64,000 nucleotides of DNA, taken from assembly GCF_019059575.1 (NCBI RefSeq), contig NW_024881854.1:62001-126000 (forward strand), read 5' to 3'. Positions 1 through 64,000 of the stretch are shown here, in pieces. Position 1 is the stretch's first letter, and every line of letters starts with the position of its first letter. The stretch is from Amphibalanus amphitrite (Eukaryota > Arthropoda > Thecostraca > Balanomorpha > Balanidae). The notes under the pieces are model-generated. The model was given only the letters and a program-made list of their open reading frames with translations, was not told the origin of the DNA and did not search any database. The position numbers and the translations under genes were made by a program.

Positions 1-967
1 TGGTTCGCACCAGGGTTACAGAGTCAGAGTCAGAGTCGGGTGGAGTTGACAGTTGTGGCCGGAGTCAGAGACGGAGTCGACTTTGGAAGCCGGAGCTGGA
101 GTCGGAGTCTGAGTCACCGAAAATCAATTGATACCGCACCGCAGCGTATCCGGACAAATCTTTGCATGGCATTTCTTCGTCGCGCAATTCTTCGTCCGCA
201 AAACTTGGTCCGCGCATTTCTTCGTCCGCGCATTTCTTCGTCTCCGCCTTTCTTCGTCTTGCATTTCTTCGTCTCGCATTTCTTCGTCTCGCATTTCTTC
301 GTCCGAGCATTTCTTCGTCTCCGCATTTCTTCGTCCGCGGATTTTTTTTGTCTCGCATTTCTTCGTCTCGCATTTCTTCGTCTCGCATTTCTTCGTCTCG
401 CATTTCTTCGTCTCGCATTTCTTCGTCTCGCATTTCTTCGCCTCGCATGTCTTCGTCTTGCATGTCTTCGTCTCGCATTTCTTCGTCTCGCATTTCTTCG
501 TCTCCGTATTTTTTTCGTCTCGCATTTCTTCGTCCGCACATTTCTTCGTCCCCGCATTTCTTCGTCTCGCATTTTTTCCGCAAATCTTCGATTTCGTCCG
601 CAAATTGACAGTGCAGCCTACTGATTGGGCTATTGCCTATTTCATCTTCGTAGCGGACCAGCCATGGCTAGCTCACACATGACGTCACTCGGGGCATTAA
701 GATTCAAATCACTGAACCTACAACAGGGTTACGGAATCAGAGTCGGAGTCCGTTGGAGTCGACAGTTCTGGCCGTAGTCGGAGTCGGTTGGAAACGACAG
801 TTCTGGCCGTAGTCGGAGTCGGAGTCGATATTGGAAGCCGGAGCTGGATTCGGAGTCTGATTCACCGAAAATCTCTTGACTCTGCAGTGTTGGTTCATAT
901 AGGAACCAACGCTGCAGAGTCAAGAGATGGTGGTATACCACCAGTGACGTCAAAACAATTTCTGTAA
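1..967 (+). repeat. Foldback arm, copy 1 (window-truncated)
   Basis: This matches 12,794-13,762, the right arm of the foldback element, and is cut by the window edge. In order it holds a GAGTC/GGAGTC simple repeat, a 15-bp minisatellite at about 165-575 (consensus CATTTCTTCGTCTCG on the plus strand), a block with CCAAT and TGACGTCA motifs near 615-690, a second GGAGTC repeat, and a hairpin with 26-bp arms at 871-928. The long open frames here are simply the 15-bp unit read in all frames, so I call no gene. Confidence 0.85.
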
Positions 968-1437
968 TAATTTAGTTTTTTTGATACTATCATGTGGAGT
1001 TTTTGAACCCTATGGGTGTCATTTCACTCAGTTGAGCGTTTTCGTAATCCGTGACTCGCTTATTAGGTGTAATTTGACCCTCAGTGGTGCCATAATATTC
1101 CGGTGTCATTTGAACCCAATGGGGCTCAAATGACACCGGAATATTATGACACTACCGAGGGTCAAATTACACTCAATAAGTCATTTGAACGGAATATTAT
1201 AACACCACTGAGGATCAAATTACACCTAATAAGGGAGTCACGGATTGCGAAAACGCTCAACTGTGTAAAATGACACCAATAGGATATAAAAACTCCTCAT
1301 GATAGCGTCAAAAACGCTTAGATGTGTTATTTTACACTGACACCGTGCAGGATCTTTTGACACGACACCTAAAATGGGAGTCAAAATTTTGGGAGTCAAA
1401 TGACCCTTGGGTATGTGATTCTGACCGAGATCAATTT
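968..1437 (+). repeat. Hairpin-rich block S, copy 1
   Basis: This stretch is built from repeated inverted modules of the type GTGTAATTTGACCCTC and GTGTCATTTGAACCC, which pair with reverse complements a few tens of bases away. The clearest hairpin surrounds CCGGTGTCATTTGAACCC at about 1,100. It matches 13,763-14,232, 24,672-25,134 and 28,536-29,005. No coding potential is seen. Confidence 0.8.
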
Positions 1438-1440
1438 ACA

Positions 1441-1974
1441 TTGGCATAGATCATTTAACATTGCTAGATATTGGCGTGTACCTGGCGCAGAGAGAGACAA
1501 AAGGTTAACATTAAAATCACCCAGGCAGAACACGGATCGGTCGGTGGCGATGGCAGCCTCCAGCTGATGGTGAAGTCGGTCCAGTCCGTCTGCTGTCGGC
1601 TGAGACGGCGGTCGGTAGACGACGCCCACGGTGACGGAGCGCCGCCCGCCGCCGCCGACGGACACCTAGAGTGACTCGCAGGACGAGCTGTCGCTGTCGA
1701 TGGGCAGGATGGTGCAGGTCAGGTTCTCCCGGTAGAGGACGGCGACGCCGCCACCGACGCCACCACCGACGCCACCGCCCGCCGCAGGTCGGCCCCGGCC
1801 CCGTCGGGCCGGTCGGTCTCGGCGCAAGATCGCGTACCCGGGGAACACCAAAAGTCTATCCGAGACTCGGTCGGAGAGCCACGTCTCAGTTAAGCACAAA
1901 ACATCGATGTTGTGGTCGGATAAAGTCTGCTGGACCAAGTCCATCTTAGGAACCAATGATCGGACGTTGGCGTG
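1441..1974 (-). pseudogene. LINE endonuclease fragment
   Basis: This is the N-terminal part of a LINE apurinic-like endonuclease on the minus strand. The first part (1,974 down to 1,666) reads HANVRSL then LCLTETWL. The second part (1,665 down to 1,441) reads VVYRPPS and CLGDFNVNLLS, all typical APE endonuclease motifs. The same in-frame TAG that splits the frame in every other copy is present at about 1,666-1,668. The fragment ends at the rearrangement junction, so no reverse transcriptase follows. Confidence 0.85.
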
Positions 1975-3265
1975 TCCGATGGTCAGCGAGCGGTTGGGTC
2001 TCGTGGTGTCGGTGGGCGATGCTGCTGCTGCACGCAGCGTCTGTGCGATGCTCAGCCTCTTCGGCGCGATCAGAGTCCGATCGCATGTCGGCGTCGGGCT
2101 CGAGTCAACCGTCCGCAGGCCGCGAGAGCGCCGTCGCCGGTGGCGGCTAGTTGGTTCTTTTTTACATTTTATAGCTGATTTTCATAAGTTTTGAAGTGCT
2201 GATACAAAATTTGCGTCCAAAGCGTGACACTAAATCTTCGGGCCTTTTCAACTCTCGTCAAATGTCTGCGACAGACTCAAGTACCGTTCAAGTGCCACAG
2301 GGCTCATGACTGCTTGCATTTCACACAGGCTCCGAAGGAGCTCCACTGAGCTCTAAGAAGCCTTCAGAGGGCCCAAAACGGCCTCTGAGAGTCCCACTGG
2401 TGTTCATATTCTCTGAGAGCCCATACAGGGATCTTTGAGGACCTTACACATGCGTAGACCTCTGAAGGGCCACACGGATTTTTGAGGATAGGTACTTTCA
2501 AAGATTTCTGAGAACCTTAGGCCTCTGATAGGTCAGTCGAGCTTTTGAGGCGAGAGATTTTGCTGAGCCCATGCCGGCAGTTTAGGGGTCACGACTCAGG
2601 TGTGCCTCTGAGGGTCCCAGCACATGTTTCTTATGTCCCTATGTTGGGTCCTTAGGGATTCGACACAGACCTCCGGGGTTCACACTGCTATTTGATGGCT
2701 CCCTGCTCACCCTGGGCCTGGTCTCTTAGCGCCCGCCGCCCAAACTGGCTTCTGATGGTCCCACATTGGGCTCGGAAAGCCCTAAAGCACCACATACACG
2801 TAACTATTTGGGGTGACCAACGCCGATCTTCAGGATCCTAAGCAGGCTTCTGAGAGCCCACACTGACCCTGAGTGGCCTAAAATGGCCTGGAAGTCCGAA
2901 GCCTATCGCTAAAGGATCCCTTGCCGCTATGCCGTGCGAAATTTTGGTTCCGTTAAACATCTTTTCTTCGCTTTTGCAGCGCTTCCTTGCACACGAAAAA
3001 CGAGAAACATTTTGTTCACACTCTCGTGTGAACAAAACACCTCCTCTCACTGGAGCAAAGATGAATTACTTCCGATTCACACTTCCGACATTCACTCTCC
3101 GCCGAAAGCCCAACTTAGCTTCAATCGGCGGCTGGGATAAGCCCTATAGGGCTTATCCCACGGAGAAAAATAATTACTCCCCCCGGGAATCACGATCCCC
3201 TATTTGGGAATCAACTGACACCCATGGTGTAATCCGATTCTGAAAAACAGTGTCCATACACCGTT
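1441..3265 (-). repeat. Inverted copy of block T with LINE 5' fragment
   Basis: This matches 22,845-24,660 and the reverse complement of about 14,235-16,060. It carries the minus-strand 5' part of the CR1/L2-like LINE endonuclease (1,441 to about 2,170), a degenerate CTCTGAGGGCCC-type minisatellite (about 2,290-2,900) and a perfect 28-bp palindrome at 3,133-3,160. In the other copies this block runs in the same orientation as block S. Here it is flipped at a junction near 1,437-1,441 and ends abruptly at 3,265 in unrelated sequence. Confidence 0.85.
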
Positions 3266-3379
3266 TTTTAGGGCATATGTTACCATCCTGTCGCGTTTTT
3301 TGCGTGTGAATAAAAAACCGAGGCGCGTAGCGCCGTGCCGCTTGGGGTAGCTTTTTGTACATCAGTTTTGAACAATGTT

Positions 3380-3813
3380 TGAAATTTTTTGACCCCAGGT
3401 CATGTCAGGTCAGCCGACTCAGCTCACCAGGTCAAGTTAACTGACCAAGCCTAAAAAAGTTTGCAATCCTCTCCAGCCTGCAGTGTTTGTCAGAAAGGTT
3501 TGAAGCTTGGTGGATTGCATGATGATACCTATTGGCGCTGGTACCCTAACTAAAGCCTGAAGAGAAGAAATTGATCGGTCAAAAACTCTAGCTCTGGCGT
3601 GATTGCAAACTTTTCTGAGGTAGGGTCACCAAACCGCCTCTGGTGACCTGACCTGAGGTCAGATCAACTCAAAATTTTCAGACATGTTGCGTAGAAGCCT
3701 TTTGGGAAAAGTCAGAAAATTTGAGCTTCCTAGCTCAACGCGTTTGGGAGAAATAACCAAAAAACCTCAGGGGGGGGGGCTCCTGAGGCCCCCCCCGCCA
3801 GGAATAGGGTTAA
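3380..3813. mobile_element. TTAA MITE, right part
   Basis: The right end reads AATAGGGTTAA at 3,803-3,813, preceded by the family hallmark AAAAAACCTCAGG, a poly-G run, a short loop and a poly-C run (3,755-3,797). AGGTCA-type half-sites lie inside at about 3,398-3,440 and 3,640-3,665. I cannot find a matching left TTAACCC end, so it is probably truncated near the repeat junction at 3,265. Confidence 0.45.
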
Positions 3814-3913
3814 TTCGCGCTAAACTGGTGTTTGGCCACACTGTGCGGCGGCCGGCGCTAGCCGTTACGCGCCGCCTGAATTGTAGACTGTGCCGGGGCG
3901 GGACGGTTCCGTC

Positions 3914-4496
3914 TTAACATCGCGCTCCTTACCGCTGATTATATTTGATTCGCGTCAAATTTTGTGAGAAGACTAAGAAATGTACAGGCAATCTTATGGT
4001 TAAAGAATTTTGAAAATCAACCCGTAACAACTTGAGTTATGAGTGTGTAAACACAAAATTGTGATTGCCGCGTTTCCCGCGTCCGCCGATCCCGCTTCAG
4101 CCGGCGACATCTTACGCTTAGCAGGCTTCTAACTGCCATATTTATTGTTGGATTAACAAGAAATTCACAATACATACTCACAAATGTATGTTCTTTTGTA
4201 TAGTGAAAGAAAAAAGAAAATCGGCCGGTAACTTTTTGAGTTATCGGCGTGTAAACGCAAAAAAGTCGCTAATATGGCAGATTTGACCACTTTTGACCTC
4301 ATTTGACCTAGAAGATATTGACCTAGGGTCATGAAATTCACACACAACAGAGTTCCCGTGGGCCCCCACCTACCCTCCAAATTTCGTCTTTCTAGCTCCA
4401 GTGGGAGCTGAGATCTTAGGGGGGGGGCGACATCCGCCACCCCCCCCCCCCTTCCACTGGGCGTAGTACTCGCAACCCTTCCACTGCGCGTGTTAA
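3914..4496. mobile_element. Degenerate TTAA MITE
   Basis: TTAACATCGCGC at the left and GCGCGTGTTAA at the right form an imperfect terminal inverted repeat with TTAA on both sides. Inside are the family traits: tandem TTTGACC/TGACCT motifs (4,275-4,330) and a poly-G, short loop, poly-C hairpin (4,420-4,452). The termini have drifted more than in the other members, hence the moderate confidence. Confidence 0.45.
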
Positions 4497-4822
4497 GTCA
4501 CGGATATAAAAATTCCGAGATATACAAATTATAGGCGCGAAACGGAAGGAAACAAAAGTTTGAATAAAATGAAATTGAAGAATCAAAATTAAAACTCGAA
4601 AATCACAAACCTTTCGGGGATTGTTTTATGCCAGCGATTACTAAAATGATAAAGCACTCAACACGAAGACGATTCGACGGCCAAAATTGCAGGCACAGAG
4701 GAGCAAGGTGACTAAACAGGACAGAGGGCGCCATCTTACGGCCCCACCCACCAGAAGAAGGCAGAGGAAGATGACGTCGCAAGGGCGTGGCAGTCACCCC
4801 TCCCCCCCCCCCCCCCCCCAAC

Positions 4823-5035
4823 TATAAAAGGGTGCGCCACCCAACCAGAGGGGGAATCACAGTCGAGCAGCCGAGAGTAACAGTCCACAGCTGGAGCCGG
4901 AGACGCCATCTGGGAGCCGCCGTCAGTCCGGGGTAACCCGCGAGAAGCCTCTTGAGTTCGAGTGATCAGAACCGAGGACAGCAGCCGACGCTTGTGACCA
5001 CACTGAGAAGCGGAGGCGCAGAGAAACTCCAGAAT
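4823..5035 (+). promoter_or_regulatory. Candidate TATA promoter and first exon
   Basis: TATAAAAG lies at 4,823-4,830. An initiator-like TCACAGT follows at 4,857. About 180 bp later a strong 5' splice site, GTGAGTG, starts at 5,036. This has the layout of a core promoter plus a mostly non-coding first exon on the plus strand. No downstream exon was recognised. A poly-C tract sits directly upstream of the TATA box. It could instead be the promoter of an old element. Confidence 0.35.
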
Positions 5036-5039
5036 GTGA

Positions 5040-7380
5040 GTGTTGTTGAAAAGTCTGCTCAATCCCAATCCTTGACCCCCCCCTCTACCCAGCCTGCCGT
5101 GCCGTGACGACTGCCAAACATTTTCGGTTGCCATAAAATGCACTCTCAATTGGAATTGGAAAACTTAAATTACTTTGAACTTATTGGTCCAGACACCCTA
5201 GTAGCATATTAGGATCTGAATTTCGAAGTCATGTCAGAGTCGCCAGCAAACCGTTATTGTCAGTTGGAGTTCACGATTAGGCCGAGAGCGAGATCCGAAA
5301 ATTTACATAAGCAGCTCAGTGTCACGAACGCTGAAATTGATGACAGGATGCGTGACAGCGTTGAAATGTCTTTGTCTTCAGTCAAGCTGGCTCGTTCGAT
5401 TTATTATGGGCGATGGCCAGGTGCGTTTTGAGGTTGGAACGTTTGTGAAATTAAGGGTTTAGATTCGTGCTGTACTCACTAAAAGTTGCATTGCGAAATT
5501 ATTGGTAATATTGCTGTAGGAATTAATTGCGAAGTCGAAATAAATTATAGAACAGGTAAATACGTTTGAAAGGAATGTAATGTTTTAAGGTGGCGACTGA
5601 TTCATGCGATCGATCTATGAATATGGCTATGAATTATGATTTGCGACAGATACGAATGCTTGAGCGTACGGCGGAATTTTTCCTGTTACTTAGGTGCATA
5701 GTTGCGAGCAGTGGTTTGAGGTTGACGGTTTGACACTTTGCGACTTTAGATGGTCACTTTGCGTCATTGAAATTGCGAAATGTCGAGTAACAGGTAGCTG
5801 TAGAAATGTTTGTGGTTAGAACTAATATGCGACTAATATAGGTACCGATCGTTGTGCTTTTGTAGAATAAATACTAGAAAGGACCAGCTTTGTTGGGAAA
5901 CGATCAAATGGGACAGGAGTTTAAAAAAAAAAAACTTACGTGGAATGGAGCTGATGAGATGTCGAACAGGGAGATATCGCAGCGATATTTTACCAGATTC
6001 ACACTCACTGACACATTCGTTGAATCTCCCGGCCCGAAGAGACCGCACACCCCAGTACTGCACCGCGAGTGATGACGCGCCCATCGCGGCGCGGCCTTGA
6101 CAACTGTCGACTGTCGACGCGGCGCCGGCCGGCGGCCGTCGTAATCGTCGTTCCCGACGCGGGCGTTGAGCCGCCAGAGGGCGCGAAAAGCGGCCACAAC
6201 AGGGCAGTGGGTTAGCCGTAATTGGGGCGCGGGCGGTAGGTGAAGGTCACGTATAGGAGCCTGGTTAGTTGTGGAAAGTTGCAACGGGATAAGAACGTAG
6301 ACAGTTAAATATGACATGCTATATGATATCTAGGACTGCACTTCGTTTGATGCGCATTGTTTACTGCTAATAGGATGATTTAAATTAGATTTTCTATGAA
6401 AGGCTAGGGATCCCTTTGACAATATTCTGGCACTCTATAAAGATAATTTGTATAGGTAACTAGTAGCCCATCAGAACCTATCGAACGAGTTTCAAGGAGT
6501 CATTTCCGTTTGAGCATTCAGTATAATTTAATATGATACGGTGGATCACAACCAGACGATTGATCGGTGCATACGAAATTGCTTCTAGATCATCTGATTA
6601 AATCAAGAGCGGTTCAAGGCCTGCTAGGATTCTATACGAGAACTGATGATTAGGTTCACGCGTGCAGCAGCAATTAGGACTTGAGATTGCGATTAGGTTT
6701 GGATAAATAATGCGCTTCTGTTATTCGCGTTCTTGCGAGTTAGCGCCAATAATTACTCCACCAATATTGGCACAGGGCATTGTGAGGCACAGACGGCTTG
6801 TTTGCCCGTCTCCTATGGCGTAATGTTTACCAGCATGACTGTATGAGACACAGATGCACTTCTCTAAACCCACGTCCAGACCGGAATAATAAGAGGGACA
6901 CACCGTCACGTACGCAGGGCATATGCACGTTTTCCGCCAGTGGTACCGGCCACTGTTAATTTTCCCGCTTAGGTAACACTGGGTGAGAAGGCAGTGAGAG
7001 GTTTCTACGGCAGGGGGAAGGGGAAGATTGGCACAGTGTGCAGTGGAGAGTAAGTTATGCCAAAGGCAAGAAGCCGAGGGTCAGGGGTGAGTCACCCAAA
7101 AGTGCGGATAAGGCGAGCCGTAGTGTCCCGAATAAGTCCTCATACTTATTTTGTAAAGGTACCTTAATCGGTACTGGACAGCCTCAGGGGAGGGAAGAAT
7201 GTACTCCAGGACACGTAAGGCCTTGAAGAGTAAATCCCATGGTTTAAGGAGAGTTCCTGAGGAGAGTTCCAGGATATGAACGGTGGTCCCTGGGTCGTGA
7301 ACGGAGGTGTTACACGCGGACCGGAAGAGGGCATAGGTAATCTCTCCCGGATAGAGAGATAAGTCGGATGTAAATCGCGT
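5040..7380. other. Stretch without a recognised gene
   Basis: This holds only short open frames with no recognisable domain, for example 66 codons at 5,231-5,431. Composition is mixed, with a CpG-rich patch at about 6,060-6,220. A CTCF-like motif is listed separately. If the upstream promoter is real, much of this could be its first intron. Confidence 0.5.
6171..6184 (+). promoter_or_regulatory. CTCF-like motif
   Basis: The sequence CCGCCAGAGGGCGC fits the animal CTCF core (CCRSYAGRKGGC) and lies in a CpG-rich patch. A single motif match is weak evidence by itself. Confidence 0.25.
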
Positions 7381-7584
7381 ATACGAGGGGGTACCCAAAA
7401 GTAACGGGAATCGTTCTCTGTAGGCCAAGCCAGTTGTAGCTCGGCATTGCCCTGCTAGGGGCAAACCAGTCTGGCCCCTGGGACTTAGTCTGCACCGTGA
7501 GGTGACGAAATAAAGAGGCGCGGCCGCGTGGTGCACGTATTTATTGAAGCACTCCCGCCCGATCCGTCGTTTTTTATGCATAGC

Positions 7585-8256
7585 GGAACTGAGCAACAAC
7601 GCGCATCTGTGAAATTTTGTTTCCTGCTGGGGAAGTCCGCGACTGAAACGGTTCCAATGCTTCAAGTAGCATACAAATATGCTGCCGTGAGCAAGACGCG
7701 GGTTTATGAATGATTTTCGCACTTCAAAAGTGGTCAAATGTTATCCCAAAAGCGCCCCAAAAAAGCTTGCCAAGTGAAGTCAAATGTCAAGACAATGCTG
7801 ATTTGTTTTTTCGATGCAAAGGGAGGTGTGCAAAAGGAAATTGTTCCTCCCTGGTCAAACGGGTCAAACTGCCAATCAGACGTTTTACTTGGACGTTCTG
7901 CGGCGTGTGTGAAACACGGTGAGACGAAAACTCCCCGACAGGTGGCGAAGCGGGGAGTGGTGATTTCATCACGACAGTGTGCCAGCGCACACCGCCTTGA
8001 GTGTCAGACAATTTTGGACAAAAAATGCATGACCCCACGGATCCACCCTCCCTATTCACCGGATTTGGTACCCTGTGACCTTTTCCTGGTCCCCAGAATG
8101 AAAAAGACCTCAAGGAAAACCATTTCGACGACTTTGATAAGGTAAAAGCAAAAACGACGATGGCTCTGCAAGGCATCACCTTGCAAGAGTTCCAGAGCTG
8201 CTTTGAGAGCTGGAAAACGCGTCTGCATAGGTGCATTGTCTCGCAGGGAGAGTACT
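7585..8256 (+). pseudogene. Mariner DD34D transposase remnant
   Basis: The N-terminal part reads SVKFCFLLGKSATET and later SKTRVYEW, the mariner helix-turn-helix region. After a loss of roughly 110 residues near 7,715-7,785 the catalytic part resumes with LICFFDAKGG. The second aspartate lies in HHDSVPAHTALSV (GAC at 7,973). The third lies in YSPDLVPCD (GAC at 8,077). A one-base shift between them leaves a spacing that corresponds to D-34-D. The C-terminal LQEFQSCFESW and CIVSQGEYF match the family end, and the frame is then cut by the TTAA MITE. The first aspartate region is altered. The gene is dead: it has at least two frameshifts plus the internal loss. The longest minus-strand frame here (7,081-7,737) is its shadow. 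Confidence 0.85.
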
Positions 8257-9229
8257 TTAACCCTCGCCCGTAAACGGCGATCTGCCACCTTCGCCCATGC
8301 AGGGGGGGGGGTTGGTGCGACCCCCCCTTGGCGTTTGAAAACGGAGCGTCGTAGAGCTTAGCGGAAAAGACCAACGGATTGCTCTCGCCGAGATCTCGCG
8401 ATTGGTGGTATATTTTTTGGTCCTAGGTCAACATTTGACCTACTTTTGACCGGTCAAAGGTCAAATTTTCGGAAAAATAGACTTTTTCAAATTTTGCGCG
8501 GCGATTGTGGCAAAACGGTGGGAGATATCGACTTGAAACCTTCACTATCGTGTTCCTTGATCAATTCTCTATCGTTTGGTATGTATTTCGTTTCCCTAGC
8601 TCTAAAAATGGCGCGTTGGGAGCGCCGGAAGTCGGGAAGGTCACAGTCGGCGGCAGAAATTCGAAAAATCAAAATTTAAATTTTTGAAATCTGATTGTAT
8701 TTTTGGATTTGGGATGTCCATTTGCTCCCTATAGAAGCTAATATTGCTGCATATTCCCATTGAGGTGACAAGAATTAGCAAAATAGTGGTTCGGGCGCTT
8801 TTCAAAAATAGTACCGGACGCTGTTCCTCTTGTGACGTCATAACTCCGTGACCTGACCTGACCCGGTCAAGTTTCTTATACCATATGATAGCCAATACTT
8901 GCCCCAACATGCATGGGAAGTTTCATCACGATCCATCAACCGATGTCCGTACCACCGGCAGGAAACCTCGGGCGTTGGCACTCAGTTTGTGAAAATCTGG
9001 CCGGAGGCTGTTCCCTTTGTGACGTCATAACTCCGTGACCTGACATGACCCGGTCAAATTTTTTTTTATCAAAAGATGCGCAAGATTTGCCCCATAAGGT
9101 ACCCAAAATTTGGCGGCGCTGCGCGCCGCCGTTTTTGCACTATTTCCGAAAAACCTCAGGGGGGGGTTGCACCAACTCTACCCTCTCGCCTCAACTCTAA
9201 CCCTCGCCCCCTACATGGGCGAGGGTTAA
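8257..9229. mobile_element. TTAA MITE inside mariner
   Basis: The left end is TTAACCCTCGCCCG and the right end is GGGCGAGGGTTAA. Removing the element and one TTAA restores a continuous mariner 3' end, which confirms TTAA as the duplicated target. Subterminal features are a poly-G/poly-C hairpin (8,301-8,326), the conserved GGCGGCGCTGCGCGCCGCC stem (9,111-9,129) and AAAAACCTCAGG. The interior has repeated GGTCA motifs and two TGACGTCATAACTCCGTGACC blocks. A TTAA target with CCC/GGG termini suggests a piggyBac-like non-autonomous element; Kolobok is the alternative. Confidence 0.88.
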
Positions 9230-9312
9230 GAATGACATGAGTGACGATGTGTAGGGATCAGTGAATGAACAGATATGAAACAATTCCCGTTTCTTTTGGG
9301 TACCCCCTCGTA

Positions 9313-10320
9313 TGTGTACCATAAGTCTATCGGACGTGTAGTGAATCCCATAAATTAGCAGGGTGGATATTTGTGCAATTATTCTGGACGGCCCTGCGAT
9401 AAGTATCTTAGTCGCCGGTTAGCGGAGCATGCATATGGATTTCGGAAAGAGACAATTATCTCGCCGGGGAGACCCTGGTTTGTAAGACGCCTAACACTAT
9501 CGGAGGGAATTTCGGGGGCTATCAATTAAATTTGGGTGAATGCATGAAATGCAAACGTAATGCGAGCAAGGGTGTGAGAATGACGACGCATGAATATTAG
9601 AATAAGGCCGATAGGAATTTGATAGAATTCGGTTACGGCAGTCGAACAAATGATTCTCGAGGGCAGTTAAAACTAGCAACGCTAATACGAATTAAGTGGG
9701 CAATTTTCTTAATGGGAAGGCCAGTATAGGAATGGGTGACTGGACAAATGATCACATTCAATTTATCAATGTAATTACCACCCATATGTTTGGCAGTGGT
9801 CATCGGGACTTCGAATGCCCTGTCCTTCACCTGCCCAACTGTGCCGCAAACCCAGCTGATCGGATCCCTCTATCCCAAATCCGAGCAGTGAAGAAGCATC
9901 TCGTGCATCATGGTCTATACAATGAACAGAATCATCAAGCCTCTAAATTAAAAAGCATCTTCCATCAGATGTATTTGTACGCAAGGTGGACCTACATCTC
10001 CCTCAGGTGGATCTGGACCTACATCTCCCTCAGGTGGATCTGGATCTACATCTCTCAGGTGGACTCAGGATCTCATCTAGATCAGGATCTCATCACTATC
10101 TGGATCCCTCCCTATAGCTATCTCAGGATCTCTTCAACGACTCTCAGGTTCCCCTGTTCTACCAGCTCTACTATCGAGTTCCTTCCAGCAGCGAATTATT
10201 CTCTCTTCGGCTACAACAGCGGACTGCGGTGGTTGATGAACCGCAAAGAGGAAGCAGTACTCCCATCGCTTTCTTCTTCTTTTCTTAATTACCTTGCTAC
10301 AGTATCAAAAAACACTAAAT
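9313..10320. other. Unrecognised sequence with a short ATCTCCCTCAGG repeat
   Basis: No gene is recognised. A short imperfect tandem repeat of about 24 bp, containing CATCTCCCTCAGGTGGATCT, lies at about 9,990-10,100. The 214-codon frame across it has no recognisable domain. Confidence 0.5.
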
Positions 10321-13300
10321 TATTACAGAAATTGTTTTGACGTCACTGGTGGTATACCACCATCTCTTGACTCTGCAGTGTTGGTTCCTATATGAACCAA
10401 CACTGCAGAGTCAAGAGATTTTCGATGAATTAGACTCCGAATCAAGCTCCGGCTTCCAATATCGACTCCGACTCCGACTACGGCCAGAACTGTCGACTCC
10501 AACGGACTCCGACTCTGATTCCGTAACCCTGCCCCTGGTGTAGGTTCAGTGATTTGAATCAATGCCCCGAGTGACGTCATGTGTGAGCTAGCCATGGCTG
10601 GTCCGCTACGAAGATGAAATAGGCAATAGCCCAATCAGTAGGCTGCACTGTCAATTTGCGGACGAAATCGAAGATTTGCGGAAAAAATGCGAGACGAAGA
10701 AATGCGGGGACGAAGAAATGTGCGGACGAAGAGATGCGAGACGAAAAAATACGGAGACGAAGAAATGCGAGACGAAGAAATGCGAGACGAAGACATGCAA
10801 GACGAATACATGCGAGGCGAAGAAATGCGAGACGAAGAAATGCGAGACGAAGAAGTGCGAGACGAAGAAATGCGAGACAAAGAAATGCGCGGACGAAGAA
10901 ATGCGGAGACGAAGAAATGCTCGGACGAAGAAATGCGAGACGAGGAAATGCGAGACGAAGAAATGCAAGACGAAGAAAGGCGGAGACGAAGAAAGGCGGA
11001 GACGAAGAAATGCTCGGACGAAGAAATGCGAGACGAAGAAATGCGAGACGAAGAAATGCGAGACGAAGAAATGCGAGACGAAGAAATGCAAGACGAAGAA
11101 AGGCGGAGACGAAGAAATGCGCGGACGAAGAAATGCGCGGACGAAGTTTTGCGGACGAAGAATTGCGCGACGAAGAAATGCCATGCGAAGATTTGTACGG
11201 ATACGCTGCGGTATCAATTGATTTTCGGTGACCCAGACTCCGACTCCAGCTCCGGCTTCCAAAGTCGACTCCGACTCTGACTCCGGCCACAACTGTCAAC
11301 TCCACCCGACTCTGACTCTGACTCTGTAACCCTGGTGCGAACCACAGCTCAGGTCCAGTGGTTTGAGTCAATGCCCGGCCAATCAGCAAGCTGCATTGTC
11401 GTGTGACGTCATTTGTGTTCTAGCCATGCCGGTCCGCCACGAAGATGAAATAGCTCGACCTTGCAGGAAAACCGTTAGGAAAGCCGTTGACTTCAGTTGC
11501 CGGAAGTGTGCCCACGTGGGTGCGTGTGGTGTGAGCGGGGAGAGGAACTTATTTGAATTAACGCGCTTGTAATGTCGCCAAACGTTGTTTAAAGTGTATA
11601 GATTTACTTCAAGTGATAGTGCTTTAACGATAAACTTCAGATTTTATTTGTAGTTAGCTCAACATGCGTATTTAAATAACGAGGCGCTGCACTCGGCGAA
11701 ATTTTGAAGTACACTGAAAAAAATAATGACACCTAAAAGGGGTGTTTTTTGAAGCGTACCAAAAACGCGCAGTTTTCTGGAGTCCGATTACACCCGGAAT
11801 CAGACACTTTCTAGGGTATTATGACACTGGTTGAGGGTGTATTTTTATACCGTACGGCGTCAAATGATTCCCGGAATCATACGCCTTATGGAATAAAAAT
11901 ACACCTCAAATCAGAGTCATAATACTCTAGGAAGTGTCTGATTCCGGGTGTAATCTGACTCCTGGAAACTGCGCGTTTTTGGTACGCTTCAGAAAACACC
12001 CCTTTTAGGTGTCACTTCAGGGAGTAATCGGATTTTGAGGGTGTATTTTGAACCCACACGGTGTATGATTCCGGGAATCATTTGACGACATGTGGTATAA
12101 AATACACTCCCAACCAGAGTCAGATTACCTCGGGGGGGGGGGGGAGGGGTCTGATTCCGGGTGTAATCGGACTCCTGGAAACTGCGCGTTTTTGGTACGC
12201 TTCAAAAAACACCCCTCGTATGTACGAGGGCACGAAATGTATGGCAAAATCTAATGAAAACTTATCGTAAGGCTCATGGGTCCGTGACTTCATTCACCGT
12301 AAGGAATTACTCACATTTCAACAATGTTCCATCAACCAGTGATTATTGCTACTTAGGTAGAGTTATTCTGCAGCTTAATGACATAAAAACTTACCTCCGT
12401 CTCCATGGTGCGTTGCTATCTTGTCCTACTTCAAAATTTCGCCGAGTGCAGGGCGCCTCGTTATTTAAATACGCATGTTGAGCAAACTACAAATAAAATC
12501 TGAAGTTTATCGTTAAAGCACTATCACTTGAAGTAAATCTACACTTTAAACAACGTTTGGCGACATTACAAGCGCGTTAATTCAAATAAGTTCCTCTCCC
12601 CGCTCACACCACACGCACCCACGTGGGCACACTTCCGGCAACTGAAGTCAACGGCTTTCCTAACGGTTTTCCTGCAAGGTCGAGCTATTTCATCTTCGTG
12701 GCGGACCGGCATGGCTAGAACACAAATGACGTCACACGACAATGCAGCTTGCTGATTGGCCGGGCATTGACTCAAACCACTGGACCTGAGCTGTGGTTCG
12801 CACCAGGGTTACAGAGTCAGAGTCAGAGTCGGGTGGAGTTGACAGTTGTGGCCGGAGTCAGAGACGGAGTCGACTTTGGAAGCCGGAGCTGGAGTCGGAG
12901 TCTGAGTCACCGAAAATCAATTGATACCGCACCGCAGCGTATCCGGACAAATCTTTGCATGGCATTTCTTCGTCGCGCAATTCTTCGTCCGCAAAACTTG
13001 GTCCGCGCATTTCTTCGTCCGCGCATTTCTTCGTCTCCGCCTTTCTTCGTCTTGCATTTCTTCGTCTCGCATTTCTTCGTCTCGCATTTCTTCGTCCGAG
13101 CATTTCTTCGTCTCCGCATTTCTTCGTCCGCGGATTTTTTTTGTCTCGCATTTCTTCGTCTCGCATTTCTTCGTCTCGCATTTCTTCGTCTCGCATTTCT
13201 TCGTCTCGCATTTCTTCGTCTCGCATTTCTTCGCCTCGCATGTCTTCGTCTTGCATGTCTTCGTCTCGCATTTCTTCGTCTCGCATTTCTTCGTCTCCGT

Positions 13301-13762
13301 ATTTTTTTCGTCTCGCATTTCTTCGTCCGCACATTTCTTCGTCCCCGCATTTCTTCGTCTCGCATTTTTTCCGCAAATCTTCGATTTCGTCCGCAAATTG
13401 ACAGTGCAGCCTACTGATTGGGCTATTGCCTATTTCATCTTCGTAGCGGACCAGCCATGGCTAGCTCACACATGACGTCACTCGGGGCATTAAGATTCAA
13501 ATCACTGAACCTACAACAGGGTTACGGAATCAGAGTCGGAGTCCGTTGGAGTCGACAGTTCTGGCCGTAGTCGGAGTCGGTTGGAAACGACAGTTCTGGC
13601 CGTAGTCGGAGTCGGAGTCGATATTGGAAGCCGGAGCTGGATTCGGAGTCTGATTCACCGAAAATCTCTTGACTCTGCAGTGTTGGTTCATATAGGAACC
13701 AACGCTGCAGAGTCAAGAGATGGTGGTATACCACCAGTGACGTCAAAACAATTTCTGTAATA
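10321..13762. mobile_element. Foldback-type element with 1.35-kb inverted arms
   Basis: The left arm (10,321-11,699) is the inverted counterpart of the right arm (12,430-13,762), around a 0.73-kb core. Each arm carries, from outside in, TATTACAGAAATTG, a 26-bp-arm hairpin (10,362-10,419; 13,664-13,721), GACTCC repeats, a 15-bp minisatellite of about 0.4-0.5 kb, more GACTCC repeats, and a region with CCAATCAG and TGACGTCA. The arms differ in minisatellite length and in scattered bases. Long inverted arms made of short tandem repeats are the layout of Drosophila Foldback-type elements. No transposase was found and no target duplication is evident. Confidence 0.7.
11700..12428. repeat. Core of the foldback element (block P)
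   Basis: The core begins TACACTGAAAAAAATAATG. It holds three copies, in alternating orientation, of a roughly 65-bp module running from GGGGTGTTTTTTGAAGCG to the GTGTAATC/GGATTACACC region (11,736-11,803, 11,935-12,005, 12,148-12,217). GGAATCATTTGACG-type palindromes and a poly-G run at 12,133 lie between. The same core lies in the same orientation at 26,475-27,202. No gene is seen. Confidence 0.75.
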
Positions 13763-14232
13763 ATTTAGTTTTTTTGATACTATCATGTGGAGTTTTTGAA
13801 CCCTATGGGTGTCATTTCACTCAGTTGAGCGTTTTCGTAATCCGTGACTCGCTTATTAGGTGTAATTTGACCCTCAGTGGTGCCATAATATTCCGGTGTC
13901 ATTTGAACCCAATGGGGCTCAAATGACACCGGAATATTATGACACTACCGAGGGTCAAATTACACTCAATAAGTCATTTGAACGGAATATTATAACACCA
14001 CTGAGGATCAAATTACACCTAATAAGGGAGTCACGGATTGCGAAAACGCTCAACTGTGTAAAATGACACCAATAGGATATAAAAACTCCTCATGATAGCG
14101 TCAAAAACGCTTAGATGTGTTATTTTACACTGACACCGTGCAGGATCTTTTGACACGACACCTAAAATGGGAGTCAAAATTTTGGGAGTCAAATGACCCT
14201 TGGGTATGTGATTCTGACCGAGATCAATTTAC
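13763..14232 (+). repeat. Hairpin-rich block S, copy 2
   Basis: This is the same module set as copy 1: GTGTAATTTGACCCTC and GTGTCATTTGAACCC in inverted pairs, ending at GAGATCAATTTACACTAAA where block T begins. No coding potential is seen. Confidence 0.8.
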
Positions 14233-15310
14233 ACTAAAAAACGGTGTATGGACACTGTTTTTCAGAATCGGATTACACCATGGGTGTCAGTTGATTCCCA
14301 AATAGGGGATCGTGATTCCCGGGGGGAGTAATTATTTTTCTCCGTGGGATAAGCCCTATAGGGCTTATCCCAGCCGCCGATTGAAGCTAAGTTGGGCTTT
14401 CGGCGGAGAGTGAATGTCGGAAGTGTGAATCGGAAGTAATTCATCTTTGCTCCAGTGAGAGGAGGTGTTTTGTTCACACGAGAGTGTGAACAAAATGTTT
14501 CTCGTTTTTCGTGTGCAAGGAAGCGCTGCAAAAGCGAAGAAAAGATGTTTAACGGAACCAAAATTTCGCACGGCATAGCGGCAAGGGATCCTTTAGCGAT
14601 AGGCTTCGGACTTCCAGGCCATTTTAGGCCACTCAGGGTCAGTGTGGGCTCTCAGAAGCCTGCTTAGGATCCTGAAGATCGGCGTTGGTCACCCCAAATA
14701 GTTACGTGTATGTGGTGCTTTAGGGCTTTCCGAGCCCAATGTGGGACCATCAGAAGCCAGTTTGGGCGGCGGGCGCTAAGAGACCAGGCCCAGGGTGAGC
14801 AGGGAGCCATCAAATAGCAGTGTGAACCCCGGAGGTCTGTGTCGAATCCCTAAGGACCCAACATAGGGACATAAGAAACATGTGCTGGGACCCTCAGAGG
14901 CACACCTGAGTCGTGACCCCTAAACTGCCGGCATGGGCTCAGCAAAATCTCTCGCCTCAAAAGCTCGACTGACCTATCAGAGGCCTAAGGTTCTCAGAAA
15001 TCTTTGAAAGTACCTATCCTCAAAAATCCGTGTGGCCCTTCAGAGGTCTACGCATGTGTAAGGTCCTCAAAGATCCCTGTATGGGCTCTCAGAGAATATG
15101 AACACCAGTGGGACTCTCAGAGGCCGTTTTGGGCCCTCTGAAGGCTTCTTAGAGCTCAGTGGAGCTCCTTCGGAGCCTGTGTGAAATGCAAGCAGTCATG
15201 AGCCCTGTGGCACTTGAACGGTACTTGAGTCTGTCGCAGACATTTGACGAGAGTTGAAAAGGCCCGAAGATTTAGTGTCACGCTTTGGACGCAAATTTTG
15301 TATCAGCACT
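14233..15310 (+). repeat. Block T: palindromes and CTCTGAGGGCCC minisatellite
   Basis: This holds a perfect 28-bp palindrome centred on CCCTATAGGG at 14,345-14,372, a 12-bp-arm hairpin TTTTGTTCACAC/GTGTGAACAAAA near 14,468-14,496, and a degenerate minisatellite of roughly 30-bp units (14,600-15,200) built on CTCAGAGGCC and its variants. It precedes the LINE directly and may be its 5' leader. A related minisatellite stands alone at 39,100-39,750. Confidence 0.7.
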
Positions 15311-18300
15311 TCAAAACTTATGAAAATCAGCTATAAAATGTAAAAAAGAACCAACTAGCCGCCACCGGCGACGGCGCTCTCGCGGCCTGCGGACGGTTGA
15401 CTCGAGCCCGACGCCGACATGCGATCGGACTCTGATCGCGCCGAAGAGGCTGAGCATCGCACAGACGCTGCGTGCAGCAGCAGCATCGCCCACCGACACC
15501 ACGAGACCCAACCGCTCGCTGACCATCGGACACGCCAACGTCCGATCATTGGTTCCTAAGATGGACTTGGTCCAGCAGACTTTATCCGACCACAACATCG
15601 ATGTTTTGTGCTTAACTGAGACGTGGCTCTCCGACCGAGTCTCGGATAGACTTTTGGTGTTCCCCGGGTACGCGATCTTGCGCCGAGACCGACCGGCCCG
15701 ACGGGGCCGGGGCCGACCTGCGGCGGGCGGTGGCGTCGGTGGTGGCGTCGGTGGCGGCGTCGCCGTCCTCTACCGGGAGAACCTGACCTGCACCATCCTG
15801 CCCATCGACAGCGACAGCTCGTCCTGCGAGTCACTCTAGGTGTCCGTCGGCGGCGGCGGGCGGCGCTCCGTCACCGTGGGCGTCGTCTACCGACCGCCGT
15901 CTCAGCCGACAGCAGACGGACTGGACCGACTTCACCATCAGCTGGAGGCTGCCATCGCCACCGACCGATCCGTGTTCTGCCTGGGTGATTTTAATGTTAA
16001 CCTTTTGTCTCTCTCTGCGCCAGGTACACGCCAATATCTAGCAATGTTAAATGATCTATGCCTCGCTCAACTCGTTCGCTCTCCCACTCACTTTGATCCG
16101 CCCGCACTTCTCGATCATATTGTTACTAATGTACCCGACCTGAATAACGCTGTAACGGTGCCCTCGGTGCCAATAGCTGACCACCTGACAGTCCTGGTGC
16201 GTGTGCCTTTTTGCCGTGCCAAACCTGACAGAAAACCGTTCACTGCTCGCCCCTGGCGCAAGGTGAACTGGGACGCTCTCAGTTTATACCTGTTGGAGGG
16301 AGGCCGACTGGGCCCCGTTGTACCGGGCGGCGGGGATTGACGCCAAGCTGGAGGTGTTCATGAGCGTGTGGGCCGCAGCTATCGATGTGTTCTGCCCTCT
16401 GAAAACGGTGACTCCCCGTCGGCCCCACTGTCCTTGGCTTGAGAACAACCATGAACTTAGACAGCTGATGTCCGAGCGCGATCAGGCGTACCGGGACTGG
16501 CGAGCTTATGGTGTAAATGCTGATTTGTTATCTTACCGACGTCTCCGGAACCGAGTTAAGAGTTTTTTGGCTTTGGCCCAGCGCGAATTTTTATGTTCTT
16601 CTATGCTGTCAGATCGTGCGAGTTTTTGGCGCAACATTCGTAATCTTGCTTTGCGACCTGACAAAAGTAGAGCGTCTGATGTTTTCACCGTGGACAAGGC
16701 AGACGAATTTAACCGTGAATTCGCGTCAGTCGGTGAGCGCCTCGCTAATGAGCTGAGGGAGAATGGCTGCAATGAGGAGGCACCATCACCCAGGCCACCC
16801 CGCGTCACCTCCGCGGAACTCGTGCTACAGCCTGTAACGCTACCCGAGCTGTCAAACTCGCTCAATGAACTGTCATCATCGCGAGCGGTTGGAGTCGATG
16901 GCATGCCGCTGTTCGCGATTCGAAACTGTTTTGCTGTTCTCGCGCCCATTTTACTTCATCTCATTAATGTGTCCATTGTATCCAAAGTGTTTCCGGCCGC
17001 ATGGAAAATGGCGTCCGTTGTTCCCATTCACAAGTCAGGCTCGCGCGACTCGCCATGTAATTTTAGACCCATCGCAATTTTACCTGCACTTTCGAAACTA
17101 TGTGAAAAAGTGGTTTGTAAACAGCTTTCAGATTATTTTACTCACCATGATTTGTTCTCTGCGTCTCAATATGCATACCGATCATGTCATTCGACGGAAG
17201 ACGCCGTGACTGATGTTATAGAGTGGATGACCCGTCGTGTTGACACTGGTCATATTGTCGCTGTCACCTCGATAGACCTAAGTAAGGCTTTTGACACTGT
17301 TGATCACGATGTTCTCGTGACCAAGCTTCAGTGGCACGGTGTCGATCCGACGTGGTTTGCGAGCTACCTCGACGGGCGGCAGCAGATGGTAAAGGGTGGT
17401 TCCCTTTTTCTTCCCATAACCTTTGGCGTCCCGCAGGGATCCCTAATCGGCCCTATCCTTTTCAGCGTTTTCACAAATGACCTTCCGTCCCATATCCCAC
17501 ACGGCCATGTAGTGTGCTACGCTGATGACACCCAGCTTCTGGATTCAGCTCACCCTGATGATTTACCCCTTCTGAAATCCAGACAGGAACATACTATCCT
17601 TACCCTTCAATCCTACTTCACAGCTAATTCCTTGAAAATGAATCCTACTAAGACTACACTCCTTCTCGTAGGCACCTCACAATCCATTAAGAAAGCAGCA
17701 TCTTTTCAATTAAACGTCAATGATTTCGTCCTTAAACCATCCCCCTTTGTTAAAATGCTTGGAGTTACCATCGACAATACCCTATCCTGGGAAGAGCACA
17801 TATCCCACGTTGTCAAAAAGTGCAATTCCATCCTTTTTTGCATTTACAAAATTAGGTATCATCTGACTCCCGATACCCGCAAACTCCTTATCCAGGCCCA
17901 CGTTTTCCCCCACATACTTTACTGTCTGTCCGTCTGGGGAGGGGCCGCTGCGTGCCGCCTGACCCGAGTCCAGAGGGTGCTCAATTTCGCCGCCAGAATC
18001 GTGAGAGGCGCGCGCCGCAGTGATAGTGCATCGCCGATTCTCGAGGCACTTGGTTGGCGCAGTGTGTCAAGCCTGGTTACCCGTCGCGATCGTATGGGCG
18101 TTTTTAGAGCCCTGCACGACCCCCGCGCTCCGGTGGCGATCCGGTCTCTGTTCGTGGCACGCAGTAGCGTGAGTGAGCGCGCGACTCGGTCCAGTGTCGC
18201 CGGAGCGCTCCAGCTGCCTGGATTTCGCCTCTCCATGTCGCGACGTGCGTTCTCGTACAGGGCCGCCTCCGCTTGGAATAGCCTGCCGTCATATCCATCT

Positions 18301-18530
18301 CCGGCTGCAGCCGCAGAACCGCTTTTATCTCTACGCTGAACAAGCATGCACCTTAGGGCGTCTTCCCCGCATTTTGTTTTTAGGGACATATTCATATAGC
18401 GTCTTTTATCAGCGTCACATGCTTTCGCATATTTTAGTGTCTATATTTTAGCTTTCATGCCAATTTGTATTTTTATTATCTCACCGACGTAACCTCATCT
18501 GTGTACTTTGTCATTGACAAGAATCAAACA
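15311..18530 (+). mobile_element. CR1/L2-like LINE, copy 2
   Basis: This is a non-LTR retrotransposon with an APE endonuclease followed by a reverse transcriptase. The 3' region after the stop at 18,339 is about 190 bp and ends near GTCATTGACAAGAATCAAA without a long A-tail. The reverse transcriptase motifs (YADDTQL, GVPQGSLIGPILF, DLSKAFDTVDHD) point to the CR1/L2/Daphne assemblage; the exact clade is unresolved. No separate ORF1 with a clear domain was found upstream. Confidence 0.85.
15531..18339 (+). pseudogene. LINE ORF2: APE endonuclease plus reverse transcriptase
   Basis: The frame begins around HANVRSLVPKMDLV, then LCLTETWL (endonuclease). An in-frame TAG at 15,837-15,839 interrupts it. 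It continues with VVYRPPS, CLGDFNVNLLS, DHIVTN and ADHLTV, completing the endonuclease. A one-base shift near 16,300 moves the reading to the frame that runs to 18,339. In the 673-codon frame counted from 16,318, FRPIAIL lies near residue 248, AFDTVDH near 326, GVPQGS near 370 and YADD at 401-404. The reverse transcriptase half is uninterrupted. Two lesions would disable this copy, and the same two recur in every other copy. Confidence 0.9.
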
Positions 18531-19478
18531 TGAAGCCACGTTTGTGGGATGATTCGAAAATATACATCTGAAATTCCTGAAACTTGGAACATGGAATGAA
18601 TCACAGAGTATTGACATTTCCGAGTCTGGAGTCGGCGTCTTGACGATGTTGGCGACTGCGAGTCCGACTCTGGCTTGAACGAGTCTGACCTCACAGGCAT
18701 TCTCAGAAAGGTACCCCCCATTTTTCCCGACTCCAAAATCTCATCGGATCTGTATCGATCTCAGGGGGTGCCCGGTCCGAGGTTGGGGGGGGGCAAGCTG
18801 CCCCGCCTGCCCCCCCCCCCCGTGGCGACGCTAATGCTCAACATCATCGCAACGTAAAATACTTTTTTGTGATGTTGTGGCCTGTGGGGAAACAGTTTGC
18901 CTTGGAAAGCCCTCACTCTCCATTTCATTATGGTATGCTCAGGTATCTAATTTCCCTCTCTCTATCTTTGTTTCAGATCAAAGAGATGGGTTCAGTTTTC
19001 ACGGTGTGCTGACTTGAATTGGCATCCTGTGATTTGTGATGTGAATTATGATGCACGCACTCGCAGGTGCACGCCCGCTGCGGACACGTGTGACGTGACG
19101 GCAGCAGGCGGACGGGTTGTGAACTGTGAACTGGCTCGACCGAAAATTGTTTAAGTTATCACAGCGTGTGTAACTGACTAACATACCTATGGGGCATGGG
19201 CATACCCATTGAGCGGATAATGCGTTCGGGTGCATTATCGTGTTTGCATTTATTCCCGATATACTCTGGTGGGAGATGTGAATTGAAAACCAACTTGGTG
19301 CTACGACACCGTTTAGTAGGCATGTGGCACGTCGTTTCTCGAAGACTTCCTATCAGTCTATGTATTGTAAACATTGTGTGTCATCTTTCACCTTAGTTGT
19401 CATTTGAACCTGTGTTAAATTCTGAACCTCAGACCGGAACAGACTAGGAAATCGCACGCGAGAGCCTATTCAAATTCA

Positions 19479-19713
19479 TTAACCCTCGCCCGCACATGGG
19501 GGGGGGGGGGGTGGTTGCCACCCCCCCAGGCAGTCTTTCTGCTCTGCACTCAACATTTTTAGAGCTAGAAGGCTGATTTTTCGTATAGCTGCTCGTCTAT
19601 CCTTTCTTGATGTCCACTGAAAATTTCAAGTTTTTGTGATTTTTGGTTTCGGAGATATGACCTTGTTTTTCAGGTCATGTCATGACCCAAATGGCCAATT
19701 CTCAACATTTTGC
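19479..19713. mobile_element. TTAA MITE, left end
   Basis: TTAACCCTCGCCCGCACATG is followed by a poly-G, TGGTTGCCA, poly-C hairpin and by TTCAGGTCATGTCATGACC. The element runs into an AT microsatellite and no right end follows. An apparently identical copy starts at 32,942. Confidence 0.65.
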
Positions 19714-19780
<67 letters not shown>

Positions 19781-19787
19781 TATATAA
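19714..19787. repeat. AT microsatellite
   Basis: This is an uninterrupted TA dinucleotide run of about 70 bp with one C interruption near its 3' end. It marks the place where this locus and the related one at 33,177 stop matching. Confidence 0.9.
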
Positions 19788-20319
19788 ATTCAAACTATTT
19801 TCTCTGTTTTGCATACTTGCCTTGTCTTCGTGCTTTGTTGATACCTATCACGGGGTCAGCAGATCGCTCTTCTCCAGGTCTGACCGTCCGACGTCCTGGC
19901 CCTCAATGCCAGTCCTGTGCCTGTCGATACCCTGCGCGGTGCTCGTGACTCTGCAGTCGATAGGGTATCTATTGCACCCGATAAGATACCAGTGTAGCGA
20001 CCGGCACACACCGTGAAACACCTCAGGCGATAAACACGAGGTCAACGGGGGGGGGGGGCCTGGACACTTGGTGATCATGAATACCTGGTTCAGACCGAGC
20101 TATGAGGAATTGAAATGGTGATTGAGTGAGTTCTGGCTTCAGCCGTCGGCTAATGGTTGTCAGCTGTTTAGTCAGTTGTCTGACACACACAAAACCTGAT
20201 ACCAGCCGTCGGCTGATGATTGTCAGCTGTTTAGTCAGTTGTCTGACACACACACACAACAGCTAACACCAGCCGTCGGCTGATAAATGTCGTCTGCTGC
20301 GGCTGATAACAATGGCTGA

Positions 20320-23300
20320 AGTTTCAGGAATTTCAGATGTATATTTTCGAATCATCCCACAAACGTGGCTTCATGTTTGATTCTTGTCAATGACAAAGTA
20401 CACAGATGAGGTTACGTCGGTGAGATAATAAAAATACAAATTGGCATGAAAGCTAAAATATAGACACTAAAATATGCGAAAGCATGTGACGCTGATAAAA
20501 GACGCTATATGAATATGTCCCTAAAAACAAAATGCGGGGAAGACGCCCTAAGGTGCATGCTTGTTCAGCGTAGAGATAAAAGCGGTTCTGCGGCTGCAGC
20601 CGGAGATGGATATGACGGCAGGCTATTCCAAGCGGAGGCGGCCCTGTACGAGAACGCACGTCGCGACATGGAGAGGCGAAATCCAGGCAGCTGGAGCGCT
20701 CCGGCGACACTGGACCGAGTCGCGCGCTCACTCACGCTACTGCGTGCCACGAACAGAGACCGGATCGCCACCGGAGCGCGGGGGTCGTGCAGGGCTCTAA
20801 AAACGCCCATACGATCGCGACGGGTAACCAGGCTTGACACACTGCGCCAACCAAGTGCCTCGAGAATCGGCGATGCACTATCACTGCGGCGCGCGCCTCT
20901 CACGATTCTGGCGGCGAAATTGAGCACCCTCTGGACTCGGGTCAGGCGGCACGCAGCGGCCCCTCCCCAGACGGACAGACAGTAAAGTATGTGGGGGAAA
21001 ACGTGGGCCTGGATAAGGAGTTTGCGGGTATCGGGAGTCAGATGATACCTAATTTTGTAAATGCAAAAAAGGATGGAATTGCACTTTTTGACAACGTGGG
21101 ATATGTGCTCTTCCCAGGATAGGGTATTGTCGATGGTAACTCCAAGCATTTTAACAAAGGGGGATGGTTTAAGGACGAAATCATTGACGTTTAATTGAAA
21201 AGATGCTGCTTTCTTAATGGATTGTGAGGTGCCTACGAGAAGGAGTGTAGTCTTAGTAGGATTCATTTTCAAGGAATTAGCTGTGAAGTAGGATTGAAGG
21301 GTAAGGATAGTATGTTCCTGTCTGGATTTCAGAAGGGGTAAATCATCAGGGTGAGCTGAATCCAGAAGCTGGGTGTCATCAGCGTAGCACACTACATGGC
21401 CGTGTGGGATATGGGACGGAAGGTCATTTGTGAAAACGCTGAAAAGGATAGGGCCGATTAGGGATCCCTGCGGGACGCCAAAGGTTATGGGAAGAAAAAG
21501 GGAACCACCCTTTACCATCTGCTGCCGCCCGTCGAGGTAGCTCGCAAACCACGTCGGATCGACACCGTGCCACTGAAGCTTGGTCACGAGAACATCGTGA
21601 TCAACAGTGTCAAAAGCCTTACTTAGGTCTATCGAGGTGACAGCGACAATATGACCAGTGTCAACACGACGGGTCATCCACTCTATAACATCAGTCACGG
21701 CGTCTTCCGTCGAATGACATGATCGGTATGCATATTGAGACGCAGAGAACAAATCATGGTGAGTAAAATAATCTGAAAGCTGTTTACAAACCACTTTTTC
21801 ACATAGTTTCGAAAGTGCAGGTAAAATTGCGATGGGTCTAAAATTACATGGCGAGTCGCGCGAGCCTGACTTGTGAATGGGAACAACGGACGCCATTTTC
21901 CATGCGGCCGGAAACACTTTGGATACAATGGACACATTAATGAGATGAAGTAAAATGGGCGCGAGAACAGCAAAACAGTTTCGAATCGCGAACAGCGGCA
22001 TGCCATCGACTCCAACCGCTCGCGATGATGACAGTTCATTGAGCGAGTTTGACAGCTCGGGTAGCGTTACAGGCTGTAGCACGAGTTCCGCGGAGGTGAC
22101 GCGGGGTGGCCTGGGTGATGGTGCCTCCTCATTGCAGCCATTCTCCCTCAGCTCATTAGCGAGGCGCTCACCGACTGACGCGAATTCACGGTTAAATTCG
22201 TCTGCCTTGTCCACGGTGAAAACATCAGACGCTCTACTTTTGTCAGGTCGCAAAGCAAGATTACGAATGTTGCGCCAAAAACTCGCACGATCTGACAGCA
22301 TAGAAGAACATAAAAATTCGCGCTGGGCCAAAGCCAAAAAACTCTTAACTCGGTTCCGGAGACGTCGGTAAGATAACAAATCAGCATTTACACCATAAGC
22401 TCGCCAGTCCCGGTACGCCTGATCGCGCTCGGACATCAGCTGTCTAAGTTCATGGTTGTTCTCAAGCCAAGGACAGTGGGGCCGACGGGGAGTCACCGTT
22501 TTCAGAGGGCAGAACACATCGATAGCTGCGGCCCACACGCTCATGAACACCTCCAGCTTGGCGTCAATCCCCGCCGCCCGGTACAACGGGGCCCAGTCGG
22601 CCTCCCTCCAACAGGTATAAACTGAGAGCGTCCCAGTTCACCTTGCGCCAGGGGCGAGCAGTGAACGGTTTTCTGTCAGGTTTGGCACGGCAAAAAGGCA
22701 CACGCACCAGGACTGTCAGGTGGTCAGCTATTGGCACCGAGGGCACCGTTACAGCGTTATTCAGGTCGGGTACATTAGTAACAATATGATCGAGAAGTGC
22801 GGGCGGATCAAAGTGAGTGGGAGAGCGAACGAGTTGAGCGAGGCATAGATCATTTAACATTGCTAGATATTGGCGTGTACCTGGCGCAGAGAGAGACAAA
22901 AGGTTAACATTAAAATCACCCAGGCAGAACACGGATCGGTCGGTGGCGATGGCAGCCTCCAGCTGATGGTGAAGTCGGTCCAGTCCGTCTGCTGTCGGCT
23001 GAGACGGCGGTCGGTAGACGACGCCCACGGTGACGGAGCGCCGCCCGCCGCCGCCGACGGACACCTAGAGTGACTCGCAGGACGAGCTGTCGCTGTCGAT
23101 GGGCAGGATGGTGCAGGTCAGGTTCTCCCGGTAGAGGACGGCGACGCCGCCACCGACGCCACCACCGACGCCACCGCCCGCCGCAGGTCGGCCCCGGCCC
23201 CGTCGGGCCGGTCGGTCTCGGCGCAAGATCGCGTACCCGGGGAACACCAAAAGTCTATCCGAGACTCGGTCGGAGAGCCACGTCTCAGTTAAGCACAAAA

Positions 23301-26300
23301 CATCGATGTTGTGGTCGGATAAAGTCTGCTGGACCAAGTCCATCTTAGGAACCAATGATCGGACGTTGGCGTGTCCGATGGTCAGCGAGCGGTTGGGTCT
23401 CGTGGTGTCGGTGGGCGATGCTGCTGCTGCACGCAGCGTCTGTGCGATGCTCAGCCTCTTCGGCGCGATCAGAGTCCGATCGCATGTCGGCGTCGGGCTC
23501 GAGTCAACCGTCCGCAGGCCGCGAGAGCGCCGTCGCCGGTGGCGGCTAGTTGGTTCTTTTTTACATTTTATAGCTGATTTTCATAAGTTTTGAAGTGCTG
23601 ATACAAAATTTGCGTCCAAAGCGTGACACTAAATCTTCGGGCCTTTTCAACTCTCGTCAAATGTCTGCGACAGACTCAAGTACCGTTCAAGTGCCACAGG
23701 GCTCATGACTGCTTGCATTTCACACAGGCTCCGAAGGAGCTCCACTGAGCTCTAAGAAGCCTTCAGAGGGCCCAAAACGGCCTCTGAGAGTCCCACTGGT
23801 GTTCATATTCTCTGAGAGCCCATACAGGGATCTTTGAGGACCTTACACATGCGTAGACCTCTGAAGGGCCACACGGATTTTTGAGGATAGGTACTTTCAA
23901 AGATTTCTGAGAACCTTAGGCCTCTGATAGGTCAGTCGAGCTTTTGAGGCGAGAGATTTTGCTGAGCCCATGCCGGCAGTTTAGGGGTCACGACTCAGGT
24001 GTGCCTCTGAGGGTCCCAGCACATGTTTCTTATGTCCCTATGTTGGGTCCTTAGGGATTCGACACAGACCTCCGGGGTTCACACTGCTATTTGATGGCTC
24101 CCTGCTCACCCTGGGCCTGGTCTCTTAGCGCCCGCCGCCCAAACTGGCTTCTGATGGTCCCACATTGGGCTCGGAAAGCCCTAAAGCACCACATACACGT
24201 AACTATTTGGGGTGACCAACGCCGATCTTCAGGATCCTAAGCAGGCTTCTGAGAGCCCACACTGACCCTGAGTGGCCTAAAATGGCCTGGAAGTCCGAAG
24301 CCTATCGCTAAAGGATCCCTTGCCGCTATGCCGTGCGAAATTTTGGTTCCGTTAAACATCTTTTCTTCGCTTTTGCAGCGCTTCCTTGCACACGAAAAAC
24401 GAGAAACATTTTGTTCACACTCTCGTGTGAACAAAACACCTCCTCTCACTGGAGCAAAGATGAATTACTTCCGATTCACACTTCCGACATTCACTCTCCG
24501 CCGAAAGCCCAACTTAGCTTCAATCGGCGGCTGGGATAAGCCCTATAGGGCTTATCCCACGGAGAAAAATAATTACTCCCCCCGGGAATCACGATCCCCT
24601 ATTTGGGAATCAACTGACACCCATGGTGTAATCCGATTCTGAAAAACAGTGTCCATACACCGTTTTTTAGTGTAAATTGATCTCGGTCAGAATCACATAC
24701 CCAAGGGTCATTTGACTCCCAAAATTTTGACTCCCATTTTAGGTGTCGTGTCAAAAGATCCTGCACGGTGTCAGTGTAAAATAACACATCTAAGCGTTTT
24801 TGACGCTATCATGAGGAGTTTTTATATCCTATTGGTGTCATTTTACACAGTTGAGCGTTTTCGCAATCCGTGACTCCCTTATTAGGTGTAATTTGATCCT
24901 CAGTGGTGTTATAATATTCCGTTCAAATGACTTATTGAGTGTAATTTGACCCTCGGTAGTGTCATAATATTCCGGTGTCATTTGAGCCCCATTGGGTTCA
25001 AATGACACCGGAATATTATGGCACCACTGAGGGTCAAATTACACCTAATAAGCGAGTCACGGATTACGAAAACGCTCAACTGAGTGAAATGACACCCATA
25101 GGGTTCAAAAACTCCACATGATAGTATCAAAAAAACTAAATTATTACAGAAATTGTTTTGACGTCACTGGTGGTATACCACCATCTCTTGACTCTGCAGC
25201 GTTGGTTCCTATATGAACCAACACTGCAGAGTCAAGAGATTTTCGGTGAATCAGACTCCGAATCCAGCTCCGGCTTCCAATATCGACTCCGACTCCGACT
25301 ACGGCCAGAACTGTCGTTTCCAACCGACTCCGACTACGGCCAGAACTGTCGACTCCAACGGACTCCGACTCTGATTCCGTAACCCTGTTGTAGGTTCAGT
25401 GATTTGAATCTTAATGCCCCGAGTGACGTCATGTGTGAGCTAGCCATGGCTGGTCCGCTACGAAGATGAAATAGGCAATAGCCCAATCAGTAGGCTGCAC
25501 TGTCAATTTGCGGACGAAATCGAAGATTTGCGGAAAAAATGCGAGACGAAGAAATGCGGGGACGAAGAAATGTGCGGACGAAGAAATGCGAGACGAAAAA
25601 AATACGGAGACGAAGAAATGCGAGACGAAGAAATGCGAGACGAAGACATGCAAGACGAAGACATGCGAGGCGAAGAAATGCGAGACGAAGAAATGCGAGA
25701 CGAAGAAATGCGAGACGAAGAAATGCGAGACGAAGAAATGCGAGACGAAGAAATGCGAGACAAAAAAAATCCGCGGACGAAGAAATGCGGAGACGAAGAA
25801 ATGCTCGGACGAAGAAATGCGAGACGAAGAAATGCGAGACGAAGAAATGCAAGACGAAGAAAGGCGGAGACGAAGAAATGCGCGGACGAAGAAATGCGCG
25901 GACCAAGTTTTGCGGACGAAGAATTGCGCGACGAAGAAATGCCATGCAAAGATTTGTCCGGATACGCTGCGGTGCGGTATCAATTGATTTTCGGTGACTC
26001 AGACTCCGACTCCAGCTCCGGCTTCCAAAGTCGACTCCGTCTCTGACTCCGGCCACAACTGTCAACTCCACCCGACTCTGACTCTGACTCTGTAACCCTG
26101 GTGCGAACCACAGCTCAGGTCCAGTGGTTTGAGTCAATGCCCGGCCAATCAGCAAGCTGCATTGTCGTGTGACGTCATTTGTGTTCTAGCCATGCCGGTC
26201 CGCCACGAAGATGAAATAGCTCGACCTTGCAGGAAAACCGTTAGGAAAGCCGTTGACTTCAGTTGCCGGAAGTGTGCCCACGTGGGTGCGTGTGGTGTGA

Positions 26301-26474
26301 GCGGGGAGAGGAACTTATTTGAATTAACGCGCTTGTAATGTCGCCAAACGTTGTTTAAAGTGTATAGATTTACTTCAAGTGATAGTGCTTTAACGATAAA
26401 CTTCAGATTTTATTTGTAGTTTGCTCAACATGCGTATTTAAATAACGAGGCGCCCTGCACTCGGCGAAATTTTG
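20320..26474 (-). repeat. Inverted duplicate of 12,430-18,584
   Basis: Paired positions sum to about 38,904 throughout (for example 16,318 with 22,586 and 12,566 with 26,338), so there is essentially no length difference over 6.15 kb. Predicted proteins from the two arms are identical. In plus-strand order it holds the LINE (minus strand), block T (about 23,594-24,671), block S (24,672-25,134) and a foldback arm (25,135-26,474). Confidence 0.95.
20565..23373 (-). pseudogene. LINE ORF2, copy 3
   Basis: This is the minus-strand twin of the frame at 15,531-18,339. The reverse transcriptase frame runs 22,586 down to 20,565 and the endonuclease parts lie at 23,064-22,564 and 23,373-23,065. The same in-frame TAG (23,065-23,067) and the same one-base shift near 22,600 are present, so the damage predates the duplication. 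Confidence 0.92.
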
Positions 26475-27202
26475 AAGTACACTGAAAAAAATAATGACAC
26501 CTAAAAGGGGTGTTTTTTGAAGCGTACCAAAAACGCGCAGTTTTCTGGAGTCCGATTACACCCGGAATCAGACACTTTCTAGGGTATTATGACACTGGTT
26601 GAGGGTGTATTTTTATACCGTACGGCGTCAAATGATTCCCGGAATCATACGCCTTATGGAATAAAAATACACCTCAAATCAGAGTCATAATACTCTAGGA
26701 AGTGTCTGATTCCGGGTGTAATCTGACTCCTGGAAACTGCGCGTTTTTGGTACGCTTCAGAAAACACCCCTTTTAGGTGTCACTTCAGGGAGTAATCGGA
26801 TTTTGAGGGTGTATTTTGAACCCACACGGTGTATGATTCCGGGAATCATTTGACGACATGTGGTATAAAATACACTCCCAACCAGAGTCAGATTACCTCG
26901 GGGGGGGGGGGGGGGGGAGGGGTCTGATTCCGGGTGTAATCGGACTCCTGGAAACTGCGCGTTTTTGGTACGCTTCAAAAAACACCCCTCGTATGTACGA
27001 GGGCACGAAATGTATGGCAAAATCTAATGAAAACTTATCGTAAGGCTCATGGGTCCGTGACTTCATTCACCGTAAGGAATTACTCACATTTCAACAATGT
27101 TCCATCAACCAGTGATTATTGCTACTTAGGTAGAGTTATTCTGCAGCTTAATGACATAAAAACTTACCTCCGTCTCCATGGTGCGTTGCTATCTTGTCCT
27201 AC
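26475..27202. repeat. Foldback core (block P), second copy
   Basis: This has the same sequence and orientation as 11,700-12,428 apart from a longer poly-G run near 26,900. It is flanked on both sides by inverted copies of the right arm (25,135-26,474 and 27,203-28,535), unlike the first core, whose left arm is a diverged sequence. Confidence 0.85.
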
Positions 27203-30200
27203 TTCAAAATTTCGCCGAGTGCAGGGCGCCTCGTTATTTAAATACGCATGTTGAGCAAACTACAAATAAAATCTGAAGTTTATCGTTAAAGCACTATCAC
27301 TTGAAGTAAATCTACACTTTAAACAACGTTTGGCGACATTACAAGCGCGTTAATTCAAATAAGTTCCTCTCCCCGCTCACACCACACGCACCCACGTGGG
27401 CACACTTCCGGCAACTGAAGTCAACGGCTTTCCTAACGGTTTTCCTGCAAGGTCGAGCTATTTCATCTTCGTGGCGGACCGGCATGGCTAGAACACAAAT
27501 GACGTCACACGACAATGCAGCTTGCTGATTGGCCGGGCATTGACTCAAACCACTGGACCTGAGCTGTGGTTCGCACCAGGGTTACAGAGTCAGAGTCAGA
27601 GTCGGGTGGAGTTGACAGTTGTGGCCGGAGTCAGAGACGGAGTCGACTTTGGAAGCCGGAGCTGGAGTCGGAGTCTGAGTCACCGAAAATCAATTGATAC
27701 CGCACCGCAGCGTATCCGGACAAATCTTTGCATGGCATTTCTTCGTCGCGCAATTCTTCGTCCGCAAAACTTGGTCCGCGCATTTCTTCGTCCGCGCATT
27801 TCTTCGTCTCCGCCTTTCTTCGTCTTGCATTTCTTCGTCTCGCATTTCTTCGTCTCGCATTTCTTCGTCCGAGCATTTCTTCGTCTCCGCATTTCTTCGT
27901 CCGCGGATTTTTTTTGTCTCGCATTTCTTCGTCTCGCATTTCTTCGTCTCGCATTTCTTCGTCTCGCATTTCTTCGTCTCGCATTTCTTCGTCTCGCATT
28001 TCTTCGCCTCGCATGTCTTCGTCTTGCATGTCTTCGTCTCGCATTTCTTCGTCTCGCATTTCTTCGTCTCCGTATTTTTTTCGTCTCGCATTTCTTCGTC
28101 CGCACATTTCTTCGTCCCCGCATTTCTTCGTCTCGCATTTTTTCCGCAAATCTTCGATTTCGTCCGCAAATTGACAGTGCAGCCTACTGATTGGGCTATT
28201 GCCTATTTCATCTTCGTAGCGGACCAGCCATGGCTAGCTCACACATGACGTCACTCGGGGCATTAAGATTCAAATCACTGAACCTACAACAGGGTTACGG
28301 AATCAGAGTCGGAGTCCGTTGGAGTCGACAGTTCTGGCCGTAGTCGGAGTCGGTTGGAAACGACAGTTCTGGCCGTAGTCGGAGTCGGAGTCGATATTGG
28401 AAGCCGGAGCTGGATTCGGAGTCTGATTCACCGAAAATCTCTTGACTCTGCAGTGTTGGTTCATATAGGAACCAACGCTGCAGAGTCAAGAGATGGTGGT
28501 ATACCACCAGTGACGTCAAAACAATTTCTGTAATAATTTAGTTTTTTTGATACTATCATGTGGAGTTTTTGAACCCTATGGGTGTCATTTCACTCAGTTG
28601 AGCGTTTTCGTAATCCGTGACTCGCTTATTAGGTGTAATTTGACCCTCAGTGGTGCCATAATATTCCGGTGTCATTTGAACCCAATGGGGCTCAAATGAC
28701 ACCGGAATATTATGACACTACCGAGGGTCAAATTACACTCAATAAGTCATTTGAACGGAATATTATAACACCACTGAGGATCAAATTACACCTAATAAGG
28801 GAGTCACGGATTGCGAAAACGCTCAACTGTGTAAAATGACACCAATAGGATATAAAAACTCCTCATGATAGCGTCAAAAACGCTTAGATGTGTTATTTTA
28901 CACTGACACCGTGCAGGATCTTTTGACACGACACCTAAAATGGGAGTCAAAATTTTGGGAGTCAAATGACCCTTGGGTATGTGATTCTGACCGAGATCAA
29001 TTTACACTAAAAAACGGTGTATGGACACTGTTTTTCAGAATCGGATTACACCATGGGTGTCAGTTGATTCCCAAATAGGGGATCGTGATTCCCGGGGGGA
29101 GTAATTATTTTTCTCCGTGGGATAAGCCCTATAGGGCTTATCCCAGCCGCCGATTGAAGCTAAGTTGGGCTTTCGGCGGAGAGTGAATGTCGGAAGTGTG
29201 AATCGGAAGTAATTCATCTTTGCTCCAGTGAGAGGAGGTGTTTTGTTCACACGAGAGTGTGAACAAAATGTTTCTCGTTTTTCGTGTGCAAGGAAGCGCT
29301 GCAAAAGCGAAGAAAAGATGTTTAACGGAACCAAAATTTCGCACGGCATAGCGGCAAGGGATCCTTTAGCGATAGGCTTCGGACTTCCAGGCCATTTTAG
29401 GCCACTCAGGGTCAGTGTGGGCTCTCAGAAGCCTGCTTAGGATCCTGAAGATCGGCGTTGGTCACCCCAAATAGTTACGTGTATGTGGTGCTTTAGGGCT
29501 TTCCGAGCCCAATGTGGGACCATCAGAAGCCAGTTTGGGCGGCGGGCGCTAAGAGACCAGGCCCAGGGTGAGCAGGGAGCCATCAAATAGCAGTGTGAAC
29601 CCCGGAGGTCTGTGTCGAATCCCTAAGGACCCAACATAGGGACATAAGAAACATGTGCTGGGACCCTCAGAGGCACACCTGAGTCGTGACCCCTAAACTG
29701 CCGGCATGGGCTCAGCAAAATCTCTCGCCTCAAAAGCTCGACTGACCTATCAGAGGCCTAAGGTTCTCAGAAATCTTTGAAAGTACCTATCCTCAAAAAT
29801 CCGTGTGGCCCTTCAGAGGTCTACGCATGTGTAAGGTCCTCAAAGATCCCTGTATGGGCTCTCAGAGAATATGAACACCAGTGGGACTCTCAGAGGCCGT
29901 TTTGGGCCCTCTGAAGGCTTCTTAGAGCTCAGTGGAGCTCCTTCGGAGCCTGTGTGAAATGCAAGCAGTCATGAGCCCTGTGGCACTTGAACGGTACTTG
30001 AGTCTGTCGCAGACATTTGACGAGAGTTGAAAAGGCCCGAAGATTTAGTGTCACGCTTTGGACGCAAATTTTGTATCAGCACTTCAAAACTTATGAAAAT
30101 CAGCTATAAAATGTAAAAAAGAACCAACTAGCCGCCACCGGCGACGGCGCTCTCGCGGCCTGCGGACGGTTGACTCGAGCCCGACGCCGACATGCGATCG

Positions 30201-31562
30201 GACTCTGATCGCGCCGAAGAGGCTGAGCATCGCACAGACGCTGCGTGCAGCAGCAGCATCGCCCACCGACACCACGAGACCCAACCGCTCGCTGACCATC
30301 GGACACGCCAACGTCCGATCATTGGTTCCTAAGATGGACTTGGTCCAGCAGACTTTATCCGACCACAACATCGATGTTTTGTGCTTAACTGAGACGTGGC
30401 TCTCCGACCGAGTCTCGGATAGACTTTTGGTGTTCCCCGGGTACGCGATCTTGCGCCGAGACCGACCGGCCCGACGGGGCCGGGGCCGACCTGCGGCGGG
30501 CGGTGGCGTCGGTGGTGGCGTCGGTGGCGGCGTCGCCGTCCTCTACCGGGAGAACCTGACCTGCACCATCCTGCCCATCGACAGCGACAGCTCGTCCTGC
30601 GAGTCACTCTAGGTGTCCGTCGGCGGCGGCGGGCGGCGCTCCGTCACCGTGGGCGTCGTCTACCGACCGCCGTCTCAGCCGACAGCAGACGGACTGGACC
30701 GACTTCACCATCAGCTGGAGGCTGCCATCGCCACCGACCGATCCGTGTTCTGCCTGGGTGATTTTAATGTTAACCTTTTGTCTCTCTCTGCGCCAGGTAC
30801 ACGCCAATATCTAGCAATGTTAAATGATCTATGCCTCGCTCAACTCGTTCGCTCTCCCACTCACTTTGATCCGCCCGCACTTCTCGATCATATTGTTACT
30901 AATGTACCCGACCTGAATAACGCTGTAACGGTGCCCTCGGTGCCAATAGCTGACCACCTGACAGTCCTGGTGCGTGTGCCTTTTTGCCGTGCCAAACCTG
31001 ACAGAAAACCGTTCACTGCTCGCCCCTGGCGCAAGGTGAACTGGGACGCTCTCAGTTTATACCTGTTGGAGGGAGGCCGACTGGGCCCCGTTGTACCGGG
31101 CGGCGGGGATTGACGCCAAGCTGGAGGTGTTCATGAGCGTGTGGGCCGCAGCTATCGATGTGTTCTGCCCTCTGAAAACGGTGACTCCCCGTCGGCCCCA
31201 CTGTCCTTGGCTTGAGAACAACCATGAACTTAGACAGCTGATGTCCGAGCGCGATCAGGCGTACCGGGACTGGCGAGCTTATGGTGTAAATGCTGATTTG
31301 TTATCTTACCGACGTCTCCGGAACCGAGTTAAGAGTTTTTTGGCTTTGGCCCAGCGCGAATTTTTATGTTCTTCTATGCTGTCAGATCGTGCGAGTTTTT
31401 GGCGCAACATTCGTAATCTTGCTTTGCGACCTGACAAAAGTAGAGCGTCTGATGTTTTCACCGTGGACAAGGCAGACGAATTTAACCGTGAATTCGCGTC
31501 AGTCGGTGAGCGCCTCGCTAATGAGCTGAGGGAGAATGGCTGCAATGAGGAGGCACCATCAC
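27203..31562 (+). repeat. Third near-identical copy of the block (direct)
   Basis: This is offset by 14,773 bp from 12,430-16,789. It holds the foldback arm (27,203-28,535), block S (28,536-29,005), block T (29,006-30,083) and the LINE 5' half. It ends inside the LINE frame at a junction after GAGGCACCATCAC. Confidence 0.95.
30304..31562 (+). pseudogene. LINE ORF2 5' half, copy 4
   Basis: Endonuclease and the start of the reverse transcriptase region, identical to 15,531-16,789 and with the same TAG (30,610-30,612) and frameshift. The frame then runs through the junction into inverted 3'-flank sequence. The resulting 230-codon chimera (31,091-31,783) is not a gene. Confidence 0.9.
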
Positions 31563-32651
31563 ATGAGATTTTGGAGTCGGGAAAAATGGGGGGTACCTTT
31601 CTGAGAATGCCTGTGAGGTCAGACTCGTTCAAGCCAGAGTCGGACTCGCAGTCGCCAACATCGTCAAGACGCCGACTCCAGACTCGGAAATGTCAATACT
31701 CTGTGATTCATTCCATGTTCCAAGTTTCAGGAATTTCAGATGTATATTTTCGAATCATCCCACAAACGTGGCTTCATGTTTGATTCTTGTCAATGACAAA
31801 GTACACAGATGAGGTTACGTCGGTGAGATAATAAAAATACAAATTGGCATGAAAGCTAAAATATAGACACTAAAATATGCGAAAGCATGTGACGCTGATA
31901 AAAGACGCTATATGAATATGTCCCTAAAAACAAAATGCGGGGAAGACGCCCTAAGGTGCATGCTTGTTCAGCGTAGAGATAAAAGCGGTTCTGCGGCTGC
32001 AGCCGGAGATGGATATGACGGCAGGCTATTCCAAGCGGAGGCGGCCCTGTACGAGAACGCACGTCGCGACATGGAGAGGCGAAATCCAGGCAGCTGGAGC
32101 GCTCCGGCGACACTGGACCGAGTCGCGCGCTCACTCACGCTACTGCGTGCCACGAACAGAGACCGGATCGCCACCGGAGCGCGGGGGTCGTGCAGGGCTC
32201 TAAAAACGCCCATACGATCGCGACGGGTAACCAGGCTTGACACACTGCGCCAACCAAGTGCCTCGAGAATCGGCGATGCACTATCACTGCGGCGCGCGCC
32301 TCTCACGATTCTGGCGGCGAAATTGAGCACCCTCTGGACTCGGGTCAGGCGGCACGCAGCGGCCCCTCCCCAGACGGACAGACAGTAAAGTATGTGGGGG
32401 AAAACGTGGGCCTGGATAAGGAGTTTGCGGGTATCGGGAGTCAGATGATACCTAATTTTGTAAATGCAAAAAAGGATGGAATTGCACTTTTTGACAACGT
32501 GGGATATGTGCTCTTCCCAGGATAGGGTATTGTCGATGGTAACTCCAAGCATTTTAACAAAGGGGGATGGTTTAAGGACGAAATCATTGACGTTTAATTG
32601 AAAAGATGCTGCTTTCTTAATGGATTGTGAGGTGCCTACGAGAAGGAGTGT
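31563..32651 (-). repeat. Inverted LINE 3' segment, copy 4
   Basis: This is the reverse complement of about 17,660-18,741, holding the LINE 3' flank, 3' untranslated region and the C-terminal end of the reverse transcriptase on the minus strand (down to 31,968). On its right it joins, with a 2-bp TA overlap, sequence equal to 19,191 onwards. Relative to the intact copy, the LINE part 16,790-17,659 and the flank 18,742-19,190 are missing. Confidence 0.9.
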
Positions 32652-33175
32652 ATGGGGCATGGGCATACCCATTGAGCGGATAATGCGTTCGGGTGCATTA
32701 TCGTGTTTGCATTTATTCCCGATATACTCTGGTGGGAGATGTGAATTGAAAACCAACTTGGTGCTACGACACCGTTTAGTAGGCATGTGGCACGTCGTTT
32801 CTCGAAGACTTCCTATCAGTCTATGTATTGTAAACATTGTGTGTCATCTTTCACCTTAGTTGTCATTTGAACCTGTGTTAAATTCTGAACCTCAGACCGG
32901 AACAGACTAGGAAATCGCACGCGAGAGCCTATTCAAATTCATTAACCCTCGCCCGCACATGGGGGGGGGGGGGTGGTTGCCACCCCCCCAGGCAGTCTTT
33001 CTGCTCTGCACTCAACATTTTTAGAGCTAGAAGGCTGATTTTTCGTATAGCTGCTCGTCTATCCTTTCTTGATGTCCACTGAAAATTTCAAGTTTTTGTG
33101 ATTTTTGGTTTCGGAGATATGACCTTGTTTTTCAGGTCATGTCATGACCCAAATGGCCAATTCTCAACATTTTGC

Positions 33176-33176
<1 letters not shown>
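32652..33176 (+). repeat. Duplicate of 19,191-19,713 with TTAA MITE left end
   Basis: This matches the spacer sequence of the first block, including the TTAACCCTCGCCCG MITE start at 32,942, and diverges at the AT microsatellite. Confidence 0.9.

Positions 33177-33268
<92 letters not shown>
33177..33268. repeat. AT microsatellite
   Basis: A pure TA run of about 90 bp, longer than its partner at 19,714. Confidence 0.95.
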
Positions 33269-33272
<4 letters not shown>

Positions 33273-33602
33273 CCAATGACGTCATATTTGTTCCGGTCGC
33301 GACTGACGAACTATCCCGTCCGTGACGTTTGTTCTGACTACCATTGACGTCATATTTGTTCCGGTCGCGACTGACGAACTATCCCGTCCGTGACGTTTGT
33401 TCTGACTACCAGTGACGTCATATTTGTTCGGGTCGTGACTGACGAATTATTCCGTCCGTGACGTTGGTTCTGACTACCAATGACGTCATATTTGTTCGGG
33501 TCGCGACTGACGAATTATTCCGTCCGTGACGTTGGTTCTGACTACCAATGACGTCATATTTGTTCGGGTCGCGACTGACGAACTATTCCGTCCGTGACGT
33601 CT
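33269..33602. repeat. 68-bp tandem repeat with CRE palindromes
   Basis: Five units of exactly 68 bp, each holding TGACGTCA (33,277, 33,345, 33,413, 33,481, 33,549) followed by TATTTGTTC, GACTGACGAA and CCGTCCGTGACG. TGACGTCA is the full CREB/ATF palindrome. No coding potential is seen. Confidence 0.9.
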
Positions 33603-33678
33603 CTGTTCGAGTCTGGCGAATCTCCGTCTCTGAAAAAAAAAAACACGAGAGATCAGAATCAGAGATCAGAAGATGGAG

Positions 33679-33878
<200 letters not shown>

Positions 33879-34587
33879 GGAGAGCAGTCGTCGACACGTT
33901 ACACCAACAGACATGCCCCGGATAATGTAGCCGTAATGACCAGATCCCTGACTATGACGTCACCGTACGATATGACGTCATACAGCGGTTCATTCACGTC
34001 AGGTCACTGTTCCACTGTTCCACTCTTCATACAGTCCGTGTGGACCGCCCGGGGTCACAATTGTGACTGTTCCGGAACACCAGAGGTCACACAGGTGACC
34101 CGAGTTTGACCTGAGACACCACTTCCGGCTAGTGCCGGCCGTCGGAGGGGCCCCTCAGACGATAGCTGAGAGCCGACGGAGACGATAGGTGCGCCGCCGA
34201 TTGCAGGGAGCCGCATTCCCCGCCGCTCTTCAGAGTGGCGACGCGCCGGGAGCTCTTCAGTGCTGTTGACACTGCCGATGACACAGCCGAGGTGGGCTCG
34301 CTAACGCGGCGTTGGTCACAAACATTGCATGGCGCAAGCAGCTCTCCAACGGACAATTTATCACTGAAATATGTGGCCCGGTACTGATATAGCTAATGCC
34401 CAGCGAAGGCCAGCCCGACTTCTCTAATCCGAACAAGGTGTGTCTGTTGGTGAACTCTGTCCTGTGTCACGTGAAACAACCGGAGAATGGGGGATAATGG
34501 GGGGGGGGGGGCTGCAGGCACGGTGCACTGGCGGTCACGGGGCCGACAATACTGCTGACCTCTGAGCCAGGTCATGACCCGAGGAGG

Positions 34588-34589
<2 letters not shown>
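33879..34589. other. No gene recognised
   Basis: This stretch holds several TGACGTCA sites near 33,955-33,980, a GC-rich stretch around 34,130-34,270 and a poly-G run at 34,500-34,511. No domain is recognisable in any frame. Confidence 0.5.

Positions 34590-34671
<82 letters not shown>
34590..34671. repeat. CT microsatellite
   Basis: About 80 bp of CT dinucleotides. Confidence 0.95.
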
Positions 34672-34675
<4 letters not shown>

Positions 34676-34703
34676 ATCGGTCAGTTCTTCTCGTTGGCTG
34701 CCG

Positions 34704-35108
34704 TTCATCCGTTGCTGCTGGCGATGACGACTGGTGACGGATTGGGAGACGGGATGACGACTTGTGACGGATTGGGAGACGGGATGACACTGGTGACGGA
34801 TTGGGAGACGAGATGACGACTAATGACGGATTGGGAGACGAGATGACACTGGTGACGGATTGGGAGACGAGATGACACTGGTGGTGGATTGGGAGACGAG
34901 ATGACGACTAATGACGGATTGGGAGACGAGATGACACTGGTGACGGATTGGGAGACGAGATGACACTGGTGGTGGATTGGGAGACGAGATGACGACTAAT
35001 GACGGATTGGGAGACGAGATGACACTGGTGACGGATTGGGAGACGGGATGACACTGGTGGTGGATTGGGAGACGGGATGACGACTGGTGGTGGATTGGAA
35101 GACGAGAT
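34704..35108. repeat. 29/30-bp minisatellite
   Basis: About thirteen units of GATGACGACTGGTGACGGAT followed by TGGGAGACGG, with a shorter form using GATGACACTGG. Units alternate in a higher-order pattern of roughly 89 bp. Confidence 0.85.
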
Positions 35109-35179
35109 CGAGAAATGATCCTCAGCCGCGCTGGCCCGGGGGTTTTGGCAGCCCAACTCCTTGCGATTTTTAGCAGATA

Positions 35180-35345
35180 TATAAAAAGGGACCGTGTATA
35201 TCACACCACGGTGAGATTTACACAATACCGGCCATTTGTGTAAATCACACCCACCCCGGTGTGATATACACAAAATCTACTACGTAGTGTAAATCACACC
35301 CGGGTGAGGAATACACAGAGAGGGCAGCTGTGTGTATATCTCACC
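35180..35345. repeat. TGTGTAWATCACACC palindromic modules
   Basis: Successive 30-36-bp imperfect palindromes such as GTGTAAATCACACCC paired with GGTGTGATATACACA. The same modules occur at 36,510-36,768, 40,424-40,610 and 56,735-56,762. Confidence 0.75.
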
Positions 35346-35479
35346 ACGATGTGACGTCATAGCAACGCTGAACGTCCATTGGTCAGAGCAGTGACTCTGC
35401 TCGCCCATTGGTCAGATCAGACTAAGCACTACGAATATTCCGGCGGGATTCCGGGCGTCCTCTCTCTCGGAATCAGCTG

Positions 35480-35562
35480 ACCGCCTGGCCTAGTGGTGAA
35501 GGTGCTTGCACCATGATACGAATGTTGCGGGTTCGAGTCCCGTCGGTGCGGGCGCTTTTTCC
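35480..35562 (+). ncRNA. tRNA-derived SINE head
   Basis: The A box TGGCCTAGTGG and B box GGTTCGAGTCC have tRNA-like spacing. The D stem and a five-pair T stem can be drawn, but the acceptor and anticodon stems do not pair, so this is a tRNA-derived promoter and not a functional tRNA. A TTTTT pol III terminator follows at about 35,555. Confidence 0.6.
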
Positions 35563-35695
35563 CGCATTTTCGCTTTTCCTTGGTAGCGGTGAGTTCGCTG
35601 CCGACCGACAAGTTTAAAAGCACCAATACAATATGGAAAGCGACGTCTGAATGCTCGTGGCGAAGCGGTGCAGTGCCGAAGGCAATGCCTTAGGA

Positions 35696-35828
35696 GAGAT
35701 TACAGGCAATGGTAAGTCAAATATTTTTAGGTTAAGTGGTTGTGTATCTGGCTTCAGGCCGAAGGCCTGAAGCCTGATGCACAACCACTTAACCTAAAAA
35801 TATTTGACTTACCATTGCCTGTAATCTC
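35696..35828. repeat. Hairpin with near-perfect 65-bp arms
   Basis: Arms 35,696-35,760 and 35,764-35,828 are separated by GAA. They differ at only a couple of positions. Each arm contains TTTTTAGGTTAAGTGGTTGT or its complement and a GGTAAGT motif. It has the look of a snap-back MITE or a hairpin RNA precursor. Confidence 0.9.
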
Positions 35829-35869
35829 TTCATGCGAGTACCTTCTTCCTCATCCACGGGTAGGCAAAA

Positions 35870-35975
35870 ATCAGTAGGTCAGGTTAGGTTAGTAGGTTAG
35901 GTTAGGTTAGGTTAGGTTAGGTTAGGTTAGGTTAGGTTAGGTTAGGTTAGGTTAGGTTAGGTCAGGTCAGGTCTA
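35870..35975. repeat. Interstitial TTAGG telomere-type array
   Basis: About 16 to 18 copies of GGTTA, equivalent to TTAGG, the canonical arthropod telomere unit. GGTCA variants occur at the right edge. It lies directly between the hairpin and a Harbinger-like MITE. Confidence 0.9.
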
Positions 35976-35987
35976 AGGTTTGGTTAA

Positions 35988-36487
35988 GGGTCTGTTCCCG
36001 TCGCTCCTCCCAAAAAATCTCGGATGAGGTTGGATGAGCTTGGAGGAGAGCCGTTTCAGAGGAGCCACGGGAACATTTTCGCGAGGAAATCAGCTGTTTG
36101 CGGGCTGTAACGGTCGGCGATTTATGGCGCGCAAACATAAATCATGAGATAATAATCGCTTTCTAATAAAATAACCTTAGATTAATATCAAACATTACTA
36201 TTTAAAGATATTCAATCGTCATAAATCACTAAAATCATTTCCACTTCCCTCAAATCTCATTTATAAACAATTCACATTTGTATTACGTGCGCCAGATATG
36301 TCTACGCAAGAGCCTCCTCCAAAAAACCAACTTTCGTTTGGGATGAGGGAGGAGGCAAATAGTGGTGGTGAGATGTGAAATCAAGATGAGCTTGGAGGAG
36401 CTTGGAGGAGCGACGGGAACGATTTTTTGAAACGAGAGGAGGTTAGAGGAGCTTGGAGGAGGTTAGAGGAGCGACGGGAACAAACCC
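35988..36487. mobile_element. PIF/Harbinger-like MITE
   Basis: The left end is GGGTCTGTTCCCGTCGCTCC and the right end is its near reverse complement ending AACAAACCC. Both are flanked by TAA (35,985-35,987 and 36,488-36,490). A TAA target and GGG...GTTC termini fit PIF/Harbinger (Tourist-like) elements. The ends carry direct repeats of GGAGGAGCTTGGAGGAG. There is no coding sequence. Confidence 0.85.
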
Positions 36488-36509
36488 TAAGACTTAAGTG
36501 TCTTGTTAC

Positions 36510-36768
36510 CGTGCCTACTGTGTAAATCTCACCCAGGTGCTGCGTGGTTTGACACCCAGGTGTGATTTACCCACTACCGAGCACACAGTGTATATCACAC
36601 CCTGGTGAGATTTACACATTGGCTAGGCCTACTGTGTAAATCACACCCAGGTGCTGCGTGGTTTGACACCCAGGTGTGATTTACACACTAGGAGCACATT
36701 GTGTATATCACACCCCGGTGTGATTTACGCATTTGCCGGGCCTACTGTGTAAATCACACCCAGGTGCT
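36510..36768. repeat. TGTGTAAATCACACC module array
   Basis: Repeats of CTGTGTAAATCACACCCAGG and partners that form short palindromes, including two copies of GTGCTGCGTGGTTTGACACC. It matches 40,424-40,530. Confidence 0.8.
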
Positions 36769-37217
36769 CACTGGCGGTCCCAGGGGGGGGGGGGCCACGG
36801 GGGCCATGGGCCCCCCCCCCTTTGGTGCTGAAAGGTGGGGCCATACTATCTTTTGGCCCCACCTTTCAGATCGAACAAAAGTCCTAAAAAAGCTTTTCGT
36901 ATGTTTCATTTTCTTTCTTGCGCCATCGAAGGACGTAAATTTCACTCATGAGTGGGCTCAGTTTCGCATTCTGTCAATTTGGTGGTCAGCGTCGCTGGCA
37001 CCGGTTCACGAGTATGGCCGGATCTTATATGGAATATCAGCGTGGGTTTACTTGAGGCTCTCGTAGGCCCAGCAATGGCTGGCATGAGACCCTCTTCGGC
37101 AGTGGTGGGTGGGCCCTGCTAAAGGAGATTGGCTCTAAGACACTAAAGTAAGGCCTCATGGGTTGGTGCTGTGCACCTCAGAAGCCCGGTGGTGACGCCG
37201 TATGCCGGCTTGGTTTC

Positions 37218-38222
37218 TTAACCCGCGCACCGACGGGGGTCTGCGCCAACTTCGCACCGACGGGGGGGCGGATGACCGCCCCCCCCCCTGAGATCTCGAG
37301 AACGAAGCAAGATAGCGACAAGCAGTAAACGGCATCGGATACGCACGGTCAAGATCTACAATTTTTACAAAGGTCATTTTCAGGTCAGGTCAAAGATGAC
37401 GTCACAGGGGTCGAAAAGGTCAAAATGGCGGCGCTAGATATGGAGAGAGTTTTTCTCGAATAACTTTCGAATTAGTCAAGATAGGAACAAACTAAGGGCA
37501 TCATCGTGATCCTCTCGTCAATCCACATGGAATGATATATATGTTGACCTCGAAAGGTCAAGGTCAAAGGTTGACCTCAGGTCACGTGACCTCGAGGTCA
37601 TCATGTATATCATTCATTGCGTCTTGACGAGCTGAACACAATGAGACCGTCCACGCGTCTGTATCTTGTTCCTGTACGGAGTTATTGGCCAAAAACCTTT
37701 GGTGACCTTTGATGACGTCACATGACCTCACAGCTGCCCAACAGCAAAACAGACCTGAAGGTAGTGAAGGTTGATCGTATATGAAGTCATGTATGGTATA
37801 TGGGGCCATTCCGACCCGTTTTAGTGGTAAAAACAGGGAGTTGATTTTTCCCCCATTGACTTATAATGGGGTGGTCGCGAAATTGACCTGACCTTAGGTC
37901 ACCGATATCAAAATTCCGAGATATACAAATTGTAGCTACTAATGACCTCATAACATCCTGCGACTTTCAAAGGCCTCCAACATCTACTGTAGCTCTGGCA
38001 CGGTGACAAAGTTGCAAAAAAGTGACTTGAGGTTGGGTCATTCAAAGTGACCTGGTGACCTGACCTTGAAAGGTAGGAGCTTCAAACTTGCACACCATGT
38101 GTAAAATTGATGAGGGAATAGTCATACCAAATTTCGCGGCGCTACGCGCCGCGGTTTTTCCGCTATTCGCGAAAAACCTCAGGGGGGGGCGGATATCCGC
38201 CCCCCGTCGGTGCGCGGGTTAA
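37218..38222. mobile_element. TTAA MITE (1.0 kb)
   Basis: TTAACCCGCGCACCGACGG and CGTCGGTGCGCGGGTTAA form a perfect inverted repeat. Poly-G/poly-C hairpins with related loops (CGGATGACCG and CGGATATCCG) lie near each end. The conserved CGGCGCTACGCGCCG stem and AAAAACCTCAGG precede the right end. Numerous GGTCA half-sites fill the interior (37,380-38,080). There is no coding sequence. Confidence 0.92.
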
Positions 38223-38485
38223 GGATTAGCGTGGGAACTCCGGGGCCTGCATAGAGTTTGCATGAGCTAGTATGTAATCTCAGAGGCATGTGTGTAATGT
38301 GTACACAGTGGCGGTCGCGGGGGGGGGGGGGGCATCAGGGCCATGCCCCCCCAAAGGTCAATAAAGGGGGCCATCATATCATTTGCCCCCCCCCCCCTCA
38401 AACAACCAATGGGCCCCCATATAGGTGTATGGGGCCCTGGCAATTATTCGATCGTCACGAGGCTCAAAAAACCCACGCCCAGCTA

Positions 38486-39095
38486 TTAACCCGGCGGCCG
38501 CTGGGCCTCCGCGCCACCCGCCGGCCGCTGGGGGGGGGGGCATATAGTTGCCCCCCCTTTACTTCCGCGGCGATATCGTCGCAACGCGAAGAGATAGAGA
38601 AGCGAAACTTTGCACACATCTTCCTGAATACCTAGCCGAGGTTGTGTCCAAATTTGGTGTCGATCCCATTTGAAATGACGTCACAGTGACGTCATAAGAC
38701 AAATTATAGATTTGCGACTCTCAGTTTCCTCACGATACATCAGGTATATGGGACCGAATATAAAGGGCCGATTATTGGTTAGCAACTAGATGGAAGTGTA
38801 CTTAGATGTTTTAGGATGACAGCAGGTGCTGTCTAGTTCATTTACAGTTGAGTTTCATGCTCAGCGTCATCAGAAACGGTCCATATCGGAAAACGACAAA
38901 ACTTTATGACGTCACTGTGACGTCATCTTAGATGCTACAGCCACCAAACTTTCTGCAAACATTGCCTAGGTATTCATTTGAAGCTATGCCAAGTTTCACG
39001 TTCGTAGCTCATCAGGTTTCGGAGATATTCCACAAAACGTAAAGGGGGGCAACTTTATGCCCCCCCCCCCCCCCCCCCAGCGGCTCGTGGGTTAA
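38486..39095. mobile_element. TTAA MITE (0.6 kb)
   Basis: TTAACCCGGCGGCCGCTGGG at the left and an AGCGGCTCGTGGGTTAA right end, with a poly-G, CATATAGTTG, poly-C hairpin at 38,530. It carries two paired TGACGTCA tracts (about 38,678-38,697 and 38,908-38,924) but few AGGTCA sites, so it looks like a subfamily. Confidence 0.85.
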
Positions 39096-39099
39096 TATA

Positions 39100-39760
39100 G
39101 CTCCCACACCGGTCTTTGAGCGTCCTACACTGACCTCTGAGGGAACTTCAGTGGCGGTCAAGTGCCCACGTTGACCGCTAAGAGCCTACATCAGCCTCTG
39201 AGACCCCACATCTGGCCTATGAGGGCCCCTAACCGGCCTCAGGGGTCCCAACCGGCGTCTGAGGGTCTCACACCAGTCTCTGGTGGCCTTATTTCTGTCT
39301 GTGGTGTCCCAAGACGAACCTTAAGGTTCCAATGAGGGCCCCGCACTGGCTGCTGAAGACCCGATGCCGGCCTCTAAGGGCCTGCATTGGCATTTGAGGA
39401 GGGCCCATCTTGGCCTTTGAGGGCCCTCTGCTGGCCTCTGGGGTCCAACGACGGCTCATGCCGGTCTTTTAGGGCCCCACGCTGACCTCTGAGGGCCCAT
39501 GTTGGCCTGTAATAACCCACATTAGCCTCTGAGAGCCCAACTCGGTTTCTGATTGTCTCAAACTACTGGCCTTTGTAGTTTGCAGGCCCTGTACTGGTCT
39601 CTGAGGGCCCTAAACTGGCCTCTACGTGAAAACATACAAGGGTGGGTTTCTGAAGATCAGAGGGCTCACGCAGTCTCCGGCACAGCCTTACGTTGGTCCT
39701 GATCGAGATTACTTTGCGTCCTGATGGTCCGGCGCAGATTCCCTCATATTTCGACGTCGG
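39100..39760. repeat. Degenerate ~30-bp minisatellite
   Basis: Repeats of GGCCTCTGAGGGCCC-type units with strong drift. The unit is related to the minisatellite in block T (14,600-15,200 and its copies). Confidence 0.75.
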
Positions 39761-40423
39761 GACCCCATGAGCCGGTGTGGGTCCTGGGGCTGGCAGAGAC
39801 TGATGAAGTCCTTAGGGCTCAGGGCCAGTCTTTTTAGCAGTAAGACTAGGCAGGTTGAGTGAGCCCCAATAGAGCCGCTGCGAAGCCCCGCAGGAGTCGC
39901 GCGCGGCCCTCAGATGCCAATTTTGAAAGCTCGGAACCTGTGGGGGGTCTCCAGAGGTCGGTGTACCTACTCTCTCCCGCCGCCACACAACTAGGTATGT
40001 TACCTATATGGGTAAATGTCATAGTCTGAAAATGCTCTCTGGGTTTCACATGCTTGTTCAAAGCAAGAGGTATCTGTACTTTTCCGAATTGTTTTATAGT
40101 GGTAAGGTCATGAATCCGCGTGCCTGACCTTCCAGTATACCTATGCTACACCGATCCGTCGTCATGGTGCAGTGGGCCGACCGGTGGAAGCACCGTGGGA
40201 CGGGAAATGGAACTGGTGATTTTGCCTTAAATTGAGCTTAAAAATTTAACGCAAGAATCAGATGGATGAAGTATAAGTAATGTCAACTGCGCGGCACCTC
40301 GTGGACGTAAAAAATTAGCCGATCACCCCCCCCCCCCCTCCCGGTGACGGATAAATGTTATGTCCCGCGAGTGTGACTTTGGCCCCCCCTTTTGCTAGCG
40401 GCTGCGACCGCCAGTGCTGAGGT
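39761..40423. other. No gene recognised
   Basis: Only short open frames and poly-C near 40,326 are seen. Its right edge contains the CGACCGCCAGTG terminus noted above. Confidence 0.5.
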
Positions 40424-40794
40424 GCTGCGTGGTTTGACACCCGGGTGTGATTTACACACTAGGAGCACATTGTGTATATCACACCCCGGTGTGATTTACG
40501 CATTGCCGGCCCACTGTGTAAATCACACTCCGCGTGGTGTGATATACACAGGAGTAGTGTATTCTATTGTGTAAATCACACCCGGGTGAGGTTTACACTA
40601 CAGTGCGATGCATTGGGCCTGTTCCAGCGCCTCCAGAAACCTCCAGAAAGCTCCAGAAAGCTCTAGAATCCTCCAGAGAGCGTTCCGGCGCCTCCAGAAA
40701 GCTCCAGAAAGCTCTCGCCAAAGCTCCAGAAACCTCCAGTAGCCTCCAGAGAGTTGAGAGGTCCAAATTTCTCTGGAGGCTCTGGTCTACAATT
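40424..40794. repeat. TGTGTAAATCACACC modules plus CTCCAGAAA repeat
   Basis: The palindromic modules (40,424-40,610) are followed by GGGCCTGTTCCAGCGCCTCC and about fifteen imperfect copies of CTCCAGAAA (40,628-40,790). The same pairing of parts occurs in reverse order at 56,630-56,762, so this is a dispersed element. Confidence 0.7.
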
Positions 40795-41361
40795 ATGGCT
40801 CATATGTGACAATCACGAATGTAAACAAGACTTTTGACTGATTATTTTTAAAGGGACCATCCCACCTTAACATTAGTTTTGAGTTGAGATAGCCAAGTTT
40901 GCGGCCAGGCTCAGAAACCACCATTTATCCTGGTCGCAACCCCCGCAGCTTTATGGTGTTCAAGAAATTTCTTCCCTTTACTTGCAGGGTGGGGTACCAG
41001 CTTAGTCCCTATCTCTTAACCATTAGCGGTTTTTTGATGACGTCAGCAGTCATTTCAACGCCCGCCATTCCTTGAACCCGAGTTTTGCTGACCTTGAGCT
41101 CCCTTTTTTTATCAACGTGAAATCCGTCGTCGGCGCTGAGAAAGCCTATTGCTTTTCATTTTAATTTGAATATTAGAAGATACCCACCACTGGAACTTGG
41201 ACTGATATTATACCAAGGCCGAAGATGATCAAGCTGCCTGCTATATCTGGAGCTTGGTGTTCAACTTCAACATGGAATAAAAAACAAAATATCAAAGCAA
41301 ACTGGATATGGTACTGCAAGTTAAAGTCCAAAGAAATTTGAAGAGCTGACAATTGACATTA
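40795..41361. other. No gene recognised
   Basis: Unremarkable sequence on the flank of the Gypsy element. One TGACGTCA-like site lies near 41,038. Confidence 0.5.
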
Positions 41362-41366
41362 ATTCT

Positions 41367-41580
41367 TGTTACATCGTGGTCTCGTGACAGACTGGCAGTT
41401 CTGGCTGACGCTGTATTCTTCTCAGCGATCAAACGTTAACACTGAACAGTACATCTCAGTAGGTACTTCCGACCTTGGCCGGGGCCGTGCACCGACTGAT
41501 GTAAACAACACCACAAACAGCTGACTGCCCGTAATGCTGGTCACACTAAAACGCTGCCAGTTACGGATAACGATACGACA
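41367..41580 (-). repeat. Gypsy 3' LTR
   Basis: This is the left-hand LTR. It begins TGTTACATCGTGG and ends CGATACGACA on the plus strand, and matches the right-hand LTR with its insertion excluded. Confidence 0.93.
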
Positions 41581-41624
41581 CTCTGCCCCCCTTGAGCAGC
41601 TAGGCTGATCAATTACACACCGTT

Positions 41625-43260
41625 TCACATTTCCTTGATGAGGCGTTTGGGCGGCACCGGTCGCCGCTCAGACCGCCGTCTGCCCCCCGTCTCATCTCGC
41701 GCCCCGCCCCCCATCGCGCCGCTCGCCTGCTCCGGCTCGTCGGCACTGCCATCCTGGGCAGTTCCGGGGACGGCTCCCGCTTCTCCGCGCTCGTCCGGCC
41801 TACCGCCGCCGCCTCTCGCCGCGTGTCTCGCTTCCTCTCCTGCTCCTCCTTCGGCGACTGCTGCGCTCCGGTGCCAACGGGCGTCCGCTGCGCTCCGGTC
41901 CCAGCGGGCGTCCGCCGCGCTCCCGTTTGCCGCTCGGCTCCCGTCCGGTGCCTCCGTTCCGGTCGTTCCTGCCGTTCCGGTCGGTCCAGCCGCCAGCAGC
42001 TGGTCTGCGTGCCGCGACCACAGCGCGCTCCCGACGTCAATCTCGTAGGAGACGGGGCCTGTCTGCGCCGCTACCGCGCCTCGCCTCCACTTCTGTGGTC
42101 CGCCGTAGTTCCGCGCCCACAACGCGTCGCCGACGTTGAATTTTCTCGGCTGTCCGCCGGCTGCCGACCACTGGCGCTGCTGCTGGTCTCTGCTCCGCTC
42201 CTCCGGGTCTCGCCGCAGCAGGTCCAGGCGTGTCCGGACATTCCGTCCCAGCAGCATCTCGGCCGGCGACCGTCCGGTCACGGCGTGCGGCGCCGCACGG
42301 TAGGCCAACAGGAACTTCTGCAGCCTCCGAGACAGCGGGCCCCCGTCTCGCAGCGCCGCCTTCAGGCCGTTCTTTGCCGTCTGAACGGCCCGCTCAGCCG
42401 CTCCATTACTACTCGGGTGGTACGGTGCAACACGCACCTGCCGCACCCCGTTCAGCGCCAGGAACTGCACGAACTGGGCCGCTGTGAACTGCGGTCCGTT
42501 GTCAGACACCACCTGCCGTGGGATGCCGAACCGCGCGAACATCGCTCGCAGCTCGTTGATCGTTGCCTCACTGCCCGTGTCACGCATTGGAACCGCCTCG
42601 AGCCACTTAGTGTAACTGTCATACACTATCAGGTACATATTTCCATGGAACGGGCCGGCGTAATCGATGTGAATGCGCTCCCAGGGCCCTCCCGCCGGCT
42701 CCCAGGGGTGCAGCTCACTGCGGGGCGGCGCGCTGCGCTTCTCCGCGCAGCTGACGCAGTCGCGCGCCAGCCCCTCCAGTTCCGCGTCCAGACCCGGCCA
42801 CCACACATACCGGCGCGCCAGGTTTTTCATTTTCGAGCTGCCGAGGTGCCCCTCGTGCAGCTCCCGCATCACCGCCGCCTGCAGCCGCCGCGGCACCACC
42901 ACGCGACCGCCCCACACGAGGCACTCTCCGTCGGTGGTGAGCTCTTCCCGGCGGCGCCTGAACGGCTCCAGCTTGCAGAAGAGCTTGCCGCTCACTCCCG
43001 CGAACACGTCTTCTGGCTTCGGCAGTGGATGGTTTTTCACTATCAGCTGCGGGTTTACCGTGAGGTTGTAGCTCGCACAGAGCCTCACGCCGCCTCCCGG
43101 CTTCGGTACCGGCACCAGTGGTGTGCCCCAGCCGGAGCTCGTCTCCGACGGATCCACTTTCCTGGCGATGCCGTCTCTGACCCACCGGTCCAGCTCAGCC
43201 TCCACCTGCGGCAGCAGCGCGTACGGCACCGGGCGCGGTGCACACTGGGCCGGGGGCCCG
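41625..43260 (-). pseudogene. Gypsy pol remnant (RT part and integrase)
   Basis: This fossil minus-strand pol segment starts with an RT N-terminal region (AELDRWVRDGI and VPVPKPGGGVRLC). The integrase zinc-binding region and the catalytic core follow, with HIDYAGPF and VVSDNGPQFTA and a PYHPSSNGAAER motif. A GPVSYEIDVG region follows it. Similarity is to the Ty3/Gypsy family of invertebrates. It is incomplete and should be treated as a relic. The long plus-strand frame 41,823-43,289 is its shadow. Confidence 0.9.
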
Positions 43261-44911
43261 GAAAAGTGCTAGAAATTATCTGTGATTGAGTTGTTGGTCT
43301 CAGTGACAAGCAAACATGCTAAAAACGACGTGGGGCTGCTTAACCCTCGCCGGACCTATTGTCGGACCCCCCCCCCCCTCGGCCAGCCGAGGGGGGGAGG
43401 GTTGGTACGACCCCTTTTCGCCGTTTCGCCCCTAATGGAGCTAGAGCCTCGCGGAAAAAACAAGCGTGTGCGCCGTTTCAAGACGAAACGATTGATACCC
43501 GATTTTAAGGTCCCAGGTCAACCGGTAACCTCTGAGGTGAAGTCAAAAAGCCCAAGGTAGGGTTTAGTTTTTAGGAAATAATTTCGCAAAAAATGGCCGC
43601 AGTGCAGCGATTTTGGTTCCATCGTGTTCGCCTGGCTCAGGCGCGTCGAATGGTATACTTTTTGTCCGGGTGAGGTCAACTTAAGGTGTTGACCTCGAGT
43701 CAAGGTCAGTTCAGAGCCCATCAGGCCACGAACTTAATCGAAGGAAGTCGTATTGCATATCATTCGATTCGGGAGGTCTTCCCGAGTCCATTGGTGGCTT
43801 TCCCGAGTCGCTGGCTCAATTTGATCATGAGTTATTGACGAGAAACTCCTATGACCGTAGTGACGTCATAAATGACGTCACGGAAGGTCAAAAATGCAAA
43901 AGTAAAGCATCGGATCTTGCAAGGAGTGCATGAAATCACGATTCCGAGTGCTTGAGATAGTTTGAGATCATTTCATGCGCAAAAACAACAGTTTCCTTAT
44001 TTCCCCATTGACTTTTATTGGTGAGGTCACGTGACCTCGAAGAGTAGCAGGCATTAGCAAAAATTGCGAGTAGGGCATGACAGAAAGATGATTAGTGGTT
44101 TGTATGGCATGGTCATTTTTAGCGGCTCGAAATAACATTTCTCAAAAAGTCTGACTAAAGAGCAAGTTGTTGTTGATTATCATTGACTTGTGTTTGGGGG
44201 TTAATAACGACTGAATTTTTTAGTTTGGGCCAAAAATTTTAACAGCATTGTGTGCGTTGATCAATCCTGAGCTCAGGGACATATATTCTATTCTGATTAT
44301 ACGCGTTTGTTTTTCAAAACTTCCAGCGCTTTAAAGAGCGCCGGGCCTTCAGTAGAGCGGTGAGGTGACAATTGCCCCTACATCATGTGGTTTACTTGCG
44401 CATATCTCGAAAAGTAGCAGGGAAAAGCAGCAAAGCACCTATATGGAACGAAAGATGAGTAATCAGAGGCTAGTATAAAATGTTCATTTTTAGCTGCTCA
44501 AAATCACATTTTTATAAAAGTCTAATTAAAAAATTAGATATGATTTTTAATTACGTCTTGCAGCTGCTTGCAAAAAGCTAGCTTATCTTGCAGAAAAGCG
44601 ATGCAATATGTAAGAATGATGTTGGCACAGTGAACAACAGTGCCCTAAACTAGTCTGTGAGGAAATTTCGTTCAAAACGACGATTGGTCAGCTAATAAAT
44701 TACCACTGAAGATCATCATGAAAATCGGTAAATGTGGTGGCCACTAGAGAGTCTAAATTGTCTTGTGTTTGGTGACAACTGACGACCTCAATTTTGACCT
44801 TAGGGAAAAACTGGCATCGGAATCGTATTCTTCGATCAATTTGGGATTAAATGATACCTATTTTGTTCATATTGCGGAGAGTCAGTTTGGGGGAATTTCT
44901 AGCGCTTTTTC
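43261..44911. mobile_element. TIR element inserted in the Gypsy relic
   Basis: GAAAAGTGCTAGAAATT at the left and AATTTCTAGCGCTTTTTC at the right form inverted ends. Coding sequence of the Gypsy relic resumes immediately outside both. The interior has no gene. It contains a TTAA-MITE-like left end (43,340) and two similar blocks with ATTTTTAGCKGCTC (44,038-44,185 and 44,400-44,550). The superfamily is not clear. Confidence 0.6.
43340..44204. mobile_element. TTAA MITE-like segment
   Basis: TTAACCCTCGCCGGACC is followed by a poly-C/poly-G hairpin (43,369-43,399) and GGTCCCAGGTCAACCGG. Repeated TGACGTCA and GTGACCTC motifs follow. The right end proposed at GGGGGTTAA (44,197-44,204) lacks the usual subterminal hairpin and is uncertain. 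Confidence 0.45.
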
Positions 44912-46505
44912 AGGCTGCCGGCCTACAGTGCGGTGGCAGCCGCCGCGGCACAGCGCCCGGCTTCAGCGTCAGGTGCGCCTGGTGACTCATGACACCGAGC
45001 CCGTCCGCGAACACCTTCGCGTGCGCCGCCTTCACCGACTCCAGCGTCCGCCGGCCGCTTGCCCCGCCGACCTCGCTGACCTGGAACAGTGACCGCCAGT
45101 CCAGCCGGATCACCTGCAGCCAGTCCCGCCCCAGCAGCGGGCGGTGTCCCAGCTGGCTGCTCACCACCACGTCCAGTCGCCTCCGCTGGCCGCCGTACAG
45201 CACATCCACCGTGGCCTCGCCGCGCACGGGCACCGGCTGCCCTGTGAATGACCGGAGCTGCATCACGGACGGTCTCACCTCCAGTCCCGGGATGCTGCCG
45301 ACCGCCACGATCGACACCGGGGACCCCGTGTCCACCAGCATCTCCATCTGCCTGCCGTTGACGGACGCCGTGACCAGCGGCAGACGGTCCCGGCGCCGTG
45401 TGGCTGTCTGGTCCACCGCCATCACGATTTCTTCCACGGATGCCACCTGTCCGCGCTGAGGACAGTCCCGCTTCAGGTGTCCCGTGTCGCCGCACTTGAA
45501 GCAGCGCCTGCCGCCGCTCCTGCCACCGGGCGGGCTGCCGCGTCCGATGTCGACCCGCCGACCGCCGTCCGGCCGTCCGGACGCTCGGGAGCCGCCCGGC
45601 TCCTGTCCCGCTCTTGCCGCGGGGCCGTCGCCGTAACGGTAGCTGCCTCGGCCACCGTCTCTCCCGCCGCCGCCGTCGGCTGACCTGCCCGGCCGGGCTC
45701 CGTCCGGCTCCGAGCCCGTCCGGCCCGTCGGGCAGTCCCGCCGCCAGTGCCCCCGGCCGCCGCAGCGGAAACACGTGCCCGGGGGCACGGCTGACCGGCC
45801 GGCCTCGGGCCGCTGCGGGCGTCGCAGCGCCTGTACTGTGTCCTCGCCCGCCGCCGCCGGCTCCGGCGCCCCCGCCAACTGAGCTGCAAGATCCTTGACG
45901 TCTCGGAACGCACGCGCCGTCCTCCGGACGTCCTCCAGGGTGAGGCCAGCTCCCTTCACCGCCGCCTCACGCACCAGCTTCTGCTGTAGCTCTCCGCGGC
46001 CGGCCAGCACGCAGCGGTCGCGCAATTCACGCTCCACCTCCGCTGCCGTGTACCCGCAGCGCTGCACCTGCGCGCGGAGACGACCAAGGAACACCTCCAG
46101 GTCTTCATTTTCTTCCATTGCCATCGCTTGGAATTTGCCGCGCTCCGCGACGACGTTTCTTGTGGGTACGAGATATTTTGTCAGTTTCGTTTTCAGTCGA
46201 ACGAAGTCGTCGTCCGCCGCCTGGCCGTCCGGCTCCTCCGGCAGCGAGTCGGAGAGGTCCGCGATATCGGGACCGACCAGGTGTAACAGTAGGGCACACT
46301 TTCGGGCCGTGCTCTCGACCCCCATCGCCACCATATACCGCTCCAGTGACCTGAGCCATCTCTCAAAATCACTGCCCTGTCGGTATGGTGCCACCGCCAT
46401 CGCCTGCAGTCCTGCTCCCAGCTCCATGACGTCGTCGGACCCGAACAGCTGATCGCCGCTGTAGAGCCGGGCCGCCGCCCCCTCGCTGCACCCGCGCCGC
46501 CGCAC
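44910..46505 (-). pseudogene. Gypsy gag-protease remnant
   Basis: This fossil minus-strand reading holds a capsid-like region (FERWLRSLERYM and later), then two CCHC zinc knuckles (CFRCGGRGHWRRDC and CFKCGDTGHLKRDC). A retropepsin segment follows, with LVDTGSPVSIV and LLGRDWL. It belongs to the same Ty3/Gypsy relic as the pol remnant. The sequence is GC-rich compared with its surroundings. Confidence 0.92.
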
Positions 46506-46724
46506 CCGACCAGCTGATCACCGCCGCGGCACCCGGACCAGGCCCCCCAAACCGAGTTGGCTTCCCGCGCCGGCCTCCGCCTGCCAGCCAATCACGGGGC
46601 TAGACACAGCCAGCCGACCTGAGCCGACCAATCACAGGCCGCCGCCGGCCGCCGCTTCCGCGTTCACGTCCCTGCGCGGCATTCGCTGCACCAACAATAA
46701 CAAAACGGCCAATATTTCGAGAAA

Positions 46725-47385
46725 CAGGGGCGGATCCAGAAAATCTCCAAGGGAGGGGCCATTAGAAACCAGGAGGCCCCCCACCTGTTGGAGGCCCCAT
46801 CTTCCCACTTGTTGGGCCCCCCCCCCCCAAAAAAACTGCGTCTATTGAGCTTATCTAGCTGTTCAGTGGATGCGAGTGGAGGCCCTCTGTGGAGATTAAG
46901 AGGTCCTGTGTTGGCGAAGAGGATATCTGTGCAAGCTTGGAGTCCCTCTGTGCAGGATAGGAGACCTTCTGTGTGAGTTAGGAGGCCCTCTGTGTTGGCT
47001 AGGAGGCCCTTTGTTCGGATGCGAGTGGAGGCCTCTGTGTAGGCTAAGAGATTTTGTGTTTGTTAGGACATCTGTGCAGGCTTGGAGGCCCTCTGTGCAG
47101 GTTAGGAGGCCCTGTAAAAGTGGTCATCTCTGTGAGTATAAGAGACCTCCAAGTTATGAATAGCTTTACCAATCTTCTAACAAAGAAGTCTTCTCAGCTA
47201 GTCTTCTAACTCTAAGAAATAACTAAGTGGGTAGGTTAAAAAAACTCATCGGATTTCGGCCACTTTATTTTCAGGAGGCCCCCTTTTCAGCTTTTTAACT
47301 TTTTATTTTATTTTTGAAAAAAAATCGGCCAAGGGGGGGGGGGCCATGGCCCCCATGGCCCCCCCCCCCCTTGTATCCGCGCCTG
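46725..47385. mobile_element. hAT-like MITE in Gypsy leader
   Basis: The termini CAGGGGCGGATCCAG and TTGTATCCGCGCCTG are inverted repeats typical of hAT-type non-autonomous elements. Both sides carry the 8-bp duplication TCGAGAAA (46,717-46,724 and 47,386-47,393). The interior has a GGAGGCCCTCTGTG-type minisatellite (46,870-47,115) and a poly-G/poly-C palindrome near the right end. Confidence 0.92.
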
Positions 47386-47778
47386 TCGAGAAACATCACC
47401 AAACAGTATACCCGACAAGCAGCATCAATAAAAAATCACACACCAACAAAACAAAGAAACTTTTCTAATCCTGCGCCGACCACCACCGGTTTTTACACCG
47501 CCGTAATGGCTGTCACAGCCCAGCGCCGCCAAAACTCTGGGCCACCGCCCGGCGACCAACCCGACAGGCAACCGGTCTGTTCCGCCGCGACTGACACGCC
47601 CCGGCTACACACGTGCGCACTTTAGTGTCCACTCCAGACCCTGCGCCGTCCTCGAGCTGCCACTCGGACCGCGAACTTCACTGGCGTCTGTCCTGTCGGC
47701 GCCATCTTTTTGGCCTCCTCCGGCCGCCTCACGATTACCACGACTTAAAGCAACTAAATCTCATCTTCGTCGCCACGT

Positions 47779-48749
47779 TGTTACATCGTGGTCTCGTGAC
47801 AGACTGGCAGTTCTGGCTGACGCTGTATTCTTCTCAGCGATCAAACGTTAACACTGAACAGTACATCTCATTAGCTACTTCCGACCTTGGCCGGGGCCGT
47901 GCACCGACTGATGTACAGTGCTGCCAGATGGGGAAGGCTGTAATCCTCCATATCAGTTACAAAAATCCTCCAGATTCCTCCAAATCCTTTTGGTAGATAT
48001 ACCCGCCGTTCGATGTCTCTCGGACGGCGAAGATTCTACGTCGTCCGGCCAATCCCGTTCAAGGTCAGCAGGGGCTCGACTCCGGTTATGGAACGTGATT
48101 GGCCGGACGGACGTAGAATCTTCGTCGTCCGAGAGACATCGAACGCGGGGATAGAAAGGCGGTCTTGGACGCTGCGGGGGGCTATACCCCCAAAAAAGTT
48201 TCACCAAATTCTAAAAACTCATCGGATTTCGAATCCTTTCGCACTGCTGTGCAGATTAAAAGATACTTTTTCTTATAAAAGTTGTTGAGTTTTCCTTTTA
48301 TCTTTATAAAAAAATCGTCGATTTCGGGCGCTGCAGGGGGCCGGAGGCATTTGCCCCAAATGTCCCCCTTAGATCCGCCAGTAGTTTGGTACACTCGTAG
48401 ATATAGCTACAGACTGAGACATTCTGCAGTCTCACGGTGATGAAGGACGTGATATATCCTAACGGGTAGGGTGACGCTGGGCAGGAAAATGCCTTTTTAG
48501 TCTTGAATGTGTTATATTTTCCCATGAAATTGAATATAATAATCGGGCGACAAATCCTCCAGATTTTCCTCCAGAATCAAAAATCCTCCAAAAGCGAAAT
48601 TTGTCCGCAAATAGAGTTCAAAATCCTCCAGATTTGTGGAGATCCTCCAAATCTGGCAGCACTGCTGATGTAAACAACACCACAAACAGCTGACTGCCCG
48701 TAATGCTGGTCACACTAAAACGCTGCCAGTTACGGATAACGATACGACA
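47779..48749 (-). repeat. Gypsy 5' LTR, interrupted
   Basis: This is the right-hand LTR, 214 bp once the 749-bp insertion at 47,916-48,664 and its 8-bp duplication are set aside. It ends CGATACGACA like its partner. Confidence 0.93.
47916..48664. mobile_element. hAT-like MITE in Gypsy LTR
   Basis: CAGTGCTGCCAGAT and ATCTGGCAGCACTG are perfect inverted ends with the 8-bp duplication CTGATGTA on both sides (47,908-47,915 and 48,665-48,672). Inside is a hairpin with roughly 48-bp arms (48,007-48,054 and 48,098-48,145) around TTCGATGTCTCTCGGACG. Repeated CCTCCAAATC/CCTCCAGATT motifs lie at both ends. Confidence 0.95.
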
Positions 48750-48754
48750 ATTCT

Positions 48755-49241
48755 TTTCCTGCAAGGTTTCCATATGGAGATCACAGTCACACCATGAAGA
48801 AATATTTTTGATGTTAACAGTTGAAAGGGGATTTATCTTCCAGTTTTGACGAAAGACGCTGCTGACTGTCTTTGGAAAAGGATGTCGGCATGAGGTGCAA
48901 TTGTGCTTGTGAAGTGGTTATAACTGGTCTTTTCACAGTATTAAATTAAATGTGCCATTGCAGCCAAGTGTGTTATCATGTAAGGTAAAATCAAAACTAC
49001 AATGTTGGTTTTACGAGCATTGAGAAGGCTGGTAGGTAACACCTGCCTGTGCTCGTAAATCATGCTGCCAGAGTATTCTAAATAAATTTTATCATACACT
49101 TTTGTTGTCCAGAATGGTTGCACTATTGTTTGGTATCATATTATTCCATGTAAATATGGTAGTGTAAAGTCCGACCAACATGTTACCAGATTTGAAGCTG
49201 TTACGTTACCTAAGTACCTGTTTTTTACTGGCGTGGTGAAT
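48755..49241. other. No gene recognised
   Basis: AT-rich sequence between the Gypsy relic and the 135-bp array. No domain is seen in any frame. Confidence 0.5.
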
Positions 49242-50692
49242 GCGTATATTCGAATGCAGTATGAGTAGAGCATGGGTCCCGAAAAATTCTTCAGAAACTA
49301 GAGAAATTCTCGCGGGGCAGGACGTCTGTCAAACTAGCAGCGAGCTGCGAGCAGCGAGTCCAGCAGCGAGAAACGGGCCATCCCAATTTAGCTGAAAATT
49401 TGCTCACAGAGCTTTCTCAGCACGCTGATTCCGAAAATCATGGTCTCTAGTGTGGGAATCTTTACCGTTCTCGAGATAGAACCCTCTAAAGTTTTCGACA
49501 CCCATGACCGGGCCATCCCGATTTGGCTGAAAATTGGCTCACAGAGCCTTCTCAGCACGCTGACTCCGAAAATCATGGTCTCTAGAGTGGGAATCTTTAC
49601 CGTTCTCGAGATAGAACCCTCTATAGTTCTTACCACCCATGACCGAGCCATCCCGATTTGGCTGAAAATTTGCTCACAGAGCCTTCTTAGCACGCTGATT
49701 CCGAAAATCATGGTCTCTAGGGTGGGAATCTTTACCGTTCTCGAGATAGAACCCTCTAAAGCTCTTACCACCCATGACCGGGCCATCCCGATTTGGCTAA
49801 AAATTGGCTCACAGAGCCTTCTCAGCACGCTGATTCCGAAAATCATGGTCTGTAAGGTGGGAATCTTTACCGTTCTCGAGATAGAACCCTCTAAAGTTTT
49901 CGGCACCAAAGACTGGGCCATCCCGATGTGACTGAAAATTGGCTCACAGAGCCTTCTCAGCAAGCTGATTCCGAAAATCATGGTCTCTAGGGTGAGAATC
50001 TTTACCGTTCTCGAGATAGAACCTCTAAATTTCTTACCACCCATGACCGGGTCATCCCGATTTGACTGAAAATTTGCTCACAGATCCTTCTCAGTTCTCA
50101 GCACGCTGATTCCGAAAATCATGGTCTCTACTGGGTAGGAATCTTAACCGTTCTCAAAAAAGAAACCTCTAAAATTTTCGACACCACCCAGTAAACATGC
50201 CGACGTCGGCCCGACGTCGGCCGACGTCGGGGTGACGTCGGCAACTCGGCATCAGCATGCCGACGTCGGCCCGACGTCGGTCCAACCTCGGCACGACGTC
50301 GGCTGGATGTCGGATATGCCCGCATGTTCCGACGTCCAGCCGAGGTCCAGCCGACGTCGGGCCGACGTCGGACCGAGATAAATTGCTGAGGTCCAGCCGA
50401 CGTCGGGCCGACGTCGGGGCGACGTCGGACCGACATCGGCCGCTATTTTGACCGTTAAAATAATATAAAATACATGTTTCATGGTTCATAAAGAGCTTCT
50501 GTATTCAAAATATCCTCAGGAAACTCAAATCTTCCTCCACGCCGCAACCCCCTGATCCGGACTGGACGGGAAACTTTATCCCATTTGGGATTGCCCGTAA
50601 GCCGAGCTCGCCCGTAGCCGGGTGCGGTGAGTGCTTGGGGGCTGCTCGGCCTGTCCTTTGGTCAGGCTCAGCCCCGGCAACTCACCAGGGCC

Positions 50693-50883
50693 GGGCCCAG
50701 TTCATATAGAAAGGCCAGTCGGCAAGTGTCACTTTGCCAAAGTGCCACTTATCAAAGGGACACTTTGGGAAACGTTGGTGCAGGTGTGTAAGAGTGGCTA
50801 TATGAATCCATTGTGGGGTCGCCCTTTCCAAAAAGTGTCACGTAACAGCAATGGGACCATGGACTCTATATGAACTGGACCCA
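50693..50883. mobile_element. Small inverted-repeat element
   Basis: GGGCCCAGTTCATATAGA at the left pairs with TCTATATGAACTGGACCC at the right. About 190 bp, rich in AAGTGTCACTTTG-type internal repeats. No target duplication was identified. Confidence 0.55.
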
Positions 50884-50997
50884 GGGTGCTCGCCAAGAAG
50901 ACCAATGTCTCCATCCTATGATCCTTCCGGCTCTGAAATGGTCTTGTCAGACCGAAAGGGCATAACGCAACAAAACAAAACGATTTCGTTAGCTGGC

Positions 50998-51068
50998 TGC
51001 GTGGTGTAGTGGTTAGCGCGCTAACCTCGCGTGCGAACGACACGGGGTTCGAATCCCATCGCCGGCTG
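50998..51068 (+). ncRNA. tRNA-derived SINE head
   Basis: A box TGGTGTAGTGG and B box GGTTCGAATCC are at tRNA spacing and the D stem pairs, but the anticodon stem does not form and the acceptor stem has mismatches. A related B-box fragment (GGCTCGAATCC) lies at 51,119. Both are followed by GCCGGYTGATRYTTTTGGCG, which shows a shared SINE tail. Confidence 0.55.
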
Positions 51069-54000
51069 ATGCTTTTGGCGTGTTGTCCCAGTAAACATGC
51101 CGACGTCGGCGACTGGGGGGCTCGAATCCCGCCGCCGGTTGATATTTTTGGCGCGTTGTCCCCATTAACATGCCGACGTCGGCCCCGTCGGTCCAACGAC
51201 AAACGATCTCGTCAACCTCGGCAAACGATCTCGGCCCGACGTCGGCTCGACGTCGGCTGGACTTCGGCTGGACGTCGGAACATGCGGGCATATCCGACGT
51301 CCAGCCGATGTCGGGCCGAGGTTGAACCGACGCTGGGCCGACGTCGGGCCGAGCCTCGGCCCGACGTCGGGCCGACGTCGTCATGTTTACTGGGCAATGA
51401 CCGGGCCATCCCGATTTGGCTGAAAATTGGCTCACAGAGCCTTCTCAGCATGCTGATTCCGAAAATCATGGTCTCTATAGGGTGGGAATTTTTACTGTTC
51501 CCGAGATAGAACCCTCTAAAATTCTTACTTCCCATGACCGGGCCATCCCGATTTGGCTGGAAATTTGCTCACAGAGCCTTCTCAGCACGCTGATTCCGAA
51601 AATCATGGTCTCTAGGGTGGGAATCTTTACCGTTCTCGAGATAGAACCCTCTAAAGCTCTTACCACCCATGACTGGGCCATCCCGATTTGGCTAAAAATT
51701 GGCTCACAGAGCCTTCTCAGCAAGCTGATTCCGAAAATCATGGTCTCTAAGGTGGGAATCTTTACCGTTCTCGAGATAGAACCTCTAAATTTCTTACCAC
51801 CCATGACCGGGTCATCCCGATTTGACTGAAAATTTGCTCACAGATCCTTCTCAGTTCTCAGCACGCTGATTCCGAAAATCATGGTCTCTAGGGTGGGAAT
51901 CTTAACCGTTCTCAAAATAGAAACCTCTAAAATTTTCGACACCAATGACCGAGCCATCCCGATTTGGCTGAAAATTGGCTCACAGAGCCTTCTCAGCATG
52001 ATGATTCCGAAAATCATGGTCTCTATAGGGTGGGAATTTTTACTGTTCTCGAGATAGAACCCTCTAAAATTCTTACTTCCCATGACCGGGCCATCCCGAT
52101 TTGGCTGAAAATTTGCTCACAGAGCCTTCTCAGCATGCTGATTCCGAAAATCATGGTCTCTAGGGTGGGAATCTTTACCGTTCTCGAGATAGAACCCTCT
52201 AAAGCTCTTACCACCCATGACTGGGCCATCCCGATTTGGCTAAAAATTGGCTCACAGAGCTTTCTCAGCACGCTGATTCCGAAAATCATGGTCTCTAAGG
52301 TGGGAATCTTAACCGTTCTCGAGATAGAACCCTCTAAAGTTCTTACCACCCATGACCGGGCCATCCCGATTTGGCTGAAAATTTGCTCACAGAGCCTTCT
52401 CAGCACGCTGATTCCGAAAATCATGGTCTCTCGGGTGGTAATCGTTACCGTTCTCGAGATAGAACCCTCTAAAGCTCTTACCACCCATGACCGGGCCATC
52501 CCGATTTTACTGGGATGGCCCGGTCGATTTGACAGACCATGATTTTCGGAATCAGCCGCAGCGTGCTGAGAAGGCTCTGTGAGAAAATTTTCAACCAAAT
52601 CAGGATGGCCTGGTCATGGGTGTCGAAAACTTTAGAGGGTTCTATCTCGAGAAGGGTAAAGATTCCCACCCTAGAGACTATTATTTTCGAATCAGCGTGC
52701 TTAGAAGACTCTGTGAGCAATATTTCAGCCAAATCAGGATGGCCCGGTCTTTGGTGTCGAAAACTTTAGAGCGTTCTATCTCGAGAACGGTGAAGATTCC
52801 CACCCTAGAGACCATGATTTTCGGAATCAGCGTGCTGAGAAGGCTCTGTGAGCAAATTTTCAGCCACATCGGGATGGCCCGGTCATGGGTGGTAAGAATT
52901 TTAGAGGGTTCTATCTCGAGAACGGTAAAGATTCCCACCCTAGAGACCATGATTTTCGGAATCAGCGTGCTGAGAAGGCTCTGTGAGCCAATTTTCAGCC
53001 AAATCGGGATGGCCCGGTCATGGGTGTCGAAAATTTTAGAGGTTTCTATCTCGAGAACGGCTAAGATTCCCACCCTAGAGACCATGATTTTCGGAATCAG
53101 CGTGCTGAGAACTGAGAAGGATCTGTGAGCAAATTTTCAGCCAAATCGGGATGGCCCGGTCATGGGTGGTAAGAAATTTAGAGGATTCTATCTCGAGAAC
53201 GGTAAAGTTCTCACCCTAGAGACCATGATTTTCGGAATCAGCTTGCTGAGAAGGCTCTGTGAGCCAATTTTCAGTCAAATCGGGATGGCCCGGTCTTTGG
53301 TGCCGAAAACTTTAGAGGGTTCTATCTCGAGAACGGTAAAAATTCCCACCCTAGAGACCATGATTTTCGGAATCAGCGTGCTGAGAAGGCTCTGTGAGCC
53401 AATTTTTAGCCAAATCGGGATGGCTCGTTCATGGGTGGTAAGAGCTTTAGAGGGTTCTATCTCGAGAATGGTTAAGATTCCCACCCTAGAGACCATGATT
53501 TTCGGAATCAGCGTGCTAAGAAGGCTCTGTGAGCAAATTTTCAGCCAAATCGGGATGGCCCGGTCATGGGTGGTAAGAACTATAGAGGGTTCTATCTCGA
53601 GAACGGTAAAGATTCCCACTCTAGAGACCATGATTTTCGGAGTCAGCGTGCTGAGAAGGCTCTGTGAGCCAATTTTCAGCCAAATCGGGATGGCCCGGTC
53701 ATGGGTGTCGAAAACTTTAGAGGGTTCTATCTCGAGAACGGTAAAGATTCCCACCCTAGAGACCATGATTTTCGGAATCAGCGTGCTAAGAAGGCTCTGT
53801 GAGCAAATTTTCAGCCAAATCGGGATGGCTCGGTCATGGGTGGTAAGAACTATAGAGGGTTCTATCTCGAGAACGGTAAAGATTCCCACTCTAGAGACCA
53901 TGATTTTCGGAGTCAGCGTGCTGAGAAGGCTCTGTGAGCCAATTTTCAGCCAAATCGGGATGGCCCGGTCATGGGTGTCGAAAACTTTAGAGGGTTCTAT

Positions 54001-54231
54001 CTCGAGAACGGTAAAGATTCCCACCCTAGAGACCATGATTTTCGGAATCAGCGTGCTGAGAAAGCTCTGTGAGCAAATTTTCAGCTAAATCGGGATGGCC
54101 CGTTTCTCGCTGCTGGACTCGCTGCTCGCAGCTCGCTGCTAGTTTGACAGACGTCCTGCCCCGCGAGAATTTCTCTAGTTTCTGAAGAATTTTTCGGGAC
54201 CCATGCTCTACTCATACTGCATTCGAATATA

Positions 54232-56475
54232 CGCCTGGGAGCTCCTATCTGCAAGCCGCACAACTGCAGCCAATGTAGCCGCCCAGTGGACTCTCAAGGT
54301 CACCATGGACTCTCTTGCAAAAAGTCAGCCGGGCGCCTTCCACGTCACGCAAACCTCAATGACGTGGTAAGGCGTGCGCTGACCAGCGCAGGAATGCCCT
54401 CCATCCTTGAGCCACAGGGACTCGACCGAGGGGACGGCAAGAGACCGGACGGCGTCACTCTCTTCCCATACAGGCAGGGAAAGAGCCTCGTGTGGGATGC
54501 AACCTGCGTAGACACATTTGCCGACAGCGCCGTTGCAAAAGCCGCCCTGGAGCCAGGCTCACCAGCGGCAGCCGCGGAAGCTCGCAAAAGAACGAAGTAC
54601 GCAGATATTGCCGAAAGGCACATCTTCGTCCCAGTGGCCGTAGAAACTACCGGAGTGCTGGGACCAGCGGCCACAGCCCTCCTGGCAGAGCTGGGCAGGA
54701 GGATCTCTGAGCTCACAGGAGATCGTAGAGAGGTCGCCTGGCTGCGGCAGCGCGTGTCCTTGGCCATCATTCGGGGAAACGCTGCGGCCATCCTAGCAAC
54801 AGCATGCTCAACTCAAGAGGGCCGGGTTCCCCGGAAACCAACTAAACAAGTCACCAGCAAAACATCAACGGAGTCGAGTGACGCCAGAGACTCCAGCTGC
54901 GCTGATAGCCAGAAAACGAATCAGCCACCATCACATCCCAAGTCTGTTGAAAGCAGCAAGGTGCGGGCACAGCAGCGTTATGACGGGGTGGCACGGACCG
55001 CCAGCCGTGAGGCACAATCGCTCTCGGCTACTCGACAGCAAGAGGCGGACTGGAAAAGCGGTGACCCGTTATACATCGGTCTACCTAACCATGGCAACAC
55101 ATGTTACCAGAACGCTGCGCTGCAGTCACTGTTGGGCCTGCATCCATTTCTGAGTGAGATGATGTCGCTGATCTCCGGTCCTTGTCAGTGGGAAAGTGGC
55201 CAATGTGACACTACGAGCGCTGTTGCCAAACTTATGGTGCTCCGACAAAAGGCGCTCACTGAGTCAGTCGCTACCCACCTCAAACAGCTGCACGAAGTGT
55301 TTGCCGACATGGACCCGGTGTACGGTGGCACAGAAATGCAGGACGCCGGCGAGTTTTTGCTGCGCCTTTTGGGCACCATGAGCGACGAGATAGATGCGTG
55401 CCACCTGACGGATAACCCGGTTCGAGAACATTTTCAACATCAGATCCTGGAGAGTAAGACGTGCATCAAATGTGGTCAGACGGTTATGAAGCACCTGAAT
55501 AACATCTGCTGGTTTGTCAACGTGCCACGCCGCCAGAGCACCGACATACCGACACTGCAGGAAGCGCTACATCTCAGCATGTGCCCCGAACGACGCACCA
55601 TGCTCTGCCAGCACTGCGGCCACGATGAATCCTGCGTCACCTTGAAGATCAGTCAGCTACCCAGGACTCTGATCCTGCAGCTGAATCGCTGCGCCTTTCT
55701 TGGAGATAGGCCCAAGAAGATCCGTGCCAGTGTTGGTATTCCTAAGATTTTGTCCTTAAATAAGTACGTCGCAGGTGAGGTCACCGATTCCCTACATCGG
55801 CGCCCAACAATGGGCACGCTCAGCGACGCCGAGGAGTCTGAGCCGGACCACTCAGGACTACCGCTCGCCTCTGGACCGTCACCTCCAGTTCGAGCTGCCA
55901 CTCCGCTGGATCCAGTCGGGGCCACAGCACCACTGCGAATCACGACATCGGTTCCTTCCTCGTCAGAGGTGGCTGCAGCAGAGATGTCAATACCGCCATC
56001 CAAGCTAGACCTCGCCGAATCCGAGTGGAAGCCGCCACAGACTAACGAAGACAAAAACTGTGAACCGCAGGAGGTTAAAATACGGCAAACAGAAGTGACA
56101 GAGGCCTCTGAACAGGCACAGCTGCCAGAGCCCCACGCGGGGGATAACCTGTCGCCGTGCCCGGCGAACCTGGCCGGTGACCACGCGTACCAGCTAGTAG
56201 GCGTGGTAAGCCACTATGGCGACGATACTCACGCGGGCCACTTCGTGGCCACCGTTTACAGCGCTGAACGCGAATGCTGGTTCCGCTACGATGACCACCG
56301 AGTTAGTCGAATCCGCGAATCGGATGCACTCGGTGAAAGCCAGCAGAGAGATGGCTACATGTTTTTCTACACACTTGAAAAGTTGCGACCCCAGACAGAA
56401 AAGTGGCCAATGCCGAAATGTCAGCAACGGCTATGGAGCGGGGAAGGGGCCGCACTCACCCGTAAGTGTTTGTAA
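54232..56475 (+). CDS. REL-type endonuclease domain fused to ubiquitin-specific protease (5'-partial)
   Basis: This is one uninterrupted frame of about 748 codons; residues are counted from a GTG at 54,286. No ATG opens it: the domain starts at 54,232 (RLGAPICKPHNC) and the frame is open back to a TGA at 54,145. Upstream cysteines and HHGLSC resemble the zinc motif before the restriction-like endonuclease of R2-type LINEs. KRPDG (52-56), WDATCVDT (70-77) and RKRTKY (100-105) fit PD-D-K. From about 265 there is a full USP domain: Cys273 in GNTCYQN, QDAGEF (352-357), CxxC pairs 393/396 and 441/444, His652 in HAGHFVA, and Asp670 in FRYDDHRVS. YQLVGVVSHYG resembles USP37-type enzymes. USPs remove ubiquitin from proteins. 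There are no introns, and an A-tract follows at 56,577. I infer a 5'-truncated LINE that captured a deubiquitinase. The exact family is not identified. Confidence 0.8.
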   Translation, partial: RLGAPICKPHNCSQCSRPVDSQGHHGLSCKKSAGRLPRHANLNDVVRRALTSAGMPSILEPQGLDRGDGKRPDGVTLFPYRQGKSLVWDATCVDTFADSAVAKAALEPGSPAAAAEARKRTKYADIAERHIFVPVAVETTGVLGPAATALLAELGRRISELTGDRREVAWLRQRVSLAIIRGNAAAILATACSTQEGRVPRKPTKQVTSKTSTESSDARDSSCADSQKTNQPPSHPKSVESSKVRAQQRYDGVARTASREAQSLSATRQQEADWKSGDPLYIGLPNHGNTCYQNAALQSLLGLHPFLSEMMSLISGPCQWESGQCDTTSAVAKLMVLRQKALTESVATHLKQLHEVFADMDPVYGGTEMQDAGEFLLRLLGTMSDEIDACHLTDNPVREHFQHQILESKTCIKCGQTVMKHLNNICWFVNVPRRQSTDIPTLQEALHLSMCPERRTMLCQHCGHDESCVTLKISQLPRTLILQLNRCAFLGDRPKKIRASVGIPKILSLNKYVAGEVTDSLHRRPTMGTLSDAEESEPDHSGLPLASGPSPPVRAATPLDPVGATAPLRITTSVPSSSEVAAAEMSIPPSKLDLAESEWKPPQTNEDKNCEPQEVKIRQTEVTEASEQAQLPEPHAGDNLSPCPANLAGDHAYQLVGVVSHYGDDTHAGHFVATVYSAERECWFRYDDHRVSRIRESDALGESQQRDGYMFFYTLEKLRPQTEKWPMPKCQQRLWSGEGAALTRKCL

Positions 56476-56587
56476 TGTGGTGGCGTCAGGATGGTATGTG
56501 CTTAGAAGCGCCAATCCTTATCTTGTTACATTGTTTACACGGGATTGAAAGTGCCCATTCACATATTTTGCGATTGAAAAAAAAAAA
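56476..56587 (+). other. 3' tail of the REL-USP element
   Basis: About 100 bp of 3' sequence with GGGATTGAAAGTG and GCGATTG, ending in a run of eleven A at 56,577-56,587. This resembles the 3' end of a retrotransposed transcript. Confidence 0.5.
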
Positions 56588-56619
56588 TCAAGAGAGAACA
56601 ATCGTCATTCTTTTGGTAT

Positions 56620-56770
56620 CTGTGATGCCAGTCTCCAGAAATCTCCAGATTGCGTTCCAGCGCCTCCAGTGAAACCTCTGGTAGAGCCTCCAGTCAAGAA
56701 TTTCTACTGGAGGCACTGGAACAGGCCCATTATGTAATTCTCACCGTGGTGTGATATACACGCGTCCGCG
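56620..56770. repeat. CTCCAG repeat plus TGTGTAAATCACACC-type module
   Basis: CTCCAGAAATCTCCAGATTG, then CTGGAGGCACTGGAACAGGC, then a CACCGTGGTGTGATATACACG module. This is the inverted counterpart of the element at 40,424-40,794, in shorter form. Confidence 0.6.
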
Positions 56771-57397
56771 AGAAAAAGTGGGTGCAGTTATTTTTTTACA
56801 TCTTAGTTTTTGTTTACGCGTTTTTAGACGTTTCTCGGCGCACTGTTGTTGAAGTTATACAGGCCTATTTTACAGCTATTTTTGATTCACAAAACTGCTG
56901 CAATTTTTATAACTTTTTTTGCATATTGGCATTTTGATGGAATTGGAATGCATTAAAATATTTTCATTCTTAAATCTCGAATGCCAATATAATAACAATG
57001 TGAATCGAGCCACGCTCGTAGTGAAATATTACGAATCAATGATAACAACAGAAACAGTACTACCGGCATAAAATATGTAGTTACCGCGATTGTATAATAT
57101 AATACTGTATGTTCCGCGTGAAATTGACAGGAGATACCGCAAGAATAATAGCCTAAACAAATATTGAAATAACTGAAAGCTCATGATACCCGATTAGCAC
57201 TGCTAACGCTGACCATTTTCTTCGATCATTAAATGCTTACCATAGTCCATACCATAACATCTGAAGATAATGAACTTGAACCTCGAAAAGCGAGTTGTCC
57301 AGTTTCAGTCTCAGTTTGTGCGGTACTGGGACACATTCATTATCAGTGAGTCAAATAAAAATTGTCCGGGGCATCATGCTGTGATCATATGAACCAG
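56771..57397. other. AT-rich stretch, no gene recognised
   Basis: No domain or clear repeat is seen. Confidence 0.5.
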
Positions 57398-58595
57398 TTA
57401 ACCCGCGCCCGGCTGGGGGTCCTGGATTTCCACGCCCTGCTGGGGGGGGGTGTTTGAACCCCCCCCTTCTAACTCGGCTCCTGGGCCACGTAGCGACACG
57501 CGGAAGGCGGCGTTCGAAAGAGCGTCAAAAATAATGAGGAAATCACTTCGGTCAATTTTTTCGTCAGGTCAAAGGTCAGGTCACCAGAGGTCATTGAAGG
57601 CAAAATTTCGCCGATTTCAAGGTCGAATGTCGACAATTTCCAAGAAGCCAACGTATAACTCGGGAACCAATAGGGCTACAGCGGCGCGGAAAAGCGCATT
57701 CGATAGCCCTATTAACGCCCTTTCTGAGTAATTCTCTCAGATTTGACCTAACGTCAACGGTTTTGCCTGCAGGGGGCAAAAACTGCAAAAATAGCCGATT
57801 TTTTCGGAAACAGTTTTTCTGCAATAACTTTTGACTCAAGCCTTGTACGAGCTTACTTTTACCGGCATCGTGTTCCTCTCGTCAAGACGCATCGAATGAA
57901 CTATAACTTGACCTTGAAAGGTCAACTTGAAAATTTGACCTCAGGTCAAGGTCATGACCTGACCGGAAAGGGTCGTGTTGCATATCAGTCGATCCGTATC
58001 GTCGAGCTGAACACATCTAAGGCGTTTTCATCGCTCTAGCATGCCTCTATCAAAAGTTATTTGCGAAAAACTGTTAGATACTATTCGTGACCTTAGATGA
58101 CCTCAGGGCATAAACAGGGGTCACGGACACCATTTTCATGTTCAGTGTGTCTAAACCACTTGTAATTCAGTGTTTGGGAGTGTTTATAATGTCTTTCGTC
58201 CAAAAGAGGCGCATTTGAATTTTCTCCCATTGACTTATAATGGGGAGGTCGCAAAATTGACCTGACCTTAGGTCATCGATATCAAAATTCTGAGATATAC
58301 ATTTTGTACATGCTATTGCTCTTAGCAATCGCTGAAAGTTTCAAAGCAATCGGTCACTCGGTGTAGCTATGACAGACATTGAAACTTTTTATGAGGTGAG
58401 GTCACTTGAAGTGACCTGGTGACCTGACCTTGAATGACCTTGGCCTGAAATTTTTACAACATGTGTAGAATTGATGTATGATAAGGTATACCAAAAACGG
58501 CGGCGCTCCGCGCCGCCGTTTTTGAGATATTCGCGAAAAACCACAGGGGGGGGGGGGGGTGTTCAAACACCCCCCCCCAGCAGGGCGCGGGTTAA
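57398..58595. mobile_element. TTAA MITE (1.2 kb)
   Basis: TTAACCCGCGCCC at the left and GGGCGCGGGTTAA at the right. Subterminal hairpins have loops GTGTTTGAAC and GTGTTCAAACAC between poly-G and poly-C. GGCGGCGCTCCGCGCCGCC lies at 58,498-58,516, followed by AAAAACCACAGG. The interior is the richest in the window for AGGTCA half-sites and also holds CTTATAATGGGGAGGTCGC, shared with 37,218-38,222. There is no coding sequence. Confidence 0.92.
57566..57578 (+). promoter_or_regulatory. Perfect DR1 nuclear-receptor site
   Basis: AGGTCAAAGGTCA is two AGGTCA half-sites with a 1-bp spacer, the consensus for RXR/HNF4-type receptors. TCAAGGTCA (an FTZ-F1/ERR-type extended half-site) occurs near 57,945 in the same MITE. 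Function is untested. Confidence 0.5.
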
Positions 58596-59538
58596 TATGT
58601 ATAAAATCTAGTTATTGGCCAAACGTAACGGCCACGGACCGTAGGTTGACGACCCCGAAATTTAGCGAAATGAAGTATAGGTTCAAGCAGTTTAAATAAT
58701 GCTGTGCGTGGAGTTGAATAGTGATGTAAATGTGGCCACAGTCTACAACCACGATAACAAATATCGATTGCGCTTCGCTCAACCAGAGCCATGCTCGTTC
58801 TTGCTCATGAAGCAGTGCATCCCTATAAAATGAAAAGTCTGAACGAATGCATTCAGGTTCCTACCTCTGAATCACCTTATATTGAGATCCGTTTCTTAAC
58901 AGGAACACAAACGCGGCCCATCAATTCGTCAGTACTAAGGCAACAACGTCTGACAAGTGACAACGCATCAAATGGCCAACTTCTGACACTATCTCAGTCT
59001 ACCAATATGGTAACGGCAATAAAATTGCATTGCAAAATGCAAATAAAATTGCACGACTTCCAAGCGCAGTTTGAAACCAAGTGCGACCAGCTAGTGTCAT
59101 TTTCACAACCACGTGCGACCAGTTAGTGTATAGAGACACATTACAACTGCATGGTACCGCATTAACACATTAGGGGCGAAAGGAAACACATGACTTGTGT
59201 ACGACCAGCGTTCTGTCAGCGTACGACGCATAAAGCAAACTGCTCAAACAACTGCGGTCCCGAACAACACAACACAGAGCTCCGAAACGAATGGTTTACA
59301 AAAGTCTACGACTGACGACATCGAAACAGTACGTTCATCGGGACTAGTCACATGACTCACTCAACCCAGCTGGGTTATGGGTACTAATTGCGCTTCAAAT
59401 TGACCTCTGACAGCCATTTACTTACGCTAGTTTGATGCATAAAACTGTACATTGAAACTCAAGCGGCAGCACATAGGTCTCCATCAAGGTAGTTATATAC
59501 AACAGAGCACCACGCTAAAACGAGCGCGAGCCGCACTG
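58596..59538. other. No gene recognised
   Basis: The longest frame (111 codons, 58,791-59,126) shows no recognisable domain. Confidence 0.5.
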
Positions 59539-59775
59539 TCACACTGACAGAACACTGAGCCGCGAGTCGTGACAGTCGCACTGCGTCATATGCACGCAGA
59601 TGTCGCACTCACGGCACCGTTGATGGCACTGCGCTGCGGGTGGACACGCGCGGTGCAGTAGCTCCACGGTGTGCGGCTCACCGGAGGGATTACCAGTCTC
59701 CGACCGGACAGTCCAGGTGGGAAATGCGGTGTCTTCAATCATGACCGCCGTCCCCGTCTCCGCGGAGTGCCGCAC
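59539..59775 (-). pseudogene. Cysteine-rich SWIM-like fragment
   Basis: This minus-strand frame reads TWTVRSETGN, then CPPAAQCHQRCRECDICVHM and CDCHDS. The pattern CxxC, CxHM, CxCxD resembles the cysteine-rich, SWIM-like tail found in some invertebrate transposon-linked proteins. The expected following CKH of a SWIM finger is not present before the stop, so it is either a fragment or an exon. Identification is tentative. Confidence 0.35.
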
Positions 59776-60961
59776 GGCGGCGACGCGGCGGCGTCGGATC
59801 TTGAGCTGGTGGACACTGGACTCCTGCCAGAGCTACCAGCTTCAGCCCTTCAGCATCCTGTCATCAGCAAACTCAAGCAGAGCTCCAATGCAACTGGGAA
59901 AATAAAATTTATGCTGTTAAGCTAAATCATGCAAAACATTTCCTTGCACAGGATTCTCTTGCGCAGTTCAGCAAAATCTTCTGTGATATCCATGGCCGTG
60001 ACAAGAGGACTTTATACCATTGTAAAAAACATAGGTTCATTGGTTCTCATTTACCCACATCGAGCTTCTATAGGTACCATTCATTTGTATATCATGATGT
60101 ATGTTAACTACACAATATTTATGCAATAGACTGACATGAAATATGTAGGAATGGCAAGAGAGATGGGTAAATAAGCCAAATAGGTTGCAGGATTTAGTGG
60201 CACCAAGCAGGTCAGAAAGTAGAAGTTCACACAATCTTACAAACTACACCAGAGAAAGTCTTTGAATTAGGTACAAAATTATGCCACAGAAATAAAAGCA
60301 ATGCAGTTTTATAGAGCATTTCCCAAAAGATAGGTAATTGTGATTCAGCCTTGCTCCCATTCTGAGATTGAATAAATACAAATTATGGGGTGAAAGTTAC
60401 TAAAAAGCAGTGTTTTTTTTAGAAAACAGCTTCAATCCATGTTTGCCTGATATCAAACTCAAGGCAACATATCATAGATTTGACAGGATGACATGTCATT
60501 ATTGAGGTTACAATTTCCATAATCTTGTCACAAACAGTGCACTTTAATATGGATAACTAACACCAAATCAGCCAACCTTGTAACTTTATCTGGTGAAACT
60601 CAAGTGAAGAAACCAATAAAGCAAACAATTTCTGAGCAAAACATTTAAGTATTTGACAAGCTCAATTGCAATGCAGCCACTGGAGTATGATGGGGTCTCG
60701 TAACTTGAACGTTTAGTCTGTAAGAGCATGCCTGACTTGACTTAACAGATTTGAGGCATCACAAAGACCTTTGCAGCAGCTCCTTCCATTCTTTTTAACG
60801 TAAACTTTAACTATCATTACCATGCTATGATGATGAGATGGCTGGTTTCGGGAGCATGAAAAGTAGCAGCCCTTCTTTCATTCTATTTCCTTGTTTTCGC
60901 ATGCTGCACAAAATGTTTTTTTTTCTTCCACGTTCCTTCTGTCATTATAAAAAATAATAGG
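59776..60961. other. No gene recognised
   Basis: AT-rich, low-complexity-poor sequence without a recognisable domain. It resembles intronic or intergenic DNA. Confidence 0.5.
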
Positions 60962-61189
60962 TATCATAATTGCTTCACTTCTTCCTTATATTTCAAGTAT
61001 TGCTGCTGTAATTCATCACATCTCCCGTTAGTAACCCATTGCCCTATGGCCGCTAAAGTAAATAAGTGGAATGCGCCAGAAATTGTCAAAATCGCGCCAA
61101 AATAGCAAACTAAGATGAGAAAAAATAACCGCACCCGAAAAAGTGGGCTGCGCCGCAATTGTCGCGAACGCACATTTTTCGCTTTCTTC
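60962..61189 (-). CDS. Possible terminal exon with a transmembrane segment
   Basis: The minus-strand frame runs from an AG acceptor-like CCACTAG at about 61,190 to a TGA at 60,962. It encodes a basic stretch (RSRQLRRSPLFRVR), a hydrophobic span (LFFLILVCYFGAILTISGAF), and a polar lysine- and glutamate-rich end (YLKYKEEVKQL). No ATG opens it, so it would have to be a last exon. Its fairly even codon use and membrane-protein pattern are the only support. No family is recognised. Confidence 0.3.
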
Positions 61190-61287
61190 TAGTGGGGCCA
61201 TATGAAGTTTTTCTTTAATGAATAAAGTAGTATACTTCTTGGTAAGCCTCTATCTCGAACCTGTTTTTGTCATTTTCGGTCTGTATC

Positions 61288-61978
<691 letters not shown>

Positions 61979-62821
61979 CCAGACTGCAAAGTATGGCAAT
62001 TTCGACGAGATCTCGTCGGTGCGGGCTTGTTCGGCTGGTGCGGATTTTGGAGTGGTGCGGTGCGGATTTTGCCTAATGCCTGGTGCGGTGCGGATTTGGC
62101 TTGGACCTTGATGTGGTGCGGATTTTGCTTGGTCTTCTTACCCGGCCGGGTTTCCTTGTTAACTGTTCTTTGGAAAGCCCTACAAATGCGTGCCAGCCAC
62201 GGTGACGCACGGTGGCGGAGAAAGGTTTTAAATTTACTCTACGAACTAACAACTGCGGCAGAACAAATCCATTCTCGCCTCGGAAATTAACGTGGTGGCG
62301 ACGTCATTAGAACGAAGACTGGTGTGCGGTCGGACCGCACACAGCCTCGAAGCTCCGCCCACTGCGTCCCTATGTCAGCCTTCCGTCACCGCACACACGC
62401 TGTGGCCGGTCGGGACTGGCCACGGAGAACCGTCCACCGCACGCAGCCGTGACGTCAGAACCGCCTACCCATCCCCTACCCCCGCGCCTGCTGGACGCAC
62501 CGCACACACCGCACGCAGCAGTGTGCGGTGCCCGTGAACACCCCTCAGGGCCCGTGAACAGCCCTCAGTACAAGTGCGGTACAAGTGCGCGGCGCGGTCC
62601 CGTGGTGAGCGTTGCTCGTGAAACTGAAATTGGAGGGGAAATAATTATAGTGAGATGAGTGAAGTCCCTTGCATTATAATTGCCTGTGAGTTCGGTGCGG
62701 ATATTTTGGGCTCTCGGCTCGCTTTGGTGCGGATTTTCCGGCTCAGTGTGAAGAGTTGGTGCGGATTTTGAACTTGGGCCGGTGCGCCTCGTCGACCTGC
62801 GTGCCATACTTTGCAGTCTGG
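61979..62821. mobile_element. MITE with 20-bp perfect TIRs and 8-bp duplications
   Basis: CCAGACTGCAAAGTATGGCA at the left is matched perfectly in reverse at 62,802-62,821. GTCATGAG lies on both sides (61,971-61,978 and 62,822-62,829). The 8-bp target duplication suggests a hAT-type element. The interior has repeated GGTGCGGATTTTG at both ends and ACCGCACAC/GTGTGCGGT motifs in the middle. There is no coding sequence. Confidence 0.92.
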
Positions 62822-62829
62822 GTCATGAG

Positions 62830-62915
62830 TACCCAAATATAGGGACGTTCCCATTTTTGGGAACGGAGTTCCCAAATATGGGAACGGGCGTTCCCATTTA
62901 TGGGAACGGAAGGTA
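62830..62915. repeat. GTTCCCAWWWWTGGGAACG palindromes, left cluster
   Basis: Three or four successive palindromes of the form GTTCCCATTTTTGGGAAC with 4-5-bp AT centres. A matching cluster lies at the right edge of the window. Confidence 0.75.
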
Positions 62916-63909
62916 ATTTTTCGGCCGTTCGCCCACTATAACTCATTAGTGCATCACGTCTCAAAAAAGTGCACGCTAATTTAAGTATCTACTAAGTCTC
63001 TATAAAATTATCTTTAATCTGACCGTTGCACAAGGAAATTGACCGTCAAATGATATTTTTAATGATTTTTTGAAATGATGGAATGGTGAAAACATGGGTT
63101 ATACTACATTTAACTTGCAATTTTAAGGAAAATGAAGCGTGTTTTACATTTTGAGGTCAAGTATAATAATTTTCGCCTGGTTATGAAGTTTCATACTAGC
63201 GACACCAGATGCTGACATATGCAAGCGAACACGCGGACAGTCCGGGGGCAATATTGGTGACATTTGGTGTCGGGGGGCGCACGACCGCATGGAACGTCAG
63301 TGATTTTACCGAACTACTGTTGTAAACTCAGTTTCAGTGGTTTTAAATTATTCAGCTGTATTTTATCATCCCAGAAAGACATATTTTATTTGGATGCTAG
63401 CTGTCGTTTTGGGGGAATTTCTCTTATATAGGTCGCTCTGTGTGGCTTATTTATAATTTTTATGCTGATTTCGACCATTCCTCGTGCCCATCCTACCAGG
63501 CCTTTTGCCACTTACACTCATCAAGAAAGGAAAAAACTAGATTTTCATTGGGTCTAGGTGTTTTGAGGGTGTAACATATTCAGCGTTCCCATTTTTGGAT
63601 ACTTCCTTGTGCTCGTCAACTATCGGTGATAAACAGACAGGTGCTTGACATGTCTCCACCCTCGGCGCGGACGGTGGATATAGGTATGGAAGACCTTGTT
63701 GAACATCGCTGAGCGTTGTGAATTACGTAATCCTGCAGAGGGGGGCGTGCCCGCTGCGAGATCGACGGGAATAAAAGCGCAGAAGACCGGGCGAAACATG
63801 CGACGGTCTTGCCGGAAAGGTCATCTGATGATTGTTGCGTTAACGATTATTTTCGGCGTTGGACGTGATGCTTGTTAATGAAAAGAGCCCCTGAAAGGCG
63901 TCGGTGAAA
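62916..63909. other. Sequence between GTTCCCA clusters, no gene recognised
   Basis: AT-rich. A single GTTCCCATTTTTGG lies near 63,583. If the flanking clusters are ends of one element, this is its interior. Confidence 0.5.
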
Positions 63910-63990
63910 TCGTTCCCATTTTTGGGTACGCCGTTCCCATAATAAGGAACGCTTGCAGAGCCAGTGTACGAGAGCGTTCCCAAATTTGGG
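63910..63990. repeat. GTTCCCA palindromes, right cluster
   Basis: GTTCCCATTTTTGGGTACG, GTTCCCATAATAAGGAACG and GTTCCCAAATTTGGG occur in succession, close to the window end. Confidence 0.7.
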
Positions 63991-64000
63991 CTCGCGGCCC

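What the first reader, a model, noticed from the sequence alone, without database searches (positions are those of the whole stretch)
54232..56475. Retrotransposon-type endonuclease fused to an intact deubiquitinase
Seen: one open frame carries a zinc-motif plus PD-D-K block (KRPDG, WDATCVDT, KRTKY), then a USP domain with Cys box, QDA box, two CxxC pairs, His box and the final Asp, with no intron and an A-tract downstream. Known: some LINEs carry OTU or Ulp1-type cysteine proteases, and restriction-like endonucleases sit at the C-terminus of R2-type LINEs. Inferred: this is the 3' part of a LINE whose polyprotein ends in endonuclease plus USP. A USP in this position is not something I know to be described. 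It could protect the element's proteins from ubiquitin-directed decay or cleave the polyprotein.
Basis: partly seen in the sequence, partly recalled or inferred. Interest (0 to 1): 0.88.

Follow-up and report, generated by a model that had tools for sequence, protein, structure and literature searches.

The report
Retrotransposon endonuclease joined to a deubiquitinase
One unbroken reading frame joins a piece that looks like the DNA-cutting end of a jumping gene to a complete ubiquitin-removing enzyme, which hints that a mobile element may have picked up a host regulatory enzyme, although no second copy could be found to prove it.

Summary
Window 54148-56475 (+) is one open frame of 775 codons. 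Its first part has the signature of the restriction-like endonuclease (RLE) of R2-type LINEs as described in PMC5678591: CX2CX8HX4C knuckle, RH, PD, D and KX2KY, but GVL where GXW is expected. After an 84-residue linker comes a complete USP domain (Pfam UCH, E 7.9e-42, profile 1-254 of 254) with Cys, QDA, two CxxC, His and Asp boxes. An 11-A run lies 101 nt past the stop.

New: the element-like part begins exactly at the end of a 4,993-bp foldback element (49242-54234) with 132/132 identical inverted ends. So the 5' part of the frame is cut off, and a reverse transcriptase could be neither seen nor excluded.

Not shown: repeated copies, an attached RT, selection, or activity. The protein database was off and the genome search unreachable; viral and prokaryotic collections gave no relative. 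Best reading: 3' remnant of an RLE-type LINE whose frame ends in a USP; a one-off chimera is the main rival. A C19 domain on a DNA transposase is in print (PMC2836005); my searches listed none on a LINE. Partly supported; a likely new variant, resting on one locus.

The parts
54148..56475 (+). single open frame, 775 codons stop to stop; codons up to 54234 lie in the foldback element's inverted end
54265..54318 (+). zinc knuckle CSQC-SRPVDSQG-H-HGLS-C (CX2CX8HX4C)
   Evidence: spacing rule CX2-3CX7-8HX4C from PMC5678591 section 8
54340..54600 (+). RLE core: RH (54343), E of LEP (54406), RPD (54442), WD (54493), KRTKY = KX2KY (54586)
   Evidence: motif descriptions from PMC5678591
54652..54660 (+). 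GVL at the place where LINE RLEs and Prp8 are said to have GXW: not met
54811..55062 (+). 84-residue Ser/Thr/Gln/Lys/Arg-rich linker between endonuclease and USP
55075..56370 (+). USP (UCH, peptidase C19) domain, full profile 1-254, catalytic and zinc boxes present
   Evidence: Pfam UCH 7.9e-42; PDB USP8, USP12 and others; boxes
55765..56178 (+). 138-residue Pro/Ser/Glu-rich insert inside the USP domain, where USP8 has only a few residues
56577..56587 (+). 11-nt A tract, 101 nt past the stop; no AATAAA or ATTAAA at 56476-56800
49242..54234 (.). foldback element with 132/132 identical inverted ends and 135-bp satellite arrays, abutting the endonuclease part; no target duplication at its borders

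Best explanation
The locus is the 3' remnant of an RLE-type non-LTR retrotransposon whose single frame ran reverse transcriptase - zinc knuckle - restriction-like endonuclease - linker - USP deubiquitinase. The sequence shows the last four parts in one frame. Inferred: the reverse transcriptase lay upstream and was separated when a foldback element landed in the copy and one side was lost by rearrangement (or mis-joined in assembly across the satellite arrays). Inferred function: the endonuclease nicks the target for target-primed reverse transcription, and the USP acts in cis to take ubiquitin off the element's own protein, lengthening the life of the RNP, or off chromatin or repair proteins at the nick.
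For: One frame over both domains, far above chance length. Knuckle spacing and RH, PD, D, KX2KY as PMC5678591 describes for RLE LINEs. USP boxes intact and full profile covered. Third-position GC similar in the endonuclease (0.617) and USP (0.645, 0.612) parts, a weak point. A-tract 101 nt past the USP stop, as expected if endonuclease and USP belonged to one reverse-transcribed RNA. Element-like coding starts exactly at the foldback end, which suggests a longer copy cut by it rather than a chance 5' truncation.
Against: No RT in frame; none in 10 of the 19 left-flank frames of 55 codons or more that were scanned, and tblastn of the frame finds only the inverted end there. No second copy in any collection that answered (with 66, 68); these hold viruses and prokaryotes, so they could hardly contain one. 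GXW not met (GVL). RLE part not recognised by Pfam or PDB. No target duplication of the foldback element, so its two flanks may not belong together. GTAAGT at 56462 is what an exon end would show. A codon-usage test scored the true frame highest in only 1 of 5 parts.
Confidence: 0.48

Rival explanations
1. Chimeric retrogene: a LINE reverse transcriptase started on the poly(A) end of a host USP mRNA, then jumped to a LINE RNA at the end of the endonuclease code, giving one chimera that happens to be in frame. The USP is then no part of a replicating element.
For: A-tract after the USP; USP code in one unbroken frame; a disordered-looking linker at the join. The linker lacks stops in another forward frame too, so staying open there is not hard.
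Against: Needs the join to be in phase and stop-free: about 2% for the 84 codons at local composition (6% without a stop, times one third). It also needs an intact full-length USP domain.
Confidence: 0.27
2. Host gene: a LINE endonuclease fragment was exonised or domesticated onto a host USP gene, and the frame seen is a large exon of it.
For: Intact frame; GTAAGT donor-like site at 56462, next to the end of the frame; USP domain complete.
Against: The 5' end of the element-like coding part is a foldback-element end, not a splice acceptor; an A-tract follows the stop; about one GTRAGT is expected by chance in a stretch this long (my arithmetic; one found).
Confidence: 0.13
3. Artefact of assembly or accident: an element fragment, a USP retrocopy and the satellite arrays are mis-joined or abut by chance.
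For: Near-identical 135-bp arrays next door, 132/132 identical inverted ends without target duplication, and near-identical inverted duplications elsewhere in the window are places where assemblies fail.
Against: The endonuclease-USP join itself lies in sequence found once in the window, about 700 bp from the last array, within one open frame.
Confidence: 0.12

Closest known systems
RLE-type LINEs of the R2, NeSL, Hero, CRE and Utopia groups (PMC5678591; PMC4640811)
   Same: Knuckle CX2CX8HX4C followed by a PD...D...KX2KY endonuclease with RH near its start
   Different: No RT visible here; GVL for GXW; a USP follows the endonuclease, whereas PMC4640811 section 9 (read) describes RLE at the C-terminus and, in one Utopia family and in nematode NeSL families, an N-terminal Ulp1-like protease
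Elements with cysteine proteases that act on ubiquitin or SUMO: Ginger1 (OTU or Ulp1 at the transposase C-terminus), Mutator (Ulp1), some Helitrons (OTU); passages of PMC2836005 read
   Same: Deubiquitinase-like protease joined to an element's enzyme, at the C-terminus in Ginger1
   Different: OTU and Ulp1 folds, not USP; DNA transposons, not an RLE endonuclease
Trichomonas vaginalis XP_001314237.1, transposase_11 plus peptidase C19, as told in PMC2836005
   Same: USP-type (C19) domain fused to a mobile-element enzyme
   Different: Protist DNA transposase instead of a LINE-type endonuclease
Cellular USPs (USP8, USP12, USP46, USP18 by PDB match; USP37-like by recall only)
   Same: Complete USP domain with the same boxes
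   Different: Fused behind a LINE-type endonuclease; long Pro/Ser/Glu-rich insert

Membership tests
RLE-type LINE | CX2-3CX7-8HX4C knuckle before the endonuclease | tested here: met
   CX2CX8HX4C at 54265-54318 (rule)
RLE-type LINE | PD and D catalytic residues | tested here: met
   RPD 54442, WD 54493; by motif only, no structure
RLE-type LINE | KX2KY with the catalytic K | tested here: met
   KRTKY 54586-54600 (rule)
RLE-type LINE | RH at the start of the first helix | tested here: met
   RH at 54343 (R2Bm has RH there); helix not verified
[quoted passage not shown]
   E of LEP at 54406 fits by position only; no usable structure
RLE-type LINE | GXW beyond the fourth strand | tested here: not met
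   GVL at 54652 (rule)
RLE-type LINE | reverse transcriptase upstream in the same frame | tested here: inconclusive
   none present, but the frame is cut at 54234 by a foldback element; other copies could not be searched
RLE-type LINE | multicopy, or inserted at a recognisable target | not testable with these tools
   protein database off, genome search unreachable
USP (UCH, peptidase C19) | profile match with Cys, QDA, His and Asp boxes and two CxxC pairs | tested here: met
   PF00443 7.9e-42, full profile; boxes; PDB matches
USP (UCH, peptidase C19) | deubiquitinating activity | not testable with these tools
   needs an assay
USP37-like subfamily | closest relative by phylogeny | not tested
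   recall only; no relatives could be fetched

The most novel reading that the evidence does not exclude
A lineage of RLE-type LINEs has captured a host USP deubiquitinase as a C-terminal domain behind the endonuclease, and replicates with it, so that the retrotransposon carries its own ubiquitin-removing enzyme to shield its RNP or to edit chromatin ubiquitin at the target nick.
Probability: 0.42. Interest if true: 0.68.

Novelty: new variant of a known kind. Interest (0 to 1): 0.5.

Why it matters
OTU and Ulp1 proteases recur on mobile elements (PMC2836005, PMC4640811), and their role there is, as far as the passages I read say, a suggestion. A USP attached to a LINE endonuclease would be a further deubiquitinase family reached by capture, which would argue that removing ubiquitin helps transposition itself. 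Because USPs have well-known substrates and inhibitors (general knowledge), the idea could be tested directly.

Tried and rejected
Rejected: the RVT_1 frame at 16267-18336 (copy 20568-22637, fragments 31040-31771 and 31971-32663) as the missing RT. It has no similarity to the endonuclease part (best BLASTP E 1.1), and the only RLE-type motif string in the window is the one at 54265-54600. Rejected: RLE LINE code in the left flank of the foldback element. No open frame of 110 codons or more lies wholly between 48286 and 49390; tblastn of the 775-aa frame (E up to 1) finds only the inverted end there; Pfam on 10 of the 19 frames of 55 codons or more overlapping 47000-49241 gave no match above a curated cut-off and no RT. 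Pfam was run on 21 frames of the window in all, the finding included, out of 127 of 110 codons or more plus shorter ones, so an RT elsewhere in the window is not excluded. Rejected as first choice: polyprotein self-cleavage by the USP (single GG, no ubiquitin domain).

Led nowhere: the search for related loci on viral contigs with the endonuclease and with the USP (7 and 2 pattern matches, 0 confirmed) and on genome contigs with the whole frame (8 matches, 0 confirmed); the strict endonuclease DNA pattern in viral contigs and genome contigs (0 each); the loose pattern in viral contigs (25 loci; best tblastn E 0.039 over 25 residues; I judge them chance). AF2 on single sequences was too poor to search folds with, so no fold search was made. 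Codon-usage discrimination: the true frame scored highest in 1 of 5 parts, so it gives no support. tRNA and Rfam scans: 0.

Literature: ten searches, of which 34, 46, 60 and 69 showed only the best 20 of 46, 80, 54 and 3,032 papers. In the titles and abstract beginnings listed I saw none that described a USP on a LINE. Read: outline, abstract and section 9 of PMC4640811; 12 of 17 passages and section 8 of PMC5678591; 12 of 14 passages of PMC2836005; the 3 and 8 passages found in PMC5718144 and PMC6338049; term counts only in PMC12062965 (five whole-word terms, all zero; main text only, and whole-word matching would miss 'deubiquitinase'). One paper on the R2 endonuclease was not held.

Full report
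What is there. The + strand has one open frame from 54148 to 56475, 775 codons. The two other forward frames over 54232-56475 hold 22 and 38 stops, and the reverse frames 22, 19 and 29. First-order-Markov sequences gave at most 272 codons in 40 generated 64-kb windows and 283 in 400 generated pieces of local composition. The frame is therefore coding in origin, or recently so.

Endonuclease part. Pfam does not recognise it, and PDB gives no significant match (best E 0.87). [quoted passage not shown] The window has CX2CX8HX4C, RH, E (by position), RPD, WD and KRTKY, in that order and in one frame; in place of GXW it has GVL. The string knuckle-RH-PD-D-KX2KY occurs once in the window and in 0 of 40 generated windows, with the caveat that the pattern was written after seeing the sequence. 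I take it as an RLE-type endonuclease by descent, at about 0.85. From recall, not from any call, similar KRPDG...WD.T endonucleases end RT-bearing LINE proteins in several invertebrates.

USP part. Pfam UCH matches at 7.9e-42 over the whole profile, and solved USP8, USP12, USP46, USP18 and others match. The Cys box, QDA box, both CxxC pairs, His box and final Asp are present. A 138-residue Pro/Ser/Glu-rich insert interrupts the domain where USP8 has only a few residues. I see no reason in the sequence to call it inactive; activity is untested.

The join. An 84-residue Ser/Thr/Gln/Lys/Arg-rich linker connects them. The chance that 84 codons of that composition hold no stop is about 6%, and in phase 2%. 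One other forward frame of the linker is also free of stops, so this is weak evidence. A codon-usage comparison gave no support: the true frame scored highest in 1 of 5 parts. The sharper point is the A-tract: 11 A at 56577-56587, 101 nt past the stop, one of three A-runs of 9 or more on this strand in 64 kb. It suggests that the USP end is the 3' end of a reverse-transcribed RNA. There is no AATAAA or ATTAAA at 56476-56800. Against this, a GTAAGT lies at 56462, next to the end of the frame.

49242-54234 is a foldback element: its outer 132 bp are inverted repeats, 132 of 132 identical, enclosing 135-bp satellite arrays. Its right end falls on the CGC that serves as the Arg codon at 54232, so the endonuclease part starts exactly there. 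A LINE copy truncated by chance within a base or two of another element's end is unlikely; more likely the foldback element inserted into a longer copy (inference). But its left flank carries no open frame of 110 codons or more between 48286 and 49390, Pfam on 10 of 19 shorter frames there shows no RT, and there is no target duplication at its borders (the TATA and ATAT matches in that output lie inside the arms). The two flanks thus seem not to belong together: recombination between arrays, or an assembly join. The upstream part, where a reverse transcriptase would be, is missing from this place, not shown to be absent from the element.

Relatives. None could be obtained. The protein database was off and the genome search did not complete. 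The collections that did answer are viral and prokaryotic and gave no relative (with 66, 68).

How it most likely works. Shown: endonuclease motifs and an intact USP domain encoded in one frame. Inferred: in the complete element, an RT in front and target-primed reverse transcription started by the endonuclease. Inferred: the USP removes ubiquitin from the element's own protein (most likely, about 0.35 given that the fusion is real), or from chromatin or repair proteins at the nick (about 0.25), with the rest unassigned. Cleavage of the polyprotein is least likely (0.1 or less), since USPs cut after ubiquitin's Gly-Gly and no such site or ubiquitin domain is visible. [quoted passage not shown]

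Compared with the known. RLE LINEs with an N-terminal Ulp1-like protease exist (PMC4640811, section 9). Ginger1 transposons have C-terminal OTU or Ulp1, and PMC2836005 mentions a T. vaginalis transposase with a C19 domain, which is a USP-type domain; so a USP on a mobile element is not without precedent. I saw no USP behind a LINE-type endonuclease in the papers listed, four of which (34, 46, 60, 69) showed only the top 20; the library holds open-licence papers only. LINE membership is probable but not proven: GXW is not met and the RT test is inconclusive.

Verdict. Real observation, interpretation partly supported, likely a new variant of a known kind, resting on one locus.

Noticed in passing
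1-32652: Nested near-identical inverted duplications (for example 12427-18585 against 26479-20319 at 99.97%, 1443-3271 present four times at 100%): a recent palindromic duplication or an assembly artefact.
   Followed up: partly
16267-18336 (+), 20568-22637 (-): 690-codon frame with RVT_1 (5.6e-30) and no RLE motif; looks like a LINE of the CR1/jockey kind (kind by recall), in two identical copies plus two fragments.
   Followed up: partly
41628-46517 (-): LTR retrotransposon, Gypsy-like (kind by recall): integrase, H2C2, aspartyl protease and CCHC knuckles in two frames.
   Followed up: no
49242-54234: Foldback element with 132/132 identical inverted ends, three arrays of a 135-bp satellite (the last in the opposite orientation to the first two), and 11-bp CCGACGTCGGC-type repeats between the first two; no target duplication.
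   Followed up: partly
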